A stretch of DNA of 42,847 nt from Deltaproteobacteria bacterium (GTDB taxonomy: Bacteria; Desulfobacterota; Desulfobacteria; Desulfobacterales; Desulfobacteraceae): contig JAQIBP010000028.1 in NCBI GenBank assembly GCA_027858995.1, positions 1-42,847 of the forward strand, given 5' to 3'. Position 1 is the stretch's first letter. Each line of letters begins with the position of its first letter. The notes under the pieces were generated by a model. That model saw only the letters and a list, made by a program, of their open reading frames with translations, was not told where the DNA came from and ran no database searches. The position numbers and the translations under genes are program-made. This document shows, piece by piece, positions 1 through 42,847 of this stretch.

Positions 1-99
1 AAAATTATTGTATGTTAAAAATTGAAGATAGTTATAAAAAATTACCATCCCGTCGGTAAGATTACTCGTGAGGCAAAAAACCAGGGACGGTATGATTTA

Positions 100-480
100 T
101 TAATGAGGCAATACGCAGGGAAAAAATAATTGTCGTTGATCAGTGTGTCTGACCATTTTAACTTTTACAGTGTCAAGATCATTAATCTTACAGCTTATAG
201 AGGTTGTATCGACTTCAATTTTTTTGACAACTTTTCTTTTGTTTGGACGTATAATTTTAGGGGAAGGATAATCAAGCAGACCTTTTCTATGCAGAGTCAA
301 AAGCAGTTCTCTGCATGCCATGTCTTTAAGTCTGCCACTGGGCTGAATCCAGTTCCATTTCTGGCAAAGAACCCTGGAAATATGAGTTCTGCCTCTATCC
401 CATTGTTTGTGAACAACGACTTGAATAAACTTCAAATCCTGATCAGTAATTTTTCTGTTTCTGATGATGAGAGGTTCCAT
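100..480 (-). pseudogene. DUF4338 (DruA-like, transposon-associated) N-terminal fragment
   Basis: A 126-residue reading frame resembles the N-terminus of the DUF4338/DruA-like family, which is carried by many insertion sequences: it has the early segment with GRTHISRVLC, then QPSGRLKDMACRELL, and VRHTDQRQLFF near its end. Family members are normally around 300 residues and continue into a YHYLGY-type motif; here the frame stops right before that point and I do not see the motif in the remaining 99 bases. The gene is therefore probably a truncated relic. No good ribosome-binding site precedes the ATG. A plus-strand frame over the same bases has no recognisable domain. Family assignment is from recalled motifs and is moderately sure. 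Confidence 0.5.
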
Positions 481-582
481 AAATGATTGTATATCAGATA
501 AAGAAAAATGACGCCAGCTTTTTTTAAAAAAAATGGAAAAATATTTTTACAGGCAAATTTATGGCTGTTTTTGGAGGAGAAA

Positions 583-657
583 ATGAAGAACTTATGGGTT
601 GAAATGAAAAAACGTGGGTTGAAAATGGTTGATTTTATGCTAATCTTGGAGTACTAA
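583..657 (+). CDS. possible 24-residue small ORF with strong SD
   Basis: In the otherwise empty stretch 487-697, a GGAGGAG ribosome-binding site (573-579) sits a few bases before an ATG that opens a 24-codon frame (MKNLWVEMKKRGLKMVDFML...). It is basic at first and hydrophobic at the end, and I recognise no family. It may be a true small protein or the broken start of a gene lost when the neighbouring transposon relic decayed. The rest of 487-697 holds nothing I can name. Confidence 0.25.
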   Translation: MKNLWVEMKKRGLKMVDFMLILEY

Positions 658-697
658 ACATCCTCATTGGGAGAAATAGTCCAATCTTCCGTGGCAG

Positions 698-1465
698 TTA
701 TTGAGGTATTACATCAATGGCATCTTGAATATGGTTGATAAAGATATCAATGATATCTTTACTAAACCCCAATCCTTTTTTTTCAATTTTAACAAAGATA
801 TTTTTTTCATTAAAAGCTTTTTCCCAGGAATCTTTATCTCCTGTTAAATCTTTTTCAAGATGCATTCCTGCCACAAGCATCAACGGTATTAACATAGCCT
901 GTTTAACACCTGTTTGAACAATTTTCTCAATAAACTGCTTTCTGGAGGGTTCTTTTTCAATTGTATCGACATGGATATCAGGACCATAATCTTGTTTTAA
1001 AATATTTTCCAAAGCTGGATATGAGCTCCATGCCGGGTGATCAGTTCCATGCCCCACAAGTATAACAGCTTCATTCTGCTGTAGATATTCGCTTATGGAC
1101 AGAGCAGAACCAACTGCTTTATAATCACTGTAGGAAGTGAGAAGAGGCAAACCAATAGTGGTACGTATTTTACACTTTTTAACTTCATCAACAAGTCTGT
1201 AAAATTCATGACCGCAGACAAGATGCATGGACTGAACAACAGCCCATTTATGACCTTTATCATACAACTCTTTTAATATAGTGTCAGGATGTCTGATACT
1301 GAGATTGGATTTTTTTTTTAATTTATCTCTGACAATCCTTGAGGTATAGGCCCACATTACCTCATGGTCAGCAAATCTTCTCTTTATAATGGTATCTATG
1401 AAAGAGTAGGTTTCAAGAGCCTTTGAGGCTGTACCAAATGCTGTTAAAACAATGGGAGGCTTCAT
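698..1465 (-). CDS. cbiK: anaerobic sirohydrochlorin cobaltochelatase CbiK
   Basis: Inserts Co2+ into sirohydrochlorin early in the oxygen-independent cobalamin route; the same fold can also load iron for siroheme. The 255-residue protein matches CbiK length and starts with the typical PIVLTAFGT strand. The metal-binding histidines are visible as VGHGTDHP (His139) and AGMHLEKDL (His202), the positions expected from the Salmonella and Desulfovibrio enzymes. There is no signal peptide, so it is the cytoplasmic form rather than the periplasmic one known in Desulfovibrio. Its start overlaps the stop of the upstream carboxymuconolactone-decarboxylase-family gene by four bases (ATGA), so the two are probably translated together. 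Corrinoid supply fits an anaerobe using B12-dependent pathways. Confidence 0.88.
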   Translation of the reverse strand: MKPPIVLTAFGTASKALETYSFIDTIIKRRFADHEVMWAYTSRIVRDKLKKKSNLSIRHPDTILKELYDKGHKWAVVQSMHLVCGHEFYRLVDEVKKCKIRTTIGLPLLTSYSDYKAVGSALSISEYLQQNEAVILVGHGTDHPAWSSYPALENILKQDYGPDIHVDTIEKEPSRKQFIEKIVQTGVKQAMLIPLMLVAGMHLEKDLTGDKDSWEKAFNEKNIFVKIEKKGLGFSKDIIDIFINHIQDAIDVIPQ

Positions 1466-1845
1466 TCCCCACGCTCTTCAAGGACATCCTTGAGGGTTGA
1501 AAGGGCTGTATTGGCAGCTGGAACACCACCATAGATACTGGTCTGAAAAATCACTTCTGCAACTTCTTCTTTTGTACAGCCCACATTCAAGGCAGCGTGG
1601 ATATGCAGTTTGAGTTCTTCCGGCTTTGAGAGAACTGTCAGCGCTGCAACTGTAACAAGCTGCCTTGTTGGATGGGGAATTTTCTCTCTGGCATACATCT
1701 GGCCTGTAATATACAGGGACATATCCTTTGCAAGGCCCTTGTCAAAATATTTCCACAGATTATAGGGCTTATCCTCATCTTTTACAGTGGAAAAATAGAG
1801 TTTTGCAGTCTCACCTGTTTTTTTTGCAATCTCTTTCTGGTCCAT
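1462..1845 (-). CDS. carboxymuconolactone decarboxylase family protein
   Basis: A 127-residue small helical protein of the CMD/AhpD superfamily. The HIHAALNVGCTKEEVAEVI and YGGVPAANTAL segments are the family core. It has one cysteine there rather than the CxxC of AhpD peroxidase partners, so a thiol-peroxidase role is unlikely. The start is taken at MDQKE because GGAG lies about six bases upstream; a longer frame to 1923 would begin inside the upstream inverted repeat and adds residues unlike the family. It overlaps cbiK by four bases. The actual substrate cannot be read from the sequence; the pairing with cbiK is unusual. Confidence 0.75.
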   Translation of the reverse strand: MDQKEIAKKTGETAKLYFSTVKDEDKPYNLWKYFDKGLAKDMSLYITGQMYAREKIPHPTRQLVTVAALTVLSKPEELKLHIHAALNVGCTKEEVAEVIFQTSIYGGVPAANTALSTLKDVLEERGE

Positions 1846-1859
1846 ATTATCTCCAGTTT

Positions 1860-1950
1860 TGAGATGTGAGTAGTGAGTTTTGAGGGATGAGTGACAGGAA
1901 ATAACAATTGCCTCCCATTTCACACCTCATACCTCATTACTCACATCTCA
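1860..1950. repeat. nested imperfect inverted repeat, REP-like
   Basis: Outer arms 1861-1877 (GAGATGTGAGTAGTGAG) and 1933-1949 pair over 17 bases with one G:T-type mismatch, and inner arms TGAGG (1881-1885) and CCTCA (1925-1929) also pair. The right side carries several CTCAT words. It fills the gap between the glutaryl-CoA dehydrogenase gene and the next gene in the same direction. It could be a mobile intergenic repeat or an mRNA hairpin separating the two genes. Confidence 0.65.
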
Positions 1951-1958
1951 TATCTCAT

Positions 1959-3122
1959 TTACCTGTTTGCTTTTCTAAATCCTAGCTGGTCCAGAGCAAT
2001 GATCCATTTACAGATATTAGCAGAACCTTCAACCATTGAATAGGTTGGAGCATCACGATAGTATCTGGCAACTGGGTATTCTGTGGAGTATCCGTAAGCA
2101 CCCATGATTCTCATGGCATAATTGGAAGCTTTAGTTGCAATTTCACCGGCAAGATATTTTGCCAGAGCAACATCAAGACCATTGTTGAGTTTGCCGTCAT
2201 CTTTAGCGCATGCTGCTTTGTAAGTAACAAGCCTTGCAGCTTCAATTTCAGCTGCCATCTGGGCAATCATATCTTGATTCATCTGGAATTCACCTATTTT
2301 CTTGCCAAACTGCTTTCTCTCATTGCAGTATTTGGTGGCAACATCAAGACACGCCTGGGCAAGACCGACACCACCAGCAGCAGCAGATAATCTTGTCTGG
2401 TTCAAGGAAGAAAAAACTATTTTTGCTCCATCACCTGGTTTACCAAGAATATTCTCTTTAGGAATTTTAACATTATCAAGAAATACCTCACCTGTTGGTG
2501 AAGAGTGAGATCCGAGTTTATCAAGTCCAGAAGTTTTAATGCCGTCAAAATTTTTTGGTTCAATAACAAAGGCTGAAAGCCCCTTGGAACCAGCATCTTT
2601 ATCAGTATAAGCATAATGAATAAGAACATCTGCATAACTGGCGTTGGAAATCCAGGTTTTTGAACCATTTAAAAGCCAGTGATCGCCCTTGTCTTCAGCA
2701 GTAGAAACCATTGCCATGACATCTGAGCCTGCATCAGCTTCTGTAATACCAAAACCACCGATATATTCTGCAGTACAAAGTTTTTCTATATATTTCTTTT
2801 TAGCCTCTTCAGTACCATATCGAAATATTGTATAGGCGCATCCAAGAACCTGCATATTGACCTGCACTCTTAATGAAGAAGAGACTCTTGCAAGTTCTTC
2901 AGTGATGATCATGGCAGCCATGAATCCCATGTCTTCTCCACCGTACTCTTCCGGGATAACAGTACCGAAAAACCCCATTTCTCCAAGAGGTCTCATAACT
3001 TCATCAATGGGTAGATAATGCTTTTCATCCCACTCATCTACATAGGGTTCTATCTCTTTTTTCGCAAAATTTCTAATCTCTTTCTGGAGCATTTTAAGCT
3101 CGGTTGACAGTTTAAAATCCAT
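1959..3122 (-). CDS. gcdH: glutaryl-CoA dehydrogenase, probably non-decarboxylating
   Basis: FAD-dependent acyl-CoA dehydrogenase of 387 residues. From memory it is close along its length to the structurally studied Desulfococcus multivorans glutaryl-CoA dehydrogenase, which forms glutaconyl-CoA without decarboxylating it: the N-terminus MDFKLSTELKMLQKE, GFFGTVIPEEYGGE, GITEADAGSDVMAM, ALDQLGFRKANR at the end. The catalytic base is Glu365 in PTYSMVEGSANI. Electrons would pass to ETF. The neighbours support the assignment: a biotin carrier and the carboxyltransferase subunit of glutaconyl-CoA decarboxylase lie just to the right, so decarboxylation is a separate step. This is the lower part of anaerobic benzoyl-CoA, glutarate or lysine-type degradation. 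The substrate call rests on resemblance and context. Confidence 0.85.
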   Translation of the reverse strand: MDFKLSTELKMLQKEIRNFAKKEIEPYVDEWDEKHYLPIDEVMRPLGEMGFFGTVIPEEYGGEDMGFMAAMIITEELARVSSSLRVQVNMQVLGCAYTIFRYGTEEAKKKYIEKLCTAEYIGGFGITEADAGSDVMAMVSTAEDKGDHWLLNGSKTWISNASYADVLIHYAYTDKDAGSKGLSAFVIEPKNFDGIKTSGLDKLGSHSSPTGEVFLDNVKIPKENILGKPGDGAKIVFSSLNQTRLSAAAGGVGLAQACLDVATKYCNERKQFGKKIGEFQMNQDMIAQMAAEIEAARLVTYKAACAKDDGKLNNGLDVALAKYLAGEIATKASNYAMRIMGAYGYSTEYPVARYYRDAPTYSMVEGSANICKWIIALDQLGFRKANR

Positions 3123-3546
3123 TGTTCCTCCTGCAATATTAATTTTTTTATACTCTTGAGCAAATATATATTTGAAAATTATTTTTCAGCACAATTCAAC
3201 ATATTATAATACAATTTGCAAGATAATCCTCTGATTCCAATATAGTTGACATATAAACTAAACCAAAGCCAAAATGTCAAGTAAAAAGTTAAAATATAGC
3301 TAAAAAATAGCTTGACAAAAGGGGGGATTTATTTAATCTTAAATGGAATTAATGCTTAATTTTACTATATGAAACGAGGCCATTGAATAATGGTTCCCTC
3401 AAAGTAATAGTAAATAGATTTTAAGTTAAGAGTAAGCTAATTGAATAAAGGATTTTTATAAAAAAGAGAATGAAAAACTTTATATCATGCAGAGAACTAT
3501 AGTTAGAAATGTCCTCTGCCGATACAAAATTTAAAGGTATTGATGG
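3123..3546. other. AT-rich intergenic region, weak promoter signals
   Basis: No coding frame is credible in these 424 bases. On the minus strand an exact TTGACA (complement at 3275-3280) lies about 19 bases before TATATG, a poor candidate promoter for the dehydrogenase gene. A TTGACA also occurs on the plus strand near 3311 without a good -10. The upstream biotin-carrier gene reads in the same direction as the dehydrogenase, so read-through is also possible. Confidence 0.3.
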
Positions 3547-3762
3547 TTATTCAATAATGAGAAGAACCTGTTTGGTGGCAACTTTATCATCCACGCTGAC
3601 CTGGACATCTTTTACCTTACCGGCAGCTGTTGAAACTATGGGATTTTCCATTTTCATGGCTTCAAGGACGAGAAGCTCCTGGCCTTCGATAACATCATCG
3701 CCTGGTTTTACATGTACCTGGAAAATTGTTCCAGGCATGGGGGCTAAAATTTCTGTGTTCAT
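3547..3762 (-). CDS. gcdC: biotin carrier subunit of glutaconyl-CoA decarboxylase
   Basis: A 71-residue biotinyl domain with the biotin-accepting lysine (Lys37) in EAMKMEN and the usual opening ILAPMPGTIFQVHVKPGD. It carries CO2 from glutaconyl-CoA between the carboxyltransferase and the membrane decarboxylase. It lacks the Ala/Pro-rich linker typical of GcdC from fermenters, so it is a bare domain. The start is set at MNTEIL: the AGGAG site at 3769-3773 is six bases from this ATG but directly abuts an earlier in-frame ATG at 3768. It diverges from gcdA across a 208-base gap holding an exact minus-strand TATAAT (3780-3785). It could serve another biotin enzyme, but the position next to gcdA argues for this one. 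Confidence 0.82.
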   Translation of the reverse strand: MNTEILAPMPGTIFQVHVKPGDDVIEGQELLVLEAMKMENPIVSTAAGKVKDVQVSVDDKVATKQVLLIIE

Positions 3763-3884
3763 TTTCATCTCCTTTATTTATTATATATTTAATTTTTTCT
3801 TGTTAGAAAAAGCTTTTTTCAACAACAAGACAAGCTGGATCTATATTTAAAGAAAGAAATATTTAAAGTCAAGTGGATTTATGT

Positions 3885-3914
3885 TTGATAATTAAGTGGT
3901 TATCATTCTTTATT
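3885..3914 (+). promoter_or_regulatory. candidate sigma-70 promoter for gcdA
   Basis: TTGATA (3885-3890), an 18-base spacer and TTTATT (3909-3914) lie about 55 bases before the gcdA start. The spacer contains a TGATAA/TTATCA inverted repeat with an eight-base gap, possibly an operator. The match is moderate and unproven. Confidence 0.3.
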
Positions 3915-3970
3915 TAAAGTGATACTGAGTGTAAAAAAAACAATAATTTATAGTTTCAGGAGTAAAAAAA

Positions 3971-5704
3971 ATGAGACAATACTTTGAAAAAATGACTGAA
4001 TTTGGTGCTGAGCTTAACAAGGGACAGATTTTAAGTTCAGAAAACAATGTAAAAGCTATCAATGAAGTTGAGGCTGGAATTGATGAAGAGGTAGAAAAGG
4101 TAAAAAATGCCGGCATGCCAACGGAAAAAATTAATTCAAGGGGTGTGATGACTGTTTGGCAGCGCCTTGAATACCTTGTTGATCCAGGCACTTGGAATCC
4201 TCTTCATACCCTTTTCAACCCTGAAGATAATGTTGAAGGTACAACCAATGTCATTGACGGCCTTGCAAAAATTTCCGGTAAATGGTGTGTTGTTGCAGGA
4301 TTTGACAACAAGGTTATGGCAGGAGCATGGCTGCCAGGGCAGCCTGAAAATATTTTGCGGGCAACCAATCTTTCAAAACGGTTGAATATCCCTCTTGTAT
4401 GGCTTGTCAACTGCAGCGGCGTAAAACTGACTGAGCAAGAAAAATTTTATGCCAATAGAAGGGGAAGCGGTACAACTTTTTACCGCCATGCAGAGCTTGA
4501 GCAGATGGGAATTCCTATTCTTGCCGGGATTTATGGAACAAATCCTGCCGGTGGCGGATACCAGGGAATCAGCCCGACTATTTTGTTTGCCCATAAAAAC
4601 TGCAATATTGCAGTTGGCGGGGGCGGTATTCTAAGCGGCATGTCTCCAAAGGGTTTCTTTGATGTTGAAGGAGCAGAAGCTCTTATTTCTGCTGCAAAAG
4701 AGTATAAGGCAAAACCTCCAGGATCAGTTGAAATCCACCATGATGAAACCGGTTTTTTCAGATATGTTTATGAAGAAGAAGAAGGAGTGCTTGACGGGCT
4801 TAAAGATTACATGAAGGATATGCCTGCCTATAATCCTAAATTTTTCAGGGTTGCAGAGCCAAAAGATCCAAGATTCCCAATAGAAGATCTTTACCGCATC
4901 ATACCCCATAACCAGAAACAGATTTATAACTTCAAGGAAATCATAGCCCGCCTTGTTGATGCCAGCGAACATGAAGAATTCAGGCCTGATTACGGCCCTG
5001 AAATTTATACAGGTCTTGTAAAAATGGATGGATATCTTGTGGGCATAATAGGTAACAATCAGGGTTGGCTTGGAGAAGATTATCCTGAATATGCAGACTA
5101 CGGCGGAATCGGCGGCAAGCTTTACCGCCAGGGTCTGATCAAGATGAATGAATTTGTAACCCTTTGCGGTCGTGACAGAATTCCTCTGATCTGGTTCCAG
5201 GATACTTCAGGTATTGACGTCGGAGATATTGCTGAAAAAGCAGAGCTGCTTGGTCTTGGACAATCTTTGATTTATTCTATCCAGCAGACAGATGTACCAA
5301 TGACACTTGTAACCTTGAGAAAGGGAACTGCTGCAGCTCATTATGTAATGGGAGGACCTACTGCAAACCGTCATAATGCTTTTACCATTGGTCTTGGTAC
5401 AACTGAAATCTATGTTATGCATGGTGAAACAGCTGCAGCTGCATCATATTCAAGAAGGCTTGTAAAAGAGAAAGCTGCAGGTCGTCCCCTTGAACCGATT
5501 GTTGATAAAATGAATCAGCTTGCCCAGGAATACCATGATAATTCAAGACCTGCATATTGTGCAAAATATGGTATGGTGGATGAAGTTGTTAAAATGAATT
5601 CCCTGCGTGATTATCTTAAAGCTTTTGCAGGTGCATCATATCAGAATCCAAAATCAATCTGTCCGCAGCATCATTTGATTACCCCAAGAATCATAAGAGG
5701 GTAA
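3971..5704 (+). CDS. gcdA: glutaconyl-CoA decarboxylase alpha (carboxyltransferase) subunit
   Basis: A 577-residue biotin-dependent carboxyltransferase (crotonase-type tandem folds) that moves the carboxyl group of glutaconyl-CoA onto biotin, giving crotonyl-CoA. It follows the Acidaminococcus GcdA (about 587 residues) closely from memory: KWCVVAGFDNKVMAGAW, GIYGTNPAGGGYQGISPT, GIGGKLYRQGLIKMNEFVTLC, AELLGLGQSLIYSIQ, RKGTAAAHYVMGGP, QNPKSICPQHH near the end. An AGGAG site precedes the ATG. In the full complex a membrane GcdB subunit couples decarboxylation to Na+ export; no GcdB or GcdD is in this window, so they must be elsewhere. It sits between the biotin carrier and a crotonase, and opposite glutaryl-CoA dehydrogenase. 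Confidence 0.9.
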   Translation: MRQYFEKMTEFGAELNKGQILSSENNVKAINEVEAGIDEEVEKVKNAGMPTEKINSRGVMTVWQRLEYLVDPGTWNPLHTLFNPEDNVEGTTNVIDGLAKISGKWCVVAGFDNKVMAGAWLPGQPENILRATNLSKRLNIPLVWLVNCSGVKLTEQEKFYANRRGSGTTFYRHAELEQMGIPILAGIYGTNPAGGGYQGISPTILFAHKNCNIAVGGGGILSGMSPKGFFDVEGAEALISAAKEYKAKPPGSVEIHHDETGFFRYVYEEEEGVLDGLKDYMKDMPAYNPKFFRVAEPKDPRFPIEDLYRIIPHNQKQIYNFKEIIARLVDASEHEEFRPDYGPEIYTGLVKMDGYLVGIIGNNQGWLGEDYPEYADYGGIGGKLYRQGLIKMNEFVTLCGRDRIPLIWFQDTSGIDVGDIAEKAELLGLGQSLIYSIQQTDVPMTLVTLRKGTAAAHYVMGGPTANRHNAFTIGLGTTEIYVMHGETAAAASYSRRLVKEKAAGRPLEPIVDKMNQLAQEYHDNSRPAYCAKYGMVDEVVKMNSLRDYLKAFAGASYQNPKSICPQHHLITPRIIRG

Positions 5705-5713
5705 TTTTAAGTG

Positions 5714-5799
5714 TTGAATTATGAATTAAGGAATTTTACCCTTTTGATAACCTGAATGGGTATTTCCCTTAATTCAAAACTAAAAATTAATAATTTCAA
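5714..5799. repeat. AT-rich nested inverted repeat
   Basis: TTGAATTAT (5714-5722) pairs with ATAATTTCAA (5790-5799, one bulge), and GAATTAAGGAA (5723-5733) with TTCCCTTAATTC (5764-5775, one bulge); ACCC and GGGT pair further in. It fills the gap between gcdA and the hydratase gene. The architecture resembles the repeat at 1860-1950 though the words differ. It may be a mobile intergenic repeat or an mRNA stem. Confidence 0.55.
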
Positions 5800-5811
5800 A
5801 AAGGGGTTAAA

Positions 5812-6576
5812 ATGGCAGAATTTATAAAAATTGAAAATGACGGTCAGGTTGTAAAAATTACTCTTGACAGGCCAAAACATAATGTTCTCGACATTCCCAT
5901 GATGAATGAACTCAATGCTGAACTTGAAAAAATTGCTGTAGATGATGAGCTTAAATGTGTAGTCCTTACAGGCGAGGGCAGAAGCTTTTGTGCAGGAGTT
6001 GAAGTAGGAGATCATAAACCAGACCAGGTAGATGAGATGGTCGCAGTTTTTAACAGGATTTTTGAACTTATCAACATGATTGATATCCCTGTTATTGCTG
6101 CTGTTAGCGGTGCATGTTTTGGTGGAGGCATGGAAGTTGCCATTGCATGTGATATTGTAATTGCTTCGGAAAAAGCAATATTTGGCCAGCCGGAAATCAA
6201 ACTTGGATTTTTCCCTCCATACGCTGCAATCAGACTTCCTGAACTTGTTGGGCCTGCAAAAACCATTGAGATCCTGACCACAGGTCAGAATTATTCAGCA
6301 CAGGCTTCCAAAGATCTTGGATTTGTAACCCGGGTAGCATCTGTTGATGATTTTGAAGAAGTTGTACAAAAACAGGTAAAACAAATCACCATGGCAAGCC
6401 CTTTGATTATTAGACTTAATAAACGGGCTGTAAAAAGACATATTGGCACCAGCTTTGCTCAGGGTGCTGATCAGGTCTCTGACTACTTTCTCAATACATT
6501 GATGAAAACAGAAGATACCCTTGAAGGTATTGCAAGTTTTGAGGAGAAAAGAAGACCTGACTGGAAGAATAAATAA
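5812..6576 (+). CDS. enoyl-CoA hydratase/isomerase family, possibly dienoyl-CoA hydratase
   Basis: A 254-residue crotonase-fold protein. Both acid/base glutamates are kept: Glu108 in GACFGGGMEVA and Glu128 in FGQPEIKLG. The oxyanion-hole region SFCAGVEVGDHKP and the GFFPP loop after the second Glu differ from classic crotonase (which has GTIPGAGG) and recall cyclohexa-1,5-diene-1-carbonyl-CoA hydratases of anaerobic benzoyl-CoA degradation (Dch/BamR). Following gcdA in the same direction after 107 bases, it could instead hydrate the crotonyl-CoA made by decarboxylation. Family membership is certain; which of the two substrates is used is open. Confidence 0.8.
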   Translation: MAEFIKIENDGQVVKITLDRPKHNVLDIPMMNELNAELEKIAVDDELKCVVLTGEGRSFCAGVEVGDHKPDQVDEMVAVFNRIFELINMIDIPVIAAVSGACFGGGMEVAIACDIVIASEKAIFGQPEIKLGFFPPYAAIRLPELVGPAKTIEILTTGQNYSAQASKDLGFVTRVASVDDFEEVVQKQVKQITMASPLIIRLNKRAVKRHIGTSFAQGADQVSDYFLNTLMKTEDTLEGIASFEEKRRPDWKNK

Positions 6577-6583
6577 GACTCTA

Positions 6584-6626
6584 AGTAACCATGACATGGG
6601 CTTCTTATTACCATGCCATGGTTACT
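6584..6626 (+). terminator. strong hairpin after hydratase gene
   Basis: Arms 6584-6599 and 6611-6626 (GTAACCATGACATGG against its complement) form a 16-bp stem with one mismatch and an 11-base loop, seven bases after the stop codon. There is no long T run, so it may stabilise the 3' end rather than act as a simple intrinsic terminator. Confidence 0.5.
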
Positions 6627-6823
6627 ATCTTCCTTAGACTGACCCAAAACAAACTGCCCCTCCGCAAGCGACGGGGTATTAAACCCGAGCTTCGCAATAA
6701 TCCAACAAAAACGTTCTAAAGTACAAACCGCAGATATTATAAAAGACTTTATAAACTCTATCTATAAAAAAGGTTCAACATACATCAATTGCATTTGCTG
6801 AAATCATTTAATATAATAAGAGT
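6627..6823. other. intergenic region with GC-rich stem-loop
   Basis: In an AT-rich gap, CCCC (6657-6660) and GGGG (6673-6676) frame an inner CGC/GCG pair with an AA loop, followed by TATTAAACCC. This resembles the hairpin-plus-TTTACCC arrangement at the end of the IS200 element at 17848-17872 and may be a relic of a transposon end. No gene is visible. A weak AT-rich -10-like stretch lies just before the next start. Confidence 0.25.
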
Positions 6824-9800
6824 ATGAAATTATGCCGAAAATGTGGTCAGCTTGTGGCCGAAAAAATTTTGTCCTGCCCTTCCTGCGGGAACGAAGTTGT
6901 TGAAGGCAGAAAATATATTGATGATTATCAAATTGTAGAGGTTCTCCACGAAGGCTTTTCCAGCATACTATGCCGTGCTGCCAAAGATGGCATGGATGAT
7001 CCGGTGATGATACGTATTTTCACTCCCCAATCCGGAGTTGATGAGAAGATAGCTGACCGGTTGCAAAAGGAGCTTGAGGAGCTAAAAAAACTTCCGGAAA
7101 ACTATTTTGTAAGACATCTTGAGATCCGTAAATCTTCCGACGGACTTTGGTATAGGGTCAGTGAATGGATTGAAGTAGAAACCTGGAGCAGCTTATTGGC
7201 CTCGGGCCGCTTTCAGGATTATCGAACAGCTTTAAAACTTTTTTACAAGATAGTATCAATTCTCGAGGGTCTCCACCAGATAGGACATTTTATCCCCCAC
7301 CTTATTTTAAATGACCTTATTGTAATCAAGGACGACAATGAAAACCTTGAAGTTAAAATAGATTATAAACTCTCCCGATTTCTTAATCCTCAGGTGGATC
7401 AGTCTCCTCCAATGCTAAAGAAACTTATTTCCAGCCATCCGGATATTAAAAACCTGCGCCCTCTTGATTTCAGAAGTGGTATATGGTCTTTGGGAAAAGT
7501 CTTTGTGGAAATTCTTTCTGCTGACTATGAAATCACAGATTTTCAGGCCAAAATTGATGAATTGCAGATTCCACATGATGCTCAGGTTCTGCTTAAAATT
7601 ATGTTGGCTGATGATCCTGATCTCAGGCCCGGATCCATGGCAGAGGTGGCTGAAGACCTAAGGCAGATAATAAATAAGAAGATTGAAACCATACCATCTC
7701 CTGTACGTGAAATCAGAGGACTTAAAAAAAGGATAAGCCTTCTGCTGCTTGTTATGGTTCTGCTGCTTGTGCTTGGTATATTGGCGTGGCTCTATTTTCC
7801 TTTTAAAAATCAAAATAGCGAGGTGGTACTTGAAGATTTTGCAAACAGATATTCTTCATCTGTAGCCTTTATTGTAGCTGACTACTGGCTGAAGGATGGA
7901 GAAACCTATTTTTACCGTAATCGAACCGAAGGAACTGCCTTTCTGGTGGATAAAGAAGGCTTTCTCTTGACGAATCGCCATGTTGCCTGCCCATGGCTGG
8001 AGGATAATAACCTTTATGCAATTATCAACAGGCTTAAACTGCTTCAAAAACCAGTGCACTTTGGTTATCAACTCTTTTTATGGTTTGAAGGAGAAAAGGC
8101 TTTTAAACGCCTGCCTGATTTTCCAGGCAGACTTGATTTAGAAGATATTTATTTTGTTGAATCAGCTTACAGCACTAATGGGGTTCCTCAACTTACCATA
8201 GCCGGGGTTGCAAAATCGCCGGTTAAGACCTGGCAGATTATCAAATCCCCCCTTAAAGATGATTTTGCCATCCTAAAAGCAGATAAACTGCCTGAAGGAT
8301 TGGAACCCCTGCCAATTGACTATGAAATGGAAGCATTGAAAATTCAAAAACTTTCACCTGTTATTACTCTTGGATTTCCTCTGGGCAGCCGTACCCAGGA
8401 AAAAACGGTTAACGTAAGCGTGACAAGGGGGCATGTACGCCGAACATTTGAAAATATGCTTCAGGTTGATACTTCAATACACAGGGGCAACAGTGGGGGT
8501 CCTATTATTGATACCAGCGGAAAGGTTATAGGTATCGCCTCAAAAGTGGCAGTGGGCCGCACTGCCGGACCTATACCTATAATAACTCTCCTGCCGGATA
8601 TAGGGATGGTGCTGCCCATTACCAAGGCTGCAATCTTTCTTGATGAGTTGAAAGCCGGACAGACCAAATGGAATGGGGTTTTGGATCTATCTGTTGATAT
8701 CAAAATAAAACAGATTACTGATTTAGCCCGTAAGGGGCAATGGGATAAAGCCATGGCACTGGCTGATCAGGAACTAAAGGTAAGCTTTCATCCCATGCTG
8801 GTTATGACAGCAGGGATGATGCACTTTTATTCTCAGGACTATAAGGGAGCAAAGCATCTTTTTGCTCAAGTCTTATCAATGGACAGAGAAAACAGTAGTG
8901 CAAGGCTAATGCTTTTTTTAATGGACTGGCTGAAAAATAAATCTGCTGTAAACCCTTATCGCCAGGCATTAATTGCTTTGGACTGGCGATCTCCATTTGA
9001 ATTTTATGGTTATCTGGTACAGGTTCTGGAAAGAGTTGTAAATGAAAAATCAGCCATTAGAGGGGGATATTCTGAAAATGAAAAAAGCTGGCTTTACTAC
9101 ATAATAAGCCTCATGCGGATAAAAGAGGGAGATATGGCAGATGCTGAGAAACTTTTAAAAAAGGCTGTTCTGGTACCTGACACTGAAAGCTGGCCTTTTT
9201 TCCTTTCCATGTCCAAGCTGGAGCAAGTTCAAATGCAAAGATTGGCATCTTTACATAAAAAAATCAAAAGGATTGCATATCAGGCTGATATAGATAGCTT
9301 TTCCAAGACCATAAAAAAAGAGTACGGACTAAAAAGGGAACAGGTTGAAAAGCTTGCCCCTCTTATTGCCAAATTTAAATCAAGCTCCATAACTCCAGGG
9401 AATAAGAAAGAAATATTAGAAAAAATCATGGTGATTGTTAAGAATGATGAAACTCTCCTTGTGGGACTTACCTATTACAGTGCCATGAACGAAGAGTGGG
9501 AACTTGCCCTGAAGTATGCCCGGGCATTCCTTGAAGTTGAGGGTAGAGAAAGTGCAGGATTTTTAAGTATTGGCCTGCTGGAGCCTTGCATACTTAACAA
9601 AATCGGCCAAAAAGATGAGGCCATGAAAAAGCTTGAAGTATTCAGCAGCCAGATCAAAAATCAATGGTACAGACATATTGCAAAATGCCTGTTGGGTGAA
9701 GAAACCGAGAAATCCCTGGTGCAGAGAGCCGGTGAAAGCCCTGAATATCTCATTACTGCACAGTGCGCTTTAGGATTCTGGGCAGAAGGTGCCGGGAAAA

Positions 9801-9901
9801 ACAAGAAAGCTTTAAAACACTATAAAGAAGCCCTTGGATCGTATATGGATGAGTGGTTTGAATATGAATTTACCATGGAGCGCATCAAAAAATTGAGATA
9901 G
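6824..9901 (+). CDS. zinc ribbon-pseudokinase-TM-trypsin-like protease-repeat protein
   Basis: A 1025-residue membrane protein. Domain order: zinc ribbon (Cys4, Cys7, Cys18, Cys21); a Ser/Thr-kinase-like domain (about 35-285); one transmembrane helix (about 304-324); a trypsin-like (HtrA-type) protease with intact triad His386 (LLTNRHVAC), Asp479 or 480 (KDDFAIL) and Ser557 (HRGNSGGP); then a helical TPR-like region (about 635-1025). The kinase part looks dead: HRD is replaced by IPHLILND, DFG by DYK, the glycine loop is lost and the VAIK lysine is Arg (VMIRIF). By topology the protease would be outside the membrane and the pseudokinase inside. It may sense a cytoplasmic state and control periplasmic proteolysis; no partner is encoded next to it. 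Stands alone between two intergenic gaps. Confidence 0.82.
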   Translation: MKLCRKCGQLVAEKILSCPSCGNEVVEGRKYIDDYQIVEVLHEGFSSILCRAAKDGMDDPVMIRIFTPQSGVDEKIADRLQKELEELKKLPENYFVRHLEIRKSSDGLWYRVSEWIEVETWSSLLASGRFQDYRTALKLFYKIVSILEGLHQIGHFIPHLILNDLIVIKDDNENLEVKIDYKLSRFLNPQVDQSPPMLKKLISSHPDIKNLRPLDFRSGIWSLGKVFVEILSADYEITDFQAKIDELQIPHDAQVLLKIMLADDPDLRPGSMAEVAEDLRQIINKKIETIPSPVREIRGLKKRISLLLLVMVLLLVLGILAWLYFPFKNQNSEVVLEDFANRYSSSVAFIVADYWLKDGETYFYRNRTEGTAFLVDKEGFLLTNRHVACPWLEDNNLYAIINRLKLLQKPVHFGYQLFLWFEGEKAFKRLPDFPGRLDLEDIYFVESAYSTNGVPQLTIAGVAKSPVKTWQIIKSPLKDDFAILKADKLPEGLEPLPIDYEMEALKIQKLSPVITLGFPLGSRTQEKTVNVSVTRGHVRRTFENMLQVDTSIHRGNSGGPIIDTSGKVIGIASKVAVGRTAGPIPIITLLPDIGMVLPITKAAIFLDELKAGQTKWNGVLDLSVDIKIKQITDLARKGQWDKAMALADQELKVSFHPMLVMTAGMMHFYSQDYKGAKHLFAQVLSMDRENSSARLMLFLMDWLKNKSAVNPYRQALIALDWRSPFEFYGYLVQVLERVVNEKSAIRGGYSENEKSWLYYIISLMRIKEGDMADAEKLLKKAVLVPDTESWPFFLSMSKLEQVQMQRLASLHKKIKRIAYQADIDSFSKTIKKEYGLKREQVEKLAPLIAKFKSSSITPGNKKEILEKIMVIVKNDETLLVGLTYYSAMNEEWELALKYARAFLEVEGRESAGFLSIGLLEPCILNKIGQKDEAMKKLEVFSSQIKNQWYRHIAKCLLGEETEKSLVQRAGESPEYLITAQCALGFWAEGAGKNKKALKHYKEALGSYMDEWFEYEFTMERIKKLR

Positions 9902-9995
9902 GATTTTTTATTCAGTTTTTAAAACTCTTGTTCGGCCATATTTTGGTAAATCACACCAATTAAATAAAAAAATTATTTGAACAGGCGAAATATCC

Positions 9996-10040
9996 ATATC
10001 ATTTAATATTTGGATTGACATTCCGAATATTAAATGATAT
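9996..10040. promoter_or_regulatory. perfect 15-bp inverted repeat before AAA gene
   Basis: ATATCATTTAATATT (9996-10010) is exactly repeated inverted at 10026-10040, with GG/CC pairing further in and a short loop holding TTGACA (10015-10020). A TATTTA lies 17 bases after TTGACA (10038-10043), only seven bases before the ATG at 10050. It looks like a promoter embedded in an operator; if this promoter is used the mRNA would be nearly leaderless. Confidence 0.5.
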
Positions 10041-10049
10041 TTAAATTTC

Positions 10050-11195
10050 ATGATTCAGAGACACTCATATATAAAAAAACTTAAAGATGCAATAAGACGC
10101 ACCTCTGTAGTCTCTATGCTGGGACCAAGACAATGTGGAAAAACAACATTAGCAAGATTGTTAGAAAAGGAATACCAAGCTGTATTTTTTGATCTGGAAT
10201 CTCCTCAGGATCAAATGAGATTACAGAACCCTGAATTAATGTTAGGCGCTTTAAAAGGCCTGGTCATAATTGATGAGATTCAGATAATGCCTGAACTCTT
10301 TGGAATTTTACGGGTGTTGGTAGACAGAACTGAAAATAAAACCAAATTTCTTATACTTGGGAGTGCCTCCCCACATATCATTAAAAATGTTTCAGAAACG
10401 CTTGCAGGAAGAGCTGAGTTTATAGAACTGACCGGGTTTGATTATATTGAAACAGGTGAGAACAGGGACTATATCAATACCCTCTGGTTAAGGGGCAGTT
10501 TCCCCAGGTCTTATCTCTCTGATTCTTTAGAAGATAGCTTAGCCTGGCGTGAAGGTTTTATACGTACTTTTCTGGAACGAGATATCCCCCAACTCGGTAT
10601 TACTATTCCTGCCATAGCCATGCGAAGATTCTGGACAATGCTTGCTCACTATCATGGCCAAACACTGAATGCATCAGAAATAGGTAGATCATTGGGATTA
10701 TCAGATAAAACTATTCGTTCATATCTTGATATTTTAACCGGTACTTATATGATGCGCCAACTTTTGCCCTGGTATGAAAATATAGGGAAACGACAGGTAA
10801 AAGCACCCAAAATCTATTTTCGGGATGTGGGGATACTGCATAGTTTGCTAACTATTACAGATATGGACAGCCTGATGGTCAATCCTCGTCTTGGTGCTTC
10901 CTGGGAGGGGTTTGCTCTTGAACAAGTTCTTCGAATTTTGCAACCGGCAGATGCATATTTCTGGGCAACATATAGTGGCGCAGAACTGGATCTATTATTT
11001 TTTAAACATGGTAAAAAATATGGAATTGAATTTAAGTTTAATGAAGCTCCAAAACTGACAAAATCAATGCGTATTGCGGTAAAAGATCTGAGCCTTACCC
11101 ACCTTTGGGTAGTTCATCCCGGTAAGCATATGTTCCCGGTAGAGAAACATATTTCTATGTTACCCTTACATCAAATATCAAAAATTGCGTTTTAA
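10050..11195 (+). CDS. AAA ATPase with DUF4143 domain
   Basis: A 381-residue ATPase of the widespread AAA_14/DUF4143 type. Walker A is GPRQCGKTT (near residue 25-33), Walker B LVIIDEIQ, and the sensor-like strand is FLILGSASP. The second half has a winged-helix-like segment (SEIGRSLGLSDKTIRSYLDIL) and a C-terminal nuclease-like fold with GAELDLLF and KYGIEFKF, the usual DUF4143 ending. The cellular role of this family is not established; such genes are often solitary and mobile. No good ribosome-binding site precedes the ATG, which follows directly on the inverted repeat. It converges on the acyl-CoA dehydrogenase gene. Confidence 0.88.
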   Translation: MIQRHSYIKKLKDAIRRTSVVSMLGPRQCGKTTLARLLEKEYQAVFFDLESPQDQMRLQNPELMLGALKGLVIIDEIQIMPELFGILRVLVDRTENKTKFLILGSASPHIIKNVSETLAGRAEFIELTGFDYIETGENRDYINTLWLRGSFPRSYLSDSLEDSLAWREGFIRTFLERDIPQLGITIPAIAMRRFWTMLAHYHGQTLNASEIGRSLGLSDKTIRSYLDILTGTYMMRQLLPWYENIGKRQVKAPKIYFRDVGILHSLLTITDMDSLMVNPRLGASWEGFALEQVLRILQPADAYFWATYSGAELDLLFFKHGKKYGIEFKFNEAPKLTKSMRIAVKDLSLTHLWVVHPGKHMFPVEKHISMLPLHQISKIAF

Positions 11196-11270
11196 TATTC
11201 ATACAGGTCTCATTACTTTATCCCCAAAGCATGCCAGTAAGATTTAAATCCTGATTTTGACAATTTTTAG

Positions 11271-13067
11271 TCAGGTAAAACAGTCATCAGGCATATCAAG
11301 TGTTACTTTGGTCTTATTTGTTAATGTTTCAGATAAACCTTTCATTTTAGGCAGTTCATGGGAGAAAAAGTAATCTGCCACATGAATTTTGCCATTATAA
11401 AACAGGGTATCTTTTTTATTTGAGTTTTTGTTTTTAAGGGCATGTGATGCTGCATCCGCCATAATTAACCACTGCCAGGCAATTACCAGGATTCCAAACA
11501 TTTCAAGATAGAGGCTTGCATCGGCAAGATATGCCTCGACTCCTTTTTCCCTTGCAAGGGTTCCCAACACCATGGTGGTCTTTTCTAAAATAGTCATAGC
11601 TTCTGCCATATCCTGGGCCATCCCATCAAGATTTTTGTGATGTTTTGCTGTTTTAATGCTCTCTTCCATCTCCTGTTTAAGCAGGATTAAAGCTCTGCCT
11701 TTTTCCATAACAACTTTTCTTCCAAGAAGATCTAAACCCTGAATTCCGGTTGTACCTTCATGGATTGTATGAATTCTCATATCCCTGAAATGCTGTTCAA
11801 CAGGGAAGTCATCGCAGTATCCATATCCGCCGAAACATTGAATAGCAGAACTTGTGGATAAAATTCCCATTTCTGAAGGATATGTTTTGGCCACAGGAGT
11901 TAGGATTTCCAGTAGCAGATGGCAATCTTTGTTTGCAGGGTCACAGGCAAGGATATCTTCATACATGCCGCATTGAAGAATCAGGGAGAGAGAGCCCTCA
12001 ACCACAGCACGCTGGAACAGGAGCATGCGCTTGACATCTGGATGCTGGATAATTGGAATGGGTATGGAATCTTTGGGATCTGTAATTTTTCTGCCCTGAA
12101 GCCTGGTCCTGCAATAATCAAGAGCTGCATGATAAGCTGAAGTAGCAATGGCAGTTGCTCCCATGCCAACTTCAAGTCTTGCATTATTCATCATCTGGAA
12201 CATATATGAAAGGCCTTTATGTTCTTTTCCCACAAGCCAGCCAATACAATTATCTTTTTCACCCATACGAAGTCCTGTAATAGGTGCTCCTCGATATCCA
12301 AGTTTGTGAAACAGCTGGGTAACAATAACATCATTTTCAATTAAGCTGCCATTGTCACCTGGTCTCAATTTTGGCACAACAAAAAGCGAAATACCTTTTG
12401 CTCCGGCAGGAGCTCCTTTTATCCTTGCCAGCATGAGATGAATTACATTCTCCACTCCATCATGGTCACCGGCAGATATAAAGATTTTTTCCCCATTGAT
12501 TTTATACTGCCCTTTTCCAATGGGTATCGCCTCGACGCACAGATCTCCAAGAGATGTCCCAGCTTCAGGTTCTGTAAGCGCCATTGTTCCCTGCCATTTA
12601 CCTGAAAGCATTGGAGGAATATAGGTGTCTTGAACCTGTTTTGATCCAAAACTTAAAATCAGTTTTGCAGCCCCCATGGTAAGGCCTGCATATACTGAAG
12701 CTGAATAGTTAGCTGTGGCAAAAATAAAATTAATACATAAAAGAAGGGAGGAGGGCATATTTTCCCCATCCCATTTTTCAGGAAAGCCTGCTGCAATCCA
12801 GCCGTCTTTTCCCAATGTTTCAAGCATGGGCTTGACCCCTTCATGGACATGAACCTGGCCATTTTTCAATGATGGAGGATTGCGGTCCATCTCTTCAAAC
12901 ATGGGATGCATGGTTTTTTTTGCAAGTTCAGCAGCTGCCTTGAAAATCATATCAATGGTTTTTGGAGTGTGGTCATTTAGATAATCAGGGGTATCTGATG
13001 GGTATTTTCCTTTTCTTGAAAAAAGGGTAAACTTAAGATTTTTCATGCTCATGAATTTGTCTGCCAT
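11271..13067 (-). CDS. acyl-CoA dehydrogenase, ~600-residue type (second of pair)
   Basis: FAD acyl-CoA dehydrogenase of 598 residues with the extra C-terminal domain of the FadE5-like class. The flavin/substrate motif ALTEPEAGTSLGDL (about 164-176) and the catalytic base Glu437 in IHEGTTGIQGLDLLGRK are present. It starts 11 bases after the stop of the similar upstream gene, with AAGGA as ribosome-binding site, so the two form an operon with the SDR gene. The two dehydrogenases differ throughout, so this is an old duplication, possibly forming a heteromer. Substrate unknown; in sulfate reducers this class acts on long-chain or substituted succinyl/alkyl acyl-CoAs. Confidence 0.87.
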   Translation of the reverse strand: MADKFMSMKNLKFTLFSRKGKYPSDTPDYLNDHTPKTIDMIFKAAAELAKKTMHPMFEEMDRNPPSLKNGQVHVHEGVKPMLETLGKDGWIAAGFPEKWDGENMPSSLLLCINFIFATANYSASVYAGLTMGAAKLILSFGSKQVQDTYIPPMLSGKWQGTMALTEPEAGTSLGDLCVEAIPIGKGQYKINGEKIFISAGDHDGVENVIHLMLARIKGAPAGAKGISLFVVPKLRPGDNGSLIENDVIVTQLFHKLGYRGAPITGLRMGEKDNCIGWLVGKEHKGLSYMFQMMNNARLEVGMGATAIATSAYHAALDYCRTRLQGRKITDPKDSIPIPIIQHPDVKRMLLFQRAVVEGSLSLILQCGMYEDILACDPANKDCHLLLEILTPVAKTYPSEMGILSTSSAIQCFGGYGYCDDFPVEQHFRDMRIHTIHEGTTGIQGLDLLGRKVVMEKGRALILLKQEMEESIKTAKHHKNLDGMAQDMAEAMTILEKTTMVLGTLAREKGVEAYLADASLYLEMFGILVIAWQWLIMADAASHALKNKNSNKKDTLFYNGKIHVADYFFSHELPKMKGLSETLTNKTKVTLDMPDDCFT

Positions 13068-13078
13068 GGTCTTTTCCT

Positions 13079-14890
13079 TTAGTCAAAAGAGGCTTCATCC
13101 ATACTTAAGGCTGCATCTGACAATGCCTGAACAGATGCCATTCTTCCCTGGGTCACCGGCAGCGCTGTTTCCATATAGAAACGGGCAGAGGTAACAATAC
13201 CGTTGTAAAAAATCTGATCTTTTTTCCCGCTCTTTTTTTCAAGGGATTTTACAGCAGTAAGTGCCCGCCATAAATGCATCCATCCCATGACCACATCCCC
13301 TGTTGCCTCAAGAAAAGGGTGGGCATTGGCAAAGGCTGTGGCATATTTTTCAGACATGGCAGCACTCCCAAGCCCAAAGGCAGTAATCCCAAGTGTTTCA
13401 GCTGCCTTGCCAAGGGATTCAGCCATGGATGTTAATGATTCAACCTCTTTTGCAGCAGCAATAGTTTTACCCATTTCATCAAGAAGAGCTTTAAAAACCA
13501 TGCCTTTTTTCATTCCCAGTTTACGGCCCAGTAAATCCATGGCCTGGATACCGTCGGTACCTTCATAAATAGATGCAATTTTCACATCCCTGACAAGCTG
13601 TTCCACAGGGAACTCTTTTATGTATCCATAACCGCCAAAAACCTGTACAGCCTGGACACACACTTCAAAACCCCGCTGGGCACAATAGGCTTTAGCTACA
13701 GGGGTTAAAAGCTCGATCATGTCCCCTGCCTGCTCTCGTTGTGCTTTATCTTCTGCATTTTCTTTTTCATCAACACACATGGTGATATAATAAATCATGC
13801 TTCTCATTCCATCCACATGAGCCTTCATCCAGGTCAGCATTCTTCTCACATCCGGGTGGCCTATGATGGGGATGGATTCAGCTTCCGGGTCCTTGATGCT
13901 GGCAAGATCTTTGCCCTGGATCCGCTGCCTGGCATAATCAAGGGCATAAAGATAGGCAAGGGATGCTGTGGTACTGCCCTGAAATGCAACACTGATTCTT
14001 GCCTCGTTCATCATATGGAACATGATTTGAAGACCTTTGTTCTCTTCTCCCAGCAGAAAACCACGGCACTCTCCTTTGGAACCCAGAGCCATGGAGCAGG
14101 TTGCAGATCCATGGAATCCCATTTTCTCTTCAATTCCCACACATTGGACATCATTGGGGTTTGCCAGGCTTTTATCCTCATTGACCCAGATCTTTGGAAC
14201 AATAAATATAGAAATTCCACTGCTTCCTTTTGGCGCACCCTCAATTCGTGCCAGAACCGGGTGGATGATATTTTCCGTCATATCATGTTCACCATCTGTG
14301 ATAAAAATTTTATTCCCTGTAATTGAGTATGTACCGTCACTGTTTTTTTTGGCAGATGTGGTAAGGGCACCCACGTCAGATCCGGCTTCTGGCTCGGTGA
14401 GAAGCATGGTACCGCCCCATTTGGCAGTATAGAGATTTTCAAGAAACATATCTTTTAACTGTTTTGTTCCAAAAATTTCAATCATCTTTCCAGTGCCGTG
14501 CCCCATATGGATATACCCGCTCAGGGCATAATTGGCTCCTGTAGTATACTCCATGATAGCAATACTGATGAGAAAAGGTAATCCCTGGCCGCCCCAGTCA
14601 GGGTCTTCCATTGTGGAGGTCAAATCTGCCTCCCTAACCACTTGTCTGGCTCTATGAAAGGAATCAGGCACTGATACTTTGCCGTTTTTAAACAAAACCC
14701 CCTCTTTATCACCATCTGCCAGGGTGGGTAAAATTTCTTTAATTGCCAGTTTCCTGGCTTCGGAAAGAATCATGTCAAAGATTTTTTTTGAAAACCCTTT
14801 ATATTTTTCATAGTTCAATAATTTTTCAGCATTGAATTGTTCATAAAGGATAAATTCCATATCTTTTTGATCTGCAATAACTTGAGTCAT
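13079..14890 (-). CDS. acyl-CoA dehydrogenase, ~600-residue type (first of pair)
   Basis: A 603-residue acyl-CoA dehydrogenase with C-terminal extension, paralogous to the gene directly downstream. Visible are LLTEPEAGSDVGAL (about 163-176), the FAD-side segment VFGGYGYIKEFPVEQLVRD and the catalytic Glu443 in IYEGTDGIQAMDLLGRK. Transcription probably begins upstream of the SDR gene; an 80-base gap with a perfect hairpin separates the SDR from this gene. With the SDR (a possible 3-hydroxyacyl-CoA or alcohol dehydrogenase) it suggests a beta-oxidation-like module for an unidentified acyl-CoA. Confidence 0.87.
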   Translation of the reverse strand: MTQVIADQKDMEFILYEQFNAEKLLNYEKYKGFSKKIFDMILSEARKLAIKEILPTLADGDKEGVLFKNGKVSVPDSFHRARQVVREADLTSTMEDPDWGGQGLPFLISIAIMEYTTGANYALSGYIHMGHGTGKMIEIFGTKQLKDMFLENLYTAKWGGTMLLTEPEAGSDVGALTTSAKKNSDGTYSITGNKIFITDGEHDMTENIIHPVLARIEGAPKGSSGISIFIVPKIWVNEDKSLANPNDVQCVGIEEKMGFHGSATCSMALGSKGECRGFLLGEENKGLQIMFHMMNEARISVAFQGSTTASLAYLYALDYARQRIQGKDLASIKDPEAESIPIIGHPDVRRMLTWMKAHVDGMRSMIYYITMCVDEKENAEDKAQREQAGDMIELLTPVAKAYCAQRGFEVCVQAVQVFGGYGYIKEFPVEQLVRDVKIASIYEGTDGIQAMDLLGRKLGMKKGMVFKALLDEMGKTIAAAKEVESLTSMAESLGKAAETLGITAFGLGSAAMSEKYATAFANAHPFLEATGDVVMGWMHLWRALTAVKSLEKKSGKKDQIFYNGIVTSARFYMETALPVTQGRMASVQALSDAALSMDEASFD

Positions 14891-14922
14891 ACTCTTTCTC
14901 CTTTCATTTTATATCAGTGTCT

Positions 14923-14958
14923 GACCGAAAACTTGAACAAATTATCAAGTTTTCGGTC
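14923..14958 (-). terminator. perfect 14-bp hairpin between SDR and dehydrogenase genes
   Basis: GACCGAAAACTTGA (14923-14936) pairs exactly with 14945-14958 around an eight-base loop. It lies inside the presumed operon and lacks a T tract, so partial termination, mRNA processing or an operator for an internal promoter are all possible. Confidence 0.45.
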
Positions 14959-14970
14959 GGCACTATTTAA

Positions 14971-15723
14971 CTATGCCAGCATTCCCCCATCACAAATCAG
15001 GCTGGCTCCAGTGGTAAATGAGGCAGCATCAGACACAAGATAGAGCACAGCCCCTGCCATCTCTTCAGGTTTTGCATATCTTCCCATGGGAATCTGAGAT
15101 ACAGCATAATTACAGATTTCTTCTGAAGAGATTATAGCTGATGCAAATTTGGTATCTGTAAGTCCCGGCAGCAGATTATTAATCCTGATTCCTTTTGGCG
15201 CAAGCTCTCTTGCCAGAGTCTGGGTCATGTTTACAAGGGCCGCCTTGGTTGCAGAATAAACTCCCTGGAACATTCCTGGTTTTACTGCATTCACCGATGA
15301 TACATTAACAATGGCTCCTTTATCCTTCATTAATGGCACAGCATGTTTAATCATGAAAAAAGGGCCCTTGATATTTACATCCAGTGTCTTGTCCCAGAGA
15401 CCTTCATCTGCTGTAATCATTTCACCAAAATGGGGGTTGGTGGCAGCATTGTTCACAAGAATATCAAGGGAACCATATTTTTTCATCACTTTATCATACA
15501 TGGCTTTGATCTGATCTGGATATCCTGTATGGCAGGCAATTGCCTCTGCTTTACCTCCCTCTTCCCGGATTTTGGCAGCTGCAGTTTCCAGGGATTCAAT
15601 TTTACGGCTCACCATAATACATTGTGATCCATATTGGGCAAGTTTTTGTGTAATTGCCAGACCTATTCCACGGCTTGCTCCTGTTATAACAGCGATTCTT
15701 CCTTTTAAATTAAAATCCTTCAT
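14971..15723 (-). CDS. short-chain dehydrogenase/reductase
   Basis: Classical SDR of 250 residues: nucleotide-binding TGASRGIG, NNAA, the catalytic serine strand VNVSSVNA and YSATK. The C-terminus FTTGASLICDGGMLA is typical. The second glycine-motif region (MVSRKIESLE, with Arg) suggests NADPH is acceptable, but that is uncertain. It starts with GGAG five bases upstream and is first in the operon with two acyl-CoA dehydrogenases, so it probably oxidises or reduces a hydroxyacyl/oxoacyl intermediate of that pathway. Divergent from the LysR gene. Confidence 0.87.
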   Translation of the reverse strand: MKDFNLKGRIAVITGASRGIGLAITQKLAQYGSQCIMVSRKIESLETAAAKIREEGGKAEAIACHTGYPDQIKAMYDKVMKKYGSLDILVNNAATNPHFGEMITADEGLWDKTLDVNIKGPFFMIKHAVPLMKDKGAIVNVSSVNAVKPGMFQGVYSATKAALVNMTQTLARELAPKGIRINNLLPGLTDTKFASAIISSEEICNYAVSQIPMGRYAKPEEMAGAVLYLVSDAASFTTGASLICDGGMLA

Positions 15724-15763
15724 CTGTCTCCTTTTTATCGATTTTATAATTGTTCTTAAAGTC

Positions 15764-15792
15764 TTTATATTGTTATTTTTGGATTTTTACAA
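15764..15792 (-). promoter_or_regulatory. candidate sigma-70 promoter for SDR operon
   Basis: On the minus strand TTGTAA (complement 15787-15792), 17 bases and TATAAA (complement 15764-15769) are well placed; the predicted start leaves a leader of about 34 bases before the SDR gene with its GGAG site. Confidence 0.45.
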
Positions 15793-15800
15793 TTTTTAAC

Positions 15801-15833
15801 TGTCGAAAAAATAATCAAAAACCGACATATGTC
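15801..15833. promoter_or_regulatory. candidate LysR-type operator
   Basis: TGTCG (15801-15805) and CGACA (15823-15827) form an inverted repeat, and the latter runs into the palindrome GACATATGTC (15824-15833). The position, about 45-75 bases before the predicted SDR transcription start and in the gap to a divergent LysR gene, is where a LysR activator usually binds. The remaining gap to 16125 is AT-rich with no gene. Confidence 0.35.
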
Positions 15834-16125
15834 CTCTTTTTTTTCAGGCTGACAAGGCTCTACGACTTGTAATCATTGTGCTTAATGGAGACCTGTTAAA
15901 AAGCAACTGAGAAGAAATCTTATCAAACTTACTGTTTGGACAGGGCTTTTTATATTTTTACGTCCATCTAAAAACAGACAGATAAAAAATCTGATTGAAT
16001 TTTATAAATTTTTTATGGGTAGTAGATATGAGTTTGACAACGTTAATTAGCTTTTGTATTGTTAATCTCAAACATTGTACTGGTTGATTAAAATTATATT
16101 CGTGGCTAAAAAATAAGGTATCAGT

Positions 16126-17076
16126 ATGGATATAACTCTTAGACAAATAAAATATTTTATTGCAGCTGCTGAAACTGGTAAAATTGCTGGAGCTGCAAGC
16201 ATGGTCAACATATCTCCTTCATCTATTACGGAATCGATAAAAGAGTTGGAAAATATTACAGGGGTATCTTTGATAACCAGACACCGCCGGGGAATTAATT
16301 TAACTTTTGACGGATATCGATTCCTCCAACATTGTTATAATATTAATGCTTCTGTATCTGATGCAGAATATGCTTTAAAAAATTCATTCACAGATATTTC
16401 TGGAGATCTGAACTTGGGTGTGACGATTACTGTTGCCGGATATTTTTTGGCTCCTCTTTTAGCTAGATTTGCACGAACCTTTCCTCACATTCGGGTAAAA
16501 TTATTTGAATATCCCCGAGATAAAATTGAAGAGATGTTGATGGAAGATAAACTTGATCTGGCTGTTTTGCTTGTATCTAATGTTAATCATATGAATTTTT
16601 CAACAGAAACTTTGGTCTGTTCCAAAAGACGACTCTGGACTTCAGTTAACCACATCCTTTCTTCTAAGGAAAATATCACTCTCAAAGATATTTCGAAAGA
16701 ACCCTATATACAGCTTATGATTGATGAAGCTCCGACCACTCATATGAATTTTTGGCGTAAGTACAACAGTACACCTAAAATAATTTTTCGTACGGAATCA
16801 ATCGAGGCAGTCAGAACTATGGTTGCAGTCAGATCGGGTGTTACTATACTTTCCGATGCAGTGTATCGACCATGGTCTCTTGAGGGAGATCGTATTGAAG
16901 CTCATGAATTAAAAGATGATATTCCAACTATGGATATAGGTTTGACTTGGTCAAAGCGTCGGAAACACAGTAAATGTGCCCTCTGTTTTATAGAGTTCTG
17001 CAAGATGGAGTATTCATCCAGCCAAACAAAAATAAAGGAGATTAAAAGGAAAACTAAAAAGTCACTCAGTAGTTAA
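16126..17076 (+). CDS. LysR-family transcriptional regulator
   Basis: A 316-residue LysR regulator. The N-terminal winged helix is clear: LRQIKYFIAAAETGKIAGAASMVNISPSSITESIKELE, followed by the linker helix and the periplasmic-binding-like effector domain (DISGDLNLGVTITVAGYFLAPLL onward, TMVAVRSGVTILSD near 240). The tail is very basic (IKEIKRKTKKSLSS). It faces away from the SDR/acyl-CoA dehydrogenase operon, so that operon is the obvious target. The catabolic operon from 18113 lies downstream in its own direction beyond an IS200 element and could be another target. The co-inducer cannot be read from sequence. Confidence 0.88.
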   Translation: MDITLRQIKYFIAAAETGKIAGAASMVNISPSSITESIKELENITGVSLITRHRRGINLTFDGYRFLQHCYNINASVSDAEYALKNSFTDISGDLNLGVTITVAGYFLAPLLARFARTFPHIRVKLFEYPRDKIEEMLMEDKLDLAVLLVSNVNHMNFSTETLVCSKRRLWTSVNHILSSKENITLKDISKEPYIQLMIDEAPTTHMNFWRKYNSTPKIIFRTESIEAVRTMVAVRSGVTILSDAVYRPWSLEGDRIEAHELKDDIPTMDIGLTWSKRRKHSKCALCFIEFCKMEYSSSQTKIKEIKRKTKKSLSS

Positions 17077-17265
17077 AATTGTTAATTGGTATAGGGTTTT
17101 TTTATATCTTTACAGCTTTTTGACACAGACCTCGGAATTTTCGAATTCTATTTACTAAATATACGAAAATACTATTTCTATCACATCTAGCTATTCCATA
17201 TTTTTACCGATATTTCAATGATATATAAAATATCTGTTTATTATTATTTTTTTATAAAGTCATAA

Positions 17266-17864
17266 CCACCACCAGAGGTGGTGGCTTGAATGTGAACCGC
17301 TCAAAGCGGTTAATGCTTATTTCAACTATTCAAATAAATCTAACTGTTGATCTCGTTTCCTATCTTCCTTTTCATGGTTTTTAATATAAAGACGAATGGT
17401 TTCTTCATCTCTACCAACGGTTGATACATGATACCCTCTTGCCCAAAAATGTTGACCTGTAAAATTCTTTTTACGACCACTAAATTTTCTTGCAATAGCA
17501 ATTGCACTCTTTCCCTTAATAAAACCAACTACTTGAGCTACTGCATATTTGGGCGGAATGGATATCAACATATGTACATGATCTGACATCAGATGACCTT
17601 CCAGCACCTTACATTCTTTTTGTCTTGCCAAATCTCGCAAAATATCACCCAGATATTGCCTAATATGTCCATATATTTTCTTCTTTCTATATTTTGGTAT
17701 CCATGTTAGATGAAACATACACTCCCATTTTGAGTGATTTAAACTATTAATATTTCTCATGAAGCCTCTCTTTTAATTGAGCCTTAAGCGGTTCACTGAA
17801 TAAGAGGTTTTATATTTACTCCAGCAAATGTCAAACTCTGGGAGTCTCCCCGGCAGAGCCGGGG
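17266..17864 (-). mobile_element. IS200-type element (IS200/IS605 family, tnpA only)
   Basis: A single-gene element bounded by two perfect hairpins with the same AGA loop on the plus strand: CCACCACC/GGTGGTGG (17266-17284) and CCCCGGC/GCCGGGG (17848-17864). Such subterminal hairpins, not inverted terminal repeats, are the substrate of Y1 transposases. A third hairpin AACCGCT/AGCGGTT (17295-17311) lies after tnpA. The exact cleavage ends and target tetranucleotide cannot be fixed without a second copy. No tnpB is present. It separates the LysR gene from the operon starting at 18113. Confidence 0.72.
17326..17760 (-). CDS. tnpA: IS200/IS605 family transposase TnpA (Y1 HUH)
   Basis: A 144-residue single-strand transposase. 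The HUH metal motif is His61-Val-His63 (LMSDHVHMLIS), and the nucleophile is probably Tyr125 in ETIRLYIKNHE; FWARGYHVSTVG is the usual strand before it. Length is typical of an intact IS200 TnpA, so the copy may be active. The 5' leader carries GTGAACCGCT (complement 17787-17796), exactly complementary to AGCGGTTCAC in its 3' region (17292-17301 on the other strand), which could fold the message or regulate translation. The ATG has a GAGAGG-like site upstream. Confidence 0.92.
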   Translation of the reverse strand: MRNINSLNHSKWECMFHLTWIPKYRKKKIYGHIRQYLGDILRDLARQKECKVLEGHLMSDHVHMLISIPPKYAVAQVVGFIKGKSAIAIARKFSGRKKNFTGQHFWARGYHVSTVGRDEETIRLYIKNHEKEDRKRDQQLDLFE

Positions 17865-17985
17865 GTTTACCCAATATAATTATTTTTCACAATGTAGGTT
17901 AAGAAGATACCTAAATAGTTGCATATTATTAGCCATTGGAAAAACCGAATTCATAAATCAAAAAACAGATGTTTACAAAAACTAA

Positions 17986-18010
17986 CCTATAATATTACTG
18001 TGTTTATAGG
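17986..18010. promoter_or_regulatory. -10 element inside inverted repeat upstream of the 18113 operon
   Basis: CCTATAA (17986-17992) and TTATAGG (18004-18010) are perfect inverted arms 11 bases apart. An exact TATAAT (17988-17993) overlaps the left arm, but no good -35 lies 16-18 bases upstream. This suits a regulated promoter with a repressor or activator site. The rest of 17866-18112 is AT-rich with an AGGAG-type site near 18031 that serves no visible long frame. Confidence 0.35.
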
Positions 18011-18092
18011 TGGAAACCATTAATTTAAAAAGGAGACCAAAAAAATTCGATCTGGTCTAAAAAAAAAATTGATAAGAAATATCGTTGAAGCG

Positions 18093-18116
18093 ATGAAAAA
18101 AAGATTTTTATTATGA
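18093..18116 (+). CDS. possible seven-codon leader overlapping the reductase start
   Basis: An ATG at 18093 opens MKKRFLL and its TGA overlaps the ATG of the reductase fusion gene by the four bases ATGA. The reductase gene itself has no good ribosome-binding site, so translation could be coupled to this leader. It may equally be chance in AT-rich DNA. Confidence 0.2.
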   Translation: MKKRFLL

Positions 18117-20722
18117 GTAGTCATGAATGCGCAACTTTGTTTAGCCCTTTTGTTTTAAAAGGTTTAAAGGTCAAAAACAGGCTGGTCCGATCGGCCATGG
18201 AGACTGGGATGGCTGATTTAGACGGCTATGTTACAATAGACAATTTAAATATCTACCGCATGGCAGCTGAAGGTGGTGTTGGTCTTATCATCACCGAAGC
18301 TATCGGTGTACACCTTTTAGGGCGATCCTTTCATGAGCAGATTGCAGCCTGGGAGGATAAAAACATACCAGGGCTGAAACAATTATCAGATGAGATTCAT
18401 ATTCATGGAGACGGAGCGGTTGTTTTTGCACAGCTGCAAAGTGCAGGTGCTTCTGGTTGGGGTTATTCTTATGGTCAGGTAGATACTGAAATAAGTTTGG
18501 ATACCATGCATGAGGAGCAGATTGAAACTTTGATACAGGCCTTTGGTGAGGCTGCAGCAAGGGTAAAAAAAGCTGGTTTTGATGGGATTGAGTTCCACGG
18601 GGGGCATGGATATATTATTTCGCAGTTTCTTTCCCCAGCTGTCAATCATCGAACAGATAAATGGGGAGGAAGCCTAGAGAAGAGGATGCGATTTCCACTG
18701 GAGATATACCGGGCAGTACGGCAAAAGGTAGGCAACGATTTTCCAGTTGGAATCAAAATGAACACAGCAGACTATCTGCCAGGAGGTCATTGGGTGCAAG
18801 ATACGTTTAAGATTGCCAAACGATTTGCAGAAGAGGGATTTGATTTTATTGAGGCCAGCGGTGGCATGGGATTCATGACAGAATTGAGGGAATCTCTGCG
18901 TAAGAAGGTTGATAAGAAAGAGTATTATTTTAGTGAAGCGGTTGATGAGTTCGTGGATGCGTTAAAAGGGACAGACACTGCTCTTATGGTGGTTGGGGGA
19001 ATTGGCTCGCCACGGGTGATGGAGAAACTATTAGATCAAGGTGTGGATTTTATATCTCTTGCCCGTCCATGGTTAGCTGAGCCGGATTTTGCCAATCGTG
19101 TGAAAGCAGGAGACCTGAGAATGTCCCGTTGTGTATCCCGGGAGCGCCTGTGCAATTTATGTCTGACAAAGTTAGCCACAGGCTCTGTGACATGTTACAA
19201 GTTTTACCCTGGTTACTGCCGAATGGAGTGTCCCATTGACCAGGATGTGCCCGGTTACACTGCATTGATAGCACAGGAAAAATTTAATGAGGCACTGAAA
19301 GTGATTAAAAGGGATAATCCACTTGCCGGTGTATTGAGCCGGGTGTGTGATCATCAGTGTGAGCAGATATGCCGTGGTGAAACTGGAGAACCTCTATCCA
19401 TTCGGGATCTGAAACGTTTTGTGACAGACTACGGTCTAAAGCATAGCCTGATGGTAACAGCGGAAATGGAGATAACGGGTGGACGTGGCAAGGTGGCCAT
19501 TATTGGTTCGGGCCCTGCTGGACTGACCTGTGGTTTCTATTTGGCGAAGCTGGGATATAATCCTACCATATTTGAAAAGCTTCCTGTGAAAGGGGGGATG
19601 CTTGAAACTGGAATTCCGCGGTATCGTCTGCCAAAAGAGGTACTGAAGGCTGATATTGCCTATATTGAGAGTGCAGGTGTAGAGATCAAAACGGGGATGG
19701 CGCTTGGTGAAGACTATGCGGTCAAGGATCTATTTGAACAGAACCACAAAGCAATATTTCTTGCGATGGGTGCGCCGGTAGGAGCGCAACTGAATATCGA
19801 AGGAGCTGATCTCGATGGTGTACTGATTGGGCTTGATTTTCTTAAGGATGTAAATTTGGACGTATCGGTAGAGGTAGGCAAGAGGGTTGTGGTCATTGGT
19901 GGTGGAAGTGTGGCAGTGGATGTGGCAATGACGGCGGTTCGTTTGGGAGCTGAGAAGGTACAGTTAGTTTGTGTTGAGTCACGAGAGGAGATGCCGGCCT
20001 ACCTATGGGAGTTGGAAGATGCAGTAGAAGAAGGGGTGGTGATTCATGATAGTTGGGGACCAAAGCAAATAAAGGGAGATGGCAGAGTAACAGGAGTTGA
20101 ACTTGTTGAGTGTACATCGGTGTTTGACCATCAAGGGGTCTTTTGTCCGGAGTATGATGAAAATGTTGTAAAAAGTTTGTCTGCGGATACGGTTATTATA
20201 GCTATTGGTCATGGCGTGGATCGAAGCGTTATTGAGGGCGTACCAGGGATTACAGTGGCAGCAGCAGGAACCATCGAGGCTAACAAGGAGACTCTTGAAA
20301 CCGGAATTCCAGGTGTCTTTGCAGGAGCGGATGTGGTAACAGGTCCCAATAGTGTTGTAAAGGCAGTGGCTGCGGGAAAAGCAGCTGCGGAATCCATTGA
20401 TCGATACATCAAGGGGATTTCACTGCTAAGGACTCCAAAGCAGGAGAAGTACAGTCCGTTTGTGAAAATGCTGAGACCAACTGCATTTATAGAACCATCA
20501 GAGCAGATATTAAAGGAGAATTCGCTAAGGCAGGTGGCGCCAAAGCGTTCTGCTAGCGAACGAAGAAGGAATTTTAAAGAAATTGCTGGGCGACTGAGTA
20601 AGGAGCAGGCGATCCAGGAGGCCAAACGGTGCCTGAAGTATGATCTTGAGCTAGAAGAGAAGAGTGCTGCGAGAATGGCCGATATGGGAAAAGCCACTTT
20701 CGTTTTAACATCGGACGACTAA
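18113..20722 (+). CDS. OYE-type FMN oxidoreductase fused to Fe-S and GltD-like FAD/NAD(P) domains
   Basis: An 869-residue fusion. Residues 1-335 are an Old Yellow Enzyme TIM barrel (LFSPFVLKGLKVKNRLVRSAM; FHGGHGYIISQFLSP with His162 and His165; NHRTDKWGGS; VVGGIGSP). Cys340, 347, 350 and 361 suit a 4Fe-4S cluster as in 2,4-dienoyl-CoA reductase, with altered spacing. Residues about 366-440 are a Fer4_20-like Fe-S domain (Cys369, 373, 412, 416, 420), then a GltD-like part with FAD motif GSGPAGL (465-471), RYRLPKEVL and a second nucleotide motif GGGSVAVDVAM. Electrons would run NAD(P)H-FAD-Fe-S-FMN, the logic of dihydropyrimidine dehydrogenase with the FMN barrel placed first. It heads the operon, so reduction (or oxidation) of an unsaturated ring before opening is likely. 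Substrate unknown. Confidence 0.85.
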   Translation: MSSHECATLFSPFVLKGLKVKNRLVRSAMETGMADLDGYVTIDNLNIYRMAAEGGVGLIITEAIGVHLLGRSFHEQIAAWEDKNIPGLKQLSDEIHIHGDGAVVFAQLQSAGASGWGYSYGQVDTEISLDTMHEEQIETLIQAFGEAAARVKKAGFDGIEFHGGHGYIISQFLSPAVNHRTDKWGGSLEKRMRFPLEIYRAVRQKVGNDFPVGIKMNTADYLPGGHWVQDTFKIAKRFAEEGFDFIEASGGMGFMTELRESLRKKVDKKEYYFSEAVDEFVDALKGTDTALMVVGGIGSPRVMEKLLDQGVDFISLARPWLAEPDFANRVKAGDLRMSRCVSRERLCNLCLTKLATGSVTCYKFYPGYCRMECPIDQDVPGYTALIAQEKFNEALKVIKRDNPLAGVLSRVCDHQCEQICRGETGEPLSIRDLKRFVTDYGLKHSLMVTAEMEITGGRGKVAIIGSGPAGLTCGFYLAKLGYNPTIFEKLPVKGGMLETGIPRYRLPKEVLKADIAYIESAGVEIKTGMALGEDYAVKDLFEQNHKAIFLAMGAPVGAQLNIEGADLDGVLIGLDFLKDVNLDVSVEVGKRVVVIGGGSVAVDVAMTAVRLGAEKVQLVCVESREEMPAYLWELEDAVEEGVVIHDSWGPKQIKGDGRVTGVELVECTSVFDHQGVFCPEYDENVVKSLSADTVIIAIGHGVDRSVIEGVPGITVAAAGTIEANKETLETGIPGVFAGADVVTGPNSVVKAVAAGKAAAESIDRYIKGISLLRTPKQEKYSPFVKMLRPTAFIEPSEQILKENSLRQVAPKRSASERRRNFKEIAGRLSKEQAIQEAKRCLKYDLELEEKSAARMADMGKATFVLTSDD

Positions 20723-20797
20723 AGTATGGTAAACAAAAAGAGACGAAGCGATTGCTGCATGCTTCAAAAGTATTTTAAAATTTAAAAGGAGAGAACA

Positions 20798-21874
20798 ATG
20801 AAAAAAATTAATTTTTTTGTAAAATTGGCTTTATTAGTGACAATGGTAGTATTTTTCTTTATTCCGCAGGTTTCAGCCAAGTCTTATAATGTTCAAGTGT
20901 GGGATCCTCCATTTAACATGGATAGTCCCAGAACTGAAATGGATTATGTCCCTTTGGAAAAGGCGGAAAAAAAATGGGATATCAGTGTTTCATTTCCTCA
21001 TATGAAAGATGCATACTGGCTGGCTGTTAATTATGGAATTGTTGATGAGTGCAGACGATTAGGGGTGAAGATGCAATTATTATCAGCAGGTGGCTACGTA
21101 AACCTGAATAAGCAGATTTCTCAAATTGAGGATAGTGTTGCTAACAAAACTGATGCTGTGATTATTGGTGCAATCTCTTATGAGGGGTTGAATAATGTGG
21201 TATCTGAAATCAGAAAAAAAAATATTCCGGTTATTGATATCATAAACGGTATGTCATCAAAAGAGCTTTCAGCCAAATCACTCGTCTCCTTTGGTGAAAT
21301 GGGTTCTAAAACAGGTGAATATCTTGTTAAACTCCATCCGAAAGGCAGTAAATCAGTTAATGTTGCATGGTTCCCCGGTCCTTCAGGTGCTGGCTGGGTA
21401 GAGGCTGGTAACAAGGGATTTTCCGAAGCGATACAAAAAGGTGCTGTAAAGATATTAGCAACAAAATACGGTGATTCAGGAAAAGAAGTCCAGAGCCGGT
21501 TGGTGGAAGATACTCTTGAAGCATTTTTTGGTGATATTGATTATATTGTCGGCACAGCTCCAACTGCCGAAGCAGCTACAAGCATCTTGAGGTCAAGAGG
21601 CCTGACTAAAGAGATTAAAATTCTCGCTTACTATTTTACACCAGGTGTCTACCAGGGAATCAAAAGCAACAAGATTATGGCTGCCCCAACGGATTCTACA
21701 GTAATTCAAGGACGTATCGCCGTTGACCAGGCTGTAAGGATTCTGGAAGGAAAACCGTATACAAAACATGTCGGACCTAAATTATATATTATAGATTCCA
21801 GCAATATCAATTCCTTTGATAGAGATAGTGCATTAGCTCCCGATAACTTTAAACCTACATTTAGTGTTAAATAA
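20798..21874 (+). CDS. TorT-like periplasmic substrate-binding protein
   Basis: A 358-residue periplasmic binding protein (type 1 fold) with a clear signal peptide (charged MKK, hydrophobic core, cleavage after VSA at about 27). The body follows TorT, the TMAO-sensing binding protein, more than sugar binders: FPHMKDAYWLAVNYGIVDE, LLSAGGYVNLNKQISQIED, LVKLHPKGSK, DIDYIVGTAPTAEAA, PGVYQGIKSNKIMAAPTDSTVIQGR. No TorS-like sensor kinase is nearby; instead an RbsA/RbsC-like ATPase and permease follow at once, so here it should deliver ligand for import. The ligand is probably a small polar N-containing molecule handled by the downstream enzymes. Strong GGAGAG ribosome-binding site. Confidence 0.85.
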   Translation: MKKINFFVKLALLVTMVVFFFIPQVSAKSYNVQVWDPPFNMDSPRTEMDYVPLEKAEKKWDISVSFPHMKDAYWLAVNYGIVDECRRLGVKMQLLSAGGYVNLNKQISQIEDSVANKTDAVIIGAISYEGLNNVVSEIRKKNIPVIDIINGMSSKELSAKSLVSFGEMGSKTGEYLVKLHPKGSKSVNVAWFPGPSGAGWVEAGNKGFSEAIQKGAVKILATKYGDSGKEVQSRLVEDTLEAFFGDIDYIVGTAPTAEAATSILRSRGLTKEIKILAYYFTPGVYQGIKSNKIMAAPTDSTVIQGRIAVDQAVRILEGKPYTKHVGPKLYIIDSSNINSFDRDSALAPDNFKPTFSVK

Positions 21875-21908
21875 TTGTATACAGATAAAATAGAGAAAAA
21901 AAGTAAAA

Positions 21909-23432
21909 ATGATTAACAATAGAGACAATGAAACTTCCCTGCTGAAGTTGGAAAATATTTCAAAACGATTTCCAGGTGTTTTGGCTCTTTCCAAGGTTGA
22001 TTTTGACCTTCGTGCCGGGGAAGTTCATGTCCTTTTTGGTGAAAATGGTGCCGGTAAGTCCACATTGATAAATATCATTGCCGGTGCCATGAAACCAACA
22101 TCAGGAACAATTTTGTTTCGTGGTCAAGAAACTCATTTTTCAAATGCCCATATTGCCAGGAAACTTGGTATTCACGCAGTTTTTCAGGAGTTTTCATTAA
22201 TTCCTCAACTTACTGTGACGCAAAATCTCTTTTTAGGTATGGAAAAAAATCGTTATGGTTTTCTTAAAGAAAAGAAAATGCGACAACAAATGAATGAGAT
22301 TTTAAAACGTCTTGATTTTGACCTTGATCCTAAGAAAAAAATTTTCCAACTCACTCGTGCTGAGCAACAAATGGTTGAAATTGCAAAAGTTTTTGGTTCT
22401 GATTTGTCTGTCTTGATTTTAGATGAACCTACGGCTTCTTTGACTGAAAAAGAGACTCAACGTCTATTCGCTCTGATTGAGCAAGCCAAAAACAATAAAG
22501 TTGGCATTATTTACATCACCCACCGAATGGGGGAGATTAATAAAATTTCAGATCGAATAACAATTTTACGAGATGGACAATATATCAATACGGTTAAGAC
22601 TGACAGCGTTACAGACAATGAGCTGATCGAGCTAATGACCGGCAGAGTTATTGATCAAATTTTTCCTGATATTGAATATAATCCTGGAAAAACTATTCTG
22701 TCTGTCAAAAACCTTACGACTGTTGACAACTCTGTTAAAGATATTTCAATGGAATTTAAAAGCGGTGAGATAGTTGGAATGTCAGGTCTGGTCGGTTCAG
22801 GTAAATCTAAAGCTATGAGGGCCTGTTTTGGGATCGAACCGATAAAGAGTGGTTCGATTAATTTTGATGGTAACGAGCTTACCAGAATTACACCTGCAAA
22901 AATGCTGGATATGGGAATGTTTTATCTCCCGTCGGACAGGCGTACCGAGGGACTAGTTATGATGCGTAATGTGTGTGAAAATATAACGCTTGCGGCTTTA
23001 TCACAACCAAAACTGTCATTATATTCCATGTTGCTCAAACGAAAAAATGAGAATGAATTAGCCCTTGATTTATCTCAAAGACTGAATTTACAGCCGCTAA
23101 ACATTAGTCGCAGCGCTGACCATTTTTCCGGTGGTAATCAACAAAAAATATTATTGGCAAAAGCTTTAACCCGGAATACCGAGCTCTTTATTTTTGATGA
23201 GCCAACGGTTGGTGTTGATGTTGGCACCCGAGCTGCAATTTATGAATTTATCCGTGATTTGTGCCAGCAAGGAGCTGCTATTGTATTGATTTCATCTGAT
23301 TTGCCGGAAATATTGCATTTGACTAACAGGACATATGTTTTTTTTAGGGGGGAATTGCGTGCAGAACTGAGCGGAAAAGACATAACCGAACAAAATATAT
23401 TATCTTATTTTTTTAAAAAAGAGGCTGATTAA
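21909..23432 (+). CDS. ABC transporter ATPase, RbsA/MglA type (two NBDs)
   Basis: A 507-residue double ATPase of the carbohydrate-uptake CUT2 type. First half: Walker A GENGAGKST (Lys50), Walker B VLILDEPTAS; its signature is the divergent LTRAEQQMVEIAKVF. Second half: degenerate Walker A GLVGSGKSK, signature SGGNQQK, Walker B LFIFDEPTVGVDVGTR. This asymmetry is normal in the family. It follows the binding-protein gene by 34 bases and precedes the permease by two, so the three form one importer on the inner membrane. Substrate is set by the TorT-like protein and is not necessarily a sugar. Confidence 0.9.
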   Translation: MINNRDNETSLLKLENISKRFPGVLALSKVDFDLRAGEVHVLFGENGAGKSTLINIIAGAMKPTSGTILFRGQETHFSNAHIARKLGIHAVFQEFSLIPQLTVTQNLFLGMEKNRYGFLKEKKMRQQMNEILKRLDFDLDPKKKIFQLTRAEQQMVEIAKVFGSDLSVLILDEPTASLTEKETQRLFALIEQAKNNKVGIIYITHRMGEINKISDRITILRDGQYINTVKTDSVTDNELIELMTGRVIDQIFPDIEYNPGKTILSVKNLTTVDNSVKDISMEFKSGEIVGMSGLVGSGKSKAMRACFGIEPIKSGSINFDGNELTRITPAKMLDMGMFYLPSDRRTEGLVMMRNVCENITLAALSQPKLSLYSMLLKRKNENELALDLSQRLNLQPLNISRSADHFSGGNQQKILLAKALTRNTELFIFDEPTVGVDVGTRAAIYEFIRDLCQQGAAIVLISSDLPEILHLTNRTYVFFRGELRAELSGKDITEQNILSYFFKKEAD

Positions 23433-23434
23433 AT

Positions 23435-24457
23435 ATGAAAGATATTGATAACCCGAAAACTGAAAATCTACTGATCAAAATGGTCAAAACAACCTTTATT
23501 AAAATGGGAGTTCTACCTTTTCTTATTATATTGGCAACTATTATTTTTGCAATGCTGTCAGATAATTTTTTAACATCCCGTAATCTCATAAATGTTTCAA
23601 GGCAGACAACATATCTGGTTATTGTTGCAATGGGGCAAATGTTTGCTTTACTCACCGGCGGGTTTGACCTGTCAGTTGGAACCATTCTATCTCTTTCATC
23701 AGTAGTAGGGGCACTGGCAATGTCAGCAATGTATGCAGCTTTTCCGGGTTCCGTCGGCCTGGTTATATTTGTTGGGCTTTTGGCTGGACTTTTAGCAGGC
23801 TTATCTGTTGGTGTTATAAATGGTATTGGTGTTTCTGTTTTTAATGTAAATCCTTTTATGATGACATTGGGAATGTCTTCTGTCGGTTTTGGTATTGCTC
23901 TTTTTTTAACAGGAGGAGTTCCTGTGTATGGTATGCCGGAATCCTTTGGTAATATTTTTGGTTTTGGGAAATTCATGGGTGTTCCTACACCAGTTCTAAT
24001 TACCCTGGGATTAATATTTTTGGTGTATTTTTTGGTGAACTGGACTAAAATTGGCAGATATTTCTACGCAGTTGGAGGAAACATAAAAGCTTCATCCCTC
24101 TCAGGAATCAATACAAAATATGTGCTTTTCTTAGCGTATGTTGCCTGCAGTTTTCTTGCTACGATCAGTGGATTATTACTCACGGCACGTCTTGAAACAG
24201 GAGAAGCAAATATTGGTATGACCATGCCGTTAGAATCAATAGCCGCTTGTGTTATCGGTGGAGTAAGTTTAAGAGGAGGGGTAGGACGTGTAGAAAGCGT
24301 GGTATTAGGAGCTTTGTTTATCGGGTTAATCCAAAATGGAATGAATCTGGCAAGAATTGAATCATATTTACAAACAGTTGTGCTTGGAATTCTGTTGATC
24401 TTCGCTGTTGCATCTGATCAGTTCAGGCAACACTTAATTGCTAAATCGCAAGATTAA
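23435..24457 (+). CDS. ABC transporter permease, RbsC type
   Basis: A 340-residue membrane protein with about eight to ten hydrophobic helices and the family markers FDLSVGTILSLSS near the start and GGVSLRGGVGRVESVVLGALFIG near the end. It would form a homodimeric channel with the adjacent double ATPase. It begins two bases after the ATPase stop, so translation is probably coupled. N-terminal residues before the first helix (MKDIDNPKTENLLIKMVKT) are cytoplasmic. Confidence 0.9.
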   Translation: MKDIDNPKTENLLIKMVKTTFIKMGVLPFLIILATIIFAMLSDNFLTSRNLINVSRQTTYLVIVAMGQMFALLTGGFDLSVGTILSLSSVVGALAMSAMYAAFPGSVGLVIFVGLLAGLLAGLSVGVINGIGVSVFNVNPFMMTLGMSSVGFGIALFLTGGVPVYGMPESFGNIFGFGKFMGVPTPVLITLGLIFLVYFLVNWTKIGRYFYAVGGNIKASSLSGINTKYVLFLAYVACSFLATISGLLLTARLETGEANIGMTMPLESIAACVIGGVSLRGGVGRVESVVLGALFIGLIQNGMNLARIESYLQTVVLGILLIFAVASDQFRQHLIAKSQD

Positions 24458-24490
24458 TTTTAATGAATTCAATAAGGAGAGTATAAGGTG

Positions 24491-25240
24491 ATGAAAGTTG
24501 ATTTAAATGCTGATATGGGTGAAAGTTTTGGCATGTACAAACTAGGACATGACGAAGAATTTATGAAATATATTACCAGCGCAAACGTTGCTTGTGGTTT
24601 TCATGCGGGCGATTCATCTGTTATGAAAAAAACTGTGGAGCTGGCAAAAAAATTCAATGTGCAGGTTGGAGCTCATCCAGGGCTGCCGGATCTTCAGGGT
24701 TTTGGTCGTCGTGAAATGAAACTCACTGTTGAAGAGATATATGATATTGTAGTGTATCAGGTTGGCGCATTAAAGGGGTTTACGGATGCAGCAGGTTTGC
24801 AGCTTCATCATGTAAAACCGCATGGATCACTTTACGGAATGGCCCATCGAATGGAAGATGTTGCCCAGGCAATCTGTCAGGCAATTAAAGATATTGATAT
24901 GAATATGTATATCTATATAATGAAGAAAGGTGTTATCTCTTCAATAGCTGAATCAATGGGAATCAAAACTGTTTACGAGCTCTATTCAGACTTGGGATAT
25001 GATGCTGAGGGTAACCTTGTTATTACCAGAGCACATGACACCCATGATTCGCGTTCTGTAACCGACCGTGTAAAAAAAATGGTGATTGATCATAAAGTGA
25101 CAGCACTTGACGGAACAGAGATTACTATTGAGGGAGACTCTGTTTGTGTGCATTGTGATACACCGGGTGCTATCGATATTGTTAAAGCTGTTCGTTCGGT
25201 GCTGGAAGATGCGGATTGTGAAGTTACATCTCCGCTGTGA
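24491..25240 (+). CDS. pxpA: LamB/YcsF family (PxpA-like) cyclic-amide hydrolase component
   Basis: A 249-residue protein of the family whose characterised member PxpA is part of ATP-dependent 5-oxoprolinase. Family motifs: VDLNADMGESFG, NVACGFHAGD, VGAHPGLPDLQGFGRR, HHVKPHGSLY. ATG at 24491 is chosen over the GTG three bases earlier because the family starts MKVDLN. In PxpABC this subunit acts with PxpB and PxpC to open a lactam ring. Here the partners are urea-carboxylase-type domain proteins plus a biotin carrier and biotin carboxylase, so it may hydrolyse an N-carboxylated ring rather than a phosphorylated one. 5-Oxoproline remains possible as substrate. Confidence 0.85.
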   Translation: MKVDLNADMGESFGMYKLGHDEEFMKYITSANVACGFHAGDSSVMKKTVELAKKFNVQVGAHPGLPDLQGFGRREMKLTVEEIYDIVVYQVGALKGFTDAAGLQLHHVKPHGSLYGMAHRMEDVAQAICQAIKDIDMNMYIYIMKKGVISSIAESMGIKTVYELYSDLGYDAEGNLVITRAHDTHDSRSVTDRVKKMVIDHKVTALDGTEITIEGDSVCVHCDTPGAIDIVKAVRSVLEDADCEVTSPL

Positions 25241-25283
25241 TATTAAATTTAACCAAACTTGAAAAAAAGAAGGAGGTTGTCAA

Positions 25284-26270
25284 ATGAGCAATGATAAATA
25301 TGATGTCATTTTAGACACCATGGATGCGACTGAATCAAGGCTCGAGATATTGTTCAGGCAGGCTGGCGATGGATTTATTCAGGTCGAATATGGCCGTAAA
25401 CAGCGGGCTGCCTTGCAGGACTCATTTCGAATGCTGGCTATTAATGACATTATTAAAAGTAAGAGTATCAATGGTCTTATCGAAACTGTTCCCGGGATTC
25501 GTACTAATCTGCTGCATTTCGATCCTGAGATTATAAGTTATCAGGAACTGATTGAAAACGTGAAAGAGTCAGAAGACTCCATGTCAACAATCGATGATGT
25601 GGTATTGGAATCCCGCATTATTAATCTGCCTATTGCTTTTGAGGACAGTGAAACGAAAAAATCTGTTGCAAAGTATGTGGCTGAGGTTCGACAAGATGCC
25701 CCTAATGTTATCAACGGATATAATATTGAATACATGGCTATGTGTAACGGTGTATCTGTAGCTGAAGTCAAAAAAATGCTTTTGGGTACGGAGTGGTTCA
25801 ACTCAGGAGGTGGCTTTTGGCCAGGTGGAGCATTCTTGTGGCCTATGGATCCACGCTGTGCTCTTGTTGTTCCAAAATACAACCCACCACGTACCTGGAC
25901 TCCGGAAGGAGCGGTTGGTATTGGAGGCCCTTGTGTCTTTACGTATACAACACCAACAGGTGGGGGGTATCAGCTTTTTGGGCGAACCATCCCTATTTTC
26001 CAGTTTGCCTGTAAACATCCGATGTTCAAAGATGGACCATTTCTATATCGTAATGCTGATCGAGTGAGATTTCATGAAACAACAGAGAAAGAAGTCCTTG
26101 AAATTTATGGTCATGTTCATGAAAAATTTGATTATGAATATATTATTGATCAGGGGGAAATCAAAGCAAAGGACTATTTGAAATGGTATAATTCCGAAGA
26201 TATTCAAACAGGGATGAAAAAACTTAAAGAGAAACAGGCAGTAGGTGTAAAAGAGGCCCCGCTTCTATAA
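25284..26270 (+). CDS. urea-carboxylase-type carboxyltransferase subunit (AHS1/CT_C_D, PxpB-like)
   Basis: A 328-residue protein with the AHS1 (KipI/PxpB-related) domain, but about 100 residues longer than KipI/PxpB. Its core matches the carboxyltransferase domain of urea carboxylase from memory: MDPRCALVVPKYNPPRTWTP (188-207), EGAVGIGG, GGGYQLFGRT (226-235), then PFLYRNADRVRFHETTEKE. In urea carboxylase this fold moves CO2 from biotin to a urea nitrogen together with the AHS2 half, which is the next gene. An excellent AAGGAGGT ribosome-binding site suggests high expression. The roughly 100 N-terminal residues keep the KipI-like VEYG and VPGIRTNLLHFDP features. Role as half of a biotin-dependent amide carboxylase is inferred from this resemblance and from the operon. 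Confidence 0.82.
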   Translation: MSNDKYDVILDTMDATESRLEILFRQAGDGFIQVEYGRKQRAALQDSFRMLAINDIIKSKSINGLIETVPGIRTNLLHFDPEIISYQELIENVKESEDSMSTIDDVVLESRIINLPIAFEDSETKKSVAKYVAEVRQDAPNVINGYNIEYMAMCNGVSVAEVKKMLLGTEWFNSGGGFWPGGAFLWPMDPRCALVVPKYNPPRTWTPEGAVGIGGPCVFTYTTPTGGGYQLFGRTIPIFQFACKHPMFKDGPFLYRNADRVRFHETTEKEVLEIYGHVHEKFDYEYIIDQGEIKAKDYLKWYNSEDIQTGMKKLKEKQAVGVKEAPLL

Positions 26271-26309
26271 TTTTTTAGTTTTATATTGTAACATAAGGAG
26301 ATATTTCTA

Positions 26310-27293
26310 ATGCTTAAAGTAATAAATGGGGGAATCGAGACTTTGGTCGAGGATTGGCCAGGGCGACTGGGTTATCTTGGTAAAGGCATGTCTGCCTCGG
26401 GTGCTTTTGACAACGTATCTTTGGGTTTTGCGAATGTTTTGGTAGGTAACCCTTCAGGTAAAGCCGGTCTGGAAATTACAGGCGGATTCTTTGAGGCTGA
26501 ATTTAGTGATACTACTGTCATAGCTGTAACCGGCACAGATATGAAAGCATCAATCAATGGTGAACCAATTGTAATGTGGGAATCTTTGCAGGTTGAAAAA
26601 GGAGATATTATAAAATTTTTTCAGATAGGAGCTGTGGGATTTCGTTCCTATCTGGCTGTAGCAGGTGGAATTGATGTGCCTGCTTATTTAGGCAGCAAAT
26701 CAACATGTGTTTTCGGTAGTTATGGAGGTTTTAATGGTCGAAAGCTGGAAGCTGGAGATGAAATACAAATAGGTGAACCCAAGGGTAGTTTTTCCGAATT
26801 ATCCAGAAATCGCTTAAAAGAGGGCGTCGTTCCAGAGTTCACTAATGCGTGGGAATTGCGTGCTATTGTCGGACCTAATACTTCTCCTGATTATGTTTCC
26901 CAAAAAGGTATGGACTATCTTTTCAGCCATACTTCCAAAATTCAGCACACGTCCAACCGTTCAGCCTATCGACTGGAAGAGCTGCCAAATAGCTTTTTTG
27001 CCAGAACCGATGGTGGTGTGGGTGGAAGCCATCCTTCCAATATTATTGATCATGCCTATGCTATACGTGGAACATTGAATATTTGTGGTAACACCCCTAT
27101 ACTTCTGGTTGCAGACGGACCAACACTTGGGGGTTACATGTGTACATTACAGGTGATAAACGCCGATCTCTGGAAAGTCGGACAGGGTACACCTAATCGT
27201 GACACCATGAAATTCAGGCTTTCAAGCCAGGAGGAGGCTACACAGGCACGAATTAAACAAAATAAGTTGCTAAGTAAAAATTCTTTAGCTTAA
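26310..27293 (+). CDS. urea-carboxylase-type carboxyltransferase subunit (AHS2/CT_A_B, PxpC-like)
   Basis: A 327-residue AHS2-domain protein (KipA/PxpC-related). Segments recall the urea carboxylase domain: VEDWPGRLGYLGKGMSASGAFD, GNPSGKAGLEIT, YLAVAGGIDVPAYLGSKST, GGSHPSNIIDHAYA (from 238), VADGPTLGGYMC and ADLWKVGQGTP. Ordinary KipA/PxpC proteins share only part of this. It should pair with the preceding AHS1 protein to make the carboxyltransferase active site. AAGGAG lies upstream; the gap to the previous gene is 39 bases. The exact acceptor (urea, lactam, ureide) is not shown by sequence. Confidence 0.82.
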   Translation: MLKVINGGIETLVEDWPGRLGYLGKGMSASGAFDNVSLGFANVLVGNPSGKAGLEITGGFFEAEFSDTTVIAVTGTDMKASINGEPIVMWESLQVEKGDIIKFFQIGAVGFRSYLAVAGGIDVPAYLGSKSTCVFGSYGGFNGRKLEAGDEIQIGEPKGSFSELSRNRLKEGVVPEFTNAWELRAIVGPNTSPDYVSQKGMDYLFSHTSKIQHTSNRSAYRLEELPNSFFARTDGGVGGSHPSNIIDHAYAIRGTLNICGNTPILLVADGPTLGGYMCTLQVINADLWKVGQGTPNRDTMKFRLSSQEEATQARIKQNKLLSKNSLA

Positions 27294-27387
27294 AATTTAC
27301 ATTAGCAGCAAAATTTTGGTGTAACCATAATAGTTTTTTTTAATACGTTAAAAGAACAATATAGATACATTACAGGGAGAACAAAAA

Positions 27388-27612
27388 ATGGAAAAAAGTG
27401 TAAATGCAATCATGCCCGGGCTTTGTGCCAGAGTCGTGGTCAAAGAAGGTGACAAAATATCCAAGGGGCAAGAGGTGGCTGTTATCAATTGTATGAAAAC
27501 AGAAATTTCAATAACCTCTGAAAGCAGTGGGGTTGTAAAGAAGGTTCTGGCAAAGGAGTGGGATGATCTTCAAGTTGATGATCCAATGGTAATTATCGAA
27601 ACAGAGGAATAA
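27388..27612 (+). CDS. biotin carboxyl carrier protein
   Basis: A 74-residue stand-alone biotinyl domain. The accepting lysine is Lys37 in NCMKTEI, where Cys replaces the usual Ala of AMK and Thr replaces Met; MKTEI endings also occur in urea carboxylases and related enzymes. It opens with MPGLCARVVVKEGDKISKGQE. It is 94 bases after the AHS2 gene and 10 before biotin carboxylase, so it should shuttle CO2 between them. It is distinct from the carrier next to gcdA at 3547, which has the classic AMKME. Confidence 0.9.
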   Translation: MEKSVNAIMPGLCARVVVKEGDKISKGQEVAVINCMKTEISITSESSGVVKKVLAKEWDDLQVDDPMVIIETEE

Positions 27613-27622
27613 TAAAAATCAT

Positions 27623-28960
27623 ATGATATCAAAAATACTTATAGCTAATAGAGGCGAGATCGTATCCCGCATAATAAAAACCTGTAAAGAGATGAATATA
27701 TCAACAGTTGCAGTTTATTCTGAGGCTGATAAGCAAGCACCTTATCTTGAAGATGCTGATGAAACAGTATTAATTGGACCTGCAAATCCAGTTCAAAGCT
27801 ATCTGAATTTTGAAACAATCATTGATGCTGCCAGGCAAACCAATGCCGAAGCTTTGCATCCCGGATATGGGTTTCTATCTGAACGGGGAACATTTGCAGA
27901 AGCAGTACAACAAGCAGGAATTATCTGGATGGGTCCTTCTCCGCAGGTTTTAAAAGCCATTAGTTCAAAATGTTACTGCCGAAAGCTGGTTGACGAAGTA
28001 CAGGTACCCGTGATTCCAGGAACCCTTGATCTTGTTCAAAATGCAAATGATGTCATTGATTACGGTAACAATCACGTCTGGCCCGTATTTATCAAACTGG
28101 ATAAAGGTGGTGGCGGTAAGGGTATTGAAAGGGTGAATGGTGAAAATGATGCGGATGAAGTGTTCCAGCGAGCCAAAAGTATTGGGGAGATGGCGTTTGG
28201 TTCAGGTGACTGCTATATCGAAGAGATAGTTGAAAACTCCCGCCACATAGAAATTCAGTTTCTGGCAGATCAGCACGGAAATTGTGTCTGCCTTGGTGAA
28301 CGTGAATGTTCGGTTCAGCGCAGGCATCAAAAAATTATTGAGGAGGCTCCCTCTTTAGTTGTTACAAAAAATGATCGAAGTATGCTTTTTGACCGGACAG
28401 TAAAAATTGTACAGAAAATGGGTTACTATGGAGCTGGCACAATTGAATTCTTACGTTCGGAAGACGGCAATTACTATTTTATGGAAATCAATGCGCGTTT
28501 GCAGGTGGAGCATCCGGTAACTGAATACTTGACAGGTGTTGATATCGTCAAATGGCAAATATTAATTGCATCTAAAAAGACACTTGACTTCACCCAACAG
28601 ACTGTGAAGTTTGATGGTCATGCTATTGAAGCCAGAGTTTATGCAGAAGATCCTGAGACATTTATCCCGTCTCCGGGAACTATTACAGATCTGAAATTTC
28701 CAGAACAGGACCCTAAAATTCGTATCGACCATGCATTAAAAGCAAATGCTGTTGTTCCACCTTATTATGACCCTATGCTTGCCAAGGTGATTGCGTGGGA
28801 TATAGACCGCAAAAGTGCTTCAAATCGTCTTATTAAAGCATTGACCGAATTTCAAATCAAAGGTGTAAAAACAACCATACCAGTAAATCTGAAGATTTTG
28901 AAAAGTATGGAATATCAAGAGGGTAATATAGATACCAGTTTTATCGACAATTCACTATAA
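27623..28960 (+). CDS. biotin carboxylase
   Basis: A 445-residue ATP-grasp enzyme that carboxylates biotin with bicarbonate and ATP. Visible: ILIANRGEIVSRII, ALHPGYGFLSER, glycine-rich KLDKGGGGKGIERV, GERECSVQRRHQKIIEEAPS, and MEINARLQVEHPVTE with the catalytic Glu and Arg. Length is that of AccC. In this place, directly after a biotin carrier and two carboxyltransferase-domain genes, it completes a four-gene version of what urea carboxylase carries on one chain. It could also serve acetyl-CoA carboxylase, but no accA/accD is nearby. The weak ribosome-binding site suggests coupling to the carrier gene. It is the last gene of the operon; a 186-base gap without visible genes follows. Confidence 0.92.
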   Translation: MISKILIANRGEIVSRIIKTCKEMNISTVAVYSEADKQAPYLEDADETVLIGPANPVQSYLNFETIIDAARQTNAEALHPGYGFLSERGTFAEAVQQAGIIWMGPSPQVLKAISSKCYCRKLVDEVQVPVIPGTLDLVQNANDVIDYGNNHVWPVFIKLDKGGGGKGIERVNGENDADEVFQRAKSIGEMAFGSGDCYIEEIVENSRHIEIQFLADQHGNCVCLGERECSVQRRHQKIIEEAPSLVVTKNDRSMLFDRTVKIVQKMGYYGAGTIEFLRSEDGNYYFMEINARLQVEHPVTEYLTGVDIVKWQILIASKKTLDFTQQTVKFDGHAIEARVYAEDPETFIPSPGTITDLKFPEQDPKIRIDHALKANAVVPPYYDPMLAKVIAWDIDRKSASNRLIKALTEFQIKGVKTTIPVNLKILKSMEYQEGNIDTSFIDNSL

Positions 28961-29146
28961 TTGAGAAAGGAATAGTTGTGTTATATTTAGCAGCAGACTA
29001 TTCATTTTTTCAATGGAGAGCTTTTTATACTCTAACTATAGTATGAGAAATGGGTAATAAATATGTTTTTTCTAAAACATTATCAGATCATCACAATACA
29101 GCACTCCAAAGCGTGTTGAAAAATTAATTCATCAGGAGATATTAAA

Positions 29147-30454
29147 ATGTCACAATTGAGTCAAGATTTATTGAAAAGAAGAGTGAAAAATATCCCCCAG
29201 GGTCCTTTTAATACAACCCTCGCCTTTATCAAAGATGCTAAAGGTGCAAGCATGGTTGATGTGGAAGGTAAAAAGTATATAGATTTTGCAGGCGGGATTG
29301 GTGTAAACAATGTTGGGCACAGCCATCCTAAAGTAGTGAAAGCCATAAAAGATCAGGCAGACTCATTCATTCACACCTGTTTTCATGTTGCCATGTATGA
29401 ATCCTATGTTGAGCTTGCAGAAAAATTAAATGATCTGGCCCCGGGCGATTCTCAAAAAATGACCATGTTTGCAAATTCAGGTGCGGAAGCTGTTGAAAAC
29501 GCAGTCAAAGTTGCCCGTTATGCCACTAAAAGAAGCGGTATTATCTGCTTTGAAAATGCCTTTCATGGCAGAACCCAGCTTGCCATGAGCCTTACCAGCA
29601 AGGTAAAACCCTATAAATTCAATTTCGGGCCATTTGCACCGGAAATTTACAGGATGCCTTATGCATATTGTTATAGATGTCCATTTAACCTTGAGCATCC
29701 TTCCTGTGGCACAGCCTGTGCAGATTATCTTGAAGATTTTTTCATCAGCAATGTTGCTCCTGAAAACACGGCTGCAGTAATTGCTGAAACCATCCAGGGA
29801 GAGGGCGGGTTTGTAACACCTCCACCTCAATATTTTCCAAAACTTAAGAAAATTTGTGCCAAGTATGAAATACCTCTGATAATTGATGAAATCCAGACAG
29901 GTGCCGGCAGAACAGGTAAGTTTTTTGCCATAGAGCACTGGGGGATTGAACCGGATATTATTACCATGGGAAAAAGTTTTGCCGGCGGTATGCCCTTAAG
30001 TGCTGTGACCGGAAAAGCAAGTCTCATGGAAGTTCCCCATGTCGGTGGTCTTGGCGGCACTTATGGCGGTAACCCTGTTTCCTGCAAGGCTGCCCTTGCG
30101 GTTCTGGATATTTTGATTGAAGATAAACTTATAGAAACTGCTCAAAACTTAGGCGAGACCCTGTGGGAAAGATTTAAATCTCTCCAGAAAAATCATGAAA
30201 TCATCGGTGATGTCAGAGGCAAAGGTCCCATGCTGGGTCTTGAACTTGTTAAGGACAGGCACACCAAAGAACCAGCCGCAGAAAAGGCTAAAAAGCTGAC
30301 CCAGCTCTGTTATGAAAAAGGGTTGATCATTCTTTCCTGTGGAAATTATGGTAATGTTATCAGAACTCTTATGCCACTTGTTATAACAAAAGAGGAATTG
30401 GATACCGGGCTTTCAATACTTGAAGAGAGTTTTTGTGAACTGGAAAAACAATAA
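29147..30454 (+). CDS. class III aminotransferase, 4-aminobutyrate type
   Basis: A 435-residue PLP enzyme (GabT/ArgD clan). The PLP lysine is Lys276 in ITMGKSFAGGMPLSAV; IIDEIQTGAGRTGKFFA and ETIQGEGGF are present. A cysteine-rich insert (Cys175, 178, 187, 191 in YCYRCPF and PSCGTAC) is seen in many anaerobe GABA-aminotransferase-like proteins and may bind metal. It would convert an omega-amino acid to a semialdehyde. The next gene, 12 bases on, is an aldehyde:ferredoxin oxidoreductase that can oxidise such an aldehyde, a tight functional pair. Whether it belongs to the same transcript as the operon ending at 28960 is unclear, since its base composition looks more like the flanking genes. Good AGGAG site. 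Confidence 0.85.
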   Translation: MSQLSQDLLKRRVKNIPQGPFNTTLAFIKDAKGASMVDVEGKKYIDFAGGIGVNNVGHSHPKVVKAIKDQADSFIHTCFHVAMYESYVELAEKLNDLAPGDSQKMTMFANSGAEAVENAVKVARYATKRSGIICFENAFHGRTQLAMSLTSKVKPYKFNFGPFAPEIYRMPYAYCYRCPFNLEHPSCGTACADYLEDFFISNVAPENTAAVIAETIQGEGGFVTPPPQYFPKLKKICAKYEIPLIIDEIQTGAGRTGKFFAIEHWGIEPDIITMGKSFAGGMPLSAVTGKASLMEVPHVGGLGGTYGGNPVSCKAALAVLDILIEDKLIETAQNLGETLWERFKSLQKNHEIIGDVRGKGPMLGLELVKDRHTKEPAAEKAKKLTQLCYEKGLIILSCGNYGNVIRTLMPLVITKEELDTGLSILEESFCELEKQ

Positions 30455-30466
30455 AGGTCAAATTCA

Positions 30467-32221
30467 ATGAAAGGATATTTTTTTAAATTATTAAAGATTG
30501 ATGTGACCAGGAAAACCTACCATATTGAGGATATTGACCAAAGCATAATGGAGGCTGGTATAGGGGGTAAGGGTCTTGGCACACAATTATTGCTGGATAA
30601 TAATCCTCCCGGGGTTGACCCTCTGGGACCTGATAACCATCTGATCATTGCCTCGGGCCCTCTTTCCGGAAGTTCCCTGTACGGATCATCAAGGTATGGT
30701 ATATTTGCCAAATCACCTTTAACTCAAATTTATGCTGAATCTTATTCCGGGGGAAGCTTTGCAGGGCCTTTGAGTAATACCGGATTTGATGCAGTTATCA
30801 TTAAAGGCATTTCAGAAAACCCTATCTGGATTGAAATCAATTCTGATAAAGTTATTTTCCATGATGCAGAAAAAATTTGGGGCAGGGATACCTTTGAGAC
30901 AGAAAAGTATCTGAAAAAGAGGTCCAAAGGCAAGCATTCCGGGATTATGGTCATAGGGCCAGCCGGAGAAAACCTTGTCCGCTTTGCAGTTGTTAAAAAT
31001 GATAAGCACAGGGTTGCGGGCAGAACCGGGATGGGTGCAGTTTTCGGATCTAAAAGGATTAAAGGACTTGTCTGCTATGGTGATAAAAAGCGAACCTTTC
31101 ATGATCCTGAAGGCATAAAAAAATATAAAAAAGAGATGCTGGGTCGTCTGAAAAACGACAAGGTAGTTCGGGCCTACCGTAACATGGGAACTCCCATGAT
31201 GGTAGATATAATGAATAATGTGGGTGCATTTCCCACAAAATACTGGAAGCAGGGAAAGTTTGCAAAAAAAGACAATATAAATGCCTCGGCCATGGCAGAA
31301 AAACTTCTTCCCAGGCCCCATGCCTGCAAAGACTGTTTTCTTGGATGCGGAAAAAATGTAGAAGTCCAGCAGGGCAGACATAAAGGGCTTAAACTGGAAG
31401 GCCCGGAATATGAAACCATATATGCCTTTGGCGGCTTGTGCATGATAGATGAAATAGAAGAGATTGCCTATTTAAACCAACTTTGTGACACTCTTGGCAT
31501 TGATACAATTTCATCGGGAAATCTTGCAGCCTTTGCCATTGAAGCCTCAAAACAGGGAAAAATCAATGAAAAACTTGAGTATGGATCAGCCGATAATGTC
31601 ATCAGTCTGATCCAGAAAATTGTTAAAAGAGAGGGAGTTGGCAAAATACTGGCAGAAGGAATAAAATCGGCTGCCGAAGAACTTAACATGCAAGACTATG
31701 CTGTCCATGTAAAGGGAATGGAACCTGCTGGCTATGACCCGAGAATCTTAAAGGGCATGGGGCTAGCCTATGCTGTCAGTGAAAGGGGTGCCTGTCATCT
31801 GAGAACAACGTTTTACAAGGCTGAACTAAGCGGCATGATAGAACCTGACACAATTGACAATAAAGTCGAATTGTTCATTGATTTTGAAGATCGATGCACC
31901 CTGTTTGATTCATTTATACTGTGCCGTTTTTTCAGGGATTTATACCCGTGGGAAGAGCTGTCAAAGCTGTTGTATCTGACTACGGGCATTACCTTTGATC
32001 AAGACAGGCTTACATCAATTGCAGCAAAGATTAAAGATAATACCAGGCGTTTTAATCTCAGAGAAGGGTTAACGTCAAAAGATGATACCCTGCCGCCCAG
32101 GCTACTTAACCATAAGCTTGAGGGGGATAAGGGGATCACAAAAGGCGAGCTTCAAAAACTTGTATCAGATTATTATAAAATAAGGGGCTGGGATGCTAAA
32201 GGTATTCCCAAAAACAGGTAA
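30467..32221 (+). CDS. aor: aldehyde:ferredoxin oxidoreductase
   Basis: A 584-residue tungsto/molybdopterin enzyme oxidising aldehydes to acids with ferredoxin. The 4Fe-4S ligands are Cys287, Cys290, Cys294 (ACKDCFLGCGKN) and Cys486. The pterin region GGKGLGTQLL, YSGGSFAGPLSNTGFDAVII and RTGMGAVFGSKRIKG is typical. It follows the aminotransferase after 12 bases, so the natural substrate is likely a semialdehyde from omega-amino-acid transamination. AORs are broad, so a general detoxifying role is possible. No dedicated ferredoxin gene is adjacent. It converges on the kinase-family gene with only 34 bases between stops. Confidence 0.88.
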   Translation: MKGYFFKLLKIDVTRKTYHIEDIDQSIMEAGIGGKGLGTQLLLDNNPPGVDPLGPDNHLIIASGPLSGSSLYGSSRYGIFAKSPLTQIYAESYSGGSFAGPLSNTGFDAVIIKGISENPIWIEINSDKVIFHDAEKIWGRDTFETEKYLKKRSKGKHSGIMVIGPAGENLVRFAVVKNDKHRVAGRTGMGAVFGSKRIKGLVCYGDKKRTFHDPEGIKKYKKEMLGRLKNDKVVRAYRNMGTPMMVDIMNNVGAFPTKYWKQGKFAKKDNINASAMAEKLLPRPHACKDCFLGCGKNVEVQQGRHKGLKLEGPEYETIYAFGGLCMIDEIEEIAYLNQLCDTLGIDTISSGNLAAFAIEASKQGKINEKLEYGSADNVISLIQKIVKREGVGKILAEGIKSAAEELNMQDYAVHVKGMEPAGYDPRILKGMGLAYAVSERGACHLRTTFYKAELSGMIEPDTIDNKVELFIDFEDRCTLFDSFILCRFFRDLYPWEELSKLLYLTTGITFDQDRLTSIAAKIKDNTRRFNLREGLTSKDDTLPPRLLNHKLEGDKGITKGELQKLVSDYYKIRGWDAKGIPKNR

Positions 32222-32255
32222 AATATTCTCTTGTTTTTTATGACAGGATTTCAGG

Positions 32256-33323
32256 TTATAAATCAGATGATTCAATAACTTTAAGGGCTGTTTTTTCAAG
32301 TGCTGCTACACCAAATATCAGCATTGCAAAGCGCTTGTTGTCAGTAATTTTATGAAAATATCTGTAATAAATCTGCTGGGCAATGACAGCAAGGCGAAAC
32401 AGGCCAAAGCAGTAATAAAAATCAAACTGCCGCGTACTCCTGCCTGTCTGCTTTTCATAATAATCCAGTATTTCCCGGCGTGTAAAAGCTCCAGGCATAT
32501 TAGTGGGCATGGTGCGCATCATCTGGATATCATCTGGATCATTTTTTTCCACCCAATAGGCAAGGGAATTGCCAAGATCCATCAAAGGGTCACCATAGGT
32601 TGTCATTTCCCAGTCAAGAACACCAATTATTTTTTCAGTCTGGCCAGGATCTAAAACCACGTTATCAAATTTATAGTCATTGTGTACAATTGTGGGATGC
32701 TCTGTATCCTGCACCATTTTATCTTTCAGCCATGCCATGATAACTTCACAATCTGGCGCATCCTCAGTTTTTGCTTTTCTATATCGTTTGCTCCACCCTT
32801 CCACCTGGCGCTGGACATAACCTCTTGGTTTCCCGATAACATCAAGTCCTGTTTTTTCCACATCAATGCCGTGGATATCTATAAGCAGATCTATTAGGTT
32901 GACGCACAACTGCTTTGCCTCTCCTGCCAAAAAGGAGAGCTCTTGGGGCAAATTTTTTCGTAAAATAATGCCGGAGAGTTTATCCATAATGAAAAAAGGA
33001 GAGCCGATAATTGATGTATCTTCGGTATATGCCAGGGGTTCAGGGCAATATGGGAAAACAGGATATATGGCTTTAAGAATCTTGTATTCCCTCTCCATAT
33101 CATGACCTGCCTCTACTTTTGCTCCAATTGGAGGACGGCGCAGCACCATCTGTCTGCCATCCATGTCAATCATATATGTTAAATTGGAAAACCCACTGGG
33201 AAACTGGGTTATTGTTATCTCTCCTGCAAGACCCTGGATATTCTCCTGTAAAAAATTTTTTACTGCAATGGGGTCAATTTCTTCGCCAGATCTAATTTTT
33301 CCTGCCTTATCTGTAACTGCCAT
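32256..33323 (-). CDS. APH-family kinase, ACAD10/11 N-domain (LvaA) type
   Basis: A phosphotransferase of about 355 residues with aminoglycoside-phosphotransferase fold: FPSGFSNLTYMI, LRRPP, catalytic VHNDYKFDNVVLD and GVLDWEMTTYGDP. In ACAD10/11 this domain is fused in front of an acyl-CoA dehydrogenase; here the dehydrogenase is the adjacent upstream gene. Known relatives (LvaA with LvaC in levulinate degradation, ACAD10/11 in animals) phosphorylate a hydroxyacyl-CoA so that the partner can remove the phosphate. MAVTDK at 33323 is preferred because GGAGAG lies seven bases upstream; an in-frame ATG at 33347 would instead overlap the previous stop by four bases. A drug-resistance role is unlikely. 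Confidence 0.85.
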   Translation of the reverse strand: MAVTDKAGKIRSGEEIDPIAVKNFLQENIQGLAGEITITQFPSGFSNLTYMIDMDGRQMVLRRPPIGAKVEAGHDMEREYKILKAIYPVFPYCPEPLAYTEDTSIIGSPFFIMDKLSGIILRKNLPQELSFLAGEAKQLCVNLIDLLIDIHGIDVEKTGLDVIGKPRGYVQRQVEGWSKRYRKAKTEDAPDCEVIMAWLKDKMVQDTEHPTIVHNDYKFDNVVLDPGQTEKIIGVLDWEMTTYGDPLMDLGNSLAYWVEKNDPDDIQMMRTMPTNMPGAFTRREILDYYEKQTGRSTRQFDFYYCFGLFRLAVIAQQIYYRYFHKITDNKRFAMLIFGVAALEKTALKVIESSDL

Positions 33324-33343
33324 AATATTTCTCTCCACTATTT

Positions 33344-34540
33344 TCAAACTGAATATCTTCTTAATATCCGTTTTGCGAGAGATGATTTATGCACCTCATC
33401 TGCGCCATCATAGATTCTTGCAGCCCGCTCATGGCGGTAGAAAAAAGCAAGTATGGTATCATCGGTCATGCCAAGACCTCCATGAACCTGCAAAGCTCTG
33501 TCAACTATGTTGTTCATGGTATTTGCCACCACAAATTTAATCATGGATATGCTGTCCCTTGCCTTTTTTGCTCCCATGGTATCAATCTGCCAGGCAGAAT
33601 TAAGTGTCAAAAGCCTTGCTGCCTGGAGCTCTGTGGCAGATTCTGCAACCCAGTTCTGGATAGTCTGTTGGGTTGCAAGCGTCTTGCCCGAAGGTGAAAT
33701 AACCCGTTCATTGGCCCGTTTGCACATAAGATCAAGTGATCTCCGGCATATTCCCAGCCATCGCATGCAGTGATGAATTCGTCCCGGACCCAGACGATCC
33801 TGGGCAATTACAAAGCCGTGCCCCTCCTGCCCCAGCAGATTTTTTTGGGGCACTCTGCAGGATTCGAAAAGGATTTCTGCATGGCTGAAATAATCACTTC
33901 CTTCATGACCCATTACAGGAATATTTCTTACCATATTAAAACCTTTTGTATCACAGGGTACAATAATCATGCTTGCCTTAAGATAGGTTGAGGCTTCAGG
34001 ATTTGTCACAACCATTGCAATGGCAAAATCAGCTCCATCTGCTGCTGTTGTATACCATTTATGACCATTAATGATATAATCATCTCCATCCTTGACTGCT
34101 GTGGATTCCAGCATTACAGGATTTGATCCCGGCATATCAACCTCTGTCATGGCAAAGCATGATCTAATTTTACCCTCTACAAGGGGATTGAGATAACGCT
34201 GTTTCTGTTCCTTTGTCCCATGCTCGTGCAAAACTTCAACATTCCCTGCATCAGGAGCCTGGCACCAGAATACATAATGCCCCAGGGGAGATCGCCCCAA
34301 TGCTTCGGAAACAAGACCATGTTCAAGCAGAGAAAGCCCCATGCCTCCACATTCAGTGGGGAAATTGGGAGCCCACAATTCCATTTTTTTTACTATATCC
34401 TGTTTTTCCTGAAGCACAGGCAGCAGATCTTTGAAATCTTTTACCAGAAATTCCGGCTCAAGTGGAATAAGTTCTTTTTCCACAAATTCATTAATCATAT
34501 CCACAATGGCCTTAATCTTATCTGAAATTATAAAATCCAT
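33344..34540 (-). CDS. acyl-CoA dehydrogenase, ACAD10/11 (LvaC) type
   Basis: A 398-residue flavoprotein. The signature RLGPGRIHHCMRWLG and the C-terminus YDGADEVHKSSLAKRIL are those of ACAD10/11-like enzymes; the usual catalytic YEG is YDG here (Asp378), as in that subfamily. Others: FAMTEVDMPGSNP, GGLGMTDD. With the downstream kinase it should act on 4-hydroxy (or similar) acyl-CoAs by phosphorylation and elimination rather than plain beta-oxidation. AAGGAG six bases before the ATG. Directly upstream are etfA and etfB, so its electrons have their own carrier. Confidence 0.88.
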   Translation of the reverse strand: MDFIISDKIKAIVDMINEFVEKELIPLEPEFLVKDFKDLLPVLQEKQDIVKKMELWAPNFPTECGGMGLSLLEHGLVSEALGRSPLGHYVFWCQAPDAGNVEVLHEHGTKEQKQRYLNPLVEGKIRSCFAMTEVDMPGSNPVMLESTAVKDGDDYIINGHKWYTTAADGADFAIAMVVTNPEASTYLKASMIIVPCDTKGFNMVRNIPVMGHEGSDYFSHAEILFESCRVPQKNLLGQEGHGFVIAQDRLGPGRIHHCMRWLGICRRSLDLMCKRANERVISPSGKTLATQQTIQNWVAESATELQAARLLTLNSAWQIDTMGAKKARDSISMIKFVVANTMNNIVDRALQVHGGLGMTDDTILAFFYRHERAARIYDGADEVHKSSLAKRILRRYSV

Positions 34541-34597
34541 TTATATCTCCTTTTTTCTTTTTTTTAATAACTCTCCAGGTTTTTCCAGAACAGAAAA

Positions 34598-35596
34598 TCA
34601 GTATTCTCTGTCTGCCTTGCATTTTAAAAAAGCCTGGATAAACTCAACTGCATCTTCAACAATGCAGAAGTCTGAATGGCGAAATATCGGGGCATGGGGA
34701 TTACTGTTAATACTGACCACAAATTGGGTGTCTTTCATACCTGCAAGATGCTGGGAAGAGCCTGAAATCCCGCAGGCAATATAAAGCTTTGGAGTAACCA
34801 CTGCACCTGTAATACCCACCTGATGTTCATATCCAATCCAGCCTGTGTCCACAAGTGGTCTGGATGCACCAACTGCTGAAAAAGAAAAACATTTTGCAAA
34901 TTGAAAAATTTTTTCAAGATTCTCTTTTTCCCCAATACCACGGCCGGCAGATACAATGATATCAGCCTGTTTCAAAACCTTGTTTTCACAGGCTTTTTTT
35001 ATAATCCGTTTATGGCAGATGCTTCCTGAGCTGTCAGATCCAAAATCAAAAGGAGCCTCAAATATATCCATCTGCCCTTTTTTTATATTTTCATGTGCAT
35101 CAAATTTAAAAATACCAGGCATAATGGTTAAAACCACAGGAATACCAGGTACTGGTCTTAGAATCATGTTCTGGTTATTACTCAATACTGACCGCGAATA
35201 AATCAAACCTTTATGATCTGATTTTATTTTATTGACACCTGAAATAGATGCTGCCTTTAACCGGATTGCAAGGCCCGGAGCAAAATCTCTGCCCTGTGAT
35301 GTATGAGCAGTAAGGATATGTGACGGTTCCATATTTTTTATCAACCAGCTTAAGGCCTGTTTATACACATCACTGTCATACCCCATGCAACCGGGAATTT
35401 TAAGCCCGATAACATCCACTCCGGTTTGTTCTGCAATCTTGTCAGCAAGAGATAAAGGATCATCTGAAAGAGTAATAATTTTAATCAGACCGGAGTTCTC
35501 CAAATCCATAATTCTGCGTGCTGCAGCTACAAGCTCCCAGGTAACAGGCCTGATCATCTCCTCAAAAATTTCAGCAATTACCAATATATGCTTCAT
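34598..35596 (-). CDS. etfA: electron transfer flavoprotein alpha subunit
   Basis: A 332-residue EtfA with the FAD-binding C-terminal part GASRPLVDTGWIGYEHQVG, GITGAVVTPKLYIACGISGSSQHLAGM and VSINSNPHAPIFRHSDF. The first part is shorter on conserved motifs, as usual. Its ATG overlaps the etfB stop by four bases. Together they accept electrons from the acyl-CoA dehydrogenase encoded 57 bases downstream. No ferredoxin domain or membrane ETF dehydrogenase is in the cluster, so the onward acceptor is unknown. Confidence 0.93.
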   Translation of the reverse strand: MKHILVIAEIFEEMIRPVTWELVAAARRIMDLENSGLIKIITLSDDPLSLADKIAEQTGVDVIGLKIPGCMGYDSDVYKQALSWLIKNMEPSHILTAHTSQGRDFAPGLAIRLKAASISGVNKIKSDHKGLIYSRSVLSNNQNMILRPVPGIPVVLTIMPGIFKFDAHENIKKGQMDIFEAPFDFGSDSSGSICHKRIIKKACENKVLKQADIIVSAGRGIGEKENLEKIFQFAKCFSFSAVGASRPLVDTGWIGYEHQVGITGAVVTPKLYIACGISGSSQHLAGMKDTQFVVSINSNPHAPIFRHSDFCIVEDAVEFIQAFLKCKADREY

Positions 35597-36339
35597 ACCA
35601 GATTCTTTTCCTGCAAAATAGAGAGCAGTTCTCCTGCCTTGTCAATCAGTGACCCTCTCAGGAGGTGGCCGCTTCTTGTCTTCTCTGGATATTCCATTGA
35701 GACAAAGGTCTCTCTTGCCCTGACCGGTTCAGCCTCTCCTGGAAAAAGTTCAGCTTCGTTAAAGGTAACAATCTCTTTTTTCCCTGCTGTCAGCATCTTA
35801 GAGAGAGTCGGATATCTTGGAGTATTTATGCCCGCCTGGATTGTCAGCACTGCAGGAAGCGTAATGCTCAGACAATCCCGGAATCCGTTTTCCATCTCCT
35901 GCTCCACTTCAATTGAATGATTCTCAAGTGTCAGGTTAGTTTTCACTACATTTGTAACACAGGGGAAGCCCAGCATTTCGGCAAGCATGGGGCCTGTCTG
36001 CCCTGCCATCAAATCCTGGGACATAATTCCGGTTAAAATCAGATCATATGATCTCTTTTTTGCCACAACAGCCAATTTTGATGCTGTCTCAAAAGAAGAG
36101 ATATATTCATAATCTCTGGTGACAATATGATATCCCCTGTCCGCACCAACCCCAAAAGCTCTTTTGATAATTTTTGAAGATTCTAATGGACCGATAGTAA
36201 CAACATCCACAGCAGCCAAATCAATTCCCTGGTTTTCAAACTCCTGCTTTAACAAGATTGCCTCTTCAAGGGCATGGGCATCAAACCTGCTGATATCTTT
36301 GCTGTCACTGAGCTGTTTAATACAAATTAGAATTTTCAT
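35593..36339 (-). CDS. etfB: electron transfer flavoprotein beta subunit
   Basis: A 248-residue EtfB: MKILICIKQLSD start, DVVTIGP, and the nucleotide-binding ILTGIMSQDLMAGQTGPMLAEMLGFP. It starts only 10 bases after the pspC stop and lacks a clear ribosome-binding site, so it may depend on transcription and translation from the psp genes. It heads the catabolic cluster etfB-etfA-dehydrogenase-kinase. Whether the pair is bifurcating cannot be decided here; the D/Q motif is the standard form. Confidence 0.92.
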   Translation of the reverse strand: MKILICIKQLSDSKDISRFDAHALEEAILLKQEFENQGIDLAAVDVVTIGPLESSKIIKRAFGVGADRGYHIVTRDYEYISSFETASKLAVVAKKRSYDLILTGIMSQDLMAGQTGPMLAEMLGFPCVTNVVKTNLTLENHSIEVEQEMENGFRDCLSITLPAVLTIQAGINTPRYPTLSKMLTAGKKEIVTFNEAELFPGEAEPVRARETFVSMEYPEKTRSGHLLRGSLIDKAGELLSILQEKNLV

Positions 36340-36349
36340 TTAATATTAA

Positions 36350-36790
36350 TCATTCACAGTCAAATTCCCTTGAAGTTACAGTGTGTTCCATCCTCTGAAT
36401 ACGACGTTCAATATTCTCAAATTTTCTTTTTATTCTCTGAATGGCTGATTGCCTTGAATGAGTATATGAATCATAAAACTCCTCATCTTTTTCACTGCGT
36501 AAAGGGGTTACCGGTTCCACTTTTAAAAGCAGGCCTGCAACGATATAAATAACACCTATGGGCCAGAAACCTGTAATCAAGAATAGAAGAAAAGCTATAA
36601 CTCTCACCCAGAATACATTTAAGTCAAAGAACTCTGCAAAACCACGGCATACACCCATCAAAATACCTTTTCTGGATCTATAGACTCCCCTGCTTGAGGT
36701 CATGGTTTCAATTTTGTCTCTGAATCTGTTATATCGACTTTTGCAGGTTTTGAACTTAAAGTTGTGCTTATGCCTATAATTTCGTCTCAT
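36350..36790 (-). CDS. pspC: phage shock protein C
   Basis: A 146-residue PspC-domain membrane protein: a basic N-terminal stretch of about 32 residues, then the PspC core VYRSRKGILMGVCRGFAEFFDLNVFWVRV, a hydrophobic hairpin (about 62-88) and a charged C-terminal helix that looks coiled (RQSAIQRIKRKFENIERRIQRME). It senses membrane stress with PspB and relieves PspA inhibition of PspF. Its start overlaps the pspB stop by four bases. The N-terminal basic extension is longer than in E. coli PspC; a later start at MTSSRG (about residue 30) is possible. Confidence 0.88.
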   Translation of the reverse strand: MRRNYRHKHNFKFKTCKSRYNRFRDKIETMTSSRGVYRSRKGILMGVCRGFAEFFDLNVFWVRVIAFLLFLITGFWPIGVIYIVAGLLLKVEPVTPLRSEKDEEFYDSYTHSRQSAIQRIKRKFENIERRIQRMEHTVTSREFDCE

Positions 36791-37038
36791 TTGTTAAATT
36801 CCTCTCTTTGGCGATCCATTAATATTGTTTCAAGCGCTTCAATCCGTTCCTCCATTTTTGACAGCCCATAATAAATATCCTGGATCATCTTAGTCTCTTC
36901 GGCATTGGCTTTTTTCTCTTTTTTAGACAGTCCCCCTGTTTTAGAAACCTTGATTATGCCCATGATAATTAATCCAATGGTAGCTATTAAGAGTATTACG
37001 CCTCCAATGCTTATTCCTATGATAAGTGCACCGGTCAT
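36787..37038 (-). CDS. pspB: phage shock protein B-like membrane protein
   Basis: An 83-residue protein with one N-terminal transmembrane helix (GALIIGISIGGVILLIATIGLIIMG, about 3-27) followed by a charged coiled segment ending KMEERIEALETILMDRQREEF, the typical PspB tail. It lies between pspA and pspC and overlaps pspC by four bases. GGAG is about ten bases before the ATG. Its role is to pass envelope stress to PspA with PspC. Confidence 0.85.
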   Translation of the reverse strand: MTGALIIGISIGGVILLIATIGLIIMGIIKVSKTGGLSKKEKKANAEETKMIQDIYYGLSKMEERIEALETILMDRQREEFNK

Positions 37039-37073
37039 GATTTATTTACTCCAATATGGTTAATGTCTGCTGT

Positions 37074-37757
37074 TTATGCATCAATAGTTTCATTGTTTTT
37101 TGAAGATGGAGATGATTTTAATTTATCAAGTTCTGCCTCAATATCATCATCTGCCTCCAGAGCATCAAACTCATCTTCAAGTTTAGCAGGTCTGCCATAA
37201 TTTACAAGATCTGCCTCTGCCTCCATTCTTTCAATATGATTTTCAAGTGTTTCAAATTTCTGCATTATCTCAATGCTGTCTGCACGTCGAATTTCCTCCT
37301 GGGCATTTTTTTTACTCTTTGCCCGGATATGCCTTTGAACCAGAAGACGCTGTTTTTCCCTTGCAGATTTAAGTTTATTTTCAAGCTCTTCAATATCATT
37401 TCTGTATTGATCAACAATGGAGCCAAGTTCGATTAATTCTTCCTCAACTGTCTCAGCTTTTTGAGCATAAATTCTTTTTTGCTGAAGTGCCTGTCTGGCA
37501 AGATTGTCTTTTCCTTTTTCCACTGCAAGTTTTGCCTTTTTAACCCAGAAATTTTCTTTTTCAACCATACCATCAAAAAGTCTTTCAACTTTTTTCTGCT
37601 CTGCGATTGTACTGGCACAGGATGACTTGATTTCTATAAGGGTATCTTCCATCTCTCTGATCATAAGTTTGATTAATTTTTCCGGATCTTCTGCATTGTC
37701 CAGCATGGCATTCATGTTTGATGCGATAATGTCTTTAAATCTTGTAAAAATTCCCAT
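37074..37757 (-). CDS. pspA: phage shock protein A
   Basis: A 227-residue PspA/IM30 protein: amphipathic start MGIFTRFKDIIASNMNAMLDNAEDPEKLI followed by long coiled coil (about 30-185) and an acidic tail (EDEFDALEADDDIEAELDKL). It binds stressed membranes as oligomers and, when not engaged, inhibits PspF. First gene of pspABC, with GGAG upstream and a sigma-54 type promoter about 70 bases before the ATG. Confidence 0.93.
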   Translation of the reverse strand: MGIFTRFKDIIASNMNAMLDNAEDPEKLIKLMIREMEDTLIEIKSSCASTIAEQKKVERLFDGMVEKENFWVKKAKLAVEKGKDNLARQALQQKRIYAQKAETVEEELIELGSIVDQYRNDIEELENKLKSAREKQRLLVQRHIRAKSKKNAQEEIRRADSIEIMQKFETLENHIERMEAEADLVNYGRPAKLEDEFDALEADDDIEAELDKLKSSPSSKNNETIDA

Positions 37758-37828
37758 TTTTATTCTCCTTATTGTTCTGTTTTTATATTAAAAAAAAATA
37801 TTTTGTTTTTCAATCTATCAGGCTTAAA

Positions 37829-37844
37829 AGCATTTTGCATGCCA
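37829..37844 (-). promoter_or_regulatory. sigma-54 promoter of pspABC
   Basis: On the minus strand TGGCATGCAAAATGCT has GG and GC exactly ten bases apart, matching the -24/-12 consensus TGGCAC-N5-TTGCA at most positions. It is about 72 bases before pspA and faces the right way. Presence of a PspF-type activator opposite supports it. Confidence 0.75.
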
Positions 37845-37893
37845 TGCGGGTCCAGACTTTTAAATATCTTTCAATTCCAATAAGTTATCTTTG

Positions 37894-37923
37894 TTGACAT
37901 AGCAACAAGATATATGTTAATAT
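37894..37923 (+). promoter_or_regulatory. candidate sigma-70 promoter of pspF
   Basis: An exact TTGACA (37894-37899), an 18-base spacer and TAATAT (37918-37923) precede pspF by about 75 bases. The predicted start falls within the adjacent inverted repeat, allowing autorepression. Confidence 0.45.
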
Positions 37924-37925
37924 TC

Positions 37926-37956
37926 CCAATTAATAGTTAAATTAGCTATTAATTGG
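37926..37956. promoter_or_regulatory. candidate PspF upstream activator site
   Basis: CCAATTAATAG (37926-37936) and CTATTAATTGG (37946-37956) are perfect 11-base inverted arms nine bases apart. The centre is about 120 bases upstream of the expected pspA start and overlaps the expected pspF start, the arrangement known from E. coli where PspF activates pspA and limits its own gene. Confidence 0.5.
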
Positions 37957-37996
37957 TAAATATAACCAAATATAAAAATAATTTTCAGGAGCAGGA

Positions 37997-39070
37997 GTGA
38001 TTTTTCAAAACCAGGATCAGGAAATAGGCAAAAAAATTTCAATACCTGAAGCACTGGGCCAGTCAGAAGCCTTTATCGAGTTCCAGGAGCAGATATCAAA
38101 AGTGGCACCCATTGAACGTCCTGTGCTGATACTTGGTGAGCGTGGTACGGGAAAGGAGCTTGCAGCATCCAGGATACATTTTTTATCCAAACGATGGCAA
38201 AAGTCTTTAATTACCCTTAATTGTTCTGCATTAACGCCGGCTTTAATTGGATCAGAGCTTTTCGGGTATGAAAAAGGAGCATTTACAGGTGCAGTGTCCC
38301 GGCAGCAAGGCAGATTTGAAAAAGCATCCGAGGGCACTCTTTTCCTCGATGAGATCGGAACAATTCCCATGGAAGTGCAGGAAAAAATTTTAAGGGCGGT
38401 TGAGTATGGGAATTTTGAAAGAGTAGGCTCATCACAACCTATTCATGTTGATGTCCGTATTGTTGCTGCAACAAATATTGACCTTGCCTTTGCAGCACAC
38501 TCTGGTGAATTTAAGCAGGATCTCCTGGACAGACTCTCTTTTGAAGTAATCTATGCTCCTCCTTTAAGGAATAGAAAAGAAGATATTTTAATTCTGGCAA
38601 GCCATTTTGCAGCAAGAATGGCTTTTGAACTCGGGCGCGATGACATCCCCGAGATCTCATCACAGGCTTTACTGGCACTTGAATCATATCCATGGCCGGG
38701 TAATGTCAGAGAGTTAAAAAATGTTATAGAGCGTGCTGTGTATAAATCATCTTCCAATAAAATTATTGAAATTTCTTTTAACCCGTTTAACGACCCCTAT
38801 GACAGCACTTTGGAAAACAGACAAATTAGAAAAAATATAGAAAACAAAAACAAGGTATTGGAAGATAATACCAGCACGTCTGCCGTACACTCTGAAACTG
38901 TTCTTAACAAAATTTTAAAAAAACCTTTAAAAGAAGCTGTGAAAGAACTTGAACAGCACATGTTGCAGACCGCGTTAAGAGAAAGCCGGTATAACCAGAA
39001 AATAGCTGCGGACATGCTTGGGCTTTCATATGACCAGCTTCGCGGTATAAAAAGAAAGTATAAAAATTGA
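37997..39070 (+). CDS. pspF: PspF, sigma-54-dependent activator of the psp operon
   Basis: A 357-residue AAA+ activator without an N-terminal receiver domain, as in PspF. Motifs: Walker A GERGTGKE, the sigma-54 contact loop GAFTGA, Walker B TLFLDEIG, YPWPGNVRELKNVIERA, and a C-terminal Fis-type helix-turn-helix (QKIAADMLGLSYDQLRGIKRK). Starts with GTG five bases after AGGAG. The linker between AAA+ and DNA-binding parts (about 265-310) is longer than in E. coli (325 residues). Divergent from pspABC; expected to be held off by PspA and to drive the sigma-54 promoter at 37829. Confidence 0.92.
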   Translation: MIFQNQDQEIGKKISIPEALGQSEAFIEFQEQISKVAPIERPVLILGERGTGKELAASRIHFLSKRWQKSLITLNCSALTPALIGSELFGYEKGAFTGAVSRQQGRFEKASEGTLFLDEIGTIPMEVQEKILRAVEYGNFERVGSSQPIHVDVRIVAATNIDLAFAAHSGEFKQDLLDRLSFEVIYAPPLRNRKEDILILASHFAARMAFELGRDDIPEISSQALLALESYPWPGNVRELKNVIERAVYKSSSNKIIEISFNPFNDPYDSTLENRQIRKNIENKNKVLEDNTSTSAVHSETVLNKILKKPLKEAVKELEQHMLQTALRESRYNQKIAADMLGLSYDQLRGIKRKYKN

Positions 39071-39240
39071 AGTATTGGTATTATGTAACAACCTGTCGTA
39101 AATTACTTAAAATAGTTTGAATTTTATTTATTATTTTGATATGGAATTTTAGGATCTTTTCTTCCCCATTCTTTTATTTGATGTGCACTGCTGAGAAACA
39201 CTTTAGTTTTTTAAAATTTATTCAAAAAAAGGATTGTCCC

Positions 39241-42200
39241 ATGAAATGCCCTGAATGCAAGTTTCAAAACCCTGAAGGAATAAAATTCTGCGGTGAGTGC
39301 GGCACAAAACTGGAAAAAAAATGCCCCAAATGTGGTTTCATAAATCCTTTGCAGTTTAAATTCTGCGGTGAGTGCGGGTTTGGTTTAAGACAGGCTTTGG
39401 CCGCTTCTTCAGAAACATCATCACCTGCTTCAAAGGAAATCAATTACAGAGAACCCAACTCCTACACTCCAAAACATCTTGCCAGTAAAATTCTTACCTC
39501 AAAAACCTCCATTGAAGGAGAAAGAAAATTTGTAACTGTTCTGTTTGCAGATGTTGCAGATTATACATCCATGTCAGAACAGCTTGATCCTGAAGAGATC
39601 CATCAGATAATGGATGGCTGCTTTAAAATCCTCATGGAGGAGATCCATAAATATGAGGGTACAATCAACCAGTTTACAGGTGACGGGGTAATGGCCCTGT
39701 TTGGTGCGCCTGTAACCCATGAAGATCATGGTCTGAGAGCCTGTCGCGCTGCTATAACAATTCAAAAAGCTTTTGAAGAATACAGCCGGAATCTGCAGTC
39801 AAGATTCAATGTTCAATTCAGAATGCGCATTGGGATCAATTCCGGTCTTGTGGTTGTAGGCTCCATTGGTGATGATCTTCGCATGGATTATACAGCAGTG
39901 GGTGATACCACAAACCTTGCCGCCCGCATGGAATCTCTGGCAGAGCCAGGGACAATTTTACTCTCTTTTAATACTTACAAACTTGTAAAAGAGTTTTTTG
40001 AGATTAAATCAAAGGGTGAAGTTAAAGTAAAAGGTAAGGAAAAACTGCAGAAGATATTTCAACTTATCAAACCAGGAGGCGCTCAAACAAGGATTCATGC
40101 CTCCATTGCAAAAGGCCTGACGCGATTCGTGGGCAGGAAGAATTCAATGGGCTCTCTTACCGAGGCATTTGAATATATCAGATCAGGATCAGGTCATGTT
40201 GTTGGAATAATTGGTGAAGCAGGGGTTGGAAAATCAAGACTGCTGCTGGAAATGGTGAACAGACTGCCTGAAGATGATTTCCAATATCTTGAGGGACGAT
40301 GCCTGCAATACGGCGGTTCAATGCTCTATCTGCCCATACTGGATATTCTAAGATCTATTTTCAACATCCAGGATGATGATAAAGAGTTCCAGATTAAACG
40401 AAAAATCAGTGATGTTATCACAGGTATTGATGAGAAATTTATCAGTTTGGCTCCTTCATTCCAGGATATTTTATCACTGAAAGTTGATGACAAAGAGTAT
40501 GTAAAACTTGAACCAAAAGAGAAAAGAGAAAAAACCTTTGAAGCAATTCGCAATCTATTGATAAAAATGTCCCAGAACAAACCCCTTGTAATGGCCATTG
40601 AGGATCTTCACTGGATAGATAAAACATCCCAGGAATTTTTGAACTATCTCATGGACTGGCTGGCAAATACACCAATACTGCTGATTCTTCTCTACCGCCC
40701 TGAATATACCCATCAATGGGGAAGCAAATCCTTTTATACTAAGATAGGCCTTGATCAACTGGGATTGAGCTCAAGTGGAGAACTTATCAAAGCAATTCTT
40801 GAAGAGGGTAAAGTTGCTCCTGAACTGAGGCAGTTAATTTTAAACCGCTCTGCCGGCAATCCTCTGTTCATGGAGGAATTCACCAACACCCTTCTTGAAA
40901 ACGGCTCCATTGAAAAGCAGAATGATTTTTACACCATAAATTGTAATCCTGAAGATATTAAAATACCTGATACTATCCAGGGAATAATTGCTGCAAGGCT
41001 TGACCGCCTGGAAGAGAATCTTAAAAGAACCATGCAGGTAGCCTCGGTTATTGGCAGGGATTTTGCCTTTAAACTGCTTCAAAGCATTACAGGAATGAGA
41101 ACCGAATTAAAATCATATCTTCTCAATCTCCAGGGTCTTGAATTTATCTATGAAAAAAATCTCTTCCCGGAACTTGAGTATATTTTTAAACATGCCCTGA
41201 CCCAGGAAGTTGCCTACAACAGCCTGCTGCAGAAAAGAAGAAAAGAGATCCATGAAAAAATCGGCATGGCAATTGAAGAACTATATCCTGCAAGGCTTGA
41301 AGAGTTTTATGAGATGCTGGCATACCATTACTGCAAGAGTGATAATGGTAAAAAAGCTGTTCACTATTCTAAATTTGCCGGGGAGAAGGCAGCAAAAAAC
41401 TTTGCCCACTGGGATGCCTATTACTTTTTTAAGGATGCATTTGATTTTCTTGGGAAAAAACCTGATTCCTCAGAAAACAAAAGAGAAAAAATAGAAGTTC
41501 TTGATTCAATGATACAGCCCTTAGTTTATGTCGGGATGCCTGATGAAGCTCTATGGGCTATTGAAAAAAAAATTGAGATTGGTAAACAATTAGAAGACAA
41601 TATTGTTGTTGCCAGGTCTTATATTGCAAAAGCAACTTACTATTCTTATCAAGGGAATAATAAACTGGCTGTGAAGTCTACTAAATTAGCTTTTGATGAA
41701 GCAAAGGCAAGTCAAAATTTAGATTTGATAGTTGTGAGTTCATGTGCCCTATCCCTGGCTTATAATACAGAAGGTGAATATTTAAAAATTGTTGAATTAG
41801 CACCGGAAATTATTGAAATGATAGAAAAAAGCAATAGAAAATCTAGTTCTTTTTCCTATCCAATTGACCCTTATTCACTGCTTTCCTTAAATTGCGGTTT
41901 GAGTATGGTAGTTACAGGCTTTTTTGAACAAGGCACTAAGTATTTAAAAACAGGACTTGATAATGCATATGAAACCAATCATTTAATGACTATTGGCTAT
42001 AGCGAACTTTACTATGGGATAATGCTTGAAGCAAAAGGAGATTGGGAATTATCAATACAGCATTTAAAATCAGGCATAAAACAGTGCCAAAAGGCAAATT
42101 TTATTATTTCGGAGGCTCTTTGTTTGTGCTGCATGGGTTACGCAAATTCCATGCTTGGAGATTTTACTATTGGAAAAAAGAATGTAAATAAGGGAATTCA

Positions 42201-42633
42201 GCTTTACAAAAAAAGTGGCATTGAAATGACTTTATCTCTTGCATATCTCTACTCAATTGCACCTTATTTTGAATCAGATGATCTTCAAAATGCCAGGACT
42301 TTTGCGAAAGAATGTCTAAGATTGTCCCAAAAAAACAATGAAAAGAATATTGAAGGGCGGGCATTGGTTTGGATGGGAAGGATAGTAGGAAAAACAGAAT
42401 TAGATCATCATAATAAAGCAGAAAAATATATCTTTGAGGGAATAAAAATCCTGCAGAAATTGAAGGTAAAACCATATCTTGCCCAATCATATTTATCTTT
42501 TGGAGAACTCTACTCAGACTTCAATGAAAATGATAAAGCCATTGAAAATTTAAAAACAGCAGAGGCCATGTTTCAGGAGATGGGAATGGACTTCTGGTTG
42601 AATAGGACACAAAACTTGCTGGCAGAATTGTAA
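39241..42633 (+). CDS. zinc ribbon-adenylate/guanylate cyclase-AAA ATPase-TPR protein
   Basis: A 1130-residue signalling protein. Two zinc ribbons at the start (CPEC/CGEC and CPKC/CGEC, about 3-45), a class III cyclase domain (about 92-270) with metal residues Asp104 (LFADVADYT) and Asp148 (FTGDGVMALFGAP) and DYTAVGDTTNLAAR, then an AAA/NACHT-like ATPase (RFVGR, GEAGVGKSR, IEDLHWID) and a long helical TPR-type tail (from about 720). The start MKCPEC at 39241 is preferred: GGA lies upstream and the 35 extra residues of a longer frame are not family-like. This is the same layout as many bacterial cyclase-ATPase-TPR proteins. All cyclase catalytic residues that I can locate are present. Signal and target are unknown. 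Confidence 0.88.
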   Translation: MKCPECKFQNPEGIKFCGECGTKLEKKCPKCGFINPLQFKFCGECGFGLRQALAASSETSSPASKEINYREPNSYTPKHLASKILTSKTSIEGERKFVTVLFADVADYTSMSEQLDPEEIHQIMDGCFKILMEEIHKYEGTINQFTGDGVMALFGAPVTHEDHGLRACRAAITIQKAFEEYSRNLQSRFNVQFRMRIGINSGLVVVGSIGDDLRMDYTAVGDTTNLAARMESLAEPGTILLSFNTYKLVKEFFEIKSKGEVKVKGKEKLQKIFQLIKPGGAQTRIHASIAKGLTRFVGRKNSMGSLTEAFEYIRSGSGHVVGIIGEAGVGKSRLLLEMVNRLPEDDFQYLEGRCLQYGGSMLYLPILDILRSIFNIQDDDKEFQIKRKISDVITGIDEKFISLAPSFQDILSLKVDDKEYVKLEPKEKREKTFEAIRNLLIKMSQNKPLVMAIEDLHWIDKTSQEFLNYLMDWLANTPILLILLYRPEYTHQWGSKSFYTKIGLDQLGLSSSGELIKAILEEGKVAPELRQLILNRSAGNPLFMEEFTNTLLENGSIEKQNDFYTINCNPEDIKIPDTIQGIIAARLDRLEENLKRTMQVASVIGRDFAFKLLQSITGMRTELKSYLLNLQGLEFIYEKNLFPELEYIFKHALTQEVAYNSLLQKRRKEIHEKIGMAIEELYPARLEEFYEMLAYHYCKSDNGKKAVHYSKFAGEKAAKNFAHWDAYYFFKDAFDFLGKKPDSSENKREKIEVLDSMIQPLVYVGMPDEALWAIEKKIEIGKQLEDNIVVARSYIAKATYYSYQGNNKLAVKSTKLAFDEAKASQNLDLIVVSSCALSLAYNTEGEYLKIVELAPEIIEMIEKSNRKSSSFSYPIDPYSLLSLNCGLSMVVTGFFEQGTKYLKTGLDNAYETNHLMTIGYSELYYGIMLEAKGDWELSIQHLKSGIKQCQKANFIISEALCLCCMGYANSMLGDFTIGKKNVNKGIQLYKKSGIEMTLSLAYLYSIAPYFESDDLQNARTFAKECLRLSQKNNEKNIEGRALVWMGRIVGKTELDHHNKAEKYIFEGIKILQKLKVKPYLAQSYLSFGELYSDFNENDKAIENLKTAEAMFQEMGMDFWLNRTQNLLAEL

Positions 42634-42695
42634 TAACGGTCCCATATATTTATCCTAAAAAAGAATGATTTTAAAAAGGAAGATAGGCAACACCT

Positions 42696-42847
42696 ATGAT
42701 GAGCGCCTTCTGGACTAATACAATCATCAAATCTTTATCTTTATGGACAATAGCATATGGAACAGGCAGTCTTGTTTTTTATAAGAATGTCAAGGTCAAC
42801 TATACCAGAAAGATAAATCATTTTGCTCTCTTTTTTCTGCCCATGTA
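42696..42847 (+). CDS. partial membrane-protein gene, cut by window end
   Basis: An open frame starts ATGATG after AAGGAAG (13 bases or so upstream) and runs to the window end for 50 codons without a stop. The product begins MMSAFWTNTIIKSLSLWTIA with further hydrophobic stretches around YGTGSLVF and ALFFLP and a VNYTRKINH segment. This looks like the N-terminus of a membrane protein; a lipid or dolichol-kinase-like protein is conceivable from RKINHF but not supported enough to name. Confidence 0.5.
   Translation, partial: MMSAFWTNTIIKSLSLWTIAYGTGSLVFYKNVKVNYTRKINHFALFFLPM

Follow-up and report, generated by a model that had tools for sequence, protein, structure and literature searches.

Related enzymes and gene sets already described

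Urea carboxylase (EC 6.3.4.6) and urea amidolyase combine biotin carboxylase, AHS2, AHS1 and carrier domains with a catalytic lysine, and N-carboxylation of a stable amide lets a hydrolase cut it. The locus described here is alike in these parts and would follow the same logic, but urea carboxylase is one chain while the locus encodes four separate chains. In the yeast enzyme KlUA, Lys1605 is described as the probable general base of carboxyl transfer (PMC5770610). The 5-oxoprolinase PxpABC is likewise similar to the locus in pairing a LamB/YcsF subunit with AHS1 and AHS2 and in opening a cyclic amide at the expense of ATP. Caprolactamase CapAB also performs an ATP-driven, bicarbonate-requiring lactam opening, yielding 6-aminocaproate (PMC8453981), but the proteins of this hydantoinase/oxoprolinase family are unrelated to those of the locus and work without biotin.

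Gene sets resembling the present one have been noted before. Separate transferase homologs were recorded in a study which we take to be that of Lombard and Moreira 2011. The passages concerned mention that some bacteria, and also Thermococcales, have two hypothetical genes homologous to the urea carboxylase transferase domain, and give no function (PMC3199775). The operon PA0493-PA0496 of Pseudomonas aeruginosa is described as encoding an AccB-like protein together with a second biotin carboxylase, and what exactly PA0493 and PA0494 do is there called unknown (PMC6249292). It is likened to our locus by this described gene content. Presumably the operon also has an AHS1/AHS2 pair adjoining a LamB/YcsF gene. 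PDB entry 9yx5, which from its name we take to be mycobacterial, likewise holds AHS1 and AHS2 together with a biotin carboxylase (subunit alpha3) in one solved entry, but its AHS1/AHS2 chains are short (AHS1 210 residues).

Organization of the gene run

The window, that is, the whole stretch of DNA analysed, comprises 42,847 nt (GCA_027858995.1, contig JAQIBP010000028.1, positions 1 to 42,847) of a Deltaproteobacteria bacterium belonging to the Desulfobacteraceae, and genome-wide searches covered the draft genome of this organism (97.1% complete). As the original prediction had it, nine genes lie on the + strand at 18113-28960 with gaps of 2-94 bases (75, 34, 2, 30, 43, 39, 94 and 10 bases, in order, in the ORF list), and Pfam profile matches agree with the family named for each of them: a reductase, a periplasmic binding protein, a double ATPase, a permease, a LamB/YcsF subunit, AHS1, AHS2, a biotin carrier and a biotin carboxylase. 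The run on this strand does not stop at 28960, where the original prediction ended it, but continues to 32221 with a class III aminotransferase 186 bases beyond the biotin carboxylase and, 12 bases after that, an aldehyde:ferredoxin oxidoreductase (AOR). All features located below are on the + strand.

A carboxyltransferase of the urea carboxylase type

The AHS1 carboxyltransferase half (25284..26270, 328 residues, CT_C_D) scores 225.3 bits with the urea carboxylase model TIGR02712 versus 49.9 with the PxpB model TIGR00370, whose cut-off of 145.55 is passed by an ordinary PxpB elsewhere in the same genome (214.3 bits). The AHS2 half (26310..27293, 327 residues, CT_A_B) scores 294.5 bits with TIGR02712 versus 178.3 with the PxpC model NF045499 (cut-off 500), but missing that cut-off is weak evidence because the ordinary PxpC of the genome misses it too (231 bits); with the wider model TIGR00724 (cut-off 230.2) the two reach 218.8 and 304.6, respectively. 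The cut-off of TIGR02712 itself, 1303.85 bits, is missed by every chain of the window, the best being the biotin carboxylase at 472, with the carrier at 35.5. Both halves match the structure 3va7 by sequence (E 7e-37 for AHS1, 4e-61 for AHS2) and are about 33-40% identical to seven fused urea carboxylases.

Lys198 of the window's AHS1 aligns with KlUA Lys1605. The equivalent lysine is kept in 46/46 window-type rows of the alignment, in 7/7 urea carboxylases and in 3/3 split sets of other phyla, versus none of the 43 canonical PxpB rows, where it is Arg in 40 and Leu in three. In the tree, window-type AHS1 and the urea carboxylases fall on opposite sides of a branch with SH-aLRT 100, the Roseateles AHS1 forms a separate branch, and two canonical PxpB rows with Leu at the site (L139 and L141) are placed on the lysine side. 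By their sequences, AHS1 and AHS2 of the window are placed on the side of urea carboxylase in this family and not with PxpB/PxpC. The association with biotin is not strictly tied to the AHS1 lysine, as seen from PDB 9yx5 and from an Allorhizobium cluster in which biotin genes lie beside a PxpB with Arg at the lysine site.

Conservation of the core and the probable role of the biotin genes

The neighbourhood was compared in 51 loci with an AHS1 relative (34 fully flanked) and in 41 pxp control loci (30 fully flanked). In 34 of the 51 loci, mostly of anaerobes, a stretch of at most 9.5 kb contains the full core of PxpA, AHS1, AHS2, carrier and biotin carboxylase genes. Among fully flanked loci, a biotin carboxylase is nearby in 28/34 versus 1/30 controls and a carrier in 30/34 versus 0/30, so that PxpABC differs from the window both in a PxpB that lacks the carboxyl-transfer lysine and in the rarity of adjacent biotin genes. 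The conserved neighbourhood on which the original prediction depended is thus present and, with the AHS1 lysine, the tree and the biotin lysine, bears out its view that a split urea-carboxylase-like enzyme and the LamB/YcsF protein form one unit.

The biotin carrier (27388..27612, 74 residues, Biotin_lipoyl PF00364 57 bits) has its biotinylation lysine in a CMKTE site, with Met-Lys in all 35 kept homologs, and the biotin carboxylase (27623..28960, 445 residues) has N, ATP-grasp and C domains (Pfam Biotin_carb_N, CPSase_L_D2, Biotin_carb_C). The carrier is predicted to be biotinylated and to deliver CO2 to the substrate of AHS1/AHS2. It is extremely improbable that these genes work for an acyl-CoA carboxylase or decarboxylase instead. 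A CoA-type carboxyltransferase (PF01039) is encoded on the same contig at 3971-5704, but some 22 kb separate it from the biotin genes, and a search at E 1e-40 matched it in none of the 51 other test loci and none of the 41 control loci. The conserved placement of carrier and biotin carboxylase beside AHS1/AHS2 and the retained carboxyl-transfer lysine also speak against such a role.

The LamB/YcsF subunit and the case against plain 5-oxoproline or urea use

The LamB/YcsF (PxpA-like) subunit (24488..25240, PF03746 310 bits), the putative hydrolase of the carboxylated ring, passes the PxpA subfamily models NF003814 (320.8 bits, cut-off 226) and NF003816 (240.2, cut-off 213), and the equivalog models NF003812, NF003813 and NF003815 are reached neither by it nor by the other PxpA of the genome. 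These two passes, and a glutamate dehydrogenase near five loci (by cluster) that fits a glutamate product, would suit an ordinary PxpABC with incidental biotin genes. We consider this distinctly improbable: the window's AHS1 fails the PxpB cut-off that the other PxpB passes, canonical PxpB is also present in four of the seven window-type genomes, a biotin carboxylase lies near 28/34 fully flanked loci versus 1/30 pxp loci, and a glutamate product needs neither a GABA transaminase nor an AOR.

Where urea amidolyase has allophanate hydrolase, the window has the LamB/YcsF subunit, with omega-amino acid genes downstream. The reported absence of allophanate hydrolase, and with it the argument against plain urea use, extends to the whole draft genome, which gives two amidase-type matches, the better at 213 bits against a TIGR02713 cut-off of 511. 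No allophanate hydrolase exceeds this cut-off in the seven window-type genomes (best 257 bits), versus both of two genomes with a fused urea carboxylase, used as a positive control. A split urea or guanidine carboxylase supplying nitrogen would agree with the kinship of the carboxyltransferase and biotin carboxylase to urea carboxylase, but is made highly improbable by this distribution and by the fully supported branch between window-type sequences and urea carboxylases; moreover, we know of no role of a LamB/YcsF subunit in urea use. Since the genome carries a separate pxpABC set with TRAP transporter genes elsewhere, and no allophanate hydrolase over the cut-off, plain use of 5-oxoproline or urea by the operon is unlikely.

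Downstream genes and the probable product

The best clue to function is given by the two genes which follow the biotin carboxylase and which point to a cyclic amide whose opening yields an omega-amino acid. The aminotransferase (29147..30454) is GABA-transaminase-like, passing TIGR00700 (546.6 bits, cut-off 506.65), as do those of L031, L045, L040 and L050, with L063 just under; other GABA-transaminase models are not reached (e.g. PRK06918, 561 versus 676), and all 11 solved sequences listed for it at E up to 1e-110 are named 4-aminobutyrate transaminases. The AOR (30467..32221) exceeds the cut-offs of both AFOR_N (239 bits) and AFOR_C (403 bits) and matches PDB 1aor at E 4e-109. Among fully flanked loci, a GABA-type transaminase is near 15/34 versus 0/30 pxp loci and an AOR-family gene near 12/34 versus 1/30; the former is thus missing from 19 and the latter from 22, and five of the 12 neighbouring AORs are merely 29-36% identical to that of the window. 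The transaminase lies before, after or opposite the core depending on the locus, so its link with the core looks to have been made repeatedly.

The clues to chain length are mixed. L031 has C4-type genes; in this locus are found a glutamate dehydrogenase (by cluster) and also a protein whose nearest match is 4-hydroxybutyryl-CoA dehydratase 1u8v. The window's contig has a C5 (glutaryl-CoA) gene that was not found near the other loci searched. In favour of lactam opening, CapA/CapB homologs adjoin four loci (by cluster; L040 scanned) but not the window's operon, whose scanned genes contain no hydantoinase A or B domain.

The same carboxylation and hydrolysis chemistry might act not on a simple lactam but on another cyclic amide such as a hydantoin or ureide. 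The split set of Roseateles is accompanied by an allantoin permease and a hydantoinase/oxoprolinase, a PucR-type regulator cluster (one member scanned) lies near six loci, and an XDH-type molybdenum hydroxylase adjoins the Thermomicrobium set. We regard such a substrate as improbable, since the GABA-type transaminases of the window, L031, L045, L040 and L050 and the AOR fit an omega-amino acid product, and the Roseateles AHS1 stands on a tree branch of its own.

Uptake, reduction and regulation

The binding protein (20798..21874, 358 residues, Peripla_BP_4) had been labelled TorT-type, in agreement with NF008185 (392.9 bits, cut-off 200); it scores 277.5 bits with TIGR02955 (cut-off 310), and its matches to solved structures reach 455 bits for PDB 4yhs and 187 for TorT 3o1h. 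As its gene precedes those for a double ATPase of a sugar-type ABC importer (21909..23432, two ABC_tran stretches) and an ABC permease (23435..24457, BPD_transp_2), it is likelier to be an importer component than a sensor partner. The proposed link between uptake and core is upheld by TorT-type binding proteins near 10/51 loci, also in Thermomicrobium (9/34 fully flanked versus 0/30 controls). From its position, a LysR-type gene at 16126..17076 (LysR_substrate, HTH_1) is the probable operon regulator.

The first gene of the run (18113..20722) encodes an 869-residue candidate enoate or ring reductase that joins an OYE domain, a 4Fe-4S domain and a GltD-like flavin/NAD(P) domain (Pfam Oxidored_FMN, Fer4_20, Pyr_redox_2). 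This position would suit an unsaturated N-heterocycle, or a lactam of the 2-pyridone kind, as the substrate, with its ring saturated before biotin-dependent carboxylation and opening. In L026 a homolog of the same length (78% identical) likewise precedes the core, with a LysR homolog (82%) upstream and an SSF-type symporter gene where the window has its ABC importer; OYE proteins 354-374 residues long (lengths known for eight) occur near nine further full-core loci, others near L049 and L068, two loci with an incomplete core; and the window's OYE domain contains HGGHGY, which we take to be of the enoate-reductase kind. Against this, the fusion is confined to the window and L026, OYE reductases are common and promiscuous, and OYE-family proteins are near 13/51 loci versus 4/41 controls, or, among fully flanked loci, 12/34 versus 3/30 (p 0.02, loci treated as independent), the weakest of the associations tested. 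Reduction as the first step is a minority reading that we hold to be rather unlikely.

Proposed mechanism

We somewhat favour an enzyme of five subunits that opens lactams with the help of biotin and ATP and is accompanied by its own importer and downstream pathway. The DNA itself shows the gene families and the conservation of the core, the AHS1 lysine, the biotinylation site and the transaminase/AOR neighbourhood, and from these we infer the substrate, N-carboxylation, the order of steps and contact between subunits. A small cyclic amide would enter via the TorT-type ABC system and, in the window, an unsaturated form of the ring may first be saturated by the flavin/Fe-S reductase. Biotin carboxylase would use ATP to load CO2 from bicarbonate onto the carrier, from which AHS1/AHS2 would pass it to the ring nitrogen with Lys198 as base, weakening the amide bond so that the PxpA-like subunit could hydrolyse the carboxylated ring. 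The N-carboxy product would then lose CO2 to give an omega-amino acid, the best substrate guesses being 2-pyrrolidone (to GABA) and 2-piperidone (to 5-aminovalerate), and the transaminase and AOR would convert this acid to a semialdehyde and a dicarboxylate in turn. Bicarbonate would act as a catalyst in the net reaction, lactam + ATP + water to amino acid + ADP + Pi, and the amino acids formed would probably enter the energy metabolism of this anaerobic bacterium.

The literature-search listings showed no described activity, and neither a ligand nor a structure was found for any member of this enzyme group. We give about even chances to the broader proposal that these proteins form an enzyme class new to the literature, a 'lactam amidolyase' dependent on biotin, in which a carboxylase of the urea carboxylase type is joined by a LamB/YcsF hydrolase replacing allophanate hydrolase, the uphill opening of lactams is driven by transient N-carboxylation, and the whole is a main lactam-degrading system of anaerobes.

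Implications

If true, this would say what is done by a conserved gene set whose members annotation pipelines label piecemeal as 'PxpA', 'acetyl-CoA carboxylase' and 'carboxyltransferase', and would account for a set of genes that currently bear the names of 5-oxoprolinase and acetyl-CoA carboxylase subunits. Few substrates are known for the family, which would gain another N-carboxylase, and the finding would bear on the bicarbonate requirement of caprolactamase. Lactams (2-pyrrolidone, 2-piperidone, perhaps caprolactam) would also have a route that needs no oxygen, in sediments and guts as well as in acetogens, the last including Clostridium ljungdahlii, which is open to genetics.

Organization of the operon and its genomic context

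The nine-gene run beginning at position 18113 is real: an ORF and Pfam domain search places all nine genes on a single strand, separated by 2-94 bases, and assigns them to the families of the original prediction. The same-strand run extends past these nine genes: a class III aminotransferase follows after 186 bases and an aldehyde:ferredoxin oxidoreductase (AOR) after a further 12, and the run ends at position 32221. At 546.6 bits the aminotransferase exceeds the TIGR00700 cut-off of 506.65 for 4-aminobutyrate transaminases, and all 11 solved sequences listed for it at E <= 1e-110 are named 4-aminobutyrate transaminases. Promoter-like sites on the scan amount to 43 (43.7 expected) and terminator-like sites to 22 (12.7 expected), the 186-base gap before the transaminase holding none of the terminator-like sites listed. 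An IS200-type Y1 transposase gene (17326-17760, minus strand) sits between the gene for a LysR regulator and the operon's first gene, and two large multidomain proteins are encoded on the plus strand, one weakly kinase-like with trypsin-like and TPR domains (6824-9901) and one with zinc ribbon, adenylate cyclase, AAA ATPase and TPR domains (39136-42633). The draft genome to which the window belongs comprises 3.98 Mb in 172 contigs and is 97.1% complete, the window being its entire contig C74.

The carboxyltransferase halves and the biotin-dependent subunits

The two carboxyltransferase halves, AHS1 and AHS2, score closer to urea carboxylase than to PxpB and PxpC, their counterparts in the PxpABC 5-oxoprolinase. 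The window AHS1 scores 225 bits with the urea carboxylase model versus 50 with the PxpB model, and AHS2 294 bits versus 178 with the PxpC model, while the other pair in the same genome gives 60 (urea carboxylase) versus 214 (PxpB) and 210 (urea carboxylase) versus 231 (PxpC). Among solved chains, both halves of the window come closest to the urea carboxylase and urea amidolyase of Kluyveromyces (3va7 and 5i8i). Lys198 of the window AHS1 aligns with Lys1605 of the Kluyveromyces enzyme, which PMC5770610 describes as the probable essential general base for carboxyl transfer. An alignment of 100 rows (46 window-type, 7 fused urea carboxylases, 3 split sets, 43 canonical PxpB and 1 Allorhizobium PxpB), from which four AHS1 ORFs shorter than 300 aa (L062, L064, L067 and L068) and locus L015 were left out, has lysine at this position in all 46 window-type rows, all seven fused urea carboxylases and all three split sets from other phyla (Thermomicrobium, Roseateles and a haloarchaeon). 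Canonical PxpB rows instead carry arginine (40/43) or leucine (3/43). A rapidly computed tree was built from 79 of the aligned rows, 21 of the 43 canonical PxpB rows being omitted for speed. One branch in it sets the window type apart and a second branch the urea carboxylases, each with an SH-aLRT of 100. Canonical PxpB rows are not united in a single group, two with leucine falling on the lysine side; the deeper joins are unsafe because the tree program warns of long branches.

The rule that lysine equals a biotin partner has an exception, since the Allorhizobium PxpB carries arginine and yet adjoins biotin genes. This locus, on plasmid pAtS4e (L144), combines the PxpB-type protein with a biotin carboxylase, two biotin/lipoyl carriers, a PxpA and an aminotransferase and is a second kind of biotin-associated set. 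PxpB-like pairs may work with biotin too, as PDB entry 9yx5 joins short AHS1/AHS2 chains to a biotin carboxylase subunit, a point against the lactam reading proposed below.

The biotin parts of the window look functional by sequence. The carrier contains CMKTE, with Met-Lys kept in 35 of 35 retained homologs. All three domains are present in the biotin carboxylase, which aligns along its full length with solved enzymes of this family. Regular-expression patterns, which proved too strict to be of use and were set aside, matched PxpA motifs in 18 to 37 of 44 cases and one biotin-carboxylase motif in 14 of 37. An unexpected fusion of the biotin carboxylase adjoining the core genes to a cytidylate-kinase-like domain (PF13189) was seen in Clostridium ljungdahlii (L050:4393-6354, minus strand) and Acetobacterium bakii (L063:7566-9626, plus strand); the biotin carboxylases of L069 and L042 are of comparable length (659 and 668 aa). 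Biotin protein ligase genes, a cluster of five, adjoin some loci, three of them identified by Pfam (L026:15019-15936, L063:13612-14412 and L042:11172-12065).

Conservation of the gene neighbourhood

A scan of named genomes with two peptide patterns, which reach close relatives only and under-sample distant members, recovered 48 loci whose AHS1 shows 60-86% identity. Their hosts are mostly sulfate reducers, syntrophs, acetogens (C. ljungdahlii, C. ragsdalei and A. bakii), Propionispira, Anaerovorax and further bins of Bacillota; single bins of Dehalococcoidia and Bifidobacteriaceae complete the list. The window and three more loci bring the number to 52, of which 51 entered the neighbourhood count with an AHS1 match (L070, with a 28-residue match, was left out). 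The neighbourhood comparison proposed with the original prediction bears out conservation: the five core genes (PxpA-like LamB/YcsF protein, AHS1, AHS2, biotin carrier and biotin carboxylase) occur together within 9.5 kb in 34 of the 51 loci. A second set, also of 34 among the 51, is well flanked (at least 7 kb on each side), 28 loci being common to the two sets. The control consisted of 41 canonical PxpB loci from the phylum of the window only (40 chosen from 76 places, and that of its own genome), of which 30 are equally well flanked. Within 9.5 kb, biotin carboxylase was found in 28/34 test versus 1/30 control loci, the carrier in 30/34 versus 0/30, PxpA in 32/34 versus 23/30, a GABA-type transaminase in 15/34 versus 0/30, the AOR family in 12/34 versus 1/30, the old-yellow-enzyme (OYE) reductase family in 12/34 versus 3/30 and the TorT-type binding protein in 9/34 versus 0/30. 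The sole control biotin carboxylase is that of the window's own genome, on the opposite strand about 5 kb from its PxpB, and the 12 AORs are at least 48% identical to that of the window in seven cases (its own counted) and 29-36% in five. Fisher values for these associations range from 3e-14 to 0.02; they are underestimates, since the test treats related loci as independent, and near-copies (L045/L047, L050/L069 and L059/L065) were kept in the counts. The distribution is patchy, the window type being present in 1 of 26 genomes of the genus and 4 of 242 of the order, the own genome included in both.

Further neighbour families (glutamate dehydrogenase, PucR, CapA/CapB, DUF1097 and biotin ligase) were defined as single-linkage clusters with one to three members scanned each. 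The DUF1097-type cluster (DUF1097 in one member scanned) comprises small proteins of 163-188 residues in 16 loci, e.g. L050:13052-13543, in many of them shortly after PxpA or biotin carboxylase, and is perhaps a substrate channel or permease.

Urea and 5-oxoproline as unlikely substrates

Window-type AHS1 occurs in 7 genomes among 297 of the phylum, two further matches being fused urea carboxylases. The predicted lack of an allophanate hydrolase was upheld, as no protein exceeds the TIGR02713 cut-off in any of the seven, versus both genomes with a fused urea carboxylase; amidase matches below this cut-off occur in all nine genomes. As to 5-oxoproline, the second LamB/YcsF gene of the own genome belongs to a pxpABC set on contig C119, next to genes for the large permease and the binding protein of a TRAP transporter, and the PxpB of this set passes the PxpB model; canonical PxpB is also present in four of the seven window-type genomes. 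The operon is very unlikely to serve plain urea use, and probably does not serve that of 5-oxoproline.

A lactam as candidate substrate

The neighbours point to a cyclic amide. Depending on the locus, the transaminase gene stands immediately ahead of AHS1, farther upstream, downstream or on the opposite strand, which suggests that it became linked with the core repeatedly. Members of a glutamate dehydrogenase cluster are found near five loci, and homologs of both caprolactamase subunits, CapA and CapB, near four. One locus (L031) has the order importer, PxpA, transaminase, AHS1, AHS2, carrier, biotin carboxylase, OYE, glutamate dehydrogenase and AOR, followed by a protein whose best solved match is 1u8v, a dehydratase/isomerase of 4-aminobutyrate metabolism (E 4e-150), and in A. 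bakii the transaminase is followed by an iron-type alcohol dehydrogenase. All these neighbours are consistent with an omega-amino acid that undergoes transamination followed by oxidation or reduction, the simplest candidates being the conversions of 2-pyrrolidone to GABA and of 2-piperidone to 5-aminovalerate. Against a lactam pathway counts the fact that the transaminase or the AOR is missing from many loci.

Genes for a non-decarboxylating glutaryl-CoA dehydrogenase (1959-3122, minus strand; NF045552, 775 bits, cut-off 470), a CoA-type carboxyltransferase (3971-5704, plus strand) and an enoyl-CoA hydratase (5812-6576, plus strand) make a branch from glutaryl-CoA to crotonyl-CoA possible on this contig. 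These genes would fit a C5 product, yet they are only circumstantial and were set aside as part of the system, since a search of the other test loci at E 1e-40 recovered none of the three; the same search gave one 33% hydratase match among the control loci.

Caprolactam hydrolysis is reported to be endergonic, and the known ATP-dependent caprolactamase to require bicarbonate (PMC8453981). Urea carboxylase solves a comparable problem by N-carboxylating a stable amide first and leaving it to a hydrolase second. By analogy, the enzyme of the window would N-carboxylate a lactam, and the LamB/YcsF subunit would act as the hydrolase of the N-carboxylated lactam. Because the resulting N-carboxy-amino acid would release CO2 unaided, bicarbonate would be recycled in such a chain of steps.

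The 869-aa OYE/Fe-S/GltD fusion, a candidate reductase, is the first gene of the operon, and a 78% homolog precedes the core in L026, a locus with a symporter gene in place of the importer; elsewhere the OYE is shorter, different or lacking. Relatives in other phyla, also counting against the lactam reading, give hints of other substrates. On a Thermomicrobium roseum megaplasmid (L071) the row comprises a three-subunit XDH-type molybdenum hydroxylase, a TorT importer, carrier, AHS1, AHS2, PxpA and a BioY biotin transporter, with accC divergent, and the Roseateles split set has an allantoin permease and a hydantoinase nearby. In the haloarchaeal set, no carrier gene is annotated within the stretch examined.

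Among the matches listed from the open-access literature, titles and abstract starts assign no activity to the five-gene set. Work from 2011 noted two separately encoded homologs of the transferase of urea carboxylase (PMC3199775). For an operon of Pseudomonas that includes a second biotin carboxylase, the precise function is described as unknown (PMC6249292), and the discovery of PxpABC is due to Niehaus et al. (cited in PMC8453981). The parts are already known and their combination is visible in public annotation; the prediction made for it is clear and can be tested.
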